Source: Bacteroidaceae bacterium (GTDB lineage: Bacteria > Bacteroidota > Bacteroidia > Bacteroidales > Bacteroidaceae). Taken from it: DNA of 64,000 bases. Location of the stretch: NCBI GenBank assembly GCA_017560945.1, contig JAFZDY010000011.1, forward strand, positions 23,000 to 86,999, in the 5' to 3' direction. The translations under genes were made by a program, and so were the position numbers. Under the pieces are notes generated by a model, which worked only from the letters and a program-made list of their open reading frames with translations, was not told where the DNA came from and did no database searches. Shown here piece by piece: positions 1 through 64,000 of the stretch (positions are counted from its first letter, which is position 1; each line of letters starts with the position of its first letter).

Positions 1-1
1 G

Positions 2-1882
2 GAGGTTGGTGAAGGTTATCGCAAACGGCTGGTCGCACATTTTAGCGATGGCACAGGTGTGGTGGATCTTGTATGGTTTCAAGGCCATAAGTTTGTGACG
101 AATAAATACAAAGTGCGCACCCCTTACATTGTCTTTGGTAAACCCACCGTCTTTGGAGGTCGTGTAAATATTGCGCATCCCGATATTGATCCTGCGGACG
201 AGTTGGTGCTCTCCAATATGGGGTTGCAACCCTATTACAATACTACCGAACGGATGAAACGGGGTAGTTTGAACTCTCGATCCATAGAAAAGTTTGTTGC
301 CAACTTATGCGACTTGGTAAAAGAACCTCTCCCTGAAACTCTCCCCGACTATATTATAGAGAAGAATCACCTTGTCTCGCTCACCGAGGCATTGATGAAT
401 ATACATTTTCCCAAGACACCCGAAGATTTAAGAAAGGCTCAATTTCGCTTGAAGTTTGAGGAGCTTTTCTTCGTACAACTCAATATCTTGCGCTATATGA
501 AGGAGCGTCAGCAACGCTATTGGGGTTTTGTGTTTAGCAAGGTGGGCGAGGTGTTCAATACTTTCTATACTCAAAATTTGCCTTTCGAACTTACTGGAGC
601 TCAGAAGCGTGTCATCAAGGAAATTCGAAAGGATATGGGATGCGGACGTCAGATGAATCGCCTGCTACAAGGTGACGTGGGAAGTGGAAAGACTTTGGTA
701 GCACTGATGTCGATGCTCATCGCTCTTGATAATGGTTATCAAGCTTGTATGATGGCTCCTACGGAAATATTGGCCGCTCAGCACTATGAAACTATTACTC
801 GTATGCTTTATGGCATGGATGTAAGGGTAGAGTTGCTCACGGGTAGCATCAAAGGAAAACGCCGCACCGAAATATTGGAAGGTGTACTCACGGGACAGAT
901 ACATATCCTCATCGGTACTCATGCGGTATTGGAGGATACCGTAACTTTTGCCCGATTAGGTATGGCAGTTATCGATGAGCAACACCGCTTTGGAGTGGCT
1001 CAACGCGCAAAGTTGTGGCAGAAGAATTCCGTTCCTCCTCATGTACTTGTGATGACTGCTACACCCATCCCTCGCACGTTGGCCATGACATTGTATGGTG
1101 ACCTTGATGTCTCCATCATAGATGAACTTCCACCAGGGCGAAAGCCTATTCGCACCATACATCAGTATGACAATCATCGTACATCGCTCTACTCAGACAT
1201 TCGTCGACAAATACAAGAGGGACGTCAGATTTATGTAGTTTATCCTCTTATCAAAGAGAGTGAGAAAATTGATTTGAAAAACCTGGAAGATGGTTACCAG
1301 ACAATCTGCGAGGTGTTTCCTGAATACAAAGTGTGTAAGGTGCACGGACAAATGAAACCCGCTGAGAAAGATGCTGAAATGCAACGCTTTGTCACGGGAG
1401 AAACACAGATAATGGTGGCCACTACGGTGATAGAAGTAGGAGTAAACGTACCCAATGCTTCGGTTATGGTCATTGAAAATGCTGAGCGGTTTGGTCTTTC
1501 TCAACTCCATCAACTTCGTGGACGTGTAGGACGTGGAGCAGATCAATCCTATTGCATCTTGGTGACAGGTTACAAACTGTCCGAAGATACTCGCAAGCGA
1601 ATAGATATTATGGTGCAGACGAATGATGGTTTCGAGATTGCTGAGGCTGATCTGAAATTGCGTGGCCCTGGTGATTTAGAAGGTACTCAGCAGAGTGGTG
1701 TGGCTTTCGACTTGAGAATAGCAAACATTACTCGTGATGCACAACTTCTACAACATGTACGCGAAATTGCACGTCGTGTGGTGGAAGATGATCCTGAAGG
1801 TACGGCTCCTCATCATGCGATGATGTGGGCACGTCTTCGACAGATGCGTAAGACGAGTGTCAATTGGTCAGATATTAGTTGA
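2..1882 (+). CDS. recG: ATP-dependent DNA helicase RecG, 5' end outside window
   Basis: RecG unwinds and reverses stalled replication forks and branched DNA. The reading frame is open from base 2, so the gene begins before the window. The visible 626 or so residues compare with about 700 for the family, so roughly the first 70 are missing. The visible part opens inside the OB-fold wedge domain (…SDGTGVVDLVWF). Walker A (GDVGSGKT) lies near base 671, the DEQH box near 970, TATPIPRT near 1055, and the helicase motif VI region (QLRGRVGRG) near 1515. The C-terminal part has the usual LKLRGPGDLEGTQQSG signature. It is a normal core gene with no visible defect, and fucP starts 36 bases after its stop. 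Confidence 0.96.
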   Translation, partial: EVGEGYRKRLVAHFSDGTGVVDLVWFQGHKFVTNKYKVRTPYIVFGKPTVFGGRVNIAHPDIDPADELVLSNMGLQPYYNTTERMKRGSLNSRSIEKFVANLCDLVKEPLPETLPDYIIEKNHLVSLTEALMNIHFPKTPEDLRKAQFRLKFEELFFVQLNILRYMKERQQRYWGFVFSKVGEVFNTFYTQNLPFELTGAQKRVIKEIRKDMGCGRQMNRLLQGDVGSGKTLVALMSMLIALDNGYQACMMAPTEILAAQHYETITRMLYGMDVRVELLTGSIKGKRRTEILEGVLTGQIHILIGTHAVLEDTVTFARLGMAVIDEQHRFGVAQRAKLWQKNSVPPHVLVMTATPIPRTLAMTLYGDLDVSIIDELPPGRKPIRTIHQYDNHRTSLYSDIRRQIQEGRQIYVVYPLIKESEKIDLKNLEDGYQTICEVFPEYKVCKVHGQMKPAEKDAEMQRFVTGETQIMVATTVIEVGVNVPNASVMVIENAERFGLSQLHQLRGRVGRGADQSYCILVTGYKLSEDTRKRIDIMVQTNDGFEIAEADLKLRGPGDLEGTQQSGVAFDLRIANITRDAQLLQHVREIARRVVEDDPEGTAPHHAMMWARLRQMRKTSVNWSDIS

Positions 1883-1917
1883 TAGATAAGAATTAACCCA
1901 AATAAACAGACAAAACT

Positions 1918-3219
1918 ATGAAAGAGAAAAAAGTGTTGGTATCTAAAAAGTACCTATTTAGTTTCATCCTCATTACTTCGCTATTTGCATTATGGGGATT
2001 TGCGAATGACGTGACCAATCCTATGGTGGCTGCTTTCCAAACGGTAATGGAGTTATCAGCTGCTAAGGCATCCTTGATACAATTTGCATTCTATGGTGGA
2101 TACGCTACGATGGCTGTTCCTGCCGCCTTGTTTATCCGTAAATATAGTTATAAAAGTGGAATTCTACTTGGCCTTGGATTGTATGCTGTAGGTGCTTTCC
2201 TTGTTGTTCCTGCAGCTTCGTACCAGAGTTTTATGTTCTTTTGCTTGTCTCTGTATATCCTGACATTTGGCTTGGCTTTCCTTGAGACTACTGCTAATCC
2301 GTACATCTTATCATTGGGTGATAAGGAAACCTCTACACGCCGACTTAATATGGCACAGGCATTCAATCCTGTAGGATCACTCACTGGTATGGCAGTAGCC
2401 TCGTTCTTGGTCCTTCCCAACTTGATTTCTGATAAAAGAGACGAAGCAGGTACTATTATTTATCACACTCTTGATGTATCTGAGAAATCCGAAATCTTAG
2501 TACACGATTTGGCTGTTATCCGCAATCCTTATGTGGCCATCGGATTGGTAGTGCTATGTGTATTCGTAATCATTGCTTTGGCAAGAATGCCGATGGTGCG
2601 TGAGGATGAAAAGGTGACAGAAGGTGTGCATAGTGTGAAAACTACTCTCTCTAATTTGTGGAAGAATACCATTTATCGTGAAGGTGTATTCTCTCAGATG
2701 TGCTATGTTGGCGCTCAGATTATGGTATGGACATTTATTATCCAATACGCCGATCGTCTTGGATTAGACAAAGCTACTGCTCAGACCTACAATATCGTAG
2801 CAATGTCATTGAATCTGGTTGGTCGATTCTTAGGAACATTTATTATGAAGTATGTTAGCTCTCGTCAATTGCTTACCTATTTTGGAATAGGAGCATCTAT
2901 TTGTACTTTGGGTACTATCTTTATTGATGGAATGTGTGGACTTTATTGTTTGGTCCTCATTAGTTTATTTATGTCTATCATGTTCCCTTCCATCTATGGT
3001 ATAGCGTTGGAAAATGTAGATACACAAGACACCAAACTTGGAGCTGCATTCTTGGTGATGGCTATTGTGGGTGGCGCTTTGATGCCTCCCTTGCAGGGTA
3101 TGCTTATCGATCAGCAAGTTCTCTTCGGAATGCCTGCTGTGAACATCTCGTTTGTTCTTCCATTGATTTGCTTTATGGTTGTTACCGCATACGGATATCG
3201 TACACTCAAGCGCGCTTAA
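1918..3219 (+). CDS. fucP: FucP-type sugar:proton symporter (MFS)
   Basis: A 433-residue inner-membrane major facilitator superfamily permease of the FucP group, which imports L-fucose or related sugars with protons. The N-terminus (about residues 12-35) carries the family pattern FALWGFANDVTNPMV. A further conserved segment near residue 125 reads ETTANPYILSLG, and roughly twelve hydrophobic segments are visible. The length is typical. No fucose catabolic genes are adjacent, so the real substrate (fucose, galactose, glucose or an N-acetyl sugar) cannot be fixed from sequence alone. It stands between recG and radC; radC starts 10 bases after its stop, so they may share a transcript. Confidence 0.88.
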   Translation: MKEKKVLVSKKYLFSFILITSLFALWGFANDVTNPMVAAFQTVMELSAAKASLIQFAFYGGYATMAVPAALFIRKYSYKSGILLGLGLYAVGAFLVVPAASYQSFMFFCLSLYILTFGLAFLETTANPYILSLGDKETSTRRLNMAQAFNPVGSLTGMAVASFLVLPNLISDKRDEAGTIIYHTLDVSEKSEILVHDLAVIRNPYVAIGLVVLCVFVIIALARMPMVREDEKVTEGVHSVKTTLSNLWKNTIYREGVFSQMCYVGAQIMVWTFIIQYADRLGLDKATAQTYNIVAMSLNLVGRFLGTFIMKYVSSRQLLTYFGIGASICTLGTIFIDGMCGLYCLVLISLFMSIMFPSIYGIALENVDTQDTKLGAAFLVMAIVGGALMPPLQGMLIDQQVLFGMPAVNISFVLPLICFMVVTAYGYRTLKRA

Positions 3220-3228
3220 TGACAGACA

Positions 3229-3921
3229 ATGAGTGTTGAAAAACTAAATATCAACCAATGGGCTGAAGAAGATCGTCCCCGTGAGAAGATGATAGCTCAC
3301 GGGGCGGCCGTCTTAACCGATGCTGAGTTGTTGGCTATTCTTATTGGCTCGGGTAACCAAGATGAAACAGCTGTGGAGTTGATGCGTAGAGTTTTGGCAA
3401 CTTGTGGAAATAATCTCAATGAGTTGGGAAAACTTTCTTTGGAGCAATTGTGTAATTTCAAGGGCATTGGCTCAGCTAAAGCTGTGACGATAATGGCAGC
3501 CTGCGAGTTAGGACGTCGACGTAAATTGGCTGAAGTGGAAGAGCGTTTGGTCGTAACCATGCCACGCGATATTTACAACTATTTTCATCCCAAGTTAGCA
3601 GACCTTCCTGTTGAGGAATTTTGGGTGATGTTGCTAAACAATGCGTGCAAACTTATAGATGCTCGTCGTATTGCGACTGGTGGGATTTCTGAGGTGTCGG
3701 TAGATGTACGTTTGGTGCTTCGTGAAGCTATTTTGGGGCGTGCCACAGCCATTGTCTTGTGCCATAATCATCCTTCGGGTAATGTACATCCTAGTCGACA
3801 CGATGATATGTTGACTGATCGTCTTCGCCAAGCTTGTGAATTGATGAACATTCGTTTGATGGATCATTTGGTTCTCACTGACGGACGTTATTATAGTTAT
3901 TCTGACGAGGGTAGACTTTGA
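3229..3921 (+). CDS. radC: RadC family JAB-domain protein
   Basis: A 230-residue protein of the RadC/DUF2466 family. The N-terminal half has a helix-hairpin-helix-like segment (LCNFKGIGSAKAVTIMAA, about residues 74-92). The C-terminal half is an MPN/JAB metalloprotease-like domain whose metal motif HNHPSG is at about residues 179-184, followed by a downstream aspartate (SRHDDMLT). The family was once linked to DNA repair, but its biochemical role is unsettled. The length is normal and the metal-binding residues are present. It follows the sugar transporter closely and precedes a nitroreductase gene. Confidence 0.95.
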   Translation: MSVEKLNINQWAEEDRPREKMIAHGAAVLTDAELLAILIGSGNQDETAVELMRRVLATCGNNLNELGKLSLEQLCNFKGIGSAKAVTIMAACELGRRRKLAEVEERLVVTMPRDIYNYFHPKLADLPVEEFWVMLLNNACKLIDARRIATGGISEVSVDVRLVLREAILGRATAIVLCHNHPSGNVHPSRHDDMLTDRLRQACELMNIRLMDHLVLTDGRYYSYSDEGRL

Positions 3922-3945
3922 TAAAACTTTTTTTTGTGTGACTTG

Positions 3946-3972
3946 TTACAAAAGTAAAACAAACTTTTGTAA
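3946..3972. promoter_or_regulatory. Perfect 10-bp inverted repeat just before the nitroreductase start
   Basis: The arms TTACAAAAGT (3946-3955) and ACTTTTGTAA (3963-3972) are exact reverse complements separated by 7 bases. The right arm ends 2 bases before the ATG at 3975, so the element covers the translation initiation region. It could be a repressor operator or an RNA hairpin that blocks ribosome access. No run of T follows, so a terminator is unlikely. Confidence 0.5.
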
Positions 3973-3974
3973 TA

Positions 3975-4577
3975 ATGAATCGTAGTTTTAAGGAAGCCCT
4001 TCAGCATCGTCGAAGTTACTATGCGTTGGGAAGTGAAAGATTAGTCGGAAAGGGGGATATCGAGGAGATGGTGGAATTTGCGCTCATGCATGTTCCTTCT
4101 GCTTTCAATTCCCAATCATCTCGTGTTGTATTGTTGATGGATAAGGCGCATCGCCGTTTTTGGCAGATTGTGAAGGATACGTTGCAGGCAAGGATATCTG
4201 CCGATCAGTTTTCTAAGACTGAAAAGAAGATAAATCAGAGTTTTGCTTCTGGATATGGCACCTTACTCTTTTTCGAAGATCGTAGTGTCGTACAAGCAAT
4301 GGAGCGAAAATTTCCCCTTTATGCTTCCTCATTTTTTACTTGGTCGCAACAAACCTCAGCCATGCATCAACTAACTCTGTGGTGTATGTTGGAAGACAGA
4401 GGATTGGGAGCATCGCTTCAGCACTATAATCCGTTGGTGGACGAGGCCGTTCGTCAAGAATGGAATTTGCCTGTTCAATGGGAACTTGTGGCTCAAATGC
4501 CGTTTGGTTATCCCTTGACTATGCCGATGGCCAAGAAAATTGAATCGGTGGTCGAAAGGATGAGAGTGTTTGAATGA
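3975..4577 (+). CDS. Nitroreductase family protein
   Basis: A 200-residue protein resembling small FMN-dependent nitroreductases of the Frm2/HBN1-like type. The start has the R-R-S-Y-x-A-L pattern (residues 13-19), then a VPSAFNSQSSRVVLL segment (about 40-55) expected to contact FMN. The C-terminal half has the family features LEDRGLGASLQHYNP and a …MPFGYPLTMP segment. It probably reduces nitro compounds, quinones or other electrophiles with NAD(P)H in the cytoplasm; the natural substrate is unknown. An inverted repeat over its start suggests individual control. A convergent terminator separates it from ddh. Confidence 0.85.
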   Translation: MNRSFKEALQHRRSYYALGSERLVGKGDIEEMVEFALMHVPSAFNSQSSRVVLLMDKAHRRFWQIVKDTLQARISADQFSKTEKKINQSFASGYGTLLFFEDRSVVQAMERKFPLYASSFFTWSQQTSAMHQLTLWCMLEDRGLGASLQHYNPLVDEAVRQEWNLPVQWELVAQMPFGYPLTMPMAKKIESVVERMRVFE

Positions 4578-4582
4578 AAAAC

Positions 4583-4638
4583 GAGAAGGGAGGAGTCACG
4601 ATGTCTGAGACATTGAATTCCTCCCTCTTCATTTTTTT
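4583..4638. terminator. Terminator between convergent nitroreductase and ddh genes
   Basis: A G-rich left arm (GAGAAGGGAGGAGT, 4583-4596) pairs imperfectly with the right arm ATTCCTCCCTCTTC (4617-4630), followed by ATTTTTTT. There is a short inner hairpin (TGTC-TGA-GACA). It lies 6 bases after the nitroreductase stop and 10 bases before the ddh stop, so it fits a terminator for the plus-strand gene that may also serve ddh. Confidence 0.7.
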
Positions 4639-4648
4639 ACTTTTTACT

Positions 4649-5548
4649 TTACACCAAGTGTGCAATCCATTCTTCGCGATTGCCAGGAAGTAGGTCAATA
4701 ACAGGAATCTCTACCATCGTGTAGCAACCTGGTTGTTGTTTCATACTTGCACGTGCTACGTTAACGAGTACTTGTGAAGTCAATGCAGGATTGTTTATCT
4801 TCATGTTGAACTCGAACAATTGGTTTTGTGTCTTTCCGCTCACACCTTTGCGCACCAAGTTTACTCCATGTCCCATGTCTTTCAACTCATCCACATTTGA
4901 CACCTGTTTTACGTGTGTTTCGTCATTCACAAAGTAGGGATCTGTCTTAATGGCAGTAGCAATCTTGTCAAAGTCGTATCCCTCTTCCACTTCAATGTAC
5001 ACCATACGGCGATGTATGCCTGTACCTACAGGAATTGTCATTGATAGGGCATCTTTGACGCCTTCAATGGCCTTGCAACATACACTATGTCCCATAGACA
5101 TTCCAGGGCCGAAATTGGTGTAAGTGATTCCCTTGGGAGCCAAACTCTGCATCAAGGTACGCACCACACTATCGCTTCCTGGATCCCATCCTGCTGAGAT
5201 GATGGATACAGCACCATGCTCCTTCGCAACTTTGTCGAGTGAACGGCGTAAATCCACAATTCCTGAGTGGATGTCGTAACTGTCTACAGTATTGATACCC
5301 AGTGCCAATATCTCTTTAGCGTATGCTTCAATGCTACGCGTGGGAGCAGCCAATATGGCTACGTCAACGTCCTTTAATTCACTGATGTGCTTTACTACAG
5401 GGTAGTCATTCAGTTCTGCAGGTTTGTTTTCTGCACCACTGCGTCGTACCACACCTGCGATTTCAAAATCAGGGGCAGCCTCCAATGCCTCCAATGCAAA
5501 TTTTCCTATGTTGCCATATCCCACAATGGCTGCACGAATCTTTTTCAT
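4649..5548 (-). CDS. ddh: meso-Diaminopimelate dehydrogenase
   Basis: Cytoplasmic NADPH-dependent enzyme of lysine and peptidoglycan precursor synthesis. It converts tetrahydrodipicolinate to meso-diaminopimelate in one step. The N-terminus MKKIRAAIVGYGNIGKFALEAL has the Rossmann dinucleotide motif GYGNIG. The internal segments SAGWDPGSDSVVR and GPGMSMGHSVCCKAIEGVK are diagnostic for Ddh. The start at 5548 is preferred over the longer frame to 5605, because the extra 19 residues are unlike the family and precede a typical MKKIR start. This gives 299 residues, the normal length. A Bacteroidetes -7 box lies about 45 bases upstream. Confidence 0.94.
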   Translation of the reverse strand: MKKIRAAIVGYGNIGKFALEALEAAPDFEIAGVVRRSGAENKPAELNDYPVVKHISELKDVDVAILAAPTRSIEAYAKEILALGINTVDSYDIHSGIVDLRRSLDKVAKEHGAVSIISAGWDPGSDSVVRTLMQSLAPKGITYTNFGPGMSMGHSVCCKAIEGVKDALSMTIPVGTGIHRRMVYIEVEEGYDFDKIATAIKTDPYFVNDETHVKQVSNVDELKDMGHGVNLVRKGVSGKTQNQLFEFNMKINNPALTSQVLVNVARASMKQQPGCYTMVEIPVIDLLPGNREEWIAHLV

Positions 5549-5592
5549 ATCTTTGTTAATTCTTAAATGGCATAATTTGTATAAAACGAACG

Positions 5593-5600
5593 CAAATGTA
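5593..5600 (-). promoter_or_regulatory. Candidate Bacteroidetes -7 box for ddh
   Basis: On the minus strand this reads TACATTTG, matching TAnnTTTG. It lies 44 bases before the ddh start at 5548, a normal leader distance. No convincing -33 TTTG is present, so the call is moderate. Confidence 0.45.
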
Positions 5601-5895
5601 TACAAAAAGTTTGAATTATGAATGTTTCTGCCGATTTTTGTTAGCGAAGAGGGAAAAATCTTTGTTTTGTATGTATCCTCACGTTAAAAACATGAAGACT
5701 CAAAATGTTTCTTGATACACAAAAAGACTAAATTTTGTTCCTGTTTTTTTGTTTGAGTGTCAGTAATTTTTCACCTGAATCGTCATATTTCACATACATA
5801 TACAATAAAAGATGTAATTTCTCGTTTTTTCTTTTGTTAACTGGGGTTATGTGGTGATGGTCGCATGGCCAGCGGAAGAAAGAAAAAGTACATTT

Positions 5896-6510
5896 ATGAT
5901 CGAATATATCAAGGGAGAGATAGCGGAGTTGACTCCTGCTACTGTGACATTGGAAACGAGTGGGGGAGTGGGTTATCTGCTCAACATTTCGTTGAATACT
6001 TATACTGCCATACAAGGTAAAAAACAGGTGCGTTTGTATGTTCATGAAGCCATTCGTGAGGATGCATGGGTGCTTTTTGGCTTTGCCACTAAGGAAGAGC
6101 GTGAGTTGTTTTTGCAACTGATCACTGTTAGCGGCATTGGTGGAAATACGGCACGTATGATATTGTCTGCTTTGAGCCCACGAGAATTGTGTGACGTGAT
6201 ATCTACAGGTAACGATAAGTTACTGAAGACCGTGAAGGGTATAGGGTTGAAGACCGCTCAACGAATCATCGTGGATTTGAAGGATAAAATCAAAGTATTG
6301 CCCTCAGCCTCAGGAGCTGTTGGCATGGGTGGTGAACTCCCCTTGTCTGGAGTGGGAATGTCTAATGCGGTGATGGAAGAGGCAGTGTCGGCCCTTACAA
6401 TGTTGGGATTCCCTGTTGCTGCCTCGCAAAAGGTGGTGGTGGGCATCTTGAAGGAAGAACCATCCGCACCAGTAGAACAAGTAATCAAGGTGGCCTTGAA
6501 AAGATTGTAG
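5896..6510 (+). CDS. ruvA: Holliday junction branch migration protein RuvA
   Basis: RuvA binds four-way DNA junctions as a tetramer and loads the RuvB motor. The chosen start ([12 protein letters not shown], base 5896) matches the family N-terminus; the open frame from 5851 adds residues that do not fit. The result is 204 residues. The OB-fold N-terminal domain is followed by two helix-hairpin-helix motifs ([13 protein letters not shown] and [19 protein letters not shown]) and a C-terminal domain III that contacts RuvB. ruvB is not next to it. ruvA lies directly upstream of sprA, an arrangement I recall as common in Bacteroidetes. Confidence 0.96.
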
Positions 6511-6569
6511 TTAACCTTCCCATATTTTTTTCTGTGTAGGGAAAAACTTTTTTGTGTATCTGAGAAAAA

Positions 6570-9500
6570 ATGAATAGCATAAAGACATATCGTTTTGGCC
6601 TTTTGACATTATTGTTACTGATTGTGGTCAGCGTGCAATTGTATGCTGCAATCAGTGGCGAAAGTCCCCTTTATGCTCCATTGACTACAACTCAAGAACC
6701 TCAACCAGCGGATTCGACCAATCAAGAAAAACCACGATACAGTGTCAAGAAAACAGCCCCTGAATATAACGAGGAGGATTTGAAGCAAAGTGCAGCCGAC
6801 TTGCGCGACCCTGAAAATATTGAACAGAAAGTAGAGTATGATGAAAAGACGGGGCATTATGTGATAGGTACCAAGATGGGGGATAGTTATCTGAATGCCC
6901 CAGTGCTGATGACTCCAGAGGAGTATACCACATGGAGTATGAAGCAATCGATGAATGCTTACTATCGCAATAAAAATGCCGAAGAGTTTGAAAAGGAGGG
7001 GAAGGAGAAGTTTGATTTCACAGATATGAAGTTTGACCTTGGCCCTGCGGAAAAGATATTTGGCCCTGGCGGAGTGCAAATAAAAACCCAAGGATCTGCC
7101 GAGTTGAAGTTTGGTGGTAAGTACAAGAACACCCAAAATCCGAGCCTTCCTGAACGTCAGCGCAAAACTTTTGGTTTTGACTTCGATGAGAAGGTGAATC
7201 TTAACATTAACGGAAAGGTTGGTGATAAGATGAACCTAAACATGAATTACAATACTGATGCGACTTTCGACTATGATACAAAAAAGATAAAACTTGCTTA
7301 CGAAGGTAAGGAGGATGAGATTATAAAATTGTTGGAAGCGGGTAATGTCAGCATGCCCAGTAATTCATCCCTCATCCGCGGTGCTACTTCATTATTTGGT
7401 GTGCGAGCCGATTTTCAGTTTGGTAAATTAAAATTGCAAACTGTTGTTTCGCAAAAGGAGTCATCGTCTAAATCAGTATCCTCCAAGGGTGGAGCTCAAC
7501 TTCATGATTTTGAATTGAGTGTGGCCAATTATGACGAAAATCGTCACTTCTTCCTTGGTCACTATTTCCGAGACAATTATGATAAGAATATGGCTTCGTT
7601 GCCAAATGTGTTGAGTGGTATTACCATCACTCGAGTGGAAATTTGGGTAACCAACAAGAGTAGTAGTTACGACAATCCGCGAAACATCATTGCATTTGCC
7701 GACTTGGGAGAACCGCGTAAGATAAGCAATCCCACGTGGACAGGGACAGGGACAAACAATCCCTACAATAATGCAAACAACCTCTATCAAAGCATGGTAA
7801 ACCAATATGCCGATGCTCGTGATATTACCCGTTCGACAAATGTGTTGGATGGGATACCTGGATTTGAGGGTAGTGTAGATTACGAAAAAATAGAGAATGC
7901 ACGCCTATTGAAAAGTACGGAATATACGTTGAACAAGGCGGTAGGATTCATATCGTTAAAGCAGACTCTTCAACCCGATGATGTGTTGGCTATAGCCTAT
8001 GAATACACATTGAATGGTACACGCTATCAGGTTGGTGAGTTTGCATCAGATGTGAGTGACACTCAACAAACCTTATACGTTAAGTTGTTGAAAAATACCA
8101 GCAATCGTCCAGGTATAGGAACATGGGATTTGATGATGAAGAACGTCTATGCATTGGGTGCGAATAGTGTTCAGAAGGAGAAATTCCGTCTCGACATCAA
8201 ATACCAGAGTGACACGGCAGGAGTGTACCTCAATTACATCCCTGAGCAACAATTGAAAGAAACGACCCTGTTGCGTGCCATGAATTTGGATAGATTGGAT
8301 GACAATCAACAGAGTCGTCCTAATGGATTTTTCGACTTCGTGGAGGGCTATACTGTGACGGCACAAAACGGACGCATTTACTTCCCTGTAGTAGAGCCTT
8401 TTGGTGATCATTTGCGTAAGTTTATAGGAAACAATGAATTGGCAGACAAGTATGTGTTCGATGAACTTTACGATTCTACAAAGACCATTGCCAAGCAGAT
8501 TGCTGAAAAGGATAAATTTATATTGGTTGGACAATATAAAGCAACCTCTGGAAGTGAGATAGATTTGGGCGCATGGAACATACCCCAAGGTTCGGTGACG
8601 GTGACTGCTGGTGGAGTCACATTGGTCGAGAATAGTGACTATACGGTGGATTATAGTTCGGGTCGTGTAACCATTATCAATCAAAGTATCATTGATGCAG
8701 GTACAGCCGTAAACGTAAGTTTGGAGAGTAATACCAACTTCAGTATGCAACGTAAGTCCATGTTTGGTATGAACTTTGCATATGACTTTAGTAAGGATTT
8801 CCAATTTGGTGGTACCATTATGCACTTGAGTGAAAGACCTCAGACAAGCAAGGTGTCCATGGGTAATGAGCCATTGAAAAATACCTTGTGGGGTGCCAAT
8901 ATGGCTTGGAAGAGAGAGAGTCAATGGTTGACCAATATGATTGATAAATTGCCTTTGTTGGATGCAACTCAACCTTCGTCCATCAATTTGACGGCAGAGT
9001 TTGCTCAGTTGATTGCAGGTGAGGCTGATGGTGTTCAAGGAAATGCTTCCTACTTGGATGATTTTGAAAGTACCGAGAATGGCATAGACATACGTCAACC
9101 AGAACGTTGGATGATTGCCAGCACTCCATCGGTATTGCCTTATTCTACATTGACGAACGATATACGTTACGGAATGGATCGAGCACGTCTAAGTTGGTAC
9201 TATATCGACCCATTATTTACACGTCGTAATTCTTCCCTTACTCCTTCACACATCAAGAGTGATATGGATCAATTGTCTAATCACTATGTGCGCGAGGTTT
9301 ACGAGCGTGAATTGTATCCAAATAAAGAAGCTGAGTACCAGTCTTCTTCGACTTTGAATATATTGAACTTAGCATTCTACCCCGATGAACGTGGTCCATA
9401 TAACCTTGACACAGACTTGACTGACGACGGAAAGTTGACCAATCCAACCAAACGTTGGGGTGGTATGATGCGTAAGTTAGAAACCAGTGATTTCGAAACA

Positions 9501-12500
9501 GCCAATATTGAGTATGTAGAATTTTGGATGTTGGATCCATTCATCTACGAAAGTTCAGATACACGTCCTCGTGGTGGAGACTTTTACATTAACTTGGGTG
9601 AAGTTTCGGAGGATGTTTTGAAGGATGGCAAGAAGTATTTTGAAAATGGAATGCCTGCCGATGGTAGTATGCGTTATACTGAAACAGTATGGGGACGTGT
9701 TCCTACTGATCGTAGCATAGTCTATGCTTTTGATAATACGGGTGGTGCACGTAGTCGTCAAGATGTAGGACTTGATGGATTGACAAATGTGGAAGAGGCA
9801 GAATTCCCAACTTATCGAGACTATCTGAGTGCAGTACGTGGTAAAGTCAGTGCCGATGCTTTTGCTCAACTACAGGCCGACCCCGCGGGCGATAATTATC
9901 ATTACAGTCGAGGATCCGATTATGATGATATGCAACTGAGTATTCTTGAAAGATACAAATTTATCAATAACCCTGAAGGAAACTCTGTTTCTTCAGAAAA
10001 TTCGCCTGAAAGTTATGATATATCCTATAAACGTACACCCGATTTGGAGGATATCAATCAGGATTATACGTTGAACGAGTACGAAAAGTATTACCAATAC
10101 CATATTAGTATGCGTCCCGAAGACCTAAAAGTCGGTCGCAACTATATCGTCGACAAGCGAGTAAGTAGTGTGAAATTGCGTAATGGAAAAACCGAGGATG
10201 CTACATGGTATCAGTTCCGTATTCCTGTGGATGAATATGAAAAGGCTGTTGGAGGAATCAATGGTGTGAATTCCATTCGTTTTATACGTATGTATCTTAC
10301 CAATTTTGAACAACCCATTGTGCTTCGTTTTGCGACACTCGATCTCATCCGTTCAGAGTGGCGTACTTATGAACAAGCTCTTTACAATACCCAAACGGCT
10401 CCAACTATCAGTGGCTCGGTGAATGTTTCTTCTGTAAATATTGAAGAAAATGGCGATCGTGAGCCGGTGAACTACGTACTTCCTCCGGGTATTAGTCGCG
10501 TACTCGATCCCAGCCAACCTCAATTGCGTCAGGATAATGAGCAAGCCCTTTGTGTTAAGGTAATGGATCTCAATACAGGTGATGCTCGTGCTATCTATAA
10601 AAATATCAATATTGATTTGCGACAGTACAATCGTTTACAGATGTTTACTCATGCCAATGCAATGATCAACGATGTGACAGGTTTGCAGGATGGTGAGGTG
10701 TCTGTGTTTATAAGGTTGGGGTCTGACTATAAAAACAATTTCTATGAGTATGAAATACCTTTGAAACTCACCCCCGAAGGTAAGTACGACAAGTATTCGA
10801 GCACTTCGGCCATTGCTGTGTGGCCAGAGGAGAATATGCTGGACATTGATTTTAGCGTATTTACCAATTTGAAGAAAGCACGCAATATTGCACGTGGTAT
10901 TCCAGGCTCAGGGGTAAGTTATACAACCTTATATTATGAGTATGATCCTGCCCGTCCAAAGAATAAAGTTAGTGTGATGGGTAACCCTTCGTTGGGAGAG
11001 GTGAAGACTGTGATGATAGGTGTACGCAATAATGCTCGAAGTAAAAAATCAGTAGAGGTTTGGGTGAACGAGCTCCGCTTGTTGGATCCCTCTATTGATG
11101 GTGGTTGGGCCGCCCAAGGAAACTTGAATGTGAAGCTTTCCGACTTGGGTAGTATGAACTTGACTGGACATGTCGAGACTGCAGGTTTTGGAGGATTGGA
11201 AGAGAAGGTAAGTGAACGTAACATTGATAATTCTTACCAATATGCCTTTACCACAAACTTCGAAGCCGGGCGTTTCTTCCCTGAAAAGGCTAAGGTAAGT
11301 ATTCCGCTTTATTTCTCATATACTAAGGAAAAATTGTCGCCTAAGTACAATCCTTTGGATACAGATATGTTGTTGGACGATGCTTTGGAGGCGACATTGG
11401 ATGATCAAGAATACGATTCTATCCGTAGTATTGCTGAGACCGTGACTACTTATCGTAATTTCAGTGTAAGCAATGCTCGCGTGGATGTCGTGAGCAAGAC
11501 ACCTATGCCTTATGATCCAGGAAACTTTTCGTTCAATTATTCTTATAGCAAAAAGGATAATAGTGGTGAGACTACAGCTTATGAGAACGAATTGGATTGG
11601 AAGCTTGGAATGAACTACAATTATGCTCCAGTGTATAAGGCGTTGGAACCATTCAAGAAGATAAAGAGTAAATCTAAATGGATGCAGGTCTTTAAAGACT
11701 TTGGCCTTAATTGGTTGCCCCAGAGTGTTGGTTTTAATACTGATATCAATCGCCACTATTACGAGTTACAAGAGCGTGACGTCGAAAATTTGGATGTAGC
11801 GGTAACTTTGCCTGTTTCCTATTCACAACAGTACTTGTGGAATAGAGAATTGGCTATTCGATGGGACTTGACCAAAACGTTGAAGTTAAACTATTCTTCA
11901 GCGACTCATGCCGAAGTAGAAGAACCTTATGGACCTGTAAATAAGAATCTTTATCCCGATGAATATACTGCATGGAAAGACTCAGTGAAACAGAGCCTTT
12001 TCCGATTGGGACGTCCAATGGATTATCAACAAACTTTTTCGGCTTCATATCAAGCTCCATTGACTAAGATTCCCGCTCTTGATTGGGTATCGGCTGATGC
12101 AAGCTTTAATTCGTCTTATAATTGGAATCGAGGTACCATGCTCGACAACGGAGTATCATTGGGTAATACTATTGCCAATCAGCGTACGTTGAATATCAAT
12201 GGTCGTTTCAATATGGAAACTTTGTATAATAAGGTTCCTTTCTTGAAGGAGGCGAACAAACGATTTGCTGCAAGTAATAAGAAAACAACTTCTACCAAGA
12301 GCGTACGTGGAGATCAGGGAGTACAAGATGCCAAGAAAAAGGAAGAAGATGCCAAAAAGAACACTTTCACTATGGAAGTACAGTTAAAGCCTGATACAAC
12401 AGTGATGGTGCTGCATTCACGTAAGAGTAAACGGCCTATCGTAACAGCAAAGACTGCAGATGGTAAGGCTTATCCCATTCGTATTAAAGTGTTGGACGAG

Positions 12501-14048
12501 AACAAAATTATGATCCGTAATATGGATTCAGTGAAAGTCAAATTGACAGTTGTACCTGGTCCTAAACCTGAGGATTATAGTTGGTATAAACCTGCTCAAG
12601 TCGTTGCTCGTGGTGCAATGTTAATTCGAAATTTCAGCATCAGTTATCGCAATACCAACGCAATGTCTGTTCCTGGTTTTATTCCTTCTATAGGTGATGC
12701 TTTTGGACAGGGACAGAATGGCGGTATCTTTGCTCCTGGATTGGATTTCGCATTTGGTCTTCAAGATGAAGACTATTTGCATAGAGCTGCAGACCATGGT
12801 TGGTTGATGCAAAGTGATAGTGTAGCGACACCTGCCACAACTAATGCCATGGAGGACCTCCAGTTAAAGATGACATTGGAACCTTTTACAGATTTTAAGA
12901 TTGACCTCAATGCCAGTCGTACAATGAATCGTGCTCGTAATATTCAGTATATGTATGCTGGTATGCCTGAGATTCAGAGCGGAAACTTCAATATGACGGT
13001 CATTACTATAGGCTCAGCTTTTGGTGGAGCAGGTAATTCAAGCAATGGTTACTCTTCTCGTCCATTCAATCGCTTTATTCATAACTTGAATGTGATTCAG
13101 CAACGCTTAGAAACACAGTATGCTGATGCTGTTTATCCCGCAGGAACATCTTTAGCCGGTCAACCATATGATGCCTCTAACGGTGGTGTGGACAAATATT
13201 CACCCGATGTGATGATCCCCGCTTTCCTGGCTGCTTATACAGGAAAGGATGCAGGTAGTTCGGTGCTTGATATCTTCCCTTCGTTGTTGAAGATGATGCC
13301 AAACTGGACTGTTAAGTATGGTGGTTTGGGTAAACTTCCTTGGTTTAGCGAGCATTTCAAGAGTGTAACACTCAGTCATGGATATAAGAGTGTATATTCT
13401 GTCGGTTCGTTCAATACCTATCAGAGTTTCCGTTCTTTCATGGGTGAACGTGGATTCATTGAAAATACTCAGACTGGCAATCCTGTACCTCGCAGTATGT
13501 ACGATGTGAATACGGTCAGCATAAATGAGAGTTTTTCACCCTTGGTGGGTATCGATGTTACCTTGCAAAATAACCTGTCTGCCAAGTTGGAATTGAAGAA
13601 AACTCGTGTACTAAACCTTAGTTTGGCAGCCAATCAGTTAGTTGAAACTGCATCTGATGATTTTGTAGTTGGAGTCGGGTATAAGATAGTGAACTTCAAA
13701 CTACTTGGTGGTGGAAATAGTACTCAGAAACGTAAAACTTCTTCGTCTAATAATTCCTCAAATTCTACTCGACGAGGTGGGGTAAGCAACGATTTGAACT
13801 TACGTGCTGACATTTCTTGGCGTTCACAAAGTGCGCTTTGTCGCGATATTCAATCGGTTACTACTCAGGCAACTAGTGGTAATAAGGCTTTGAAATTGTC
13901 GCTCTCAGCTGACTATACTTTGAGTCGTCGCCTTACTCTTAATGCCTATTACGATATGCAGCGCAATGAGCCGTTGGTATCTGCATCAGCCTATCCCGTT
14001 ACTACGGTCGATTTTGGTGTAAGCATGAAGTTCTCGTTGACGAGATAA
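6570..14048 (+). CDS. sprA: SprA, outer-membrane translocon of the type IX secretion system
   Basis: A 2492-residue protein with an N-terminal signal-type hydrophobic segment (residues 8-27). SprA is the giant single-chain beta-barrel that carries type IX cargo across the outer membrane. The length fits the family (about 2300-2500). The family features seen are the LDDFESTENGIDIRQPERW region (about residues 829-847), repeated GGxMRKLET/EFWMLDPF-type segments, and a C-terminal part made of alternating beta strands ending in …VDFGVSMKFSLTR. A lysine/glutamate-rich linker lies near residues 1905-1935 (KKKEEDAKKN). No frameshift is visible. Three proteins in this window carry type IX sorting tails and are probable clients. 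Confidence 0.95.
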   Translation: MNSIKTYRFGLLTLLLLIVVSVQLYAAISGESPLYAPLTTTQEPQPADSTNQEKPRYSVKKTAPEYNEEDLKQSAADLRDPENIEQKVEYDEKTGHYVIGTKMGDSYLNAPVLMTPEEYTTWSMKQSMNAYYRNKNAEEFEKEGKEKFDFTDMKFDLGPAEKIFGPGGVQIKTQGSAELKFGGKYKNTQNPSLPERQRKTFGFDFDEKVNLNINGKVGDKMNLNMNYNTDATFDYDTKKIKLAYEGKEDEIIKLLEAGNVSMPSNSSLIRGATSLFGVRADFQFGKLKLQTVVSQKESSSKSVSSKGGAQLHDFELSVANYDENRHFFLGHYFRDNYDKNMASLPNVLSGITITRVEIWVTNKSSSYDNPRNIIAFADLGEPRKISNPTWTGTGTNNPYNNANNLYQSMVNQYADARDITRSTNVLDGIPGFEGSVDYEKIENARLLKSTEYTLNKAVGFISLKQTLQPDDVLAIAYEYTLNGTRYQVGEFASDVSDTQQTLYVKLLKNTSNRPGIGTWDLMMKNVYALGANSVQKEKFRLDIKYQSDTAGVYLNYIPEQQLKETTLLRAMNLDRLDDNQQSRPNGFFDFVEGYTVTAQNGRIYFPVVEPFGDHLRKFIGNNELADKYVFDELYDSTKTIAKQIAEKDKFILVGQYKATSGSEIDLGAWNIPQGSVTVTAGGVTLVENSDYTVDYSSGRVTIINQSIIDAGTAVNVSLESNTNFSMQRKSMFGMNFAYDFSKDFQFGGTIMHLSERPQTSKVSMGNEPLKNTLWGANMAWKRESQWLTNMIDKLPLLDATQPSSINLTAEFAQLIAGEADGVQGNASYLDDFESTENGIDIRQPERWMIASTPSVLPYSTLTNDIRYGMDRARLSWYYIDPLFTRRNSSLTPSHIKSDMDQLSNHYVREVYERELYPNKEAEYQSSSTLNILNLAFYPDERGPYNLDTDLTDDGKLTNPTKRWGGMMRKLETSDFETANIEYVEFWMLDPFIYESSDTRPRGGDFYINLGEVSEDVLKDGKKYFENGMPADGSMRYTETVWGRVPTDRSIVYAFDNTGGARSRQDVGLDGLTNVEEAEFPTYRDYLSAVRGKVSADAFAQLQADPAGDNYHYSRGSDYDDMQLSILERYKFINNPEGNSVSSENSPESYDISYKRTPDLEDINQDYTLNEYEKYYQYHISMRPEDLKVGRNYIVDKRVSSVKLRNGKTEDATWYQFRIPVDEYEKAVGGINGVNSIRFIRMYLTNFEQPIVLRFATLDLIRSEWRTYEQALYNTQTAPTISGSVNVSSVNIEENGDREPVNYVLPPGISRVLDPSQPQLRQDNEQALCVKVMDLNTGDARAIYKNINIDLRQYNRLQMFTHANAMINDVTGLQDGEVSVFIRLGSDYKNNFYEYEIPLKLTPEGKYDKYSSTSAIAVWPEENMLDIDFSVFTNLKKARNIARGIPGSGVSYTTLYYEYDPARPKNKVSVMGNPSLGEVKTVMIGVRNNARSKKSVEVWVNELRLLDPSIDGGWAAQGNLNVKLSDLGSMNLTGHVETAGFGGLEEKVSERNIDNSYQYAFTTNFEAGRFFPEKAKVSIPLYFSYTKEKLSPKYNPLDTDMLLDDALEATLDDQEYDSIRSIAETVTTYRNFSVSNARVDVVSKTPMPYDPGNFSFNYSYSKKDNSGETTAYENELDWKLGMNYNYAPVYKALEPFKKIKSKSKWMQVFKDFGLNWLPQSVGFNTDINRHYYELQERDVENLDVAVTLPVSYSQQYLWNRELAIRWDLTKTLKLNYSSATHAEVEEPYGPVNKNLYPDEYTAWKDSVKQSLFRLGRPMDYQQTFSASYQAPLTKIPALDWVSADASFNSSYNWNRGTMLDNGVSLGNTIANQRTLNINGRFNMETLYNKVPFLKEANKRFAASNKKTTSTKSVRGDQGVQDAKKKEEDAKKNTFTMEVQLKPDTTVMVLHSRKSKRPIVTAKTADGKAYPIRIKVLDENKIMIRNMDSVKVKLTVVPGPKPEDYSWYKPAQVVARGAMLIRNFSISYRNTNAMSVPGFIPSIGDAFGQGQNGGIFAPGLDFAFGLQDEDYLHRAADHGWLMQSDSVATPATTNAMEDLQLKMTLEPFTDFKIDLNASRTMNRARNIQYMYAGMPEIQSGNFNMTVITIGSAFGGAGNSSNGYSSRPFNRFIHNLNVIQQRLETQYADAVYPAGTSLAGQPYDASNGGVDKYSPDVMIPAFLAAYTGKDAGSSVLDIFPSLLKMMPNWTVKYGGLGKLPWFSEHFKSVTLSHGYKSVYSVGSFNTYQSFRSFMGERGFIENTQTGNPVPRSMYDVNTVSINESFSPLVGIDVTLQNNLSAKLELKKTRVLNLSLAANQLVETASDDFVVGVGYKIVNFKLLGGGNSTQKRKTSSSNNSSNSTRRGGVSNDLNLRADISWRSQSALCRDIQSVTTQATSGNKALKLSLSADYTLSRRLTLNAYYDMQRNEPLVSASAYPVTTVDFGVSMKFSLTR

Positions 14049-14166
14049 ATGAGGTGTGTATAATAATTATATAAAATAGAGTGGACCAACCCCTGTGGAT
14101 TTTTATTCATTCGCACTTTCTTGTGGAGAGCGAGTAAGAGTGGTGGTCACTAATGTGAATTTGTGT

Positions 14167-15240
14167 ATGAAAAAAGGAGATAAAGTTCGCTTCCTCAGTG
14201 AAAAAGGAGGAGGTGTTGTGGCTGGATTCCAAGGTAAGGATATCGTTCTTGTGGAGGATGAGGATGGCTTTGAGATTCCGATGTCCGTTAGGGAATGTGT
14301 GGTGATTGATACCGATGACTATAACATTGCTCGAGTGAATACAAGAACAGAGTCAAAGAACAGACCTGCTCCTGGTCCCTCTTTCGTGAAAGAGGATAAA
14401 GTCAAAATTCTCCCTCGTAGGGGAAATATTTCTGGAGGGTCTGCTCTTAATGTGAAGTTGGCTTATGTTCCTCACGATATCAAGGCTGTGACTACTACAT
14501 TGTTCGATGCTTATTTGGTAAATGATAGTAGTTACTCCCTTTACTACACCTATCTGGTGGCAGAGAATAAGAGTTGGACAGTTCGTGCACATGGCTTGTT
14601 GGAACCCGATACAAAGATGTTCTTGGAGGAATTTGGTAAGGATACACTTAATAGTATGGAACGTGTGGCTGTGCAACTGATGCCCTTTAAGGAAGAGGTT
14701 AGTTTTTTGATGAAACCCACTATTTGTGTGGAGTTGCGTATTGATACGGTGAAGTTTTATAAACTTCATACTTTCCGTGAAAACGATTTCTTTGAAGAAC
14801 CTTCCTTGCTTTATGATGTGGTAAAGGATGATGTTCCCGTGCACCAGGTCTTTGTAGATGCGGTACAGATACAAGAGGCTTTGTTGGGAAAGAAAAAGAA
14901 TAGTACTCCCTCCAATCCTGCTCCAAAATCTGTAAGTAAGGCGTCTAACAATCCATCTGTCATCGAAGTAGATCTTCATATTCACGAGTTACTCGACAAT
15001 ACTTCGGGCATGACCAATGGTGAAATGTTGGAGTATCAACTCGGTGTTTTCCGTCGTACGATGGAGGAGAATCGCAAACGTATTGGGCAAAAGATCGTCT
15101 TCATCCATGGAAAAGGCGAGGGTGTACTTCGTCGTGCCATAGAGACGGAATTGAAGACCAAGTATAAGAATTGTACTTTTCAAGATGCTTCGTTCCGTGA
15201 GTACGGCTTCGGCGCTACCATGGTGACAATTCGTAATTGA
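14167..15240 (+). CDS. Smr domain protein with DUF2027
   Basis: The start is set at 14167 ([21 protein letters not shown]), which gives 357 residues; the open frame continues to a GTG at 14095, but those residues look unrelated. The N-terminus (about 1-70) is an SH3-like barrel like that of MutS2-related proteins. The middle (about 75-240) is the DUF2027 region. A low-complexity linker ([14 protein letters not shown]) leads to a C-terminal Smr domain with the motif IDLHIHELL-like ([11 protein letters not shown]) and the loop [13 protein letters not shown]. Smr domains are nucleic-acid nicking or RNA-cleaving modules; the target of this Bacteroidetes form is unknown. Confidence 0.85.
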
Positions 15241-15258
15241 CAGGGGTATATTGTACGT

Positions 15259-15296
15259 TTTGGGGACAATTAGTCGAAAACTATGATTGCCCCAAA
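15259..15296. terminator. Hairpin between convergent genes, possible terminator
   Basis: TTTGGGGACAAT (15259-15270) can pair with ATTGCCCCAAA (15286-15296) with one bulged base. It sits in the 65-base gap between the convergent Smr gene and the large minus-strand gene. No good T-run follows on either strand, so termination may be weak or factor-dependent. Confidence 0.35.
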
Positions 15297-15305
15297 GAAT
15301 TATAG

Positions 15306-18300
15306 TTATTTCATTACTTTACGAACAAAGGTGCGGCCATCTGTGCCTTGCAACAAGAGGATATTGATGCCCTTTTGAAGTTCCTTCAATTGAATACCGC
15401 TTGTCGAGTAAATGGCTATTACTTGTGCTTCGGTGGAAATAGAAATCTCTTCAATACTTTGGGGATCAGCATCGGTCAGATTGCATACATCCGCATTGAT
15501 GACACGACCAGTATTGGCATCCAATAACATGCAGACGATTTTTCCGTTTAAGGGATTGGACAACGCGGCAAGTGCTCCTTCAAAAGTGATGGTGTTACTG
15601 ATTACTTGTCCGCTCTTTACCGTTGCCGGTATCACGCCCGAAAATCCAGTAATGACTGTTTGGTCAGGATCATTGTCGAACACAACTCGTGCCACATCGT
15701 GATAGGCTATCTGTACACTGGCCTGACCACCGTATTTCCCATTCTTTCCCCAATCGCCATAAATGGGATCACTCATATTGGCACGTCCATTTGTTTGTAC
15801 ACCCATCAATCCGTCCTCCAAAAGAACATAGAATAGGTTAGCGGCGACACCTGCCTTGCTGATGGCGTATGTGACATTGGTACTAACCTCCAATTTCTTA
15901 TTTCTACGGTCAAATTCAGCTTTGGTCAAGACTATGTTAGCATCTGCTTCAGTCTCCAATTCGCTCAATACTTGGTCCATCCATGACTCATTGCCTGCTA
16001 CGGACGTGAAGGAATATTCGTATGTATCCATATTGAGGACAATGGGTGAAGTGATGGTGTCACGACGATTAACACGTGCTGTTGGTAAGGCCGTCAATCC
16101 GAGAGCTTGCATATATTCATCGTTGGCATAAATGTCTTGGTTGTGGATGCAGATGGGGATTACTTGTCCTGGTAATGCTTCTTGCATATGTTCGATGGCG
16201 ACCATTCCATCGGGACAATTGCTACACCAAGTTCCTGTTACCTCCTCAATTACCACTCGCTTGGTTGTCTCAAATGCCAAATTTTTGATAATGAAATCTG
16301 TAGTCTTAGCGTCTTCGCCTAAGATGACACCTATGGTAACAGTGTTTTCTTCTCCTATTTTCAATGGCATCTTTTTGTTAAAACTGAATTCGTACATATC
16401 ACCCTTTTTGAGGTTGAGGCCAGTGGCACGTATGGTGTCGCTTACGCTCTGCTCTTCGTCGTGGAAGAATAGGGTAATGCTATCGTATGTGTCATCCTCG
16501 TCGGTGATTCTTACTACGCCATTGATAGTAGTTTCGGTTTGAGCAACCAATGTACTTTTGGTGTTGAGTCCCAACAGGCAACTGCTCTTGTATACCACCT
16601 CAATGTTATCTATAAATATGGCACTTTGGTTGGTACATTGGTTGGCAAAGGCAATGTATATGTTCTTTTCGGCAAACTCTTCCAAAGAAATGCGGTAGTG
16701 TGACCAATCTCCAGATAGTCCTTCTTGGCTGCTTCCAGGGGTAACCTGTTCGTCAAATATACATACACCCTCTGTCTTGATTCGGCTCATAGTCTCGTCT
16801 GTCAATCCTGCATACACTGCATCGTCTGTATATACGTAGATTTTCAAACTATCTTTTTTACTATTCAAGTATGATTGTACATCGAAATCTAAATAGCAGA
16901 ATGCGTTGGGCAAGTATATTTGGTTGGTTACCATCCAATCGTCAGATTTTCCAGTAGGGTTGTACATAGATATACTTCCAGCGCAATAGTCGTAGTCGTC
17001 TTCACTTTCGCTGATGATGAAGTACCACGGCGTGTTGTCTGCATCGAATTGCCAACTCTTGGCTGTACTATTTGGAGTGAGGTGGTCACCTTCGTACAAC
17101 ATAAAGTTTGTGTAAGAGGTAGAAGGGTCGGTAAAGTCGTCTGCAAAGAGTAAAGTGTCTGCAGGTGGTTCGGGTACATAAGCTCCTACATAGTGGTAGG
17201 ATATACCTTCGTTGGCACAACCTCCAGTGATATCAGTTACCACCCCTGCAGGGATCTCCACAATGTAGTTGATGCCTTTGAATAAGTTGCGTCTGGTACC
17301 AGGGTAAGCAGCCAACATATTGCCTGAGGCCGCCAATGTAAGGTCACTGATGGGGGTTGCTATACCTTCTTGGTAGAGAGCGCCCTTCCCTCCTTCTACC
17401 AAAGCAATTTCGGTGTCAAATTGCATTGCTATGGGTACATTGTAACTTAAGGATGCTACCTCCATTCCATTTTCTAAGTTTACGGCCACTACTTCTACAG
17501 GTCTTTCGCTACGACCTACGTAGTTTACTTCAATGTCGCGATTGTAAGTGTTAGTCTCTCCTAATCGGAATGTTCCTGCAGGAATTTTTACTGTATATTT
17601 CGCTCCGTCTTCCAATTGCGTATTTCGGAAGTTGATATGGAATGAAGTACAGTTTGCCATGTCGCTAGTTGGAGTGATGTTTGCAGACATGCGAATGGGG
17701 GTATCGTTACCTTCTTTGTATAGAGCGGCTTGCATTCCGCTTACGATCGTGGGTGCTTTGTCAAAAGCTACGGTAAGACTACGGAAATAGGAAAACGATG
17801 AGCCTGCTTTTGGAGTGATAGTCGAACGCGCTAACAAGTTTACTCCTTTGGCTGCTTCTTCTATACTCTCAGGAAAATTTACCACGTAGTTCCCTTCGTT
17901 AACTGCTATGCAGGCTATGGTTCGTCCGTCTGCTGATGTAGAGATGGCAAGTCCTGAATTGTCTATACCACTTGCCGACATGAAGTCGATACCATAGCGT
18001 TCGCTTAGGATGAGTTCGAGGTTATAGTAATATCCGTCGATGAAGAACATCAGTGTGCGATATGGGTTGTCAATAGGAGTACCTACGGCCATTAATCCAT
18101 TGTTGAAAATGGCGGTGGCACCTGTCTCATGATGCTCGCTGGTAGTATAGGGTGTAAACTCCTTAGTACGAGTGTTGTAACGATAGGGGATCTGTTGTTC
18201 GTCGGGGAACTTTGAACCCTCAATAGGAGTTATTAAACGAGCTTTTCCACCCACCCATTCTCCATTGGTGCTCATGCAAGCGGAAGTGACGGTACTACCA

Positions 18301-19019
18301 GTGGAAAAGAACTCGTCTGAGCCTATGATTTCAGCCTTCTGTTCGTTTACGTAGTAGACAAAGTGTTGTATTTCGGCAGGGTAGATGTAGTGTAATCCTC
18401 CAATAATCACATTCCCGTCAGCAGAGATGTCTATCAAGCGGCTCAGTTTATATCCAAACCTACCGGTAGGAATGTTGGGTAGTTCTACCAATTCTCCATT
18501 TTTCCACATGACGGGATGCTCTTGGTAACCACCATCGAAGTTGGTACTATTGTTTGTGACAGTTCCTACCATACATGATCCATCAGGGGTTGTGGCAATC
18601 ACATATCCTCGAGGAGTCTCAATGGTTGAAGGTGTGGGCAGATACTCCCATGTGAATGCACCATTCTCGCCAACATGACAGATGGCTGGTTTCCCTTGAT
18701 GAGAACCCACGATGGTTTTACCATCATCCGTAATATCGTTCGCACTACAATCTGGAGAAGAGAGTTTTTCTGCTTCGCTGAGTAGGGAAAAAGAGATGCC
18801 TTTGGATACATCCAACAGGTAGGGGTAATTGTTCAATGTGGCATCATTTACATCCACGTTGCTGGCCACTGCCCATAGTCCATTATCGGAAAGTTTATTG
18901 ATGTAAGTGGTTTCGGAAAATGCAAATCCTTGCACACGTGCAGAGGTCGATGTTTGAGCGGTTGTTGTAAGGAAAAATAAACTCTGTAAGAGTAAAAAAG
19001 AAATGAATATTCTTCTCAT
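15306..19019 (-). CDS. Large secreted multidomain protein with Omp28/thioredoxin-like CxxC and type IX tail
   Basis: 1237 residues with a Sec signal peptide (MRRIFISFLLLQSLFFLTTTAQ). Residues about 25-380 contain repeated SADGxxIxG-type units typical of a beta-propeller-like secreted protein. Residues about 380-610 look like Ig-like SbsA/BACON-type strands. About 625-800 resembles a choice-of-anchor J (cleaved adhesin) domain with DDWMVTNQIYL. About 915-1080 is Omp28-like with a thioredoxin-type GTWCSNCPDG (C932, C935). The last 70 or so residues form a type A sorting tail ending in …GRTFVRKVMK. It is probably exported through SprA and attached to the surface. The activity is unknown; the CxxC suggests a thiol or adhesion role. 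Confidence 0.78.
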   Translation of the reverse strand: MRRIFISFLLLQSLFFLTTTAQTSTSARVQGFAFSETTYINKLSDNGLWAVASNVDVNDATLNNYPYLLDVSKGISFSLLSEAEKLSSPDCSANDITDDGKTIVGSHQGKPAICHVGENGAFTWEYLPTPSTIETPRGYVIATTPDGSCMVGTVTNNSTNFDGGYQEHPVMWKNGELVELPNIPTGRFGYKLSRLIDISADGNVIIGGLHYIYPAEIQHFVYYVNEQKAEIIGSDEFFSTGSTVTSACMSTNGEWVGGKARLITPIEGSKFPDEQQIPYRYNTRTKEFTPYTTSEHHETGATAIFNNGLMAVGTPIDNPYRTLMFFIDGYYYNLELILSERYGIDFMSASGIDNSGLAISTSADGRTIACIAVNEGNYVVNFPESIEEAAKGVNLLARSTITPKAGSSFSYFRSLTVAFDKAPTIVSGMQAALYKEGNDTPIRMSANITPTSDMANCTSFHINFRNTQLEDGAKYTVKIPAGTFRLGETNTYNRDIEVNYVGRSERPVEVVAVNLENGMEVASLSYNVPIAMQFDTEIALVEGGKGALYQEGIATPISDLTLAASGNMLAAYPGTRRNLFKGINYIVEIPAGVVTDITGGCANEGISYHYVGAYVPEPPADTLLFADDFTDPSTSYTNFMLYEGDHLTPNSTAKSWQFDADNTPWYFIISESEDDYDYCAGSISMYNPTGKSDDWMVTNQIYLPNAFCYLDFDVQSYLNSKKDSLKIYVYTDDAVYAGLTDETMSRIKTEGVCIFDEQVTPGSSQEGLSGDWSHYRISLEEFAEKNIYIAFANQCTNQSAIFIDNIEVVYKSSCLLGLNTKSTLVAQTETTINGVVRITDEDDTYDSITLFFHDEEQSVSDTIRATGLNLKKGDMYEFSFNKKMPLKIGEENTVTIGVILGEDAKTTDFIIKNLAFETTKRVVIEEVTGTWCSNCPDGMVAIEHMQEALPGQVIPICIHNQDIYANDEYMQALGLTALPTARVNRRDTITSPIVLNMDTYEYSFTSVAGNESWMDQVLSELETEADANIVLTKAEFDRRNKKLEVSTNVTYAISKAGVAANLFYVLLEDGLMGVQTNGRANMSDPIYGDWGKNGKYGGQASVQIAYHDVARVVFDNDPDQTVITGFSGVIPATVKSGQVISNTITFEGALAALSNPLNGKIVCMLLDANTGRVINADVCNLTDADPQSIEEISISTEAQVIAIYSTSGIQLKELQKGINILLLQGTDGRTFVRKVMK

Positions 19020-19057
19020 ATTTATGCTTTTCGTAATTTTAAGTGTTAAAACGATGG

Positions 19058-19065
19058 CAAAAGTA
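19058..19065 (-). promoter_or_regulatory. Candidate -7 box for the large secreted protein
   Basis: Minus-strand reading TACTTTTG matches TAnnTTTG, 38 bases before the start codon at 19019. No clear -33 element. Confidence 0.4.
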
Positions 19066-19139
19066 TGCTATTTTGATAAAAGATACAACTAATTGCGGTT
19101 TTTTAACTCAAAAGCGATTAATTATTCAGTCTTTATGCC

Positions 19140-19147
19140 TATTTTTG
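19140..19147 (+). promoter_or_regulatory. Candidate -7 box for the thioredoxin-led gene series
   Basis: TATTTTTG matches TAnnTTTG and lies 31 bases before the ATG at 19179. With the minus-strand box at 19058-19065 it forms a divergent promoter pair in a 160-base gap. Confidence 0.45.
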
Positions 19148-19178
19148 CGGTCGGAAATATGAAAAAAGGATAAAAGCT

Positions 19179-19667
19179 ATGAAAAAGATTTTAAGTTTGG
19201 CGTTGTTCGCCTTGATGAGTGTTGTTATGTATGCCCAACTTCCTTCTGTGAAGTTGAAGACCCTTGAAGGAAAAACCATTGATACTGCTAAATTGAGCAA
19301 TGACGGAAAACCGTTCATTATAAGTTTCTTCGCTACATGGTGCAAACCTTGCAATCGTGAGTTGAATGCTATTCATGAGAATTATGCCGATTGGCAAGAT
19401 GAAACTGGCGTGAAAGTTATCGCCGTGTCTATTGACCAAGCTCATCAGATTGCCAAGGTAAAGCCTTTGGTTGATGGTGCAGGTTGGGAGTACGATGTGT
19501 TGCTCGATCCTAATGGCGATTTCAAACGCGCTTTGGGTGTTAATACCATTCCTCACGTATTCGTCATTGATGGCAAGGGAAAGATTGTTGACCAACGCAA
19601 TGGATACACCGAAGGTTCTGAGGAGCATTTGATTGAGAAAGTTCGCGAACTCGTTTCGAAGAAATAA
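19179..19667 (+). CDS. TlpA family thioredoxin-like protein
   Basis: 162 residues with an N-terminal signal peptide (MKKILSLALFALMSVVMYAQ), so it acts in the periplasm or at the outer membrane. The thioredoxin fold has the active site FFATWCKPCNRE (C55, C58), a downstream VIAVSIDQAH segment and the cis-proline loop NTIPHVFVID (about residue 127). These are the marks of TlpA/ResA-like thiol-disulfide oxidoreductases. It leads a series with a DUF6029 protein and an Omp28 lipoprotein that also has a CxxC, so it may reduce or isomerise disulfides in exported proteins. The following gene starts 44 bases after its stop. Confidence 0.9.
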   Translation: MKKILSLALFALMSVVMYAQLPSVKLKTLEGKTIDTAKLSNDGKPFIISFFATWCKPCNRELNAIHENYADWQDETGVKVIAVSIDQAHQIAKVKPLVDGAGWEYDVLLDPNGDFKRALGVNTIPHVFVIDGKGKIVDQRNGYTEGSEEHLIEKVRELVSKK

Positions 19668-19711
19668 TATAAGCCGCTTGGTTTAAAAGGAGTAAAACAG
19701 AATATTAGAGA

Positions 19712-21385
19712 ATGTTGAAAATTACACGAGCAGTTGCCATATTCGGTATGGCAATAGTGTCTGTGAGCCTTGGAGCACAGCAGAATGTCACTTTGAATGG
19801 AAGCATTCAGAGTGACATTTTGTTGCCTCAAGAGGACGAAGCGATAGGCACAAAGTATGACTCTAAATCCAATTTCTTGACCAATACGTATGCTGACCTC
19901 TCTTTGCGTAGTCAATGGGTGGAGGCTGGTGCACGTTTGGAGTTTATGGAGTATCCGCTTCCTGGTTTTGAACGCGATTTCCAAGGTTGGGGTATTCCTA
20001 ACCTGTATGTGAAGGGAAGACTCGGAAATGGTTGGGAAGTAACACTTGGTGACTTCTACGATCAGTTCGGTAGTGGATTCATCTTCCGCGCTTACGAAGA
20101 GCGTAGTCTTGGCATTGATAACTCCATTCGTGGTCTTCGTCTAAATGTGTCAGCCATTGATGGGTTGAACTTGAAGGTTTTGGGTGGATTGCAGCGCCGT
20201 TATTGGAGTTGGGATGAAGCAGCTTCAATTGGAGGAGCCGATGCCGAGTTGAATATCGACCATTTCAGTACTAAAATGCAAGACAAGGGCATCAACTGGA
20301 TGGTGGGTGCTTCATTTGTTGCCAAACAGGAGGAAGATGAGATGATAATGTTGAATCCTGTACAACGTTTGAATCTTCCTGAGATGGTAACTGCCTTTGA
20401 TGTACGCAGCCGTTACCAGCAGGGTAACTACAGCTTTATGGCCGAATATGCTATGAAAAGTCAAGACCCCTCATTCGACAATGGTTACATTTACAAGAAG
20501 GGTAATGCCTTGATGTTGTCAGGTTCATATTCAAAGCGTGGTATGAGTGCGTTGGTGCAAGCTAAGCGTAGCGAGGATATGTCTTTCCGTAGTCGTCGCT
20601 CGGTGAATGGTACCAGTGGATTCCTCAACCATATGCCTGCATTTGCTTATCAGCACACTTATGCATTGGCAGCCCTTTATCCTTATGCTACTCAGATGGC
20701 AAATGGTGAGTGGGCTATGCAGGGTGAGTTTGGCTATACCTTCAAACGTAATACTCTTTTGGGAGGTAAGTATGGCACAGGTCTCAAGTTGAACATTAGC
20801 TACATTCGTGCAATCGATTGTGAACCTGTGACCGATGGCAAGTTGATGGGTACTGATGGTTATACATCATCATTCTTTAAGTTTGGTGACGAGACATACT
20901 ATCAAGATATTAATCTCCAGTTAGAGAAAAAAATCTCCAGTGCCTTCAAATTAAATTTGATGTACATGAACCAACGTTACAACCAAGGAGTGATTGAAGG
21001 ACACGGAGGAATGATTAATTCTAATATCTTTGTAGGAGAGGGAAAATATCAATTCAATAAGAAATTGACCTTGCGTGGTGAAATGCAATATTTAGGTACT
21101 TCACACGAGAGTGGCGATTGGATGTTTGGCTTGCTCGAACTCTCAGTTCTTCCTTATTTGATGTTTACGGTGAGTGATATGTATGGAAAGCCCGCCATCA
21201 ACGGAGGACTTGAGTATGGTGAAAAGGAGCATTACTATATGACTTCAGTCACCTTTAATTACGATGCTCATCGCATTATGGCCGGTTATGGTCGTACACG
21301 TGCTGGATACAACTGTTCAGGTGGTGTTTGTCGCTACGTACCTGCCAGCAAGGGCGTGAATATTTCATATAACTATAGTTTTTAA
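19712..21385 (+). CDS. DUF6029 family outer-membrane beta-barrel protein
   Basis: 557 residues with a signal peptide (MLKITRAVAIFGMAIVSVSLGAQ). The mature protein begins QNVTLNGSIQSDILLPQEDE and continues with many alternating amphipathic strands rich in aromatic residues, ending with an aromatic terminal strand (GVNISYNYSF), as expected for an outer-membrane barrel. The segments DFYDQFGSGFIFRAYEERSLGIDNSIRG (about residues 113-140) fit the DUF6029 family as I recall it. The function is unknown. It ends 3 bases before the Omp28 lipoprotein gene and is probably co-transcribed with it and with the upstream thioredoxin gene. Confidence 0.8.
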   Translation: MLKITRAVAIFGMAIVSVSLGAQQNVTLNGSIQSDILLPQEDEAIGTKYDSKSNFLTNTYADLSLRSQWVEAGARLEFMEYPLPGFERDFQGWGIPNLYVKGRLGNGWEVTLGDFYDQFGSGFIFRAYEERSLGIDNSIRGLRLNVSAIDGLNLKVLGGLQRRYWSWDEAASIGGADAELNIDHFSTKMQDKGINWMVGASFVAKQEEDEMIMLNPVQRLNLPEMVTAFDVRSRYQQGNYSFMAEYAMKSQDPSFDNGYIYKKGNALMLSGSYSKRGMSALVQAKRSEDMSFRSRRSVNGTSGFLNHMPAFAYQHTYALAALYPYATQMANGEWAMQGEFGYTFKRNTLLGGKYGTGLKLNISYIRAIDCEPVTDGKLMGTDGYTSSFFKFGDETYYQDINLQLEKKISSAFKLNLMYMNQRYNQGVIEGHGGMINSNIFVGEGKYQFNKKLTLRGEMQYLGTSHESGDWMFGLLELSVLPYLMFTVSDMYGKPAINGGLEYGEKEHYYMTSVTFNYDAHRIMAGYGRTRAGYNCSGGVCRYVPASKGVNISYNYSF

Positions 21386-21388
21386 ACG

Positions 21389-22168
21389 ATGATGAAGAGA
21401 CCCTATATATATATAATAGGTATAGTAGCCGCACTTTTTGCTGCTTGTGAGAATATCCCCGAGAGCGAACGATTCATCGAGGTCGAGGGTGTGAATGCTC
21501 AACGAGTTGTGTTGTTGGAAGACTATACAGGACAGGCATGCGTTAATTGTCCTAATGCACATGAAGTGGCTACTGAATTGCATGAAGAGTACCACAATAA
21601 CCTCATTGTAGTAGCTATGCATGCAGGTGCGCAGTCTATTGCAGCACCGACTGGATTGAAACAACCTGAGGGTGACGAGTATGCTGACCATTATATGGTG
21701 AAGACTTATCCCAATGGTATGGTTAATCGTCGAGGAGATTTGAAGGAATATACTTCTTGGGGATCTTCGGTTTACGAAGAGATTAAACGTGAATCACAAT
21801 TGAATATCTCTGTTGAGGCTTCTGTGGCCGATGGCAAGTTGGATGTGAAGACCGATTTGTTAGCCTTGGAGGCTTTGCAGGGCAAATTGCAGTTGTGGGT
21901 AATAGAGGATAGTATTGTAACTTTCCAGGTATCTCATTCAGGAATGAATCCTCAGTATGTTCACAACCATGTTTTCCGCGATGCTATCAATGGTACATGG
22001 GGTGAAGAGGTTGCATTGACCTTGGGTGAACAGAAAATTATGGAATGTAATAACTTTGAATTGAATACTGCATGGAAACCCGAAAATCTTTCAGTAGTGG
22101 CTTTTGTGTACAATGACAACGATGGCGTGTTGCAAGCAACTCAATGCAAAGTGACTGTTGGTGAATAA
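21389..22168 (+). CDS. Omp28-related lipoprotein with CxxC
   Basis: 259 residues. A lipoprotein signal (AALFAAC, lipidated C20) is followed by an Omp28-like domain with RVVLLEDYTGQACVNCPNAHEVA (C51, C54). Omp28 is a surface lipoprotein family of Porphyromonas and relatives. The central thioredoxin-like part is followed by a beta-rich domain with VHNHVFRDAING. The start has two adjacent ATG codons (21389 and 21392); either is possible. It lies tightly between the DUF6029 gene and a sorting-tail protein gene and probably belongs to the same operon. Confidence 0.85.
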   Translation: MMKRPYIYIIGIVAALFAACENIPESERFIEVEGVNAQRVVLLEDYTGQACVNCPNAHEVATELHEEYHNNLIVVAMHAGAQSIAAPTGLKQPEGDEYADHYMVKTYPNGMVNRRGDLKEYTSWGSSVYEEIKRESQLNISVEASVADGKLDVKTDLLALEALQGKLQLWVIEDSIVTFQVSHSGMNPQYVHNHVFRDAINGTWGEEVALTLGEQKIMECNNFELNTAWKPENLSVVAFVYNDNDGVLQATQCKVTVGE

Positions 22169-22190
22169 TAATAATAAAATCAGATAATCT

Positions 22191-22907
22191 ATGAGGAAAA
22201 TCTTTACTCTTTTGGCTGCCATGGTGTGCAGCTTCGCTTCTTTTGCTCAAGATATTCAACTTGAGACAAAGGATGGACAAGTGATTGAGAATGGTTCTAC
22301 AGTAACCATTCATGGTGAGATGGAGGACATGATGATTTGGGGACAGTTTAATTCCAATCTTCATGTACGTAACTTGACTGATAAGAAACAGGGGGTATAT
22401 GCTACAATGAAGGTTGTCAGTGGTACTTCACAGATTTGCTGGGGTGGTTCATGTGTACCCGTGATGGTAGGCAATAGTCACACTACAGGAATGGGAGTTG
22501 TTGATGCCGAATCTTCATCAAGCCTATTGATTGAGACTTTGGTGATGGATGCAGATTATATGAATGCAATCGTATCTTGCACTATTGAAATTACTGTATG
22601 GACAGATAAGAATCCCGACCAAAAGGTTTCTGCTACAGTAACTTACACTAACGATCCTGCTTCAGGAATCGAAAGCACAGAGGTGAATTCTCCTGTGGTA
22701 TATACGAAGGATAATGTTTTGTATTGCAATGCTGCTGCCAATGCTCAGTTGCAGGTTTACAATGTGGCTGGTAATTTGTGCAAGAACATTCGTATGACAA
22801 GCGAATCAGAAAGTCTTTCTTTGGAAGGCTTGAACAAGGGCATTTATATCTACCGTGTATTGGAGGCCGGTAAGTCTGCCGTGAGCGGTAAGTTCTTGGT
22901 AAAGTAA
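22191..22907 (+). CDS. Small secreted protein with type IX sorting tail
   Basis: 238 residues: signal peptide (MRKIFTLLAAMVCSFASFAQ), a beta-sandwich-like middle with QICWGGSCVPV (two cysteines that may form a disulfide), and a C-terminal sorting tail of about 65 residues (NAQLQVYNVAGN … GIYIYRVLEAGK … GKFLVK). The pattern matches type A tails recognised by the type IX system. It is expected to cross the outer membrane through SprA. The function of the middle domain is not recognisable. It follows the Omp28 gene by 22 bases and precedes susC by 51. Confidence 0.78.
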   Translation: MRKIFTLLAAMVCSFASFAQDIQLETKDGQVIENGSTVTIHGEMEDMMIWGQFNSNLHVRNLTDKKQGVYATMKVVSGTSQICWGGSCVPVMVGNSHTTGMGVVDAESSSSLLIETLVMDADYMNAIVSCTIEITVWTDKNPDQKVSATVTYTNDPASGIESTEVNSPVVYTKDNVLYCNAAANAQLQVYNVAGNLCKNIRMTSESESLSLEGLNKGIYIYRVLEAGKSAVSGKFLVK

Positions 22908-22958
22908 TTCGTGACCTTTTTGAATCAAGAAAATAAAAATAGAAATAATATAATCGAG

Positions 22959-25900
22959 ATGAGAAAACAAGTATGTTTGTGGGTTTTGTCCCTCCTTATA
23001 CCTATTGGAGCTTTTGCACAGGTGAAGGCTACGGGTACGGTAATCTCTGGAGAGGATGATTTTCCCATTATTGGTGCTACCGTAGTGTGCAAAGAGAAAC
23101 CGACGGTTGGTGTTGCCACAGATTATGATGGAAATTTCGAAATCGAAGTTCCTGAAGGTGTAAAGACTTTGGTTATTTCATACATGGGTATGAAGAGTCA
23201 GGAAGTTGCTCCTAAAACGGGGTTGAACATCGTACTTATGCCAGAGTCAGAAGTGATTGAAGATGTTGTAGTAACAGGTTTCCAGAAGATTGACCGTAAG
23301 ATGTTTACGGGTGCTGCTCAGAAGGTTACTGCCGAGGAAGCCAAGATTGATGGTGTGGCAGATATCAGCCATTCATTGCAAGGACGTGTGGCCGGTGTGA
23401 CTGTTCAATCAGTATCAGGTACATTCGGTGTGGCTCCTAAGATGCGTGTACGTGCTTCTGCTTCACTTTACGGAAATACTCAACCCTTGTACGTAGTGGA
23501 TGGTGTGATTTTGGAAGATGTACAGGAGATGACTGCTGACGAACTTTCTTCAGGTGATGCTTCTACCATGTTGAGTTCTCGTATCGCAGGTATCAGTGCC
23601 GAGGATATCGAAGATTTCCAGGTATTGATGGATGCTAATGCTGTAGGTCTTTATGGTGCTCGTGCTCGTAATGGTGTGATTGTAATCACCACCAAGCGCG
23701 GTAAGAAGGGACAATCTTCTATGTCATATTCAGGAGAGTTTACCTATCGTTTGCGCCCCTCATATTCGCAATACGACATTATGAATTCACAAGATCAGAT
23801 GTCTGTATATCAGGAAATGAAGCAAAAAGGATGGTTATATCACGCTGACATGTCATCAGGTCGTGTACAGAATGGTGGTAGCTATTTCTTGATGAACGAT
23901 TTGATTTACAAGGGCCAGTTGGCTAATACTCCTCAGTCTATTGCTGCATACGAGCGCAATCTTGAAAAAGTCAATACCGATTGGTTTAAGGAATTGTTCG
24001 AACAGAATGTACAGCAGTATCACAGTTTGAGTATCACTGGTGGTTCTGATAAGAGCGGTTATCGTGCCTCTTTGAGTTATCGTGGTGACCCAGGATGGAC
24101 TAAGGGTAATCAGTTGGATTTGTACACAGCATCGTTCAACTCTACATACGAATTGAGCAAGAATTTGAAGTTTACTATGCTCTCAAATGCTTCATATCGT
24201 AATCAGATGGGTCCTGGTACCGAAGACCGTAACTTGAACGTGGTAACTGGTGAATACGAGCGTGATTTCGATATCAACCCTTATAGCTATGCTGTTTCTA
24301 CCAGCCGTACAATGTCTCCCTATGACCAGAATGGTAATTATCAGTACTATCGTCAATACTATGCTCCTTTCAATATCTTGAGTGAGTTGGAGAACAACAT
24401 CATGGAGATGGAACAGTTTGATGTGAAGTTGCAGGGCGAATTGGAATGGAAGCCTATTCAGGAGTTGACTTTGACTGGTTTGTTGGCATATAGCGCAAAC
24501 GTATTCCAGACTGAACACAAGATTTTCGACGACAGTAACTATGCCAATGCATATCGTGCAGCTGACGATGCTACCATGGCTAGTAGCAACAAGTTCCTCT
24601 ACAAGGATCCTGAGAACCCCGATGCGTTACCCGAGGTGGTAATGAAGGATGGTGGTTTCTATAATACCAAGCGTAACACTATGAACAGTATCTACATGCG
24701 TGCTACTGCCAACTATGATAAGATTATCGGAGAAGATTTCCGTATCAATCCTATGGTGGGTATCGACGTGAAGCGTACTGATCGTACAGCAAATGTCTTC
24801 AATGGTTATGCATTCTCATGGAGTGGAGGTAATTCACCCATGTTGGATTGGCGCATGATGCAGGATTTGCTTGTGAAGGGTGCTGAGTACTATGATTATG
24901 GTGAAGGATATGACCGTCAGGTAGGTATGTTTACCACTGTAGGTATGTCTTTGAAGGATAAGTATACATTGAGTTTGATTGGACGTTACGATGGTTCTAA
25001 CCGTATGGGACGTACTGACAATTCTCGTTGGTTGCCTACTTGGAGTGCCAGTGCCAAGTGGAATCTTTTGGAAGAAGATTTTATGTCAGATAATGAATTG
25101 TTCTCATCTTTGGCACTTCGTGGTTCATATGGTTTGACTGCCGATTTGGGTCCCATTAACAACTCATACGTAATTTACTATTACAATAACACATGGCGTC
25201 CTTTGACCAATCCTAACATGTCTGATGAAGAGCCTTCACTCTACATCAATCAGTTGGCTAACGATGACTTGACTTGGGAAAAGCAGTACGAGTTGAACGT
25301 AGGTTTAGATATGGGCTTCTTGAACGAGCGTATCAGTACCAGCACCAACTTCTATACTCGTAATACATTTGATATGATTGCCCAAACACAAAATTCAGGT
25401 GTCGGTGGACAAGCATGGAAGTGGGGTAACGTAGGTAAAGGTAAAGCATGGGGTGTAGAAACAACCATCACTACTCAGAATGTAGTAAATCGTGACTTTA
25501 ACTGGAGTACCCATTTCACTTTCTCTTACTCAAAGGATAAGGTAACTGAGTTGGATGCTATTTACAATGCTATCGGTATGTGTATGCCCGAAGGTGTACC
25601 TTTGGAAGGTAATGCATTCCATGGTTTGTATTCATATGTATTTGCTGGTTTGTCAGAAGAGGGCTTTCCCATGGTTTACAACCACAATGGAGTGGCTACG
25701 AGCACCGATATTAACTTCCAGGATCGTAACGGACAAGGTTATTTGAAGTACGAGGGTAGTGTTGACCCCTCTGTGACCGGAGGTTTGCGTAACTCTTTCC
25801 GTTGGAAGAATTGGAGTGCTGATATCTTCTTCTCATATCAGTTTGGTAACAAGATTCGTTTGAACTCTGAGTTTGCTTCATCATACAGCGACATGAAGGC

Positions 25901-26282
25901 TATGAGCAAGAGCTTCAACAATCGTTGGATGGTTCCTGGTGACGAGTACAAGACTAATGTACCTGTTATTGCCTCTGTACGTCAGGTATCAACATTTTCA
26001 GGTTTGGAATACGGATATAATGCTTACAACTATTCAGATGTACGTGTAGCAGATGGTGGATTTATTCGTTTGAAGGAGATCGCACTTTCTTACAACTTTA
26101 CTCAGCCTTGGGTGAAGAACATCGGTTTGAACAACTTGAACTGCCGTATGACTGCTTCTAATCTCTGGTTGGTTTACAGCGATTCGAAGTTGAATGGACA
26201 GGATCCCGAATTCGTTCAGTCTGGTGGTGTGGCCATGCCTACTCCCAAGCAGATTACTTTCAAGATTAGTACAAATTTCTAA
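22959..26282 (+). CDS. SusC/RagA family TonB-linked outer-membrane transporter
   Basis: The start is placed at 22959 (MRKQVCLWVLSLLIPIGAFAQ, a clean signal peptide); the open frame from 22911 adds 16 unlikely residues. The result is 1107 residues. A carboxypeptidase-like regulatory domain (about 22-100, GTVISGEDDFPIIGATVVCKE) precedes the plug domain with the SusC hallmarks LQGRVAGVTVQSVSG and PLYVVDGVILED, then GLYGARARNGVIVITTKRG and a large barrel that ends in …ITFKISTNF. With the SusD protein downstream it forms a TonB-dependent import complex. The neighbours (metallopeptidase, DUF4302) suggest peptides rather than glycans; no glycoside hydrolase is nearby. Confidence 0.94.
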   Translation: MRKQVCLWVLSLLIPIGAFAQVKATGTVISGEDDFPIIGATVVCKEKPTVGVATDYDGNFEIEVPEGVKTLVISYMGMKSQEVAPKTGLNIVLMPESEVIEDVVVTGFQKIDRKMFTGAAQKVTAEEAKIDGVADISHSLQGRVAGVTVQSVSGTFGVAPKMRVRASASLYGNTQPLYVVDGVILEDVQEMTADELSSGDASTMLSSRIAGISAEDIEDFQVLMDANAVGLYGARARNGVIVITTKRGKKGQSSMSYSGEFTYRLRPSYSQYDIMNSQDQMSVYQEMKQKGWLYHADMSSGRVQNGGSYFLMNDLIYKGQLANTPQSIAAYERNLEKVNTDWFKELFEQNVQQYHSLSITGGSDKSGYRASLSYRGDPGWTKGNQLDLYTASFNSTYELSKNLKFTMLSNASYRNQMGPGTEDRNLNVVTGEYERDFDINPYSYAVSTSRTMSPYDQNGNYQYYRQYYAPFNILSELENNIMEMEQFDVKLQGELEWKPIQELTLTGLLAYSANVFQTEHKIFDDSNYANAYRAADDATMASSNKFLYKDPENPDALPEVVMKDGGFYNTKRNTMNSIYMRATANYDKIIGEDFRINPMVGIDVKRTDRTANVFNGYAFSWSGGNSPMLDWRMMQDLLVKGAEYYDYGEGYDRQVGMFTTVGMSLKDKYTLSLIGRYDGSNRMGRTDNSRWLPTWSASAKWNLLEEDFMSDNELFSSLALRGSYGLTADLGPINNSYVIYYYNNTWRPLTNPNMSDEEPSLYINQLANDDLTWEKQYELNVGLDMGFLNERISTSTNFYTRNTFDMIAQTQNSGVGGQAWKWGNVGKGKAWGVETTITTQNVVNRDFNWSTHFTFSYSKDKVTELDAIYNAIGMCMPEGVPLEGNAFHGLYSYVFAGLSEEGFPMVYNHNGVATSTDINFQDRNGQGYLKYEGSVDPSVTGGLRNSFRWKNWSADIFFSYQFGNKIRLNSEFASSYSDMKAMSKSFNNRWMVPGDEYKTNVPVIASVRQVSTFSGLEYGYNAYNYSDVRVADGGFIRLKEIALSYNFTQPWVKNIGLNNLNCRMTASNLWLVYSDSKLNGQDPEFVQSGGVAMPTPKQITFKISTNF

Positions 26283-26303
26283 TATAATTCACAATAGAAT
26301 ATA

Positions 26304-27950
26304 ATGAATAAGAGAATGAAATATTGGTTGTGTCTTGCCGTATTGTCCGTTTCGTTTGTTTCTTGCGAAGACTTCTTGGACAAGGATCCGGATAACCGTG
26401 TATATTTGGACACACCTGAATTTATCGAGAATTTGCTTGCTACAGCTTATCCCGAAGCTGATTTCACATTTGCTGAGGCCATGTCTGACTGTTCAGGTGA
26501 CCGTGGTTTGTCTGCAATCATGGATGACCCTGAAATTCAGCAATCTTATTTGTGGGGAAATGTCGTAGAAAAATGGCAGGGAACTCCCGCCTATTATTGG
26601 AACGAGGCTTACAAGGCCATCGCTGCTGCCAACCATGCATTAGAGGCTATCGAGAAGTTCGAGGCAGAGGGTCGTGGTGCAGAGGTTCGCAATGCACGTG
26701 GTGAAGCATTGCTTTGCCGTGCGTATGCTCACTTCATGTTGGCAAATGTCTTCTGTATGCCCTATAATCCCGAAACAGCATCTACAGAGTTGGGAATACC
26801 TTACATTACTAAGCCCGAAACCACACTCAAACCTACTTACGAGCGTGAAACTTTGGAAGAGACCTATCGTCTCATCGAACAGGATTTGGAAGAGGGTTTG
26901 GAACTCTTGCCTGCAAGTTACGAGAAAGCTCCTGCATATCACTTCACTCGTAAGGCTGCTTATGCTTTCGCCTCTCGTTTCTATTTGTGGAAAGGTGGAA
27001 ATGCAAATTTCTTGAAGTCACTTCAGTATGCAAATAAGGTGTTGGGTGATGTGAAGACCGATAATCCCTCAAGTATGTTGCGTCAGATTAACGATCCCAC
27101 AAGTGACTATATGGGTGACTACTATGACGGACAAATGCTCTACACTTCATCTGCTGAGCCTGCAAACCTCCTTTTGGTGGCTGCTGCTTCTAACTTGTAT
27201 TATCAACCCTACTGGCGCTATGGCATGACTGTTGCTATCCGTACCGAGTTGTACAAGGGTGGTATCTTCGGTTATAGCTGGGCTTATCAGACCAGTGGTG
27301 GTTATGACTATGTAATTCACCGTCCCCTTTGGTCATACTACTTCCAACAGGATGGTTTGAATGCCAACTACGGTGTGTTGATTTCATCAGTACCCTTGTT
27401 GACTACTGAAGAGGTGTTGCTCAACCGTGCTGAAGTAAATACTTTGTTAGGAAACTACAATGATGCATTGATTGATATGAACACATTCCTTGCCAATCGT
27501 TTGAACAAGAGCAAGTGGGACGGCAAGCTCATCACTGATGTGGATGTGAAGAATTATTTCGGAATGGATCCTGCGGTTGTAACTACATGGAAAGAGTATA
27601 TTCCTTATTTCCCCTACTTCTGTGACTTCAAGGATGAACAGAACCTCGAAAAGTTTGCTTACATAAACGCTATCTTGACTATGCGTAAGGCAGAGTTCTT
27701 GGGTACAGGTCTTCGTTGGTTCGATGTACGTCGTTATGATATTCCTATCATCCACACATCTGTGACTCATCCTACCGACACATTGAAGTCTGGTGACCGT
27801 CGTCGTGCTTGTCAGATTCCTGACCAGGCTCAGGGTAATGGTATCAAACCCAATCCTACCAACGACATCATTCCCGAGAGTGCAAAGAATGCAGCCATCC
27901 AGCTTCACTCAAACAACTGGGGCATTGTCATTTCTCCTAACAATAAATAA
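26304..27950 (+). CDS. RagB/SusD family nutrient-uptake lipoprotein
   Basis: 548 residues with a lipoprotein signal (SVSFVSCEDFLDKDP; lipidated Cys at about residue 21) followed by the typical D-F-L-D-K-x-P start. The TPR-like helical part has ALLCRAYAHFMLANVFCMPYN, a SusD hallmark. The C-terminal part has MRKAEFLGTGLRWFDVRRYDIP, also typical. It is the extracellular lid of the SusC transporter that precedes it by 21 bases. The ligand cannot be told from sequence. Confidence 0.93.
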   Translation: MNKRMKYWLCLAVLSVSFVSCEDFLDKDPDNRVYLDTPEFIENLLATAYPEADFTFAEAMSDCSGDRGLSAIMDDPEIQQSYLWGNVVEKWQGTPAYYWNEAYKAIAAANHALEAIEKFEAEGRGAEVRNARGEALLCRAYAHFMLANVFCMPYNPETASTELGIPYITKPETTLKPTYERETLEETYRLIEQDLEEGLELLPASYEKAPAYHFTRKAAYAFASRFYLWKGGNANFLKSLQYANKVLGDVKTDNPSSMLRQINDPTSDYMGDYYDGQMLYTSSAEPANLLLVAAASNLYYQPYWRYGMTVAIRTELYKGGIFGYSWAYQTSGGYDYVIHRPLWSYYFQQDGLNANYGVLISSVPLLTTEEVLLNRAEVNTLLGNYNDALIDMNTFLANRLNKSKWDGKLITDVDVKNYFGMDPAVVTTWKEYIPYFPYFCDFKDEQNLEKFAYINAILTMRKAEFLGTGLRWFDVRRYDIPIIHTSVTHPTDTLKSGDRRRACQIPDQAQGNGIKPNPTNDIIPESAKNAAIQLHSNNWGIVISPNNK

Positions 27951-27958
27951 GTAGAATT

Positions 27959-28921
27959 ATGCAGAAAAATCAGATAAAAAGAATCTTTTGGTTGATGCCC
28001 TGTTTGATGTTGGGGTTGTCATCATTCCTCTTTACTGCTTGTGACGAGGACGAGATTAGCGGCTCTGTAATCAATATGCCGGAAACAGATATGTGGGATA
28101 CCACTGAAATTGGTAAGTATATCTATGAGAACTTCACTCAACCCTACAACATTCGCGTGGTGTATCGTTGGGAAGATGGCCGTCAGGATATGGGTAAGAA
28201 CTTGACTCCTGTAAAGGAGGAGAAGATGTTGCCTTTCCTCCAAATGTTGAAGCGTGTATGGATGGATCCGTACATTGAATATTTGGACTCTGCCGATTTC
28301 GCCACTTTTACTATCAAGGAAATGTTGGTAATAGGTTCACCCGCGCTCAATGAGTCAGGAACTGAAACCAAGGGTTTTGCCGAAGGTGGACGTCAAATTT
28401 TACTTTACGACGTGAACAGCCTCTCACCCGAGAATGTGGAAGAGTTTGTAATGTATTTCCACACCATGCATCACGAGTTTGCTCACATCCTTCAGCAGAA
28501 CAATAAGGACTATGACGGTGAATATCGTGTATTGTCAAAGGGATTGTACACCTCTGCTTGGACCAATTCTACCAACGATGGTGCTCGCGAAGAAGGTTTC
28601 ATTACAGCTTATTCAAAGGCTAAGGAAGACGAGGACTTCGTTGAGATTCTCTCAGTGAAACTTGTAAACTCTCCTGCAGCTTGGAACTACTTGATCGACA
28701 ATAAGGTTAAGAGCGATGCTGCTCGCAAGATCATCCGTGAGAAGGAGCGTATCGTAGATGAGTGGATGATGGATGTATGGGGTATCAATATGGACAAGTT
28801 CCAGGATGCCGTTTACAAAGCCATTAAGACTGAGATGGGTTGGCCCGAGGGTAGAGACTACATCCACGATGGAAACTATATTATAGGTGAAATTATTAAC
28901 GGTGAGGTTGAATTGTATTGA
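27959..28921 (+). CDS. Zinc-binding metallopeptidase-like lipoprotein
   Basis: 320 residues; lipoprotein signal (GLSSFLFTACDEDE, Cys at about residue 28). It has the zinc protease motif HEFAH (H172-H176) in the context TMHHEFAHILQQ, followed by TNDGAREEGFITAYS, which probably supplies a further ligand. It matches the putative zinc-binding metallopeptidase family (Peptidase_Mx1 type) found beside SusC/SusD pairs. It is likely a surface endopeptidase or peptide-binding protein that prepares substrate for the SusCD importer. Its stop is 1 base before the DUF4302 start, so the two genes are tightly linked. Confidence 0.86.
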   Translation: MQKNQIKRIFWLMPCLMLGLSSFLFTACDEDEISGSVINMPETDMWDTTEIGKYIYENFTQPYNIRVVYRWEDGRQDMGKNLTPVKEEKMLPFLQMLKRVWMDPYIEYLDSADFATFTIKEMLVIGSPALNESGTETKGFAEGGRQILLYDVNSLSPENVEEFVMYFHTMHHEFAHILQQNNKDYDGEYRVLSKGLYTSAWTNSTNDGAREEGFITAYSKAKEDEDFVEILSVKLVNSPAAWNYLIDNKVKSDAARKIIREKERIVDEWMMDVWGINMDKFQDAVYKAIKTEMGWPEGRDYIHDGNYIIGEIINGEVELY

Positions 28922-28922
28922 T

Positions 28923-30365
28923 ATGAAAAAGTTTAAATATATATTGCCTCTTGTGGCAACCTTGTTCCTTGCTACATCATGTGATGAGGAGGATTATCGC
29001 AATCCCAGTGAGATTGTGAACGATTACATCAGCGAGCATAGGGAGTTGTTGACCTCATCCGAGTTAGGATGGCGTTTCGACTATTCTCCCGATGATACTC
29101 AGTATGGTGTTTACACGTTCTTGATGAAATTCGAAGAGAATGGTCGTGTGAAGATGTTGACCGATAAGAATTTCTTCTACCTCTATGCTACTCCCGAAGA
29201 AATGCAGGAGGAGTATGTTCCTCAAGAGTCTGACTACACTATTCAGCCTTCTGAGGGTCCTGTGTTGACTTTTGCTACCTATAACTTGATTACCAAGTTA
29301 GCTGACCCCGATTTGAATGTTCCCGGTTATGGTTGGAATGGTGACAACGATTTCATCATCATGGGGCATAGTGTCGAGGGAGATACCATTTTCCTCAAGT
29401 CATTGAAGGCTCAGAAGAACTGTTTCATGGTGAAGAATACCACTGAATGGAATCAGTATTTCGAAGGTGTAAATAATCTGATTGAGACATTCGAGGCTGG
29501 TAACTCATACTTCCGTGATATTGTGACTGCAGAAGGTGATACTGCTGTAATGACCGATTTCAACATGATTACTCGTATGGGCGTTGTGTATCAGTATGTT
29601 GATGGAAAAGTCAAGACTGATGAGTGTCGTTTCCGTTTCGCCCAAGACGAAATTCGTTTGGAGAGCCCCTTGTACATTGGCAATAACTCAGAGGTTACTT
29701 GCTTCAAGTATAGTACCGATACCAACGAATTCTTGGTGAACGGTGTAGAAGGTTCTACCATCAAGAATGCCGTGAACGGTCGTCCTTTGATGACATTCGA
29801 CGTACGCGATAAGGTGTTCAAGGGTATTTTCGAGGAGGAAATCGATGGCATCATGGTTGAACGTGACGATATGTATCAGTTGGACATTCACCCCGCTGAG
29901 TGCAACCAACTTTGGTACAATTTGGCAAGAAACATCAAGAACTACCTCTATATGGTGCTTGTTCCCGGTGACAATGACCAAACAGGTAACCCCACTTATT
30001 ACATTGGCCTTTATGCAGAGTTGCCCGATGCTACTGGTCGTACTCACGTGGTGGTTTCTCAGGTTCAGATCAACTATTCATGGTCACCTTTGAATAAGGA
30101 CGAGATTACCTTCCGTGGTATTGTTTCCAATCAATTGATCTTTGCAGGTAATGATACCGATACTGGTGAATTCATGTTGAATACTCCCCTTGCTACCCAG
30201 TTCAAGGAGCAGGTAGGTGAGGAGTTCGAAGCATACCTCAATGGTGTATTTGGTGACAACCGCAACAGAATCAACTGTGTAGTTGTTCCCTCTGCTGATA
30301 ACTCATACTTCAGCTTTGTGAACAAGAAGACTGGCGGTTATTTGGGAATTATGAAAGCATATTAA
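28923..30365 (+). CDS. DUF4302 family lipoprotein
   Basis: The start at 28923 (MKKFKYILPLVATLFLATSCDEEDY) gives a clean lipoprotein signal and 480 residues; the upstream open frame from 28887 overlaps the peptidase gene and is not used. The first mature part (NPSEIVNDYISEHRELLTSSELGWRFDYSP) fits DUF4302, a family seen with SusC/SusD and zinc metallopeptidase genes. The role is unknown; it is likely a surface component of the same uptake complex. The protein is rich in short beta strands with no catalytic motif visible. Confidence 0.82.
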   Translation: MKKFKYILPLVATLFLATSCDEEDYRNPSEIVNDYISEHRELLTSSELGWRFDYSPDDTQYGVYTFLMKFEENGRVKMLTDKNFFYLYATPEEMQEEYVPQESDYTIQPSEGPVLTFATYNLITKLADPDLNVPGYGWNGDNDFIIMGHSVEGDTIFLKSLKAQKNCFMVKNTTEWNQYFEGVNNLIETFEAGNSYFRDIVTAEGDTAVMTDFNMITRMGVVYQYVDGKVKTDECRFRFAQDEIRLESPLYIGNNSEVTCFKYSTDTNEFLVNGVEGSTIKNAVNGRPLMTFDVRDKVFKGIFEEEIDGIMVERDDMYQLDIHPAECNQLWYNLARNIKNYLYMVLVPGDNDQTGNPTYYIGLYAELPDATGRTHVVVSQVQINYSWSPLNKDEITFRGIVSNQLIFAGNDTDTGEFMLNTPLATQFKEQVGEEFEAYLNGVFGDNRNRINCVVVPSADNSYFSFVNKKTGGYLGIMKAY

Positions 30366-30397
30366 TCACTATTTAAAATAAAAAAACGAGAAATTTT

Positions 30398-32080
30398 ATG
30401 TCTATGACAAAAACAAAAATGGTAGTGGCAGCTCTCTGCCTTGTGGCAACATCTGTGAGTGCACAGTTGCCCACCGTAAACGTTTCTGCCACTCAGAAGG
30501 TGATGCCTTCAAATGTGTCAATTGAGCAATTGAAAGAGAATTTAAAGTCTGTGAAGATGCAATCTCCCGTTATGAAGATGAATAAGGTAAACGCATCAAC
30601 TCAGGCTATGAAGCCTATGACAGGTATTATCTCTGCACCTAAGCAGATGATGACTCGCGCTGGTTCATTCGAGGCTAAGTATGATATTCCTGCAGGTATT
30701 TACAATATCAAGTCAGGTTTTGAGTACCTCCAGGGTCAATATTCTCGTCATGGTATTTTGGCTCCTATTTTCGAGGATGTTGTGTATAAGAACTCTTCTT
30801 CTTTCGCTGCATATATCGACTGGTATATCAACAACACTTTGGTAATGGGTATGGATTCAATCTCTGTTACTTACATCCCCGATCCCACAGGTGAGTCTTT
30901 CTACTCTGTAATGCCCGAGTTGACTGCTTATGCAGCTACAGGTGATGAGCAAGTTTTCCAATACGGTTATGCCTTGGATCGTGAGACAGGTAAGTTCACT
31001 GAGGGACAAGCTGTAAACACCAGTTTCGGTTATATCCACAACTTGGATGCAGGTGCCGAGACTTACTATGACACCTACATGATGACCATGTCTGGCGACT
31101 GGAGCCAGATGCTTTTCGGTTACAATGTAGATATGAAGGCCGATTTCTTCGAAATCTTCGAGAAACCCCTTAGCCCCATATTCTTGAACTCATTCTTTAC
31201 TTATGTAGCTACTCCTATAGGTCAGGACATCTCTACTAAGGAGTTCTCTTTGTACGTGATGAGTTACAACGAGGAGGCCAATGCTTGGAGTATTGTTACC
31301 GAGACATTCAAGACAAAGCCTGTTATGATTGGTACTATGGAGGAGAATGATTTGTGGGGAATGGAAATCTATTTCGATCGTCCCATTATGATGAAGGATC
31401 AGTTTGCACTTGTGTTGGGTGGTCCTCAGGACGGTACAGCTTGGGCATTCTTCACACAGTACAATCGTGAACTTACTTCAGGTAAGGTTACTGCCGGATA
31501 CATTCCTCTTGAAGGTCAATACCAAGGCTATTTGAGTCCTTATGCAGCACAGTTGGATAATGGTGATGTTGTAGCTTATCCCTTCTCTCTTGACTTGGGA
31601 CTTCAGGTATTCATGCCCTACAACATGGCAATTGACCCCAGCACTGGTGACTTTGTGAACTATGGTGGATATACCGAGATTCCTTCTTCTGAAGGTTTCT
31701 ATGCTACTGTCTATTTGTGGAACTGGGAAGCTTATATCATGGGTTCAAAGGCAAGCATGAATATCACATCTGATTCAGACTGGTTGACTGCTGAGATTAC
31801 CAGAGCTGCTGCAGACAACAATTTCTTGTATGAGATTAACATCTATGTTAACGATCTTCCCGAAGGTGTTGCTGGACGTCGTGGTACACTTACCTTCACT
31901 GACGGTATGGGTTACCAATCAACTTGGACATTTGTACAGGGCGATAAAGCTGCAGGCATTGACGGTGTGACTATATCACAGGATTCCAATGCTCCTATCT
32001 ACGACTTGACTGGTCGTCAGGTAAGCGTTCCCGCTAAGGGCATCTACATCCAGAATGGAAAGAAGTTCGTGGTGAAGTAA
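30398..32080 (+). CDS. Secreted surface protein with type IX-like C-terminal tail
   Basis: 560 residues with a signal peptide (…AALCLVATSVSAQ). The body is beta-rich and unlike any enzyme I recognise. A BACON-like segment lies near residues 450-515 (SDWLTAEITRAAADNN…), then a short tail (APIYDLTGRQVSVPAKGIYIQNGKKFVVK), which is a shorter sorting-type C-terminus common in Bacteroidales. It is the last gene of the SusCD-peptidase-DUF4302 series and is followed by a strong terminator, so it likely belongs to that transcript as a surface substrate-binding or adhesion partner. Confidence 0.72.
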   Translation: MSMTKTKMVVAALCLVATSVSAQLPTVNVSATQKVMPSNVSIEQLKENLKSVKMQSPVMKMNKVNASTQAMKPMTGIISAPKQMMTRAGSFEAKYDIPAGIYNIKSGFEYLQGQYSRHGILAPIFEDVVYKNSSSFAAYIDWYINNTLVMGMDSISVTYIPDPTGESFYSVMPELTAYAATGDEQVFQYGYALDRETGKFTEGQAVNTSFGYIHNLDAGAETYYDTYMMTMSGDWSQMLFGYNVDMKADFFEIFEKPLSPIFLNSFFTYVATPIGQDISTKEFSLYVMSYNEEANAWSIVTETFKTKPVMIGTMEENDLWGMEIYFDRPIMMKDQFALVLGGPQDGTAWAFFTQYNRELTSGKVTAGYIPLEGQYQGYLSPYAAQLDNGDVVAYPFSLDLGLQVFMPYNMAIDPSTGDFVNYGGYTEIPSSEGFYATVYLWNWEAYIMGSKASMNITSDSDWLTAEITRAAADNNFLYEINIYVNDLPEGVAGRRGTLTFTDGMGYQSTWTFVQGDKAAGIDGVTISQDSNAPIYDLTGRQVSVPAKGIYIQNGKKFVVK

Positions 32081-32122
32081 TCAAGTAAAATAGATAATAC
32101 ACACAATTATTATCATTATAAG

Positions 32123-32159
32123 AAGAGAGGCTGCATTTCATCGATGCAGCCTCTCTTTT
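32123..32159. terminator. Strong terminator ending the SusCD operon
   Basis: Perfect 12-bp arms GAGAGGCTGCAT (32125-32136) and ATGCAGCCTCTC (32144-32155) with a 7-base loop, followed by TTTT. It lies 45 bases after the 32080 stop and 90 bases after the minus-strand symporter's stop, so it may act in both directions. Confidence 0.88.
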
Positions 32160-32244
32160 CGTTTATATATCCTGTTGGAGACATTACTTCTCACACTTGT
32201 CTCAAGCAATTTGTTTCCATGTAAGTGCTGATAAGGTCTACCTG

Positions 32245-33663
32245 TTATAAGTATTTGCGCGTCTCTTTGACGATGACTTTCGATAGGAACAGCAGACACA
32301 GCAGGTTGGGTATAGCCATCAGTGCATTGAAGATGTCGGCCATGTTCCACACCAGATCCAGGCTAACGATTGCCCCTATATAAACAGTGATGAGGAAGAT
32401 GATGCGATACGTTTTGTTCACTCCGCGCAACTTGTTTTCTATCTCTTCCATCGAGGGAGTCTTTTCTTTGGTAATGTTTCGTCTGGCAATAATCTTGCTG
32501 GCAATATATTCCATGCCGCGTTCGCCATAGATTCCCCATCCTAAAATGGTAGAGAAGGCGAACGTGAGCGTTCCGAATACCAACAAGGGCCTGCCAATGT
32601 AGGGAATTTTGTCAAAGGCTATTTGCGTCAGTTCGCTCCCATTGCTTATCTCTATTTCGGGGTAGGCCAATAGAGTCGACACAACGGTCAGCCCCGTCAT
32701 GGCACATATCACTACAGTGTCCCAAAATGTGCCCGACGACGACACCAGCGCCTGTTCCACAGGATTCTTTGTTTGGGCCGAGGCTGCAATAATGGGCGCC
32801 GACCCCATTCCCGACTCGTTCGAGAACAATCCCCGTGCAATGCCATAGCGGGCCGTAAGTATGATGGACGAGCCCACAAAGCCTCCTCCCGCGGCTGAGG
32901 GGTCGAAGGCTGATTTCAGTATCAACTTTATGGCAGGTATTAGAAATTCGCTATTCAGAATCAGTATTGTGATACATCCGGCTATATACACACCTGCCAT
33001 CAGGGGCACTAGTGTCTGACAACAACGGGCAATGCTCTTCACGCCCCCTATTATCACAGCGGCGGCCAGTATGGTGATGATTGCCCCCGTTACAAAGGGC
33101 GGAATGCCTACGGTCTTATAACTCAGTGTGGCAATGGCATTGGCCTGCACCGTCGATCCTATGCCAAAGGTCGCAAAGGTCGTAAAGATGGCAAACAGTA
33201 TGGCCATCACCATCCAGAACCATCGCACCATCCCCTTATGCTTGCTGGCCAAACCATTCTCGATGGCATACATAGGTCCTCCCAACATTCGTCCGCCCGA
33301 ATTGATGCGGTATTTCACAGCCAGCAGACCTTCGCTATATTTTGTGGCCATACCCAGCACACCAGTAATCCAGCACCAGAAAACTGCGCCGGGGCCACCC
33401 AAAGCAATAGCGGTGCCCACTCCCACAATGTTTCCTGTGCCGATAGTGGCTGCTAAAGCCGTAGCCAAAGCACCGAATTGCGACACCTCGCCCTCAGCAT
33501 CGCTATTTTTGCTGAACGATAGTCTGATGCCCTTGAGGATATGACGTTGTGGAAAACGCAAGCGTATGGTCAAGAAAATATGCGTACCCAGCAGGAGCAA
33601 AATCATCGGAACTCCCCACATAATCTCGCTGATGTAGGCAACAATCTCATTGAATGTATTCAT
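32245..33663 (-). CDS. Alanine/glycine:cation symporter (AGCS family)
   Basis: 472 residues, about ten to eleven hydrophobic helices. The family signature region is clear: ALAATIGTGNIVGVGTAIALGGPGAVFW (about residues 69-96), then GMATKYSEGLLAVKYR. Further family segments are ARYGIARGLFSNESGMGSAPIIAA and ILGWGIYGERGMEYI. It imports alanine or glycine with sodium across the inner membrane. It is a single gene with its own promoter-like box 30 bases upstream. Its third-position GC is higher than in the island that follows, in keeping with core genome. Confidence 0.93.
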   Translation of the reverse strand: MNTFNEIVAYISEIMWGVPMILLLLGTHIFLTIRLRFPQRHILKGIRLSFSKNSDAEGEVSQFGALATALAATIGTGNIVGVGTAIALGGPGAVFWCWITGVLGMATKYSEGLLAVKYRINSGGRMLGGPMYAIENGLASKHKGMVRWFWMVMAILFAIFTTFATFGIGSTVQANAIATLSYKTVGIPPFVTGAIITILAAAVIIGGVKSIARCCQTLVPLMAGVYIAGCITILILNSEFLIPAIKLILKSAFDPSAAGGGFVGSSIILTARYGIARGLFSNESGMGSAPIIAASAQTKNPVEQALVSSSGTFWDTVVICAMTGLTVVSTLLAYPEIEISNGSELTQIAFDKIPYIGRPLLVFGTLTFAFSTILGWGIYGERGMEYIASKIIARRNITKEKTPSMEEIENKLRGVNKTYRIIFLITVYIGAIVSLDLVWNMADIFNALMAIPNLLCLLFLSKVIVKETRKYL

Positions 33664-33692
33664 GTCGTATTTTTTTGTTGAGTTTGATTCGG

Positions 33693-33700
33693 CAAAGGTA
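33693..33700 (-). promoter_or_regulatory. Candidate -7 box for the AGCS symporter
   Basis: Minus-strand TACCTTTG matches TAnnTTTG, 29 bases before the start at 33663. The rest of the 33664-33965 gap is AT-rich, and I see no gene in it. Confidence 0.42.
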
Positions 33701-33909
33701 CAATTTTTTTTGTATTATTTGATTGTTTTATACCCCTTACCGAATATCAAACGTCATTTTGTGAGCATAGCTTATTCGCCATACAGTTCAGATAATCCGT
33801 TCACATGCTCCAATCCGATTGCTGTTGTCCAGTCGTTGGCTAAAGCAATATTTTTCTTTTTTTTAGTTGTAAAAAACCGTTAGATAGACAAATTCTTATA
33901 GAAGTATTC

Positions 33910-33938
33910 TTTGTTTTGTTATAAATTTGATAAATTTG
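33910..33938 (+). promoter_or_regulatory. Candidate promoter in front of the truncated XRE gene and fic
   Basis: TTTG (33910-33913) is followed after 17 bases by TAAATTTG (33931-33938), close to the Bacteroidetes TTTG/TAnnTTTG arrangement, where the spacer is usually 19-21. The XRE remnant starts 27 bases later. Confidence 0.38.
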
Positions 33939-33965
33939 CGGGAAATCTATATCTACTATCATATA

Positions 33966-34097
33966 ATGGCAAATCTGAATCGTATAAAAGTCGTATTTGC
34001 AGAGCAACAGAAGTTAGGTAGATGGTTGGCTGAACAGATGGGAAAATCCGCTTGCACAGTCAGTAAAAAAATGACAAAATCGCAAATATATAGCTAA
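33966..34097 (+). pseudogene. Truncated XRE-type helix-turn-helix regulator
   Basis: The frame encodes 43 residues beginning MANLNRIKVVFAEQQ and including WLAEQMGKSACTVSK. This matches the first half of the intact 77-residue regulator at 48328 (MAKLNRIKVALAERD … WLAEKIGKDPATVSK). After the recognition helix the homology stops and the frame runs into sequence that is also found at about 45990, where a second fic fragment begins. The gene has therefore lost its C-terminal half by a rearrangement at this junction. Confidence 0.72.
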
Positions 34098-34174
34098 TCA
34101 AGCTCCTTTTTTTGAGGGTTTCTTCGCTTCTCTGGGGTAATTTTATTAATTTTGCATACCATACCTTATATAAC

Positions 34175-35272
34175 ATGGAAGGCTATAGCGAATATCTCAT
34201 ACAGGGTGAACCCGACAAGCATGACAGAGTCCGGAATTGGATGGCTGCTATTGGACTGCAGGATGTAGATGGACTTACTCCGTCCGATTACATGTTGGAG
34301 ACTGTTCGTCGTAATATAGAAGGCGAAATCACCATTGATGAAGTTGGCCGATTGGTAGACGAGTATTATACCACTCAAGAAGGACTAAAGCAGGAGGCTC
34401 GCACCCTGGAAGCAGATAAGGTGGCCGTGCGTATAGCCCAACTTCTCTCTCATCAGACATTCGGTTTAGGTCCTAATTACCTCACACTTATCCATCGCTC
34501 ATTGTTTGAAGGCATTTACAAGTTTGCCGGCACATATCGTGATTACAATATCAGTAAAAAAGAATTGGTTCTGAAAGGGGAAAGTGTCCGTTACGAACAT
34601 GCCCCTTTGATTTTGCCTACATTGAAGTATGAATTTGAGCAAGAAGACAAGTTCTCTTATAAGAACCTTACGATGGAAGAGATGGTGAAGCATATAAGTC
34701 GCTTTATTGCTAATGTGTGGCAAGTGCATCCTTTTGGAGAGGGAAACACCCGAACAACAGCCGTGTTTACCATTCAATACTTAAAGCATCTCGGATTTAA
34801 GGTGACTAATGAAGTCTTTGCTGATAATTCAAAGTATTTTCGTAATGCACTTGTCAGAGCCAATTACTCAAACATCCAATATGGCATTAAGGAAACAACA
34901 GAATATTTGGAACGCTTCCTCCGAAATCTGTTAATGGGTGAAAAGAATGAATTGAAAAGCCGATATATGATTATTGGTACTTCGTGGGAGGAGGGGGAAA
35001 GTACCCAAGAAAACGAATTGAGTACCCAAGAAACAGTAATAAGTACCCAGGAACCTCCATTAAGTACCCAACAAACGACAGCGGAACGGATAATTGAAGA
35101 AATCCTCAAGCACCCTTTCACAACAAGAGAACAGCTTGCAGAAGTGATAGGTATAACTCCCCATGGCATCAAAAAGCAGTTGGAAAAATTGAAGAAAGCA
35201 GGAAAGATTCGTCATGTAGGAGCGACTAAAAGAGGACATTGGGAAGTTGTCGATCAAGCGAGTACAATCTGA
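34175..35272 (+). CDS. Fic domain protein with C-terminal winged helix
   Basis: The start at 34175 (MEGYSEYLIQGEPDK) is chosen because the same start is conserved in the fragment at 46091; this gives 365 residues. The Fic motif is HPFGEGNTRT (H185 onward), close to the canonical HPFxxGNGRT with T instead of the second G, so AMP transfer is likely but altered anion binding is possible. Residues about 276-303 are a four-copy STQE repeat linker. Residues about 308-360 form a winged helix (TTREQLAEVIGITPHGIKKQLEKL). Such Fic proteins modify target proteins, often autoregulate, and some are toxins. Broken XRE genes flank it. Confidence 0.88.
   Translation: MEGYSEYLIQGEPDKHDRVRNWMAAIGLQDVDGLTPSDYMLETVRRNIEGEITIDEVGRLVDEYYTTQEGLKQEARTLEADKVAVRIAQLLSHQTFGLGPNYLTLIHRSLFEGIYKFAGTYRDYNISKKELVLKGESVRYEHAPLILPTLKYEFEQEDKFSYKNLTMEEMVKHISRFIANVWQVHPFGEGNTRTTAVFTIQYLKHLGFKVTNEVFADNSKYFRNALVRANYSNIQYGIKETTEYLERFLRNLLMGEKNELKSRYMIIGTSWEEGESTQENELSTQETVISTQEPPLSTQQTTAERIIEEILKHPFTTREQLAEVIGITPHGIKKQLEKLKKAGKIRHVGATKRGHWEVVDQASTI
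35000..35083 (+). repeat. Four 21-bp in-frame tandem repeats inside fic
   Basis: Four units, each beginning AGTACCCA, at 35000, 35021, 35042 and 35063, encode STQENEL, STQETVI, STQEPPL and STQQTTA. The repeat is a flexible linker between the Fic core and the winged helix. Related units are present in both fic fragments (about 44992 and 46288). Confidence 0.9.
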
Positions 35273-35341
35273 GTTCACTTAGCTTGTCGAGTGCAGCAGA
35301 CTATCAACAAAGTTAAATCATTGAATAAAAAAAACAATATA

Positions 35342-35551
35342 ATGGCAAATCTGAATCGTCTTAATGTAGTGCTTGCAGAAAAGAAACGTACTAATAAATA
35401 GTTGTCAGAACAAGTAGGAAAAGATTCTGCAACTGTTTCAAAGTGGTGTACTAACACCATGCAACCCAATTTAGAAACATTGGTGGCCATTGCAAAAGCA
35501 CTTGATGTAGATGTGAAAGATCTTTTGTGGTCAATAAAACGTGAGAAGTAA
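35342..35551 (+). pseudogene. XRE-type regulator with an in-frame TAG stop
   Basis: Translation from 35342 gives MANLNRLNVVLAEKKRTNK, a TAG at 35399-35401, then LSEQVGKDSATVSKWCTNTMQPNLETLVAIAKALDVDVKDLLWSIKREK up to TAA. The stop is at the position of the conserved tryptophan (KWLAEK in the 48328 copy), so a single G-to-A change (TGG to TAG) explains it. The full 70-codon frame is otherwise intact. It lies between fic and the helicase gene, where it could once have regulated either. Confidence 0.82.
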
Positions 35552-35663
35552 AAAGTATAGGAACAATGAATAAAATCGCATTATTTACTTTTCGTATAAC
35601 AGAATAGTATAGATAAGATGAGAATGCATTAGCAGATTCTCAATAGGAAGATACTATAAAATT

Positions 35664-38507
35664 ATGGCAAACTTTTTCAGAAAATTATTAAACTTAGGAA
35701 AGACTAAGAAATCGAGAGTTGTAATGACTGCCGAACTAGAATGTTTGTGCCAATTTGAACAAGCACTTAATAGTTTGCTGAAACAAGATAAATATATTGC
35801 TAGAAGCGATTACAAAGATTTGCGTGACAACTATTCATACATTTTCTCTCATTTTAAGGTTTTAAGAGATAGTAAAACGCTTAGTTTTTATTGTCGAGAG
35901 CATGGTATTGAAGAAGAACGTATTATTCATTTTCTCTCAAATTATGAAGATTTACTAAATGACGATAGTTCACAACTTATTATAAATCACAATAGTGATT
36001 ATATAACTCGACATCTTGAATCAGAGGAAAAATATCTTGATTCTATTCTAACAAATGTTGATCCAAATATTAAACTTGATGAAGAGCAACGTAAGGTTGT
36101 TTTATCAGATGAAGATTATACACTAGTTATTGCTGGGGCAGGAGCTGGCAAGACAACTACTGTAGCAGCAAAGGTAAAGTATCTAGTAGAAAAGAAAGGT
36201 ATTCATCCAGACCAAATACTTGTCATTTCGTTCACGAATAAAGCCGTAGGAGAATTACAGGATAAAATTAACGTGGCTTTGAAAATTGATTGTCCGGTTA
36301 CAACATTTCACAAGACGGGTTATGCAATTCGTCGAAGACAAGAAACAGAGGAACGAGTAAGAATTGTTACAGAGGGTTATATGTATAATGTTGTCAATGA
36401 GTATCTTAAGCATAATATATTGGAGTTTCCTGAGCTTGTTGATAAACTTATTTTATTTTTTGGTAGTTACTTTGATGCACCATACGAAGGAGAAGACCTT
36501 AATTCGTTTTTTAATTATATTACCAAAGCTGATTTCTCTACATTGCGTGGCAATATGGAAGAATATACGGAAAAGGTAATCGACCAACGTTCTGGACGTC
36601 ATGTTACTATTGCGCACGAACGTGTTCGTTCATTACAGGAAGTGGTAATTGCAAACTTCTTGTATATGAACAACATTGAATACATTTACGAAAAAACATA
36701 TCCATATAATATACTCCGTTCTCACAAACCATATACTCCAGATTTTACAATAACGCAAGGAGATAAAGTCGCTTATATAGAACATTTCGGGATAACAGAG
36801 GATGGAAGGAACAATCGTTATACAAAAGAACAACTAACTCTGTATAAAAAGGAAATTAATGACAAGATTTTACTTCATCGTCAGCATGACACAGACCTTA
36901 TTTATACCTTTTCTGCTTATAATGACGGAAGGGATTTGCTTGTTCATTTGCATGATGAACTTATACTGCATGGGTTTGAATTGAATAAACGTCCATCAAA
37001 AGAAATATTTGAGAAAATTGTCAGTACAGAAGAGAATAAATATATAGCACGACTTGTGAAGTTGGTGTGTACTTTTATTCAAAATTTCAAAACTAACGAT
37101 TTTACTACTGAAGACTTCTCACGATTCCGCTCAACATCTTCAAACGAACGGACAAAACTATTCTTAACTATATGTGAACAATGCTTTTTAGAATACACCA
37201 AACGGCTTAAGGAATATCATGCTATTGACTTTGAAGATATGATAAACGACTCTGCCAGAATTCTTAGAGACGAAGACATTCAGGGCAAGAAACTCGATTT
37301 TAAATATATCATTGTTGATGAATACCAAGATATTTCACGACAACGCTTCAATTTAACCAAGGAACTGTGTAAGTTATGCAATGCAAAAGTTATAGCAGTT
37401 GGAGATGATTGGCAGTCAATATATGCATATGCCGGATCAGATATTACCTTGTTCACTGACTTCAGAAATACTTTTGGATATGGTCTTGAATTATGTATCA
37501 CCAAAACCTATCGCAATGCCCAAGAAGTAATAGACATTGCAGGAGGATTCGTACAAAAGAATTTAAGTCAGATACGAAAGGCTCTTATTTCGCCAAAGCA
37601 TATAGAACATCCTATAGTAATCAAAACTTATACAGAAGAAGTTGATAGAAAAGAATATGAAGGTAAGGGTGGAAAGTATTTTTTGATTGGTAAATGTGTA
37701 GAAGAAATCATGGATGGATTGATTGAGAAGTATGAGCATCCAAAAATTTTACTTCTAGGCAGATACGGATTTGATGCTTATAATCTAACGAAATCTGCTG
37801 ATTTCATTTATGATGAGAGGACTGGTTCTGTTAGATCTAAGAAATATAATGCTGACTATTTTGATTTTATGACGGTTCACCGAGCAAAAGGGTTAGGTTA
37901 TGACCATGTTATCATTATCAATGCAAGGAATGACACTTATGGTTTCCCATCTCAGGTTCAGGAAGATCCGGTTCTAAAATATGTTGTTAAGGATGACCAT
38001 ACTTACGATTATGCGGAAGAACGTAGGTTATTCTATGTAGCTTTGACTAGAACAAAAAATAGAGTATATATAATTACTCCACAGCAACGTCCATCAGAAT
38101 TTGTTTTAGAATTGATTCGTGATTATCCCCAAGTTGAAGTGTATGGACAAATAGATAAAGAACCTAATGAAAATGTTCTTGAAAAGAGATGTCCAGTTTG
38201 TGGTTATCCTCTACAATTACGCTATAAAAAAGCCTATGGCCTTCGTCTATGGATTTGTACGAACGAACCCGAAATATGTGATTTCATGACTAATAACCTT
38301 ATTGGTGATAACATGACAATAATGAAATGTGATAAATGTCAAGATGGTTATCTTATCGTAAAGGATGGTAAAGGAAGTGGTCCATTTTTAGGTTGTACTA
38401 ATTATAAAAAAGATAAGACAGGGTGCAATAACTATATAACCAAAGATAATTTTTTAAGAAATTTTTCTTCTAATAAAAATAGCAAAAATCATGATAGATA
38501 TATCTAA
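35664..38507 (+). CDS. UvrD/HelD-type superfamily 1 helicase with embedded nuclease-like insert and zinc fingers
   Basis: 947 residues. The Walker A segment VIAGAGAGKTTT is at about residue 155, the Walker B segment IIVDEYQDISRQR at about 550, GDDWQSIYAYAG follows, motif V MTVHRAKGLGYDHV is at about 732, and motif VI RRLFYVALTRTKNRVY is near 795. Between motifs I and II a segment (about 325-375) has EVVIANFLYMNNIEYIYEKTYP … TPDFTI … AYIEHFGI, which fits a PD-(D/E)XK-like nuclease core. The C-terminus (about 842-935) has two topoisomerase-type zinc fingers (RCPVCGYPL; MKCDKCQDGYL). It overlaps the next gene by 17 bases. The architecture suggests DNA-end processing or phage defence rather than general repair. 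Confidence 0.83.
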   Translation: MANFFRKLLNLGKTKKSRVVMTAELECLCQFEQALNSLLKQDKYIARSDYKDLRDNYSYIFSHFKVLRDSKTLSFYCREHGIEEERIIHFLSNYEDLLNDDSSQLIINHNSDYITRHLESEEKYLDSILTNVDPNIKLDEEQRKVVLSDEDYTLVIAGAGAGKTTTVAAKVKYLVEKKGIHPDQILVISFTNKAVGELQDKINVALKIDCPVTTFHKTGYAIRRRQETEERVRIVTEGYMYNVVNEYLKHNILEFPELVDKLILFFGSYFDAPYEGEDLNSFFNYITKADFSTLRGNMEEYTEKVIDQRSGRHVTIAHERVRSLQEVVIANFLYMNNIEYIYEKTYPYNILRSHKPYTPDFTITQGDKVAYIEHFGITEDGRNNRYTKEQLTLYKKEINDKILLHRQHDTDLIYTFSAYNDGRDLLVHLHDELILHGFELNKRPSKEIFEKIVSTEENKYIARLVKLVCTFIQNFKTNDFTTEDFSRFRSTSSNERTKLFLTICEQCFLEYTKRLKEYHAIDFEDMINDSARILRDEDIQGKKLDFKYIIVDEYQDISRQRFNLTKELCKLCNAKVIAVGDDWQSIYAYAGSDITLFTDFRNTFGYGLELCITKTYRNAQEVIDIAGGFVQKNLSQIRKALISPKHIEHPIVIKTYTEEVDRKEYEGKGGKYFLIGKCVEEIMDGLIEKYEHPKILLLGRYGFDAYNLTKSADFIYDERTGSVRSKKYNADYFDFMTVHRAKGLGYDHVIIINARNDTYGFPSQVQEDPVLKYVVKDDHTYDYAEERRLFYVALTRTKNRVYIITPQQRPSEFVLELIRDYPQVEVYGQIDKEPNENVLEKRCPVCGYPLQLRYKKAYGLRLWICTNEPEICDFMTNNLIGDNMTIMKCDKCQDGYLIVKDGKGSGPFLGCTNYKKDKTGCNNYITKDNFLRNFSSNKNSKNHDRYI

Positions 38508-39030
38508 ATTAAGAATTGCTCAAGATTGGATTGAGAAACTAGCTAATGGTATTAATCCATTAACATTAGAGCCTGTAAAAGAGGATGATATTGTTAATAA
38601 TGTTCATATTTCACGATGTCTATTTTTTGTTAGCGAAATGTTGGGCAAAGCAGAACCATCTGAGTCTGTATCAAGAAGAGGAAGGAGAACTTTTTGGATG
38701 ACTACTAGAGAAGCTGAACAGATAAATGTTTTAGCTCCATGTGGAATTGCTCAATTTACAAAAACAGTTAACGAGCATATTCCTGCAGATATGAAACCTT
38801 TATCTGTATCTGCAGTAATAAAATGGTTGCGTAATAATGGGTATTTGTATGAAGCAAATATAGATGAAAAGCATAAAACAAATCTTCCGACAGAAAAAGG
38901 TATCCAATTAGGTATTACCGTAAGGATTCAACAAAATCCTGAAGGTAAAGAGTATCAAAGAGTCTTTTACGACATCTCTGCTCAAAGAGTTATGCTAACT
39001 AACATAGAATCAATTGCAGTAATTAGGTAA
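38491..39030 (+). CDS. Unrecognised 179-residue protein coupled to the helicase
   Basis: The ATG lies inside the last codons of the helicase gene (17-base overlap), so translation is probably coupled. The N-terminal part (RIAQDWIEKLANGINPLTLEPVKEDD) is a short helical region. The middle (FWMTTREAEQINVLAPCGIAQFTKTVNE … SAVIKWLRNNGYLYE) and the C-terminal PTEKGIQLGITVR segment resemble winged-helix parts of phage antirepressors or restriction accessory proteins. No catalytic motif is seen. It is probably a DNA-binding partner of the helicase; this is inferred from overlap and fold-like patterns only. Confidence 0.62.
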   Translation: MIDISKLRIAQDWIEKLANGINPLTLEPVKEDDIVNNVHISRCLFFVSEMLGKAEPSESVSRRGRRTFWMTTREAEQINVLAPCGIAQFTKTVNEHIPADMKPLSVSAVIKWLRNNGYLYEANIDEKHKTNLPTEKGIQLGITVRIQQNPEGKEYQRVFYDISAQRVMLTNIESIAVIR

Positions 39031-39074
39031 ATTAGAATTTATTATTATATCAGGAATTCGAAATTATTTCTAAA

Positions 39075-39911
39075 ATGTTTTTTTACCAAAAACTCATAGA
39101 TCGTTCGACACTTCGTCTGGGATTTCAGATACCTGTAGAGTACCATTACCTGCTTAAAGGGATGCCTGGGGGAATGCCTATACACGGGGAAACACGGAAT
39201 ATCAAGGTGATAATAGATGGTGTGGAGTATGATGCACAACTGAAGAATCAAGGGTTTGATCGCAATAAATATGATGGTCATGCTGAAGTGGTACAGATTC
39301 GATATAACGAAGGATCTGGCATAGTGAAACGACTGCGTGAAGTATTTTCATCTACATGGAACTATGTTGAGAGCATTAAGAATCTACCTGAGAACATCAA
39401 CCGCAAATTCACCATACGAATTCCAGAGGAATATCAGGAATTTCTTGCTTTAAGCACAACAGATTTACCCAACGTGTTTGTGGCAGATTGTATCACAACG
39501 GCCATAAAAGCTGAGGTAAAGAATGAGATTAGTAAGCAGTCAGAACTAGATTTTGAAACATTGGAATTTCGCGAAGATAAGAATGCATCTATAAAGGAAA
39601 TAACTCGTTTGCAAAAGGTTCGTCAACTTGATCGCTCAATAGGTGATTCGTTGAAACAATTGTATAATTATCGTTGTCAAATGACGGGAGATAAAATAGG
39701 AGAACCTTATGGAGCAATGGTCGTAGAGGCACATCATATTATACCTTTTACAGAATCGATGAATAATGATACTTCGAATATAATTATTCTTTCTCCAAAT
39801 TATCATCGAATAATTCATAAAACAAAAGCCGAATTCAATCGTAAACAATTAGCTTTTATATTTCCTAATGGATTAATTGATAAAGTAAAATTAAACAAAC
39901 ATCTTTTTTAA
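39075..39911 (+). CDS. HNH endonuclease family protein
   Basis: 278 residues. The C-terminal third holds an HNH-type core: YNYRCQMTGDKIG, then VVEAHHIIPF (about residues 224-233), SNIIILSPNYHRIIH (about 240-254). The zinc cysteine pairs of some HNH proteins are not complete. The N-terminal 150 residues contain GFQIPVEYHYLLKG and IRIPEEYQEFL-like repeats of a probable DNA-recognition region. This layout resembles restriction endonucleases in defence islands. It starts 44 bases after the 179-residue gene and may form one cassette with the helicase. Confidence 0.75.
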   Translation: MFFYQKLIDRSTLRLGFQIPVEYHYLLKGMPGGMPIHGETRNIKVIIDGVEYDAQLKNQGFDRNKYDGHAEVVQIRYNEGSGIVKRLREVFSSTWNYVESIKNLPENINRKFTIRIPEEYQEFLALSTTDLPNVFVADCITTAIKAEVKNEISKQSELDFETLEFREDKNASIKEITRLQKVRQLDRSIGDSLKQLYNYRCQMTGDKIGEPYGAMVVEAHHIIPFTESMNNDTSNIIILSPNYHRIIHKTKAEFNRKQLAFIFPNGLIDKVKLNKHLF

Positions 39912-39959
39912 TAGAAAATTTGGTTAGATTTAATATGGAGAAATGAGCAATATATTAAT

Positions 39960-40799
39960 ATGACAAAGAAACAATCTATACAATTATTTGAAGAACGCAA
40001 AGTGCGTACAGTTTGGGACGACGAGCATGAAAAATGGTATTTCTCCATTGTTGATGTAGTGGCTGTGCTGACTGAAAGTACTAATCCTCAGGCATATTGG
40101 CGTAAACTCAAACAACGCCTCACTGAGGAAGGGAATCAAACCGTGACAAACTGTCACGCTTTCAAAATGAAAGCAGCTGACGGCAAAATGCGTTTAACAG
40201 ATGTGGCCGACCAAGAACAGTTATTTCGTCTCATCCAATCTATACCTTCTCCAAAAGCAGAACCATTCAAACAATGGATGGCGCAAGTAGCTTCACTACG
40301 TTTAGACCAGATGCAGGACCCGGAACTTTCCATAAATCAGGCCATAATGGACTATAAACGCTTGGGGTATTCTGATGCATGGATTAACCAACGTATCAAA
40401 TCCATTGAAGTACGCAAGGAATTGACAGATGAATGGCAAAGAACCGGTGTACAAGTGGGTGTGCAATATGCATCTCTTACAGACATCATCACCAAAGAAT
40501 GGAGTGGCTTGACAACCAAGCAGTATAAGCATCTCAAAGGATTGAAGAAAGAAAACCTCAGAGATAATATGACCAATTTGGAAATAGCTCTGAACACATT
40601 GGCTGAAGCATCGGCTGCAGAACTCTCCAAACAACGTAATCCAAAAGGTTTTATGGGACAAACCAAGGTTGCAAAGGATGGGGGTAGTGTTGCAAAAGTG
40701 GCGCGTCAGCAATTAGAGGAGCAACTTGGAAGAACGATTATTTCAAAGGAGAAAGCAAGCGATTATTTGTTGCCTTCAGATGATGAAGATGTAAGATGA
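39960..40799 (+). CDS. BRO family antirepressor-like protein
   Basis: 279 residues. The N-terminus (IQLFEERKVRTVWDDEHEKWYFSIVDVVAVLTES … YWRKLKQRL) is the Bro-N domain of phage antirepressors, and the continuation RLTDVADQEQLFRLIQSIPSPKAEPFKQWMAQVA is the conserved end of that domain. The C-terminal half (KELTDEWQRTGVQVGVQYASLTDIITKEWSGLTTKQYKHLKGLKKENLRDNMT) is the form often seen in Bacteroidetes chromosomes beside defence genes. It likely binds DNA and regulates transcription; its partner is unknown. It stands alone between the HNH gene and a RhuM remnant. Confidence 0.78.
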   Translation: MTKKQSIQLFEERKVRTVWDDEHEKWYFSIVDVVAVLTESTNPQAYWRKLKQRLTEEGNQTVTNCHAFKMKAADGKMRLTDVADQEQLFRLIQSIPSPKAEPFKQWMAQVASLRLDQMQDPELSINQAIMDYKRLGYSDAWINQRIKSIEVRKELTDEWQRTGVQVGVQYASLTDIITKEWSGLTTKQYKHLKGLKKENLRDNMTNLEIALNTLAEASAAELSKQRNPKGFMGQTKVAKDGGSVAKVARQQLEEQLGRTIISKEKASDYLLPSDDEDVR

Positions 40800-40822
40800 T
40801 AGTACCTGCAGGAACATTTTGA

Positions 40823-41000
40823 AAATATAATACTTCATGGCAAATTGTCGGTATGTTGTTTGATTGTTCAACTGATAATATTCGCTTCACATGAAGAATG
40901 TCTTTGCTTTGGGGGAATTTGAGAAAGATTCAGTTACCGAGGAAATCTCGGCAACTACTTCCGATGGTAAAATCGTTAAGACAGACGTAGTGATTGGCAA
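40823..41000 (+). pseudogene. Remnant of a RhuM family gene
   Basis: Two reading frames together give a RhuM-like segment: ENIIL (about 40823), QIVGMLFDCSTDNI (40843-40884), then after a one-base frame change HMKNVFALGEFEKDSV and TEEISATTSDGKIVKT (about 40890-40984). The RhuM family (PF13310) has the same order (IVIYQ … ELF … HIKNVF … GEL … SV … T.SDGK). The remaining two thirds of RhuM are missing. The 70-residue open frame from 40891 to 41103 is therefore probably not a real gene. Confidence 0.55.
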
Positions 41001-41173
41001 AAACGATTTCAAAGTGACTTCGATAGATACATGGATGCTCTTCCTTTTGAAGAAGATCCTAAAGAATAAAATTCAAGACCATTTGTCCGATACTATCCAA
41101 TAAATTTAGAAACCTTCGGGCAAATGGTCTAACAAAGTGGATGGGCCTATTTTGCATACCACATTTATTTCCT

Positions 41174-41240
41174 CCATTGCAATTCCATCAGCTGCATTCG
41201 TTCATGCAGCGCATATTGTTCCGAATAATAAATCTTGATA
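41174..41240 (-). mobile_element. Fragment of a mobilizable-element mob gene
   Basis: Bases 41174-41240 match 60684-60750 almost base for base (both begin CCATTGCAATTCCATCAGCT, then GCATTCGTTCATG), with a few mismatches and one missing base. The 60.7 kb copy lies in the coding region of the coiled-coil mob protein (minus strand residues around NMALHERMQLMELQWKK). Here it is isolated and not translatable as a gene. It marks an earlier insertion or recombination of a related element. Confidence 0.68.
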
Positions 41241-41410
41241 CGCTAATTGTCGGGTCATATCAGGTCATATCAGGTCATTTATCGGGTCAACCCTGGATAA
41301 AAATAAGGCTGAAAGCAGTCAACCGAGATTGTTGACATATAATTCCTTGTTTTTGTAGGAACTCATTGATAATCAGTTAAAATTAGTACTTCTAAAAATT
41401 TCTGTAAAAA

Positions 41411-41565
41411 GATACTGCAGTACCAACTATATGGTACTGCAGTACTTCCTATGTAGTACTACAGTACTTCTTATGTAGTACTGCAGTATCAATTAAGTAG
41501 TATTACAATACTTATTAGGTATGACTTTGGTGCTTCTTCGGTGTGACCAAAGTGTTTCTTGATAA
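41411..41565. repeat. Array of seven 22-bp palindromic tandem repeats
   Basis: Units start at 41411 (23 bp), 41434, 41456, 41478, 41500, and two more degenerate ones at 41522 and 41544. The first four contain GTACTGCAGTAC or close variants, a 12-bp palindrome, followed by CTTCTTATGTA-like spacers; the last two pair with each other (ACTTTGGT with ACCAAAGT). There are no unique spacers, so it is not a CRISPR array. It lies 32 bases downstream of the DUF6078 stop codon (on the minus strand) in an otherwise empty gap. The 22-bp period, about two DNA turns, suits cooperative protein binding. Confidence 0.82.
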
Positions 41566-41597
41566 ATACTGAAATATGCCTTACGTGTGGCTGATTG

Positions 41598-42026
41598 TTA
41601 TTTCCAATTGATGCCTTCGATGTATTCGTCGAACTCCATCTGAGTGGTTATCCCACTCCTTTTGAGGGTTGCCTTGATGAGCTCTTGCTCATCGGGTGGG
41701 AGGAGGATGTCGCCACGTCGACGTAGGTAATAAGCATTGCGTCCGAAGTGAAGGATGAGCCGTGACATGAACTTGTCATACTGGCCAGGGAACATCTGTT
41801 TTTGAAAGTTGGTGAATCCCTTGGCAAATATTACGGGCTTGTAATCGGCATAGTGCGGACAGTTGGTCTGCTGGGTGCATTGTGCGGGATTGATCAGTTT
41901 CAGATAGGTACTCAGTTTTGCATGCTGACGGAATGCCAATTGGTGAAGACAGGTTTCGGCCTTTGGACAATCGGTGTGCATACAGAGGGGGTAATTTTTG
42001 GGAATGTCTTTGTAGTTTGTTGCCAT
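41598..42026 (-). CDS. DUF6078 family protein
   Basis: 142 residues, no signal peptide. The N-terminal half is cysteine-rich (YPLCMHTDCPKAETCLHQLAF … QCTQQTNCPHYAD; Cys at about residues 15, 20, 26, then 50, 55), suggesting a small metal-binding site. The C-terminal part (FAKGFTNFQKQMFPGQYDKFMSRLILHFGRNAYYLRRRGDILLPPDEQELI) is the conserved DUF6078 core. The family is found in Bacteroidetes, and its function is unknown. It is transcribed away from the divergent TonB receptor gene and ends next to the 22-bp repeat array. Confidence 0.8.
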   Translation of the reverse strand: MATNYKDIPKNYPLCMHTDCPKAETCLHQLAFRQHAKLSTYLKLINPAQCTQQTNCPHYADYKPVIFAKGFTNFQKQMFPGQYDKFMSRLILHFGRNAYYLRRRGDILLPPDEQELIKATLKRSGITTQMEFDEYIEGINWK

Positions 42027-42248
42027 AGTTTTTGTTCGGTATTATAGTTTATAGTTGATTCTTGAGTCGGGTTGTTTCCTTTGCACGATGGTTTTGTTTG
42101 ACGCTTCAAAAGTACAAAGAAAATCTGAAATCTCCTTGCTTTTGGGTGAAAAAAATGATGGAGAGGGTGTATCCTTATTTGAATTTGAAAATAAGGTGAA
42201 TGTACAAAAAATAGGTGCTTCCTTAACTTTTTATACAAAAAAACATTG

Positions 42249-42256
42249 TATCTTTG
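42249..42256 (+). promoter_or_regulatory. Candidate -7 box for the TonB receptor gene
   Basis: TATCTTTG matches TAnnTTTG and lies 27 bases before the ATG at 42284. No exact -33 TTTG. Confidence 0.45.
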
Positions 42257-42283
42257 CACATCAAAAAAATACTTTAACAAACA

Positions 42284-44695
42284 ATGAATAATTACAAATC
42301 TTTATTTTGCAGACTGATCATGCTTTTCGTGGTTATGGTCGGTATTTTTATGCCACAAAGTGTAGTGGCACAAACAGTAAAGGGTAGGGTAACTGACGCT
42401 ATCACAGGTGAAACACTCATTGGAGCCGCTGTGAAGGTGGTGGAACTTCCTGGAACAGGTGGAGTGACCAACATAGATGGTGAGTTTAATATCACGATTT
42501 CTCAATCGGGACGTTACACCATAGAGACTTCTTATGTCGGCTATGAACCGAGTGTGCTGAAGGAGGTACTGGTGGCGGGTGTAAAGGATGTAATGCTTGA
42601 CATCACCCTGCGTGAGAACAGTTCGGAACTGACCGAAGTGGTGATCAAACCTCGTATAAATAAGTTGACAACAATCAATCCCACAGCGTTGGTGGGCGGT
42701 TTGATGCTCTCGATGGAAGAGGCCAGCCGATATGCCGGTGGTTATAATGACCCGGCCCGATTGGTGACAGCCTTTGCAGGTGTGGCAGGACAAGGTGACG
42801 GTAACGGTATTTCCGTACATGGTAACGCCCCACAGTTCATGCAATACCGCTTGGAAGGTGTGGAAATCTTTTCTCCAAACCATTTTGCAGACCTCTATAG
42901 CGCAGGTTTCGGTATGGTGGGCGCGCTCAACTCAAATGTCATCACCAACTCTGACTTCTTCGTTTCTACGTTCAATTCCAGCTACAACAACTCCCTCAGT
43001 GGTGTGTTCGACGTGAGAATGAGAGCAGGTAACAACTCGAAATATGAGAATGGTGTGCAGGTAGGTACGGTGGGTATCGAGTGGACCAGTGAAGGTCCTA
43101 TTTCGAAGAAGCACAACTCCAGCTTCATCTTCAACTATCGCTATGGATTCTCTACAATCGCTCGCAAACTGAAACTTATTGATACGTATGGTTCGCAGTA
43201 TGACTTCCAGGATCTCTCGCTTAAGTTGAATTTCCCAACTAAAAAGGCAGGAACCTTTTCTGTCTTTGCTTTAGGCTTTATCGACAAGTCCTGGGATGTG
43301 GAGCTGGGTATCGAAGACATCCACTCTATATATGACGCTTCTGACCAAGAAGGTAGCCTCATCAATGCTGTTGCGGGTGCCTCGCATAAGATTCACTTCG
43401 AGAACAAATGGACGTGGCGCACTACTGCGGCCTACAACATGCAGCACAATAAAGTGAACATGGAATACTGGGGCCTCACCTTCGATGATAATTACAAACC
43501 TACAGGTTTCGAAGGTAAGAACCATCCCTTCAGTTACCTGAAGCAGTATGAAGACCGTGTGGTGTTCAATACAGAATTGTCTAAACAGGTTACTCCTCGC
43601 TGGCTTCTTCAGTTGGGTGGTGAGTATTCACACCGCTTCTTTGACCTGAACTTCCGCACTGCAGAGAATGTCTATGAACCTGTGCCGACTACTCCATATT
43701 ATGCAACGAAGGACAATACGGGATTGGCAAGCATATTCTGGTCAAACTTCTGGAAGCCTGCTGAGGATTTGAGCATCAACTTAGGTGTGTCAGGTAGCTA
43801 TTTCCTCCTTTCTGAAGACTTTAGTGTCGAGCCTCGTGCCAGCTTGAAATGGGAGCCAGGTGAGCGTCATTCTATTTCTTTCGGTTATGGATTGCACTCT
43901 ATGATTGAGAAATTGGATGCTTATTTCTTCCGCAATGCTGATGGCACTTTGGCAAACAAAGACCTTGGTTTCTCTAAGGCTCATCACCTCCTTGCTACAT
44001 ATGTGTATAAGTTCACTGACAACTTGAACTTGCGTTTCAATACCTATTACCAGTATGGCTTCGACACCCCTGTGGGCATCAATGGAAGTACATTCTGTAC
44101 GGTGAACCGTTTGTTCAATTACATTGAAGAACCATTGGTCAACGAGGGTAATACACGCAACTACGGTGGCGATATCACCCTGGAGCAATACATGAGCCAG
44201 GGCTTCTATGGACAAGTGAATGGTTCTCTCTTCAAGTCTGAATATCGTGGACTCGACAAGAAGTGGCGTAACCAATTGTATGACCGTGGCTACATGGTGA
44301 AGGTGCTGGGTGGTAAAGAGTGGATGCTCGGTAAGAGAAAACAGAACGTGCTCAACGTGAGTGTCAAGTATACGCTGCAAGGTGGTCTCCGCCACACTCC
44401 TATCGATGTAGATGCGATGAAGGCCAATGTGGCTGCTGGCATCTTCAACGACCAGCCTATCTATAAGGAGGATGAGGCGATGTCCCTCCAGTTCGACCCC
44501 AGCAGCATTCTCGACCTTACTGTCAGCTACAAGATTAACTGCAATAAGGTGAGTCACACCATCGCCTTTGAAGGTGTGAACATCCTGCAGAACGAGACTC
44601 CCTACGCTGAACGTTTCGACCTGAGCACAGGTGAGTTGCGTTACGATAAGTCAGGTATCTCACTGCCCAATTTTTATTATCGCATAGATTTCTAA
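42284..44695 (+). CDS. TonB-dependent outer-membrane receptor with CarboxypepD-like N-terminal domain
   Basis: 803 residues: signal peptide (about 1-29, …MPQSVVAQ), carboxypeptidase-regulatory-like domain (TVKGRVTDAITGETLIGAAVKVV, 30-115), plug domain (GGYNDPARLVTAFAGVAGQGDGNGISVHGNAPQFMQYRLEGVEI, about 152-195), and a barrel ending …LPNFYYRIDF. It is shorter than SusC proteins, and no SusD gene is adjacent, so it is a general TonB receptor (metal, cofactor or peptide). Its codon use looks like the core genome rather than the AT-rich genes around it. A strong terminator follows. Confidence 0.9.
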   Translation: MNNYKSLFCRLIMLFVVMVGIFMPQSVVAQTVKGRVTDAITGETLIGAAVKVVELPGTGGVTNIDGEFNITISQSGRYTIETSYVGYEPSVLKEVLVAGVKDVMLDITLRENSSELTEVVIKPRINKLTTINPTALVGGLMLSMEEASRYAGGYNDPARLVTAFAGVAGQGDGNGISVHGNAPQFMQYRLEGVEIFSPNHFADLYSAGFGMVGALNSNVITNSDFFVSTFNSSYNNSLSGVFDVRMRAGNNSKYENGVQVGTVGIEWTSEGPISKKHNSSFIFNYRYGFSTIARKLKLIDTYGSQYDFQDLSLKLNFPTKKAGTFSVFALGFIDKSWDVELGIEDIHSIYDASDQEGSLINAVAGASHKIHFENKWTWRTTAAYNMQHNKVNMEYWGLTFDDNYKPTGFEGKNHPFSYLKQYEDRVVFNTELSKQVTPRWLLQLGGEYSHRFFDLNFRTAENVYEPVPTTPYYATKDNTGLASIFWSNFWKPAEDLSINLGVSGSYFLLSEDFSVEPRASLKWEPGERHSISFGYGLHSMIEKLDAYFFRNADGTLANKDLGFSKAHHLLATYVYKFTDNLNLRFNTYYQYGFDTPVGINGSTFCTVNRLFNYIEEPLVNEGNTRNYGGDITLEQYMSQGFYGQVNGSLFKSEYRGLDKKWRNQLYDRGYMVKVLGGKEWMLGKRKQNVLNVSVKYTLQGGLRHTPIDVDAMKANVAAGIFNDQPIYKEDEAMSLQFDPSSILDLTVSYKINCNKVSHTIAFEGVNILQNETPYAERFDLSTGELRYDKSGISLPNFYYRIDF

Positions 44696-44718
44696 TACAT
44701 TCTTAGCATCATACAAAA

Positions 44719-44757
44719 AGAGCCAGCCACTTTTACGAGTGGCTGGCTCTTTTTTTT
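44719..44757 (+). terminator. Strong terminator after the TonB receptor
   Basis: Perfect 12-bp stem AGAGCCAGCCAC (44719-44730) and GTGGCTGGCTCT (44739-44750) with an 8-base loop, then seven T. It lies 23 bases after the stop codon. Confidence 0.93.
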
Positions 44758-44761
44758 GATA

Positions 44762-45020
44762 CCCTTATCAATATCTAAAGCATCTTGGATTTAAGGTGGC
44801 TAATGAGGTTTTTGCTGATAATTCTAAATACTTCCGCAATGCCCTTGTCAGAGCCAATTACTCAAATATCCAATATGGCATTAAGGAAACAACAGAATAT
44901 TTAGAACGTTTCTTCCGAAACCTGTTAATGGGAGAAAAGGATGAGTTGAAAAGCCGATATATGATTATTGGTACTCCGTGGAATGAGGGTAAAAGTACCC
45001 AAGAATATTCTGTTAGTACC
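44762..45020 (+). pseudogene. C-terminal fragment of a second fic gene
   Basis: Closely matches fic from about 34771 to 35030: QYLKHLGFK-like, then VANEVFADNSKYFRNALVRANYSNIQYGIKETTEYLERF, LLMGEKDELKSRYMIIGT, then one and a half STQE repeats. It begins 5 bases after the TonB terminator, lacks the Fic motif and N-terminus, and loses homology in the second repeat unit. Only synonymous or mild differences separate it from the intact gene, so the duplication is fairly recent. The longer open frame to 45242 is not supported beyond 45020. Confidence 0.82.
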
Positions 45021-45053
45021 AAAAAAAGCGTGCAACCACTGTGGCTGCACGCT
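45020..45053 (-). terminator. Minus-strand terminator-like hairpin
   Basis: AGCGTGCAACCA (45027-45038) pairs with TGGCTGCACGCT (45042-45053) with one G-U type mismatch. On the minus strand the stem is followed by TTTTTTT (45021-45027). No minus-strand gene ends here now, so it may be a relic of a lost gene. Confidence 0.5.
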
Positions 45054-45059
45054 ATTGCT

Positions 45060-45990
45060 ATATCAATCAGGACTTGGGATTATTTTACTTCCTCGAAATC
45101 GACTATCATTCACTATCAATGCGTTAGCACCGGATGTTGCGTCCATGTTGCAAGAATCAAAATAAGCAGTGATAATCAACATGTTACAAAACCAATGCAA
45201 AGGTATGATATTCTACCCGAACAACCAAAAGAAAAGACATAAAAAGCACAAATCTGCCACATTTTTTGATTTGGGTTGGGTGTAGAATACATAAAAACTA
45301 CACCTATATGACATTTATATTATTTAAGGCAAACTTCAAGGATATTGTTATGTTCAGTATGAAGGTATGTTCAATACCATTGAACTAGTAGTGTTTATTG
45401 AACAAAATTAAATTCAGCAAACGAAGAATATTGACTATTATTGAGCTATAAGTCCCACAAATATCGAGTTATAGCTCAACAATTCAACTATTCTTAAAAG
45501 TCAAGACTTTGATTTACAAACTTTTGAAATGTAGACATACAGGTCTATTATATTAAGGTCAAGCAATCAATTAACGAATTAAATGCAATAAAATTTCAGT
45601 ACGTTTAATTGGTCATATAAACAAAGTGGGTAATGCTTAAATCGATATTCAACCATGTTTTAAGTCCGATTTTTACCACAGATTTACAAAAATAGGGTCT
45701 AAAACGTAAATTGATACTTTTTATCCCGCCAAAGGTGCGGCAACTATTAAAACTAATTCGTCAGTCAGAACTGACGAATTTCCAAGAATTAACAACTGTC
45801 TCTCTTTAATGGCTGGCACTATACAATCTATTTTGATAATATGGCAGTTGTAATTGCCGAAATTTATTGGAAAAAAATTAGCCAATTGGCGTTATAGCAT
45901 TGAAGAATCTCTTTACAAATTTCTTAGTTTTGGTTGTTGAGTCTTATAACCTTTATATATATAGTCTCTTTAAAATGCCAAATAATTGAT
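45060..45990. other. 930-base AT-rich gap with inverted repeats, no gene seen
   Basis: No open frame here has recognisable content. It contains several inverted repeats: GTTCAAT-ACC-ATTGAAC near 45374, an 11-bp pair TTGAGCTATAA (45441-45451) / TTATAGCTCAA (45469-45479), and an exact 11-bp pair AATTCGTCAGT (45755-45765) / ACTGACGAATT (45770-45780). The region separates the C-terminal and N-terminal fic fragments. The last bases (from about 45989) are shared with the sequence upstream of the intact fic gene. Confidence 0.55.
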
Positions 45991-46090
45991 AAAATCGCAA
46001 ATATATAGCTGATCGGACTTCTTTTTTGAGAGTTTCTTCGTATTTCTAAGGTAATTTTGATATTTTTGCCAATCATTGGCCTTATATAAT

Positions 46091-46349
46091 ATGGAAGACT
46101 ATAGTGAATATCTCATACAGGGTGAACCCAATAAGCGAGAAAGAGTTCGTAACTGGATGGCCGCAATTGAACTTCAAGATGTAGATGGACTAATTATGTT
46201 CAATTATATGTTGGAGATTGTGTGTCGTAATATTAAAGTGGAATTACCGTTGATGAAGTAGAAAGACTTATTAAAGAACTTATACTACCCAAGAAACGGT
46301 GTTAGATACCCAAGAAGTTCTCGAAAGTACAAAAAAACTGAATAAATAA
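46091..46349 (+). pseudogene. N-terminal fragment of a second fic gene
   Basis: MEDYSEYLIQGEPNKRERVRNWMAAIELQDVDGL matches the start of the intact Fic protein. The frame is lost near 46236 by a one-base deletion relative to the intact copy (continuing as ITVDEVERLIKEL in another frame), then jumps directly to STQE-like repeats (TQETVLDTQEVLESTKKLNK) and a stop at 46349. The Fic core and winged helix are deleted. About 100 bases upstream (45989 on) are also shared with the region before the intact gene. It ends 26 bases before the ATPase gene. Confidence 0.82.
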
Positions 46350-46374
46350 TTGGATAAAACTAATAAAAAAATAT

Positions 46375-47586
46375 ATGAATGAACATTTAACAGTAAAATC
46401 ATTTGGTCCGGTCAAAGACCTTGATATTATGTTTAAGAAAGTAACCTTGTTTATTGGAGACCAAGGCACAGGTAAAAGCTGTGTTGCAAAGCTTTTCTCC
46501 ATGTTTAAATGGTTAGAAAAAGTTTTAAGCCAAAAGAAATACAAACTCTCATACTTTGAGCAATATAACAGGTTCAAGACAAAGTTGTGCGCATATCATA
46601 GTATTGAATCCTTCATTGATGAAAATTCATATATCAAATTTGAAGGTAATCTATATGATTTTTTATATGAGAATGGGGTTTTTAGTGTAATTGACAAGAG
46701 CCAAGACATTAATGGTATCTCAAAAATAATGTATATTCCCGCAGAACGTTCAATTGTGAGTGTGGCTGAGAATAAATCTAAGCTTTTGAAAGAATTGCCG
46801 GCTTCCAGTGAGACATTCTCCGATGAATTCGTAAATGCGAAGAAATTCTTTCAGAGTGGCTATAATCTTCCGTTTGAGGGATTACGTTTTGAGTATGATA
46901 GTTTAAATGACACCGGTTGGATTCATGGGGCAGACTATAAAGTTCGACTTATTAATGCTTCTAGTGGTATTCAGTCATCCCTTCCAATGTGTATTGTTTC
47001 GGAGTATTTGAGTGTTAAAATTTCGGACAAGGAAGAAGTTAAACTCTCTAAAGAAGAAAAAGATAAGTTGGAAAAAAGAGTCGCTGAAATCATGCAAAAC
47101 GAAGAACTCTCTAATAGTATTAAAGATATGATGATACGTCAATTGTCATATGCCAACAGATATAATAGACTCATTAACATTGTTGAAGAACCAGAATTGA
47201 ACCTTTTTCCTCGTTCGCAAATGGAGGTTCTTAAATCTTTGATTTCCAATAATGCGAGTTCTGATGAGAATATGCTGGTATTCACAACTCATAGTCCATA
47301 TTCATTGGCAATTATCAATACAATGATCATGGGAGCAAAAGCGTATGCCAACGCGAATGATGAGCAAAAGAGTCAGATAGAAGCCATTTTACCTTTAAAG
47401 TATCAGATTAAAAAGGAAGATATAGCAGCTTATCGTTTAGCTTCTTCAGATGCAGTCTATTGTCAAACTGTTATAAATCCGAAAACAGGTCTTATTTCTA
47501 AAAATGAATTAGATTCCGCATCAGACGATATTATGCGAGTGTTTAACTCTTTATACCAGTATTATGCCAAGGCTCTTACAAAATAA
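46375..47586 (+). CDS. AAA15/OLD-like ABC-type ATPase
   Basis: 403 residues. Walker A is FIGDQGTGKSCVAKLF (GDQGTGKS at about residues 28-35), an ABC-signature-like SSGIQSSLP is near 203, Walker B is NIVEEPELNLFPRSQ (about 265-276), and the switch histidine is in FTTHSPYSLAI (about 304). This is the compact SMC-like ATPase type found in OLD, Septu, PARIS and retron systems. No TOPRIM domain is attached. It overlaps the next gene, a nuclease-like protein, by 23 bases, so the two probably act as sensor and effector in a defence or toxin role. Confidence 0.8.
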   Translation: MNEHLTVKSFGPVKDLDIMFKKVTLFIGDQGTGKSCVAKLFSMFKWLEKVLSQKKYKLSYFEQYNRFKTKLCAYHSIESFIDENSYIKFEGNLYDFLYENGVFSVIDKSQDINGISKIMYIPAERSIVSVAENKSKLLKELPASSETFSDEFVNAKKFFQSGYNLPFEGLRFEYDSLNDTGWIHGADYKVRLINASSGIQSSLPMCIVSEYLSVKISDKEEVKLSKEEKDKLEKRVAEIMQNEELSNSIKDMMIRQLSYANRYNRLINIVEEPELNLFPRSQMEVLKSLISNNASSDENMLVFTTHSPYSLAIINTMIMGAKAYANANDEQKSQIEAILPLKYQIKKEDIAAYRLASSDAVYCQTVINPKTGLISKNELDSASDDIMRVFNSLYQYYAKALTK

Positions 47587-48181
47587 TGATTTACCTACTG
47601 CTATTACCAATCTTAGATTGTGTACCGCATTACGGAATTGTGGTGCTATTGGTGTGGCTGATGCTTTTGACAAAAGTTCCGTAGAACATCTTTATGTATA
47701 TGATGACCAAGATCTTGGTTACACGGATTGGAATGATATCGAGCCAGACTTCGTATCAAAGTGTTTTATGGTAACAAATCCTAGTAATAATACGATTGTT
47801 TTGCTGCCACTTGATGGGAGAATTCTTACTGGAAATAGTATTATTGCCGGTGGTGTATGCGATGGAATGCTTCTAACAGAGAAAGAAATGTGTCTCATTG
47901 AGTTCAAAACAAATGTCACATCATCCAACTATCAAACAATTATACAGAGGGCAAATAAAGCAATAGAGCAACTATGGCACACTTTTGATGGTATTATTAA
48001 GCCTAAATGCAACAATAATGATAGAAATGTAGATCATCTTCTTTCTGTTGATTTTCATATTGTGTTTGATAAAGATTTAGAAATAACAACTGCTAATTCA
48101 GAACTTATGGATTTGCAGATTCAGTTTGTAGAAGATTATAAATATCAACTCTATTTTGATAACGAAAAAAGATTCCAATAG
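47564..48181 (+). CDS. Small PD-(D/E)XK-like protein paired with the ATPase
   Basis: 205 residues, starting inside the ATPase gene (23-base overlap). The middle has GGVCDGMLLTEKEMCLIEFKTNV: D100, then E113-F-K115 on a predicted strand, followed by a helix (YQTIIQRANKAIEQLWHTF). This spacing fits the PD-(D/E)XK nuclease core. An earlier part has many aromatic and hydrophobic strands, and the C-terminus is not conserved with anything I recognise. It is likely the effector nuclease of the ATPase pair; this is inferred from the motif and overlap, and the family name is unknown to me. Confidence 0.68.
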   Translation: MPRLLQNNDLPTAITNLRLCTALRNCGAIGVADAFDKSSVEHLYVYDDQDLGYTDWNDIEPDFVSKCFMVTNPSNNTIVLLPLDGRILTGNSIIAGGVCDGMLLTEKEMCLIEFKTNVTSSNYQTIIQRANKAIEQLWHTFDGIIKPKCNNNDRNVDHLLSVDFHIVFDKDLEITTANSELMDLQIQFVEDYKYQLYFDNEKRFQ

Positions 48182-48327
48182 ATTATTAAAGTTCTTAGAC
48201 AATGGGGAGGCCTTGAGAAAATAAACATTTATACCCTTTGTGATATGAATATTATAAAATTGTAAGGAACAACAAACTTACACATCGTGAAATCATAGAA
48301 AGTGAAAAATATTAGGATTAGAATATA

Positions 48328-48561
48328 ATGGCAAAGTTAAATAGAATCAAAGTTGCTCTAGCTGAACGTGATTTGAGTAACAAATGGTTGGCAGAAAAGA
48401 TAGGAAAGGATCCTGCAACTGTCTCTAAATGGATAACCAATACCACTCAGCCCAACATCGAAACACTCATGCAAATCGCAAAGGTCCTCGAAACACAAGT
48501 AGATGATCTGTTGCGATTTGAAGAACTGCCTGAAATTCCTGCAGTAGAAGAAATTGCATAG
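48328..48561 (+). CDS. XRE-type helix-turn-helix regulator
   Basis: 77 residues, intact. MAKLNRIKVALAERDLSNKWLAEKIGKDPATVSKWITNTTQPNIETLMQIAKVLE… is a complete HTH_3/Cro-like fold with the recognition helix around PATVSKWIT. Two broken relatives lie at 33966 and 35342. It stands between the ATPase-nuclease pair and the dpt-type operon and may regulate either. Such small XRE proteins often repress nearby restriction or toxin genes. The 170 bases after it up to 48730 contain no gene. Confidence 0.85.
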   Translation: MAKLNRIKVALAERDLSNKWLAEKIGKDPATVSKWITNTTQPNIETLMQIAKVLETQVDDLLRFEELPEIPAVEEIA

Positions 48562-48730
48562 TTATATTTGTTTCATTGTTTTAAATTAATATGAATATAA
48601 ACTATAATAACATGTTTTATTTAACATACAGCATCGGTAATCTCTCGCGTTTTCTTTGTATGACAGTAAATGAGGTGTGTTGCACAGACTTAAGTATATA
48701 AAAACATTGACTTAAATTCTATATTTGTTT

Positions 48731-50836
48731 ATGAGTAGCATAAGAATAGAAAAGATTGCCTGTAATGCAGTTAGCAAATACATTGCTGATTGTAGGAGTC
48801 TTGTGCCACAAATAGACGAGAATGATAAAACTCCTATTTGGGATGGAGACATTTACATCTATGATTCAGAGCAGATAAAGAATGACAATCTAAAGGGACG
48901 TTATCCACTTCAGGTCAAAGGAAGAGACGTAGAAACATTCACGGAAGAAGAAAAATTTCCAGCTCGCATAAATGATCTAATAAAATTTGCACAAGAAGGT
49001 GGATGTGTGTTTTTTATAGTACAAGAGTTATGGGACGATGATAACGAAGAGACTAAAACGAGAATCTTTTATAAGTTTTTAGACAAAACAGAAATCCAAA
49101 AACTCTTGTCTGTGAGCAACCTCAAAGAAACTAAAACTATTATTTTAAAACCTTTGTGCACTAAGAAGTCGCTTTTCGTTATCGAACTTAACAGGTATTT
49201 ACAAATTAAACAACAAGGTTTTTGCGTGCCCGTCCTTCCTTCATTGAACGATCTTGTTGCATATACTCGTTTGATTGAATCAGAATTGTCCTCTTGTAAA
49301 AATACGGAAAACAAAAAATCTCTTTTGGCGTTGATAGAATCAATCCGTGCTATTAATATTAATGATGAGTTATGGATTGATAAAGTTATTGCGTACTCTA
49401 GAGGTGTGATTGCAGATTCACAGGGTATAATTGACGAATATACTATTGCAGGTTGGTTCTTTGTCTTTGCACAGTTCTGCGATGAGATTGCTTACTATAG
49501 ATACTCCGAGAAATATTATTATAAGTCATTGAATGTTTGTCAACAATATGTAACTGACGATTGGCAAACCTATTTGCCTAATGTCGCAAACATTTTATCA
49601 AATTTGGGAAACCTTCATGTTAAAACTAGAGAGTACGATCTTGCCGAGAGTGAATTAATGGAAGCTCTTTCACAATTTCAGAAATTGACCGAAGTATCGC
49701 CAAACAAGTACATTTATTTTGTTGCATTGGCATACAATAATCTGGGAGAATATTATCGTGAATCAAAATCATATAAAGAGGCGGAAACAGCAATAATAAA
49801 AGCTGTTCAGATGAGACGAGAATTAAACCTACAGCCTACAGTAGTCTCAAAATTTGATCTTGCTTGCTCGCTGAATAATCTCGGGTTGGTTTATTTGTAC
49901 ACCAACAGATACGATGAATGCATCAAAGAACTTAAAGAAGCTCTTGAACTTTTTCAAAGTTTACCAGAAGTCGACCTCTATTGGGAAAAGATATCAACGG
50001 TTCTACTTAACCTCGGTAATGCGTATTCATGTTTGAAGGATTATGACAATTCTAAAAAAACATATTTAGCGGCACTACAGATAGACGAACAACTTACAGA
50101 TAAATATCCATCTTTGTACGAGGAACGTATAGCTCAAGACTTGAACAACTTGAGTAAAATCAGTCGTATACATGGCGACAAAGCGGAAGTGCTTAGCCAA
50201 CTTGACGAAGCCATTTCTATATACAGAAAATTGACACAAAACTGTTTTGAAGCTTATGCTCTTAATTTAGTTGAAGTGCTTAGAAATTTTGCTATAATAA
50301 ATTCTGAGCTTAACAATAATGATAAAGCTGTCTCTGCATTTGAAGAGGCAATAGAAATATGCAGGATGCTTTCTGTTCTTTCACCAATATACTTTGGAGA
50401 TGATCTAATAAGAATACTCAAAAGTGCAATCTCTTTTTTCGTAGACCTCAATGATTACAACCGAGTTGAATCTTTAATCAAAGAAGGTAGCTATATGATA
50501 AAACTTATGTACACCTTAAAGCAAGAAGATAAAAGTATGGAATACAAAATAGATAAATTAAAACTTGTTGATTACGTTAAGAAAAATAAAATTGTATATC
50601 AAAAAGCTGAAGAGCTAATAGAAACGATTGATGAACAACAATTTCAAACTCTTGTTGAGGTAATTTCATTGATGGAAAATTGTGCCATTATTGGAATCGT
50701 AAATCGAGAAGATATGTTCGATTCATGTTTTAAAGAATTGGCAGAATGGTCAACCGCAGATGATGTACTAATACTGGTAGACAACGAAATTTTACTTTGT
50801 GTACCTAAGAATGAATATATAAAGTTATTAGCATAA
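48731..50836 (+). CDS. DUF4365-like N-terminal domain plus tetratricopeptide repeats
   Basis: The start is ATG 48731; the open frame from TTG 48725 adds only two residues. The result is 701 residues. Residues about 1-145 look like DUF4365, a PD-(D/E)XK-like domain: IWDGDIYIY (D38, D40) and YPLQVKGRD (Q61-V-K63). About 240-560 holds six or seven TPR units (SNLGNLHVKTREYDLAESELMEAL, YNNLGEYYRESKSYKEAETAI, NNLGLVYLYTNRYDECIKEL and others). A -7-like TATATTTG (48720-48727) lies so close to the ATG that the mRNA might be nearly leaderless. It is the first gene of the five-gene operon, with GTG of the next gene 3 bases after its stop. Confidence 0.75.
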   Translation: MSSIRIEKIACNAVSKYIADCRSLVPQIDENDKTPIWDGDIYIYDSEQIKNDNLKGRYPLQVKGRDVETFTEEEKFPARINDLIKFAQEGGCVFFIVQELWDDDNEETKTRIFYKFLDKTEIQKLLSVSNLKETKTIILKPLCTKKSLFVIELNRYLQIKQQGFCVPVLPSLNDLVAYTRLIESELSSCKNTENKKSLLALIESIRAININDELWIDKVIAYSRGVIADSQGIIDEYTIAGWFFVFAQFCDEIAYYRYSEKYYYKSLNVCQQYVTDDWQTYLPNVANILSNLGNLHVKTREYDLAESELMEALSQFQKLTEVSPNKYIYFVALAYNNLGEYYRESKSYKEAETAIIKAVQMRRELNLQPTVVSKFDLACSLNNLGLVYLYTNRYDECIKELKEALELFQSLPEVDLYWEKISTVLLNLGNAYSCLKDYDNSKKTYLAALQIDEQLTDKYPSLYEERIAQDLNNLSKISRIHGDKAEVLSQLDEAISIYRKLTQNCFEAYALNLVEVLRNFAIINSELNNNDKAVSAFEEAIEICRMLSVLSPIYFGDDLIRILKSAISFFVDLNDYNRVESLIKEGSYMIKLMYTLKQEDKSMEYKIDKLKLVDYVKKNKIVYQKAEELIETIDEQQFQTLVEVISLMENCAIIGIVNREDMFDSCFKELAEWSTADDVLILVDNEILLCVPKNEYIKLLA

Positions 50837-50838
50837 TC

Positions 50839-52194
50839 GTGGCAACAAAGATAAACAAGATACAGAAAAGAAGTAAACCAGTCGGTTTGGTGGATGCAGA
50901 CCTCTTGTGCAAGGGAACTCGGCATCCTAATCTTGTATTGTTAAAACTTGCTGGATATTTCCGCGATAAAGGCATATCTTATGAGTTGATCATTGATGAA
51001 GATGTTGACCTTGATCGTTACCAGCGCGTTTATCTCTCTCGCGTTTTTGTATTCACGACTTTGCCTAAATTTGTCAGAGAATATCAGGCAAAGCATCCGA
51101 GGAGCTGGGACACAAGGCTCAAGATGGGTGGTACTGGCTTTTATGCTACAGAGGAAGACCATGAGAAGTTCAATGAGGAACGCCGCAAGGACATGATGCA
51201 GCTTAGCATCGACCCTTTTTTGCCCGATTTTTCTATGGTTCACCAGATGCCCGACTACAATATCTATAACCAATATATAGAACGTGAGGTAGAAAAGAAA
51301 GTTAATGAGGAGAGTAAGAAGTTCCAAAAGAAAAATGGTATTGCTCCTACTGCAGAGGAGGTAGAGAAGATGATTACTAAACACCGCAAGAAGTACAAGG
51401 ATTATCTAGACTATAGCATAGGTTTTCTCACTCGCGGTTGCATACGTCAATGTCCTTTCTGCATAAACAAAGGCGAGCGTGCTATCCTGCCTTATTCTGA
51501 ACTTGCTGATTTTGTAGATGATAACCGCGCTTTCATCTACTTGTGGGATGATAATTTCCTTTGTTACAAGAATTGGAAGGATTTGCTCCAGAAACTAATT
51601 GACCGTGGCAAGCCATTCCAATTTCGACAAGGATTGGACGAACGCATCCTGAATGATGAGCGCGCGGAAATGCTGAGTAAAGCACCTTATCATGGTGACT
51701 TTATCTTTGCGTTTGACCAATGGAAAGACAAAGATTTAATAGAACGCAAACTGAAAATATGGAGGAGGCATTGTCCGACACGAACAACTAAATTCTATCT
51801 CTTTTGTGGTTACGAGTTGACAATGGATGATGACGAGAGAATCTTTATAGACGTTTATTATCTTTTTCGCAGAATTCAGATTCTGATGAGATTTGGCTGT
51901 TTAGGTTACGTCATGCGTCATGCTGATTACGAGAACCATCGTTTGGGCAATATCTACACACAGGTAGCTCGATGGTGCAACCAACCTCAGTTCTATAAAA
52001 AAATGTCATTCGAGGAATTTGTGTTACGAAACCAATCCTATCAAGAAGAGCATTCAGCTTCAACAAACATCTGCAAGTCGCTTGCAACATATAATGAGTT
52101 TAAGAAAACATTCAAGGACAAATGGGATGAAATCGAGCCCTTGTTCAAGATGAAATATGAGTTAACTATAAATCCTGCTAATTGGAAAGAGTAA
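50839..52194 (+). CDS. Radical SAM protein with N-terminal cobalamin-binding-like region
   Basis: 451 residues, starting at GTG 50839, 2 bases after the previous stop; no nearby ATG exists. The N-terminus (KPVGLVDADLLCKGTRHPNLVLLKLAGYFRDKGISYEL) resembles the Rossmann-like region of B12-type radical SAM proteins, though no DxHxxG cobalamin motif is seen. A charged helical insert (about 140-185) follows. The iron-sulfur motif is GCIRQCPFC (C201, C205, C208, CX3CX2C), in context FLTRGCIRQCPFCINKGE. The rest (YLWDDNFLCYKNW … FQFRQGLDERILNDE) fits the radical SAM barrel. It precedes dptF by 5 bases, so it is part of the operon. Substrate unknown; DNA or nucleotide modification is an inference. 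Confidence 0.83.
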   Translation: MATKINKIQKRSKPVGLVDADLLCKGTRHPNLVLLKLAGYFRDKGISYELIIDEDVDLDRYQRVYLSRVFVFTTLPKFVREYQAKHPRSWDTRLKMGGTGFYATEEDHEKFNEERRKDMMQLSIDPFLPDFSMVHQMPDYNIYNQYIEREVEKKVNEESKKFQKKNGIAPTAEEVEKMITKHRKKYKDYLDYSIGFLTRGCIRQCPFCINKGERAILPYSELADFVDDNRAFIYLWDDNFLCYKNWKDLLQKLIDRGKPFQFRQGLDERILNDERAEMLSKAPYHGDFIFAFDQWKDKDLIERKLKIWRRHCPTRTTKFYLFCGYELTMDDDERIFIDVYYLFRRIQILMRFGCLGYVMRHADYENHRLGNIYTQVARWCNQPQFYKKMSFEEFVLRNQSYQEEHSASTNICKSLATYNEFKKTFKDKWDEIEPLFKMKYELTINPANWKE

Positions 52195-52199
52195 AAAAT

Positions 52200-53867
52200 A
52201 TGGACGATACTGTACTCGTAAAAGTATTCAGAAGGCTAAGCCAGGGTTCTAAACAATCCGTTCAAAGCGGTAAGGAACTTGATGATTTTGACAAATTCCT
52301 ACACGTTGACCGTCCTATTGATAGAGCGGTAAGAGACGCTATGGATAGTATTCGCATAGAAGGAGGTGGAATATTGTTCCTTGTGGGTAGTGCCGGTGAT
52401 GGTAAATCACACATGATCTCGACATTGAAGAAGGAGTATCCCGATTTCGAGTTTCGTAATGATGCGTCTGAAAGTCCGTGGCCAAATGTAGAATCCATAG
52501 ATGCTTTAAAAATCTTTCTGAATGATTTCAAGGATGTTACTCTGCAGACAACAAGCGCAAAGATGCTCGTTGCCATCAATATGGGTAAATTGAGTGCTTT
52601 CATTGATGACATAGACGTTCAAGCCAACTTTTGTGAGATTGTAAGTTGCGGCAAAACCCTCTTTGATGAGGACAACCTCTGTCACGAAGAGACAAAGAGA
52701 GTAAGAATTGTATCCTTTATAAATCATCAGATCTTTGAGTTATTTCCCGAGCAGAAGAACATAACTTATCCTATTGACTCTCTCTTCATAAAGAAGGTCC
52801 TCAACAAAATCACAAGTAAAGATTACGATAATATATTCCGTGCAGCCTTTAACAAATCAACGCCTATTGGTTCGGAATTCGATCCTTGCTACATCAATTA
52901 CCAATTACTCTGTATACCTGCTGTACAGGATGCCATCGTTAAGCTCATCATTGAAGCCATTATTCGTTTCAAACTAATGCTGACTCCTCGTGAGTTGTTC
53001 GATTTCATCTATCGTATTGTTGTGCCTAATAATTACACAACTTTCAATCCTAGCAAAGACTTTTTCCGCTCATTGTTGCCAACAATTCTATTTGGTGGCG
53101 GTGAAAATAAGATCTTGAAAAATCTTGCTTTGCTAGATCCTTTGAAACATGGCAGTATTGTCCATAACGATTATCTATCAGAACTATTTACGTCTATCGA
53201 AATACCCGATGAACCTTGTTTTAATGGTCTCCAAGGAAAACTTCATCCACGCTTCTTCGCCATTCTCGATGAATACTACAAGAATAGTCGTAGTAATGTT
53301 GAAGACATTTCTAGACTTCTCTTTCGTCTGAAACATTTGCTTGAGTATCATTCTGAATCGGACGAATATCGTTCATTCCTCGAAATACTCTGTGGCTACT
53401 ACAATAACGATGTACATCGACTATTCCCCCTCTACGAGACTATCCAGCGAAGCATTCCACACTTCTATGGTTCGTACACAGATAAACCAAACGTTGTGCC
53501 TCTTGACATTCAGGGACGTGAATATAAAATGTTTGTTAGTTGCGACAATTTGAAACCCGATCCTCAAAATTCAATACCTTTCAACAGGAATAACAGAAAC
53601 AAGTTTGTTGTTGAAATTGATACTCAATGGAAAGTCAATGAATCAGTACTATTAAAGATAGAATACCAACTCTATGAATACCTTTGCAAGATTCAGCGAG
53701 GAAAATTGGCACAAGCGGATGACCGTAATCACAATCTTTCCTTCAGCGAGTTTATAAGCAAGTTGGTACGCCAAACAGATTTTAAGAATAAGGTCATCAT
53801 CCTTACTTCCGACAATAAGCAGTTAACATTATCACGAATCTTCGGTAAAAAAGTCACATTGAAATGA
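52200..53867 (+). CDS. dptF: DptF-like P-loop ATPase of phosphorothioation-dependent restriction
   Basis: The start at ATG 52200 (MDDTVLVKVFRRLSQGSKQSVQ) is preferred over the upstream TTG 52182, which overlaps the radical SAM gene. The result is 555 residues, near the DptF length. The N-terminus FDKFLHVDRPIDRAVRDAM leads into Walker A LVGSAGDGKSH (G63-S70) and then RNDASESPWPNVESIDALKIFL, a pattern I associate with DptF. DptF is an ATPase of the DptFGH complex, which attacks DNA lacking the phosphorothioate mark. Its stop overlaps the dptG start (ATGA). Confidence 0.8.
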   Translation: MDDTVLVKVFRRLSQGSKQSVQSGKELDDFDKFLHVDRPIDRAVRDAMDSIRIEGGGILFLVGSAGDGKSHMISTLKKEYPDFEFRNDASESPWPNVESIDALKIFLNDFKDVTLQTTSAKMLVAINMGKLSAFIDDIDVQANFCEIVSCGKTLFDEDNLCHEETKRVRIVSFINHQIFELFPEQKNITYPIDSLFIKKVLNKITSKDYDNIFRAAFNKSTPIGSEFDPCYINYQLLCIPAVQDAIVKLIIEAIIRFKLMLTPRELFDFIYRIVVPNNYTTFNPSKDFFRSLLPTILFGGGENKILKNLALLDPLKHGSIVHNDYLSELFTSIEIPDEPCFNGLQGKLHPRFFAILDEYYKNSRSNVEDISRLLFRLKHLLEYHSESDEYRSFLEILCGYYNNDVHRLFPLYETIQRSIPHFYGSYTDKPNVVPLDIQGREYKMFVSCDNLKPDPQNSIPFNRNNRNKFVVEIDTQWKVNESVLLKIEYQLYEYLCKIQRGKLAQADDRNHNLSFSEFISKLVRQTDFKNKVIILTSDNKQLTLSRIFGKKVTLK

Positions 53868-55339
53868 TAGGATTCTCAGAAACAAATTTTCTCAGGGAGT
53901 ACATAAAGCCCAAGAAAGACAAGAAGACTGGTGTGGTCAAGGACAAACTGGAGGACAACTTCCAGACGGGCAAGCAGAAACTGTTACCCTTTACGCTTAA
54001 CCCTATCAGCGGTTGTGTTTATGATGGCACTTGTGGTTTGAATGGTGTAGCTGGTGAGTTCTATCGCATTATGATACAATCGTCCGTAGAACCAATCTAT
54101 ACTGTTCAGGATACAGAGGACACTCTTCGCAAGGAGTTGAGTGATAAATTTATGATGTCTGTTGATGACGTTGAACGCTTTATTGAGGTTTTCAATGATG
54201 TGATGTTTGAAAATGAAACCCTCAATGTCATAGATCTCTCATTCTTTTCGTTTGTACCTATGAAATATTTCAGTAGGTCATACGAAAAGGACAAGAGAGT
54301 CAATAAATACAAGAGCGGACAACCAAAGATTGCCGACTACTATGCATCTATTGCAGAGAATATGAACGTAGATTTCGCGACAAAGGAAAAGGATCTATTC
54401 TGCGAAGTGGTGAATGAATGCTTGCAGAAAGATTCGATTGTCGGTCGTAGCGAGCGAGACAGATACTTCATTCTGCCATTCGTCAAACAGCAGTTTTCGG
54501 AAGACATTAAATGGCTGTTAAAACAGAACAATAACGTCATCGTGAAGTATCTACCTTTAATGCTTTATTTCTATGCTTCATATTCTATCATGCAGACGTT
54601 GATGTTCATGAATAAGGCTAACTGGCAATACTCAACTGATAAACCACGACCGATTACATTCATGCTTTCGAGCGAACGTGCATCAGAGGGCCAAGCTGCC
54701 GTGAAAAGAGGTTGGGCTGCAGCCGATCATTTTCCTGAAACTTTCCTCAATAAAATGTCAGCATACGCTCAGGCGCTTGACATCCTGAACTCTATGTTTG
54801 TAGATGAAGAACAACTGATGACCTTCCAAGAGATTTTTGAACGTTTTGGCGAAATGGAGTTTGATGATGGAGCAAAAAACATCTGCGAGAAGGTACTGAA
54901 TACTTATCAGGATTACAAGTACGAATTGCTTGACGATCGTAACACAGAACCACATCCTATTGCAGAAAAAAAAGAAATCAATATAAACAGTTTTGAGGAG
55001 TTTGTGGATCTGCTGCTAAATCGCTGCTTAACGTATCAGTCGGTTGATTACCCGCGAATGAAAGTGGCACTTTATTCACTCGTTAGCATCAAATTGTTTG
55101 AAAAGAGGCGTGATTATAGCGTTCTTGTATTGGATGATGAGATGCTTCTTTTACTCGTAGCGATGATAGCTAAAGACGAAAGGTTACGCATGGAGGATCT
55201 CTTCAAGCGATTCCGCGAGTATGGCATTGAGTTCTCCTTCCAGACAAAGAATGCTATTGGTGATTATTTACAGAAGTTAAACTTATTAGAGCGCAAGAGC
55301 GATTCAGGAGAGGCACAGTATGTACGAGTTGTTTTATAA
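53864..55339 (+). CDS. dptG: DptG-like component of phosphorothioation-dependent restriction
   Basis: 491 residues, starting in the ATGA overlap with dptF. Sequence signs of DptG: a start with KQKLLPFTLNPISGCVYDGTCGLNGVAGEFYRIM, a hydrophobic helix pair (IVKYLPLMLYFYASYSIMQTLMFMNKAN), and FMLSSERASEGQAAVKRGWAAADH. No catalytic motif is known for DptG; it is a structural or linking part of the DptFGH restriction complex. It overlaps dptH by 20 bases. Identification rests on position and these patterns. Confidence 0.78.
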   Translation: MIGFSETNFLREYIKPKKDKKTGVVKDKLEDNFQTGKQKLLPFTLNPISGCVYDGTCGLNGVAGEFYRIMIQSSVEPIYTVQDTEDTLRKELSDKFMMSVDDVERFIEVFNDVMFENETLNVIDLSFFSFVPMKYFSRSYEKDKRVNKYKSGQPKIADYYASIAENMNVDFATKEKDLFCEVVNECLQKDSIVGRSERDRYFILPFVKQQFSEDIKWLLKQNNNVIVKYLPLMLYFYASYSIMQTLMFMNKANWQYSTDKPRPITFMLSSERASEGQAAVKRGWAAADHFPETFLNKMSAYAQALDILNSMFVDEEQLMTFQEIFERFGEMEFDDGAKNICEKVLNTYQDYKYELLDDRNTEPHPIAEKKEININSFEEFVDLLLNRCLTYQSVDYPRMKVALYSLVSIKLFEKRRDYSVLVLDDEMLLLLVAMIAKDERLRMEDLFKRFREYGIEFSFQTKNAIGDYLQKLNLLERKSDSGEAQYVRVVL

Positions 55340-58300
55340 TTTCCTTATTGAAGAACTGCTGGTTCGTTATTTTAAGAAGATCAACGTTGAATCAGGAGAT
55401 AAGTTTTATATTGTAATAGAAGATGCAGCCTTACGTCAGGACTTCTATAAAGTTCTTCGTAACTCAGCCTTCACATGTAGCCAGAAGATTTATTTCCCTG
55501 GTTATGAGAAATATGGTATAGGTTCATCTGAATATGATACTGTAGCATTCACTTGTACAAGCAACGGTATACCCATCATCGTAAGCGGATGTGATGATGC
55601 TGGTGACGGATTCCAGACAATGATTCGCAACAATATCGGTGTCATGGGTAATCCAATCAGTGAAATGGCTGCTTTGTTTATTCTTCCAGGTACTAATGCC
55701 ATTGAGACCTTGCTGAGTGCTGGACAAAATCTGCAGGAAGAACCATATCCTTTGTGCCTCGACTCCATTACCAAGGCAATAGGTAATAAGATAGCCAACA
55801 AGATCAATACAATAGAAAAGGAATATTTGCGTAATCACGTCAACCGACTCCGCTTCCAGGATGATTATACATCGTTGTTTGATTTTGCGCCTGTGCTCTC
55901 AATCCTGCAGAAGCCAAGTCTTAAACATAGCTTTGCCCAACTTGATGCCTTTGAAGATTCTGAGATTTATGACAATATGTTTGCATCTACTGATATCAAC
56001 ATCAAGGAGCGAGTAAAGGACAATACTTCAGCCTTTTCTATCATCAGCGATATGATGAATGAAGCCTACGATCAGGATCAGTACAAACGTCTCACTACTT
56101 ACCTCGATCCGAAACTTGCTTATAAGATCTCGAATAATAAGGTTGACTGGAGAACCCTTGACTACAGAGAGATTCGCAAGAGCCATGACATTATTGTGGG
56201 TAATCCAACAATAACTCGTCCACATTTCAAGGTGGATGGTGATGCTGAATTGGTATCAAACGTAATAGGTCCTAAGAGCGAGAAAATTTCAAAGAATTTT
56301 GTCATTGTGTGTGATCCAGCTTCATCATCCACAACTCTCAAAGCATGCTTCAATAAGGACTTGAAAGATTATTCGCATGGTTCAATAACGAAGGTGTCCG
56401 GATGTAACCTTGTGTTTACTCTTGGACAGAAGTCACAGAAAGATAAAATTGGTGATGATAAGAATTACCATGAGGTTTCTGTCCTTCATCTAAAGACCAA
56501 AAACGTATTTCAAAGCATTACTCATTACTTCACCATTGATGCAAATGGTAACATCGTAGTAAATGTTCCCGACTCAGAAGATCGATTCACAATTGGTTTA
56601 GGCGCGAATCTTATAAACTATGATGGAATGACACCCGTTGAACTTGATGATAATTCGTATTTCCACATTGACATTGATCATAATGCCACAGAGGAACCGA
56701 TCATTCCATTTAAGTTTGGCGATGCTATCCTAAACATCCGTTTCAAGTATAAAGGTGAGAAAACTCCAACCCTTAATCCTAGTTCAATAACAGACGCCAT
56801 TTGGGGAAGTGAAGAAGGTGGTTATACACATGATGGAGATGAGGGAAACATTACTGGTACAATCAATGGCCCTATAGGTCCTGTTTACATCCATGAACGT
56901 TTCCGAAAATTGGTAAGTTTGGAGAAGCGTATGATCGATTGGAACACTCCATACTTCTACATTGAGAAGAATGAGTTTTGCAATGAAGATGAGATAAAAA
57001 CACAAAATCTATCGATTGCATACTCCATAGATACGGCTCTTGCACAAATTTTCAACTATTTCAAGGCAAGGAATACCGTACCATCTTTTATCCGTCCTGA
57101 TGCAGAACTAGTTCAACTTTATCAACGTTACATTGAGGCTGTCCACGATGAGATGTTGGACATTCCGAGCAATGGAGTCAGCTTCAGTAACACAAATGCC
57201 ATTAATATTTCAAAATTGGGTGTTGTGGAGTTTGAGGATGGCACAATCATGCTTTCTCCGTTCCATCCTCTTATGGTGGCTTATGCACTTCAGATGTCTG
57301 AGTCGATTGACTCCAACGAATATAACAAGAAAGTAATAGGCGAACTTTCACCTCTTTATCTCATGCCATACATTTACTATGGAAATAGGGTACTAAAGGC
57401 TATAAGCAGTACTGAGACAGAAGATATCCTTACTTGGGTAAAATACGACGAAGCTAACAATACACAGCAGCTATACGGAACGAAATCGACGTCAAAATTG
57501 GTCACCGAAAAGATACACAACTTTATAGATAACTTTAAATATTATTTCCCTGATGCGGATTGTCCGATACGCATAAGTGCCATCGGTTTGTCACAATCTG
57601 TAGACCTTGTCCGAGGTATTGTCAGCTTCATAGACACAAGTCGAAAGAAAGGTAGCGTACAACGTATTGAGATTCACGAGTACGTTGAGGACATATTGTT
57701 AGATACTTTTTTTGAGAAGTTGAACCGTCAATCATCTCGTGACAATATTTCAGAGTTTTTTAACATTCACAATTTCAACATTGCAGACAAGGATCTGAAT
57801 GAGATCATCCGTTTGCTGTTCAGTCGTGTCAGCTACTACAAACATACATTTAAGGATAGCCGAAAAATGGAAGGCTACAGTCATGTGACTTTCTTTAAGA
57901 TTAACTCTGGCACAAATTACACACCGTTGCCTGCCGTTCAACTTCGTACAGAAACATCGCTTGATGGTCTTGTTTCCATACCTTCTACCAACCTCATCGG
58001 TAGTAACTATCTAATGGGATTCGGTACATGCGGATTGAAGGATAACAATAGTCCAATCTACCTGATGGCACACGACATGAACAGTCTTTATGCAGGATTG
58101 GTGAATGATGGTTTGTCATCTTATAAAGAAGGTCAGTGTACCGCTAAGAGATACAGTTTCAAGGATGCAGATTTCTTGCAATCGGTTTACGATAACTCCA
58201 CTTGGGTAACGTTTGTTTATCCAGAGGTAGATATTGATTTCTTCTATAAACAAAAGAATATCTATGTTGTTCACTATGTTGAGCATCATTCCATTTCTGC

Positions 58301-60548
58301 CCGATTGGAGAGCATTACTGTTACTCAGCATGTTGTACAGTACAACAAGATGCTATTCAATTCTCTCCAAACATTTAAGTCGATAATCGGCACAAGTGAG
58401 GATTTTAGCCGCAAGATGATCAGTTATTTTAACTGTTTGAATGGTAAATGGCTACTTGATATTGCAGGAAAAACAGAGTTGATTATGCGCGAAAAGATGA
58501 GCCTTGTAGCCACATGCTTTGTAATGAAGCATTTTCTCAATCGTACCAATAACATCATCTGGGCACCGATTGCACTTGATGAAATAGTGCGTGCTACAGG
58601 CTCAATAGGAATGACTCAGGACGGATTGTTTTCGAAGAAAGATCTTGGCCTTGATGGACCTCTCTCAGATGACATTTTAATGATGGGTATTCGCCGCAAT
58701 AATAATGATGAGTTGGACGTGTTTTTCTATCCTGTTGAGGTAAAGGTTCTTGCTGATGACTCTGTCAGCAAGGGTGAGATACAGGTGGTAAACCTCTACA
58801 ACAAGGCATTGAAGGAAGTACTTTTTAAAGGTGACTCCTTTACAAGGAAGGTTTATCGTGCCTTGTTTGCGTCGCATTTCTTGTCGAATACAGAGAAGAT
58901 GCGTGCCAACGAACTAATGTCTGATGCTGACTATGAGAGCGTGAACGAATCGCGTTACGAAATGCTGAACGTTAAGTTCAACATCGTAGAAGAATTGCCA
59001 GTGGAGATTGGTAAGGCTGCCCTTGTGGTTTACTCTGATGCTACACCTAAGTCGTTGAGAACAGAATGGATTGATGACGTGCCCGTATGCCACATTCGCA
59101 TGATGGAATCTGATTGCTACCGTATTGTGGCTAATCCCGATACACAGCTTCTTCAGTTTGTGGAAGAGTCTGCAATTGCTGTTGCACCTCAGCCGAGGGC
59201 AAGTACTGCATCAACTATGCCTATAACACCAATTACGTCAACTTCAGGTGCGACGACATCGTGTCAGCCAGTTATGTTTTTTGAGCCGGATGGTCAAATT
59301 ACTAAAGATGAGAATGAAGATCCTTCTACGCATGTTGTTTCTTTATATCCAGAACACAAGGAAGAATCTTTGCTGATGGTAGCAGACGGGGTTCATCAGG
59401 GCATAAAGATAAGACTTGGAAAAGACCGAAAAGGTTCGCCAATCATTTTCGAAGCAAATAACACCACAAAAATTTCCCATCCGAACATGGGTGTCGTCGG
59501 TGGTATGGGATTTGGAAAAACACAGTTTTCTCTTTCACTTATAGCACAGTTTGCCAAAGAGAGCGAGCACAATGTTGATGGTCGTCCCATCGGCATGTTG
59601 ATCTTCGATTACAAAGGTGATGATTATTCGACGGAAGCTTTTCTAAAGCAGGTAAATGGCAAGTGCTACAGCTTTAATTTTCCGTTCAATCCATTGAAAC
59701 TGATTGTTACGGACAAAACAAAGTTTATGAATCTGCCAGCTGTAACAGCAGACAGAATAAGTGATTCGTTTGCCAAGGCTTATGGATTGGGACAGGTACA
59801 GCAGAGCACCATTAAGCAGATTATTCTTGAAACCTATCAAGATTTTGGCATTACAAATAATCCATCCACATGGAGCAAGCCACAGCCAACGATGAGCAAT
59901 GTGTTAGATAAATATTTTGAACAATACGATGCCAAGGATAAGACATATGCTCTGTTTGACAAACTGAGAGATTACATGATCTTTACACCAGATAACAGCG
60001 AGTGCGTTTCGCTCTTCGAGTGGTTGGATGGTGTAAAAGTCATTGACCTTACTCCATATCCAGGCGATACGAAAAAGGTGATTGTTTCGTTAATTTTGGA
60101 TCTTTTTTATGAGGAAATGCGACAGTTGGGCGCTAGCAAGTTAGATGATCCGTATCGAGAATTACGTGCGATGATTCTTGTGGACGAGGCACACCAGTTT
60201 CTCAATAAGGATTTCAATTCGTTCCGAAACATCATCAGCGAAGGTCGAATGTTTGGTGTTGGTATGGTGCTCTCGACTCAGAACCTTTCAGACTTCAAAT
60301 CAGCAAAGCAGGAGTATTCGCAATATATCCTCAGTTGGGTTATACTCCACCTAAATAACATTACAAAAGCGGAGGTGTCAAATATTTTTGGTTCAAATGA
60401 CCCGAATTGTCAGGCATACGTTGACATTGTGAGTAAGGCTGACAAATTCCATGGTATCTGCAAGATTGGTAATGAGGTCAAGGCTATCCACACTTTGCCG
60501 TATTATGAACTCATAAAAGAAGACAAACGTTTCATAACGAAATTATAA
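55320..60548 (+). CDS. dptH: DptH-like HerA/FtsK-type ATPase of phosphorothioation-dependent restriction
   Basis: 1742 residues, the usual large size for DptH. The first 1300 or so residues are a long region of mixed fold with no clear motif, ending in a low-complexity linker (PRASTASTMPITPITSTSGATTS, about 1294-1316). The C-terminal 350 residues are a HerA/FtsK-type motor: Walker A GVVGGMGFGKTQFS (about 1390-1403), FDYKGDDYS, Walker B MILVDEAHQFLNKDF (about 1617-1631), and STQNLSDF. DptH is thought to translocate on DNA and help recruit or form the nuclease. An efficient terminator lies 100 bases downstream inside the convergent mob gene. Confidence 0.84.
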   Translation: MYELFYNFLIEELLVRYFKKINVESGDKFYIVIEDAALRQDFYKVLRNSAFTCSQKIYFPGYEKYGIGSSEYDTVAFTCTSNGIPIIVSGCDDAGDGFQTMIRNNIGVMGNPISEMAALFILPGTNAIETLLSAGQNLQEEPYPLCLDSITKAIGNKIANKINTIEKEYLRNHVNRLRFQDDYTSLFDFAPVLSILQKPSLKHSFAQLDAFEDSEIYDNMFASTDINIKERVKDNTSAFSIISDMMNEAYDQDQYKRLTTYLDPKLAYKISNNKVDWRTLDYREIRKSHDIIVGNPTITRPHFKVDGDAELVSNVIGPKSEKISKNFVIVCDPASSSTTLKACFNKDLKDYSHGSITKVSGCNLVFTLGQKSQKDKIGDDKNYHEVSVLHLKTKNVFQSITHYFTIDANGNIVVNVPDSEDRFTIGLGANLINYDGMTPVELDDNSYFHIDIDHNATEEPIIPFKFGDAILNIRFKYKGEKTPTLNPSSITDAIWGSEEGGYTHDGDEGNITGTINGPIGPVYIHERFRKLVSLEKRMIDWNTPYFYIEKNEFCNEDEIKTQNLSIAYSIDTALAQIFNYFKARNTVPSFIRPDAELVQLYQRYIEAVHDEMLDIPSNGVSFSNTNAINISKLGVVEFEDGTIMLSPFHPLMVAYALQMSESIDSNEYNKKVIGELSPLYLMPYIYYGNRVLKAISSTETEDILTWVKYDEANNTQQLYGTKSTSKLVTEKIHNFIDNFKYYFPDADCPIRISAIGLSQSVDLVRGIVSFIDTSRKKGSVQRIEIHEYVEDILLDTFFEKLNRQSSRDNISEFFNIHNFNIADKDLNEIIRLLFSRVSYYKHTFKDSRKMEGYSHVTFFKINSGTNYTPLPAVQLRTETSLDGLVSIPSTNLIGSNYLMGFGTCGLKDNNSPIYLMAHDMNSLYAGLVNDGLSSYKEGQCTAKRYSFKDADFLQSVYDNSTWVTFVYPEVDIDFFYKQKNIYVVHYVEHHSISARLESITVTQHVVQYNKMLFNSLQTFKSIIGTSEDFSRKMISYFNCLNGKWLLDIAGKTELIMREKMSLVATCFVMKHFLNRTNNIIWAPIALDEIVRATGSIGMTQDGLFSKKDLGLDGPLSDDILMMGIRRNNNDELDVFFYPVEVKVLADDSVSKGEIQVVNLYNKALKEVLFKGDSFTRKVYRALFASHFLSNTEKMRANELMSDADYESVNESRYEMLNVKFNIVEELPVEIGKAALVVYSDATPKSLRTEWIDDVPVCHIRMMESDCYRIVANPDTQLLQFVEESAIAVAPQPRASTASTMPITPITSTSGATTSCQPVMFFEPDGQITKDENEDPSTHVVSLYPEHKEESLLMVADGVHQGIKIRLGKDRKGSPIIFEANNTTKISHPNMGVVGGMGFGKTQFSLSLIAQFAKESEHNVDGRPIGMLIFDYKGDDYSTEAFLKQVNGKCYSFNFPFNPLKLIVTDKTKFMNLPAVTADRISDSFAKAYGLGQVQQSTIKQIILETYQDFGITNNPSTWSKPQPTMSNVLDKYFEQYDAKDKTYALFDKLRDYMIFTPDNSECVSLFEWLDGVKVIDLTPYPGDTKKVIVSLILDLFYEEMRQLGASKLDDPYRELRAMILVDEAHQFLNKDFNSFRNIISEGRMFGVGMVLSTQNLSDFKSAKQEYSQYILSWVILHLNNITKAEVSNIFGSNDPNCQAYVDIVSKADKFHGICKIGNEVKAIHTLPYYELIKEDKRFITKL

Positions 60549-60599
60549 ATTTTCATAAGTATTTGGTTGAACTATCATTTTGATAGAGAAAGCAAGTAT

Positions 60600-61325
60600 T
60601 TATTTATTGTCATCGGTAGATGAATATTTAAAATCATAAGTTTTATTGGGGTTAGTCACGTTAGGACTAACCCCAGTTTTTTTCCATTGCAATTCCATCA
60701 GCTGCATTCGTTCATGTAGTGCCATATTATCCCGAATAATAAATCCTGTTAATCCTATGGAAATTGTCCATAGGCATATCAGGATAATTAGGATTAGATT
60801 TTTAACATGTTTGCTATGCCAAATTCGTTTAGCCCAGTAGCAGGGTATGTCAGCCAGGATATATGAGATTAAGTCTTTGGGAGTATGAGGCATCATAGGA
60901 AATTCGTAGGGTTGCTGTAGGCTGTTCTGGATATAGTCATTAATAGCTGTCAATTGGCTTTCAATTTTCTCAATGGCAGTCTTACGCTTTTCTTGTTCCT
61001 TGTTCGCTTGATAGAAGTTATGATAGACTTTATCCCAATATTCAGCAAGTCTCTTTAATTTATTGATAATATCATTATAGCTTTCGGATACAGAATTTTC
61101 ATATTCCTCCGTCTCCGCTTTTCGTTTCTCTTCTTCCTCCTTAAACTTCTGTTGGCGTTTTTCCAACAATATTCTGACCTCATTGGCTGCAGCCTGGGCT
61201 ATTTTGTTTTCTAATTCATCCCAATTAGGGACGTTTTGGGGTGATTGCGAAGAATTATTCTTTTTAAATTCTTCGATGCTCTGCCTTATGCTACTGAGAT
61301 TGGCAGCTATTATATCTTCTTTCAT
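60600..61325 (-). CDS. Coiled-coil membrane protein of the mobilization region
   Basis: 241 residues. Residues about 45-130 are a charged coiled coil (KRQQKFKEEEEKRKAETEEYE … KEQEKRKTAIEKIESQL), and about 176-197 is a transmembrane helix (LILIILICLWTISIGLTGFII). The start overlaps the relaxase stop by one base (TAATG), so the two are translationally linked. Proteins of this form follow MOBP relaxases in Bacteroides mobilizable elements and may link the relaxosome to the coupling apparatus. A 67-bp piece of this gene is duplicated near 41.2 kb. Confidence 0.72.
   Translation of the reverse strand: MKEDIIAANLSSIRQSIEEFKKNNSSQSPQNVPNWDELENKIAQAAANEVRILLEKRQQKFKEEEEKRKAETEEYENSVSESYNDIINKLKRLAEYWDKVYHNFYQANKEQEKRKTAIEKIESQLTAINDYIQNSLQQPYEFPMMPHTPKDLISYILADIPCYWAKRIWHSKHVKNLILIILICLWTISIGLTGFIIRDNMALHERMQLMELQWKKTGVSPNVTNPNKTYDFKYSSTDDNK
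60648..60683 (+). terminator. Terminator for the dpt operon, inside the convergent mob gene
   Basis: Perfect 10-bp stem GGGGTTAGTC (60648-60657) and GACTAACCCC (60665-60674) with a 7-base loop, then AGTTTTTTT. On the plus strand it lies 100 bases after dptH. On the minus strand it is part of the coding sequence (GVSPNVTNPNKT). Confidence 0.8.
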
Positions 61326-62380
61326 TATCTTCGTCTTTTATAGGTTCGATTATTATTGTTGTCTTTTTCTTTGTTATCATCGCGCCATCCACGGTTATCA
61401 CTACCGCCACCTCCACCGCCAGTTTCTACTTGATGGGGTTGAAGCAAGAGCTCAATCATAGCTTCACCAACGGCTGACGAGGATGTATTGCCTGTACTTC
61501 CGCTTTCTGATAAATTGGACTCCGTGGTTATAGCATGCCCATTAGAATGATTGGCTGAAACCTCATCTTTTACAAAAGGAGAAAGAGACTTCTCTTCATA
61601 TGGATTTGAACTTCCCTGAATTCTTCTTTCGCCCAATTTGAAACATAGTTGGCCATAGGTTAATACCTTGGGCTCCAATTTGGATCCAGAGATACTTATT
61701 TGATGGTTCGCAAATGAAATCCCTCTGATTGTATTTGTTTGGCTGCTTGTAAAGAAGCGGATACTGATGCCTGTTTCTTTCAGAAGTCTGCAAAAATCGT
61801 CCCAATTGGATGACCTATCGAGAATGTTGTTGATGTCCATTCTCAGTTTATGTTTCTTGGCTTCATACCCACGTAATCTGTCTTCATGGATTTTCTTGCT
61901 TTTGGATGGAGCCACATACAATCCATATTTCTTGTTGAGTAATTTGCATACCGCCATATTCCGTATTCGTTCACGACTATCAGAAATGACATTACCGTCG
62001 TTATCTATTCGGTTAAAGACAAGATGACAATGGGGATGCTCGGTGTCAAGATGTCTGGCAATGATGTACTGCGTATTGGTGATACTCATCTCTTTCATCC
62101 AATCTTTAGCAATCCTAACCATGAGTTCATCCCCCTTTTCGTCATCGGTGAAAAGATGGACATCGTTAGGAGAGAAGCCTAACGATATATGCTTGACTGG
62201 TTTTGCTATCTTAGAACGCATGGATGCTTGGATGCTGAATGAATCTGCTATGGACTTATTGCTGATAATACATACATCCTTATAATCTATGAGTCGTGCT
62301 TTCTTCTTGTCATTGTTGTAATCATGGGCATAATCCACGATACCAGCAAATGATTCTCTTGTCTTTATCTTTGCTATCAT
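61325..62380 (-). CDS. Relaxase/mobilization nuclease (MOBP type)
   Basis: 351 residues. The relaxase domain is in residues about 1-230. The metal-binding histidines are in ARHLDTEHPHCHLVFNRID (H110, H115, H117, H119), with the family start MIAKIKTRESFAGIVDYAHDY. The C-terminal part is a low-complexity acidic and glycine-rich tail (EVETGGGGGGSDNRGW, DDNKEKDNNNN). It nicks the transfer origin and pilots the strand during mobilization by a helper conjugative element. It follows mobC by 3 bases. It ends in a one-base overlap with the coiled-coil gene. Confidence 0.92.
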   Translation of the reverse strand: MIAKIKTRESFAGIVDYAHDYNNDKKKARLIDYKDVCIISNKSIADSFSIQASMRSKIAKPVKHISLGFSPNDVHLFTDDEKGDELMVRIAKDWMKEMSITNTQYIIARHLDTEHPHCHLVFNRIDNDGNVISDSRERIRNMAVCKLLNKKYGLYVAPSKSKKIHEDRLRGYEAKKHKLRMDINNILDRSSNWDDFCRLLKETGISIRFFTSSQTNTIRGISFANHQISISGSKLEPKVLTYGQLCFKLGERRIQGSSNPYEEKSLSPFVKDEVSANHSNGHAITTESNLSESGSTGNTSSSAVGEAMIELLLQPHQVETGGGGGGSDNRGWRDDNKEKDNNNNRTYKRRR

Positions 62381-62383
62381 ATA

Positions 62384-62737
62384 TTACCTGAATTCGTTGA
62401 TGAGGTTGAGTAATACGTTAATGATTTCCTGACATGAATGGTAGGTTTCTTCAAAACCGAACGCATGCATCTTATGAGCAATCTGATTGACATTGTTGGC
62501 AACTCCGGCTATGTCTCTGATGAGTGCTGCCTGTTCTGAATTGATGCGTTCTTTTACGCTTCCATCCATGGCTGCTTGGTGGCAATATTCACTGATGGAT
62601 AGTCCGCATTTATTGGCTTTATCCTTGATGTAGATATAGTCGGATTCATTGAACATGACTTGGCAACTCTTGGTTCTCTTTTGATATTCGGCTAATTTGG
62701 GACGACCGCCAACTTTTTTCTTTTCTGGCATAGGCAT
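62384..62737 (-). CDS. MobC-like relaxosome accessory protein
   Basis: 117 residues. The N-terminal part (KKKVGGRPKLAEYQKRTKSCQVMFNESDYIYIKDKANKCGLSISEYCHQAAM) looks like a ribbon-helix-helix DNA-binding domain, and the C-terminal part (LIRDIAGVANNVNQIAHKMHAFGFEETYHSCQEIINVLLNLIN) is the conserved MobC helix region. It helps the relaxase bind and open the transfer origin. Two near-adjacent Met codons (residues 1 and 3) are possible starts. An origin of transfer is expected in the 62738-63150 gap, but I cannot point to it. Confidence 0.86.
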   Translation of the reverse strand: MPMPEKKKVGGRPKLAEYQKRTKSCQVMFNESDYIYIKDKANKCGLSISEYCHQAAMDGSVKERINSEQAALIRDIAGVANNVNQIAHKMHAFGFEETYHSCQEIINVLLNLINEFR

Positions 62738-62848
62738 TATTTTTGAAGGAGATTTTAGAAGGCAAGTTTATGGCATTTCAATAGAGGGAGCCAATAGTTT
62801 TAGTCGGACTAAAACACAAACTTGCTCTTCTAAAATCGTTACCATTAC

Positions 62849-63106
62849 TTATTGTACATTACAATGCAGTGTGATACTGCGTTTCGGGATATGTCTGACA
62901 TGGATGAGTCTTGTAATGCCAGTCTCAAATACCAAATGTTTATGAGAGAAACATTCTGAAGCAATTGCTTCTTCGATTAGTTTATAATCAATTACTTTAT
63001 GCACCGCATGATTTTTAATCGTATAAGTGAGTGTATTCTTCACGGTTGGATGTCCCATTTTCTGTAATGTCAAATTTTGCTTTTCTTGTTTTCTATACTT
63101 CTTCAT
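62849..63106 (-). pseudogene. Possible C-terminal remnant of a tyrosine recombinase
   Basis: 85 residues. TLQKMGHPTVKNTLTYT resembles the end of tyrosine recombinase domains (LGHxxxxTTxxY), and the following KLIEEAIASECF resembles a tail seen in some integrases. The arginine, histidine and catalytic tyrosine box is incomplete, and no N-terminal part is present. It may be a remnant of the element's integrase or an unrelated small protein. Upstream 62738-62848 and downstream 63107-63153 hold no other gene; the whole gap between mobC and the DUF3987 gene is otherwise AT-rich. Confidence 0.35.
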
Positions 63107-63153
63107 ATTCGTAAAATTTATGGTCGTTTGACCGGTTCTGTAAATTGATATGT

Positions 63154-64000
63154 TTATTTTCTTTCGATCTTCTCATAGTGACCTTGTGAGATTCGGTTTA
63201 GTTTTCCTTTTTTAATGTATTTGTCAATCCACTTGATGGCAGTATTCGGATTCTCATTGTATTGTTCTACCAATGAATCGAATGTGTTCTTACTGAATGT
63301 ATCTGGTAGCAAATCAAAGAAACGTTCGCTTCTTTTGAGAGATTCGGATTCACGATTTATTCCCAAATACGGAGTTAGTTTTTTATACCAATAGACTGAA
63401 TGCTCAATAATCGTGTCACATATAGTCATGACTGTTCGGTAATCAACTTCCTGGCATACAAGTGGGAACGTATCATCAGGTGCTCTAATTGTAGGCAAGT
63501 GGTTCAATCTTCTAAGTGTAGTCAATAACATCATCATGCGAAATGCAATCAATCCCATTCTGCGAATGACACCTTGAATGCGGTCATCCACTTCATCGCA
63601 ATACTTGTTGTTGATATGAATCAGGTGTTCAACAAAATCTATTTGCAGATGAGATGGTAGGGAAAAAGAATAATTACCACTCTGTATAAACTCCACTTGA
63701 TAGTGATAGAGTTCTTCTCCAAGATTCCTGAAGATGACATTCTTTGATTTGGAAATGTCGTCCGTGGCAAACACATTCCTGATATAACGTTTATACGGAA
63801 GCATATTAAAGATGAAACGACTCATCAATCCGTTTTCTGTATCAGGAATAAGTCTGCGTACCTGTTCGGGAGTGCCTGCTAGAACAACGGACAATCTAGG
63901 ATTTTTTACCTCAAGATATTCTCTGTCCTTTCTTCTACTCAAACTGATTGTTTCATGATGATATGCTTTACGGAGCGTGTCAGAGTAATTGCCATAATCA
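63154..64000 (-). CDS. DUF3987 primase/helicase-like protein, C-terminal part
   Basis: The frame is open to the right edge (…DYGNYSDTLRKAYHHETISLSRRKDREY), so the start lies outside the window. The visible 281 or so residues include NPRLSVVLAGTPEQVRRLIPDTENGLMSRFIFNML, the hallmark of DUF3987, and a C-terminal winged-helix-like end (KNTFDSLVEQYNENPNTAIKWIDKYIKKGKL). DUF3987 proteins are P-loop ATPases related to VirE/D5 replication proteins and are carried by mobilizable elements in Bacteroidetes. It belongs with the mobC and relaxase genes. Confidence 0.86.
   Translation of the reverse strand, partial: DYGNYSDTLRKAYHHETISLSRRKDREYLEVKNPRLSVVLAGTPEQVRRLIPDTENGLMSRFIFNMLPYKRYIRNVFATDDISKSKNVIFRNLGEELYHYQVEFIQSGNYSFSLPSHLQIDFVEHLIHINNKYCDEVDDRIQGVIRRMGLIAFRMMMLLTTLRRLNHLPTIRAPDDTFPLVCQEVDYRTVMTICDTIIEHSVYWYKKLTPYLGINRESESLKRSERFFDLLPDTFSKNTFDSLVEQYNENPNTAIKWIDKYIKKGKLNRISQGHYEKIERK

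Follow-up and report, generated by a model that had tools for sequence, protein, structure and literature searches.

A radical SAM enzyme family beside four restriction-type modules suggests an undescribed way of marking bacterial DNA as self

The closest described relatives of the locus analysed here are the DndABCDE-DndFGH system and its restriction module, DndFGH (also named DptFGH). According to the parts of PMC10853773 used here, DptFGH and Pbe modules occur in many genomes together with DNA-marking genes, Pbe going with phosphorothioation or cytosine methylases, and DndF is predicted to sense modified nucleotides. The same parts count DndFGH in 1798 taxa and all eight genes in 316, and the authors (Rakesh, Aravind and Krishnan 2024; PMC10853773) propose that DndFGH can act independently, with no modification module built in. 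As DndFGH without its mark is reported to damage the host (relevant part of PMC11662687), some form of self-protection is to be expected. The term 'radical SAM' occurs twice in the main text of PMC10853773, both times concerning a claim about DndC, and the main-text parts consulted for comparison contain neither a radical SAM partner of standalone DndFGH nor an exchange of modules. Similarly, searches of the open-licence literature, which excludes subscription journals and most preprints, gave no description of a radical SAM enzyme partnered with DndFGH, PbeABCD or NERD modules.

In this study, a 64,000-nucleotide stretch of a Bacteroidaceae genome (the window; all features below lie on its forward strand) was found to carry dptFGH behind a gene for a radical SAM enzyme (rSAM). 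The operon starts with a gene for a TPR-repeat protein of 701 aa (48731..50836; TPR_12, 1.9e-29), followed by the rSAM gene (50839..52194; 451 aa, GTG start), dptF/dndF (52200..53867; ATG start), dptG/dndG (53864..55339) and dptH/dndH (55320..60548; 1742 aa). The TPR and rSAM genes are separated by 2 bases and rSAM and dptF by 5 bases, while dptF and dptG overlap by ATGA and dptG and dptH by 20 bases. All five open reading frames are open from end to end, and the coordinates and spacings on which the initial annotation had bound these genes together check out; the five-gene operon is real and intact. It is preceded by a gene for a 77-aa HTH regulator (48328..48561), overlooked in that annotation and named XRE-type from its sequence. 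Approximately 97 bases past the dptH stop codon lies a terminator-like hairpin of 13 pairs with a T run (60645..60677); since the region holds 12 such sites as against 8.8 ± 3.1 in shuffled sequence, the evidence for a terminator is weak. A search of the window with Rfam returned nothing at gathering scores.

The three restriction proteins are homologous to those of DndABCDE-DndFGH and are encoded in the same order, with intact Walker A motifs and a candidate ExK motif. DptF was matched by PADLOC DndF (2.9e-85) and TIGR03238 (147.4 bits, cut-off 50), DptG by DndG (6.7e-42) and TIGR03236 (90.8 bits, cut-off 20), and DptH by DndH (6.6e-292), its score against TIGR03237 being 380 bits and thus under the cut-off of 620.65. 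The original identification of dptFGH is thereby borne out by PADLOC and NCBIfam, in the case of DptH by PADLOC and under the NCBIfam cut-off. DptF also matched SspF, at 1.2e-4 as against 2.9e-85 for DndF. The Walker A motif of DptF reads GSAGDGKS. DptH consists of a restriction-enzyme-like region and a HerA/FtsK ATPase domain, the latter matched by HerA models around residues 1570-1661; motif searches placed a candidate nuclease ExK motif, FYPVEVK (58725..58745), ahead of this domain and a Walker A motif, GGMGFGKT (59499..59522), within it. The REase domain of DndH likewise precedes HerA/FtsK (PMC10853773, in part). DptF exceeded the cut-off in one of 393 genomes of the sampled order. In a DptF tree of 19 rows the rSAM-linked proteins fall in two places, although a single clade is not rejected (p-AU 0.123) and the branches are long.

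Unlike DndABCDE-DndFGH, the locus has no DndC or DndD match, and rSAM stands in their place. Within the window, tblastn with references for DndA, DndB and DndE (one apiece), DndC (two) and DNA methyltransferases (four) yielded no match, and neither DndC nor DndD was matched anywhere in the window genome (81.84% complete, 57 contigs). No dnd modification gene was thus found in the window, as had been stated, and the proposed check of the rest of the genome found no DndC or DndD in the assembly. Thirteen other genomes with the rSAM-dptFGH order, among them Prevotella sp. tc2-28 and Paraprevotella clara YIT 11840 (neither labelled a MAG), contain no DndC and no DndD above cut-off, a control plasmid, NZ_CP048887, scoring 611.7 and 527.3 bits, respectively; the best DndD score among them belongs to a full-length DndD-like ATPase (147.1 bits, cut-off 245.85), and another of these genomes has a weak match to the DndC profile (19.3 bits). 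At the 13 loci themselves and in the window, references for DndA, DndB, DndC and DndE and for the four methyltransferases found nothing. With no DndC or DndD match in the assembly and none above cut-off in the 13 other genomes, the idea that the dnd genes lie elsewhere was rejected. Five further DptF loci lack rSAM (best E 1.9): one has annotated dndB-E with an aminotransferase-type DndA candidate, another has DndC and DndE matches, and another has a desulphurase match together with PbeA-like and DndD-like frames read by eye. In the stretches fetched for the remaining two, L008 and L190, the dnd references also found nothing.

No Pfam family matched rSAM over its cut-off (Radical_SAM, 14.3 bits; cut-off 29.5); the phage profile phrog_9298, 'radical SAM domain protein', matched it at 1.1e-40. 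A CX3CX2C iron-sulphur motif occupies residues 201-208 (C201, C205 and C208; 51439..51462), with all three cysteines present in 138 of 138 aligned relatives, and the predicted fold comprises an N-terminal Rossmann-like domain and a radical SAM barrel. By its cluster motif and predicted barrel the protein is a member of the radical SAM superfamily; profile, motif and modelled fold all agree with the initial call. The same two-domain arrangement is shared with MgmA, CysS, TokK, OxsB, TsrM, AprD4, MiaB and RimO over 291-343 aligned residues, albeit at an identity of only 8-16%; the first six of these we take to be class B-type radical SAM enzymes. In the model, the similarity to cobalamin-type enzymes extends over residues 11-437, MiaB and AprD4 matching too. 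To judge by structure titles, the solved structures nearest in fold are of enzymes whose substrates are proteins, small molecules and tRNA rather than DNA. No PDB chain was matched by sequence profile at E<=1, and a search of BFVD with the model gave four matches at E<=0.001, three nameless and one named as a radical SAM maturase. Among the other cysteines, C380 is conserved in 98% of the 138 sequences, C354 in 93%, C323 in 72% and C412 in 59%; only C380 and C354 are thus near-constant outside the motif, too few to claim an auxiliary iron-sulphur cluster. No DNA-binding or target-recognition domain was recognised in the window protein. Genome and viral scans with the window rSAM as single query gave no matches. 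Members of the family are scarce in the sampled order, with matches at E<=1e-20 in two of 393 genomes.

The genomic surroundings of rSAM were compared at loci fetched by the enzyme itself, namely the best 80 of 103 confirmed. Together with the window, 78 of these were typed (79 loci in all), one being dropped as its rSAM frame was identical to that of another genome, G259, and one for lack of a clean frame. Of the 79, 74 adjoin one of four restriction-type modules composed of nuclease- and helicase-like proteins: DptFGH (module A, 14 loci), a NERD-nuclease/SF1-helicase and/or X794, a protein of ~790 aa (module B, 26), a ParB/SNF2 set with ParB-like domains (module C, 12) and a Pbe-type HKD-helicase module (module D, 22). 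The modules were first identified in this very set of loci; labels were then assigned by tblastn (E<=1e-8), each module being represented by between one and three reference proteins, and a single marker no more than 7 kb away sufficed (as in a few loci, L127, L148 and L168 among them). The Pbe assignment was examined on L134, where PADLOC detected PbeA (7.8e-203) and PbeC (1.4e-85), with TIGR04095 at 323.8 bits and so under its cut-off of 600. The PbeABCD (CxC-ATPase) system is absent from the window, and its 22 rSAM loci have no match to dndA, dndB, dndC or dndE references; in several of them rSAM carries a fused domain of ~200 aa. A C5 methyltransferase was detected in the fetched stretch at two typed loci, ~0.6 kb before rSAM in the Pbe locus L158 and ~6.5 kb after it in L120. 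X794 had a single match in 392 genomes of the order, in G259, where it adjoins an rSAM.

The order rSAM-dptF-dptG-dptH recurs in 13 of the 80 fetched loci besides the window, so that the co-occurrence which the initial annotation proposed to check stands for these four genes. Conservation does not extend to all five: apart from its C-terminal domain, the TPR gene is specific to its locus. On a quick rSAM tree of 90 rows, 77 of them labelled A to D, parsimony requires no fewer than 22 changes of module label, the minimum possible being 3, and well-supported branches alone force at least eight changes for DptFGH and at least ten for the NERD module. Furthermore, in six of six pairs with rSAM proteins 71-91% identical, the detectable similarity in DNA forms one block, limited to the rSAM gene and up to ~250 bases before it. 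rSAM is the conserved part of these loci and the nuclease module the variable part, and the module counts and tree changes lead us to reject rSAM as a fixed partner of dptFGH. The nearest relatives of the window rSAM, L095 and L096, for which two counts give an identity of 71-75%, have the NERD module beside them. Taken to the letter, this corresponds to half of what the initial annotation had named as refuting its proposal. The presence of another module beside these relatives nevertheless strengthens, rather than weakens, the idea of a shared mark, and rSAM remains, as first suggested, the best candidate to supply a replacement for the phosphorothioate mark.

Upstream of rSAM, the conserved element is small. 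No Pfam family matched the N-terminal ~215 aa of the TPR protein over cut-off, and the earlier DUF4365 label for this region found no Pfam support even at E<=1. When the whole protein was compared with the 80 genome loci by tblastn, only its C-terminal ~90 residues (50561..50833) were matched, and a conserved five-gene unit is thereby ruled out. By phmmer, profile and alignment, this domain is homologous to a protein of ~100 aa whose frame lies shortly before rSAM at loci of all four modules, with phmmer matches to upstream frames at 16 loci (8.9e-14 to 1.3e-6) and relatives by profile at 13 of 67 testable loci. Its model has a pLDDT of 84.7, and a fold search against the PDB gave nothing at E<=0.001. 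For the small upstream protein and a ~200-aa 'KYGENH' domain, every Pfam match was under cut-off and the only NCBIfam match was PrdR at 17.6 bits, also under cut-off. Frames related to the HTH gene (phmmer E<=1e-3) occur on the same strand within 1.3 kb upstream of rSAM at 16 of the 67 testable genome loci (A, 6/11; B, 6/19; C, 0/11; D, 4/21; no module, 0/5). From its sequence and position, the HTH gene is a candidate controller of the operon, of the type found in restriction-modification systems.

The family extends to phages, where the radical SAM proteins of phrog_9298 belong to it by profile, mostly lack a module and in many cases adjoin DNA methyltransferases. Of 80 viral loci, 57 had a distinct, clean rSAM frame; these comprised one with a Pbe module, one with the full ParB/SNF2 module, ten with an SNF2 helicase only and 45 with none, the helicase (the sole basis of the C label in 10 of 11 cases) not being counted as a module. 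For a test of neighbours, 42 loci remained at <80% identity, 39 of them with enough neighbours, and exclusion of the two with restriction modules (L011 and L019) left 37. Within two frames of rSAM, 16 of 140 phage frames matched N6_N4_Mtase and 11 the C5 family DNA_methylase, while both were outside the 25 commonest families among 132 frames at least five genes away (the 25 commonest being taken from 40 families near and 74 far). A phmmer count, biased in that some queries came from the near set, gave 26 of 140 frames and 20 of 37 loci near rSAM, and one of 132 frames and one of 34 loci far from it.

Several roles for rSAM other than marking were weighed against these observations. The enzyme might produce a small molecule after infection, such as a modified nucleotide, that switches on the nuclease modules or is toxic to the phage, with the P-loop domain of DptF as receptor. 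Viperins, which are antiviral radical SAM enzymes with nucleotide substrates, provide a precedent, and a shared activator would equally explain the swapping of downstream modules. DndF is, moreover, a predicted sensor of modified nucleotides (PMC10853773, in part), and module C has ParB-like domains, a fold of which some members bind nucleotides according to the part of PMC12704722 used. Nevertheless, DptFGH and Pbe are otherwise paired with DNA-marking genes (PMC10853773, in part) and the phage relatives often adjoin DNA methyltransferases, and we regard such a molecule as unlikely. It is likewise unlikely that DptFGH defends alone with rSAM as an accessory that repairs cut or altered DNA, or removes or alters the modifications of phage DNA. 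A precedent for this role is spore photoproduct lyase, a member of the radical SAM enzymes that acts on DNA, while decoupled DndFGH is common (1798 taxa against 316 with all eight genes; PMC10853773, in part) and DptF occurs with neither rSAM nor a match to the dnd references in the stretches fetched for L008 and L190. However, rSAM is constant and the nuclease variable in 74 of 79 loci (fetched by rSAM), an exchange of modules around an accessory would be odd, and phages carry rSAM beside DNA methyltransferases.

Modification of RNA or protein, for instance of tRNA as by MiaB, with the restriction modules monitoring or being switched by the modification, would suit the presence of MiaB and RimO among the closest folds; it appears quite improbable given the frequency of DNA methyltransferases as phage neighbours and the nuclease- and helicase-like nature of the modules. 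Finally, the incompleteness of the window assembly (81.84%, 57 contigs) leaves room for an ordinary Dnd system with dndBCDE in the missing ~18% or on a plasmid and an unrelated rSAM, yet all 13 of 13 genomes with the rSAM-dptFGH order are without DndC or DndD above cut-off, and this explanation is considered very improbable indeed.

The reading we favour, at somewhat better than even chances on the sequence comparisons, is that rSAM takes the place of the modification enzymes and that the self-mark it writes, probably on DNA, is one that interchangeable nuclease modules respect. The enzyme, with its small companion domain and under the XRE-type regulator, would place the mark on the host's own DNA, while DptFGH would scan and translocate on DNA and nick that which is unmarked. 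The mark would serve as a common password read by exchangeable nuclease/helicase modules, DptFGH and three others, and phages with rSAM beside DNA methyltransferases may wear the same mark as camouflage. Three elements of this reading are inferences: DNA as the substrate of rSAM, a writing rather than a sensing role for the enzyme, and the sparing of marked DNA by the nucleases. By fold class, a first guess at the predicted chemistry would be methylation or some other C-H functionalisation, or the addition of a sulphur-containing group. The window resembles standalone DndFGH (PMC10853773, in part) in having no phosphorothioation module, and marking by rSAM would offer an answer, for this subset, to the published puzzle of why DndFGH so often occurs without phosphorothioation genes: rSAM would be the missing marker.

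The occurrence of one radical SAM family beside four defence modules suggests an undescribed way for bacteria to mark their own DNA, possibly a new variant of restriction-modification with new DNA chemistry. There is about an even chance that these loci form a partly mobile, modular restriction family of Bacteroidota, Bacillota and other phyla, in which an undescribed DNA mark written by rSAM is read as self by at least four nuclease modules and is worn by phages. If the enzyme marks DNA, its chemistry would be directly testable in cultured bacteria and phages, and it would represent a new class of DNA-modifying enzyme, one that routinely sets an epigenetic mark by radical chemistry on intact DNA. 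Restriction-modification would then also have a new logic, with a single writer working for a number of interchangeable nucleases.

The ORFs confirmed that the operon at 48731-60548 is intact, its five genes being spaced as claimed in the initial annotation, and PADLOC and NCBIfam together made the identities of dptF, dptG and dptH clear (DptH scores under the NCBIfam cut-off). Walker A motifs are retained in DptF and DptH, and a motif search located a candidate nuclease ExK motif in DptH. The first gene, annotated as DUF4365-TPR, does carry TPR repeats, but its DUF4365 label was unconfirmed by Pfam. A small XRE-type HTH gene (48328-48561) precedes the operon, and a terminator-like hairpin, for which the evidence is weak, lies 3' of it. 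Directly upstream, two overlapping genes (46375-48181) match both members of PDC-M29, a candidate defence pair (A, 4.8e-110; B, 2e-7), and since this pair adjoins the operon, the latter probably sits in a defence island. Relaxase and DUF3987 genes and a MobC-like gene (the last named by reading) follow the operon at 60600-63942 (-).

The second gene (50839-52194, +) was verified as a radical SAM enzyme (rSAM) by its match to phrog_9298 (1.1e-40; Pfam detects it weakly), its CX3CX2C cysteines, which are kept in 138 of 138 aligned relatives, and its predicted fold. The structural model is confident (pLDDT 95.2) and matched radical SAM structures across most of its length, the predicted fold class being a Rossmann-like N-terminal domain plus a radical SAM barrel. 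This class is shared with cobalamin-dependent methylases and with MiaB, structures of which have been solved with RNA. Use of cobalamin by the fold-matched methylases is in part indicated by structure entry titles; the predicted fold class is a lead towards the chemistry and no proof of it.

The lack of dnd genes reported for the window extended to DndC and DndD in a whole-genome search, which matched neither in this genome (81.84% complete). The order rSAM-dptF-dptG-dptH was found in 13 of the 80 fetched genome loci (the best 80 of 103 confirmed), recorded as ten Bacteroidales, one Akkermansia and two more distant Clostridium. DndC and DndD exceeded the cut-off in 0/13 of these genomes each, compared with 611.7 and 527.3 bits, respectively, in a positive control plasmid; sub-cut-off matches were a 19.3-bit DndC match (genome of L108) and a 147.1-bit DndD-like ATPase (genome of L151). 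Similarly, tblastn with DndA, DndB, DndC, DndE and four DNA methyltransferase references matched neither the window nor any of the 13 loci. In contrast, among five compared DptF loci in which no rSAM was matched, L007 carries annotated dndB-E adjoining a class V aminotransferase, L191 matches DndC and DndE, and L192 has a desulphurase match and, by eye, PbeA-like and DndD-like ORFs. No reference was matched in the fetched stretches of the other two, L008 and L190. L008 (9149-18203), on a Levilactobacillus plasmid, holds dptF, dptG and a DptH-like gene between IS transposases, and its fetched stretch matched no rSAM either. DptF exceeded the cut-off in 1/393 genomes of the order, 3/395 of the phylum and 2/391 from the class to which a Clostridium genome belongs; this gave five distinct loci, two of which contain the rSAM (the window and G404, the genome of L148), while those in G775, G485 and G939 had none within the fetched stretches.

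Four modules recur beside the rSAM in 79 typed loci (78 of the fetched 80, which were the best of 103, plus the window): DptFGH in 14, a NERD-nuclease/SF1-helicase, an unknown ~790-aa protein or both in 26, a ParB-like/SNF2-helicase set in 12, and a Pbe-type HKD-helicase in 22 (21 also with a CxC/DndD-like ATPase), with none of these in five; as the loci were fetched by rSAM, these counts describe its companions and not the frequency of rSAM per module. A C5 methyltransferase lies within the fetched stretch of 2/79, ~0.6 kb upstream of the rSAM in L158 and ~6.5 kb downstream in L120. A ~100-aa companion protein encoded upstream of the rSAM, fused in the window to the C-terminal end of the TPR protein, recurs with all four modules. 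A ~200-aa 'KYGENH' domain (motif KYGEN in most), common to L099, L134, L148, L151, L156 and others, is rSAM-fused or nearby in examples of all four modules (Clostridium for DptFGH); the two examples scanned fell under every Pfam cut-off and had no NCBIfam match. The 794-aa protein at L004:4643-7024, encoded after the NERD helicase, matched nothing in NCBIfam or PADLOC at E<=0.01, and in Pfam only below cut-off; its relatives directly follow the rSAM in L097, L098 and L123.

A partnership of the rSAM with dptFGH in particular is contradicted by the window rSAM's nearest relatives, L095 and L096, which carry the NERD module instead. On the rSAM tree (90 rows), parsimony required at least 22 module-label changes (minimum possible 3), and well-supported branches alone required at least eight for DptFGH, ten for NERD, six for ParB/SNF2 and seven for Pbe; the labels were nonetheless clustered relative to shuffles. 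Furthermore, in six pairs differing in module, the DNA similarity detected formed a single block comprising the rSAM gene and at most ~250 bases upstream, as in L105 (DptFGH) and L110 (NERD), whose rSAMs are 90.7% identical. Given these label changes, the confined similarity and the NERD module of the nearest relatives, the rSAM is the constant part and the nuclease the exchangeable part. The DptF tree is compatible with one origin of the rSAM-DptFGH partnership or with several. Relatives of the window's mobile-element genes (52-56% identity) lie near the rSAM of L134, a Pbe-type locus, and a weaker relaxase/MobC pair near that of L129, so different rSAM modules are found on similar mobile elements.

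At a distance of up to two ORFs from the rSAM, 37 non-redundant viral loci provided 140 ORFs, with Pfam matches to N6_N4_Mtase (16), C5 DNA_methylase (11), ParB_N (6) and the S-adenosylmethionine synthetase N-terminal domain (4). Among 132 ORFs at least five ORFs away in the same loci, the 25 listed Pfam families, including all with at least two members, contained no methyltransferase family; counting by phmmer, done separately, gave a single methyltransferase-like ORF among these distant ORFs. An N6/N4 and a C5 methyltransferase flank the rSAM of phage NatCom_21982. A 260-aa phage protein (L005:5994-6773) resembling the synthetase N-terminal domain adjoins methyltransferase and rSAM genes.

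According to PMC11662687, DndFGH (=DptFGH) normally spares marked DNA and harms the host after mark loss, and one mark serves two nucleases, DndFGH and DndI; according to PMC10853773, many genomes pair Pbe modules with phosphorothioation or cytosine methylases. Both modules, mark-linked in print, occur beside the rSAM in the typed loci, and on this basis the simplest model, and the most likely, is that the rSAM would write a self-mark, most likely on DNA, for which the nuclease modules would act as interchangeable readers. Alternatively, DndFGH may work alone, as proposed in PMC10853773 and as L008 and L190, without dnd reference or rSAM matches, would allow; a small-molecule or repair role for the rSAM is another, less likely, alternative. 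PMC10853773 discusses decoupled DndFGH, and the two uses of 'radical SAM' in its main text both concern DndC. The association of the rSAM with these modules was not found described in the open-licence literature searched. Under the self-mark model, rSAM systems may involve a new DNA modification.
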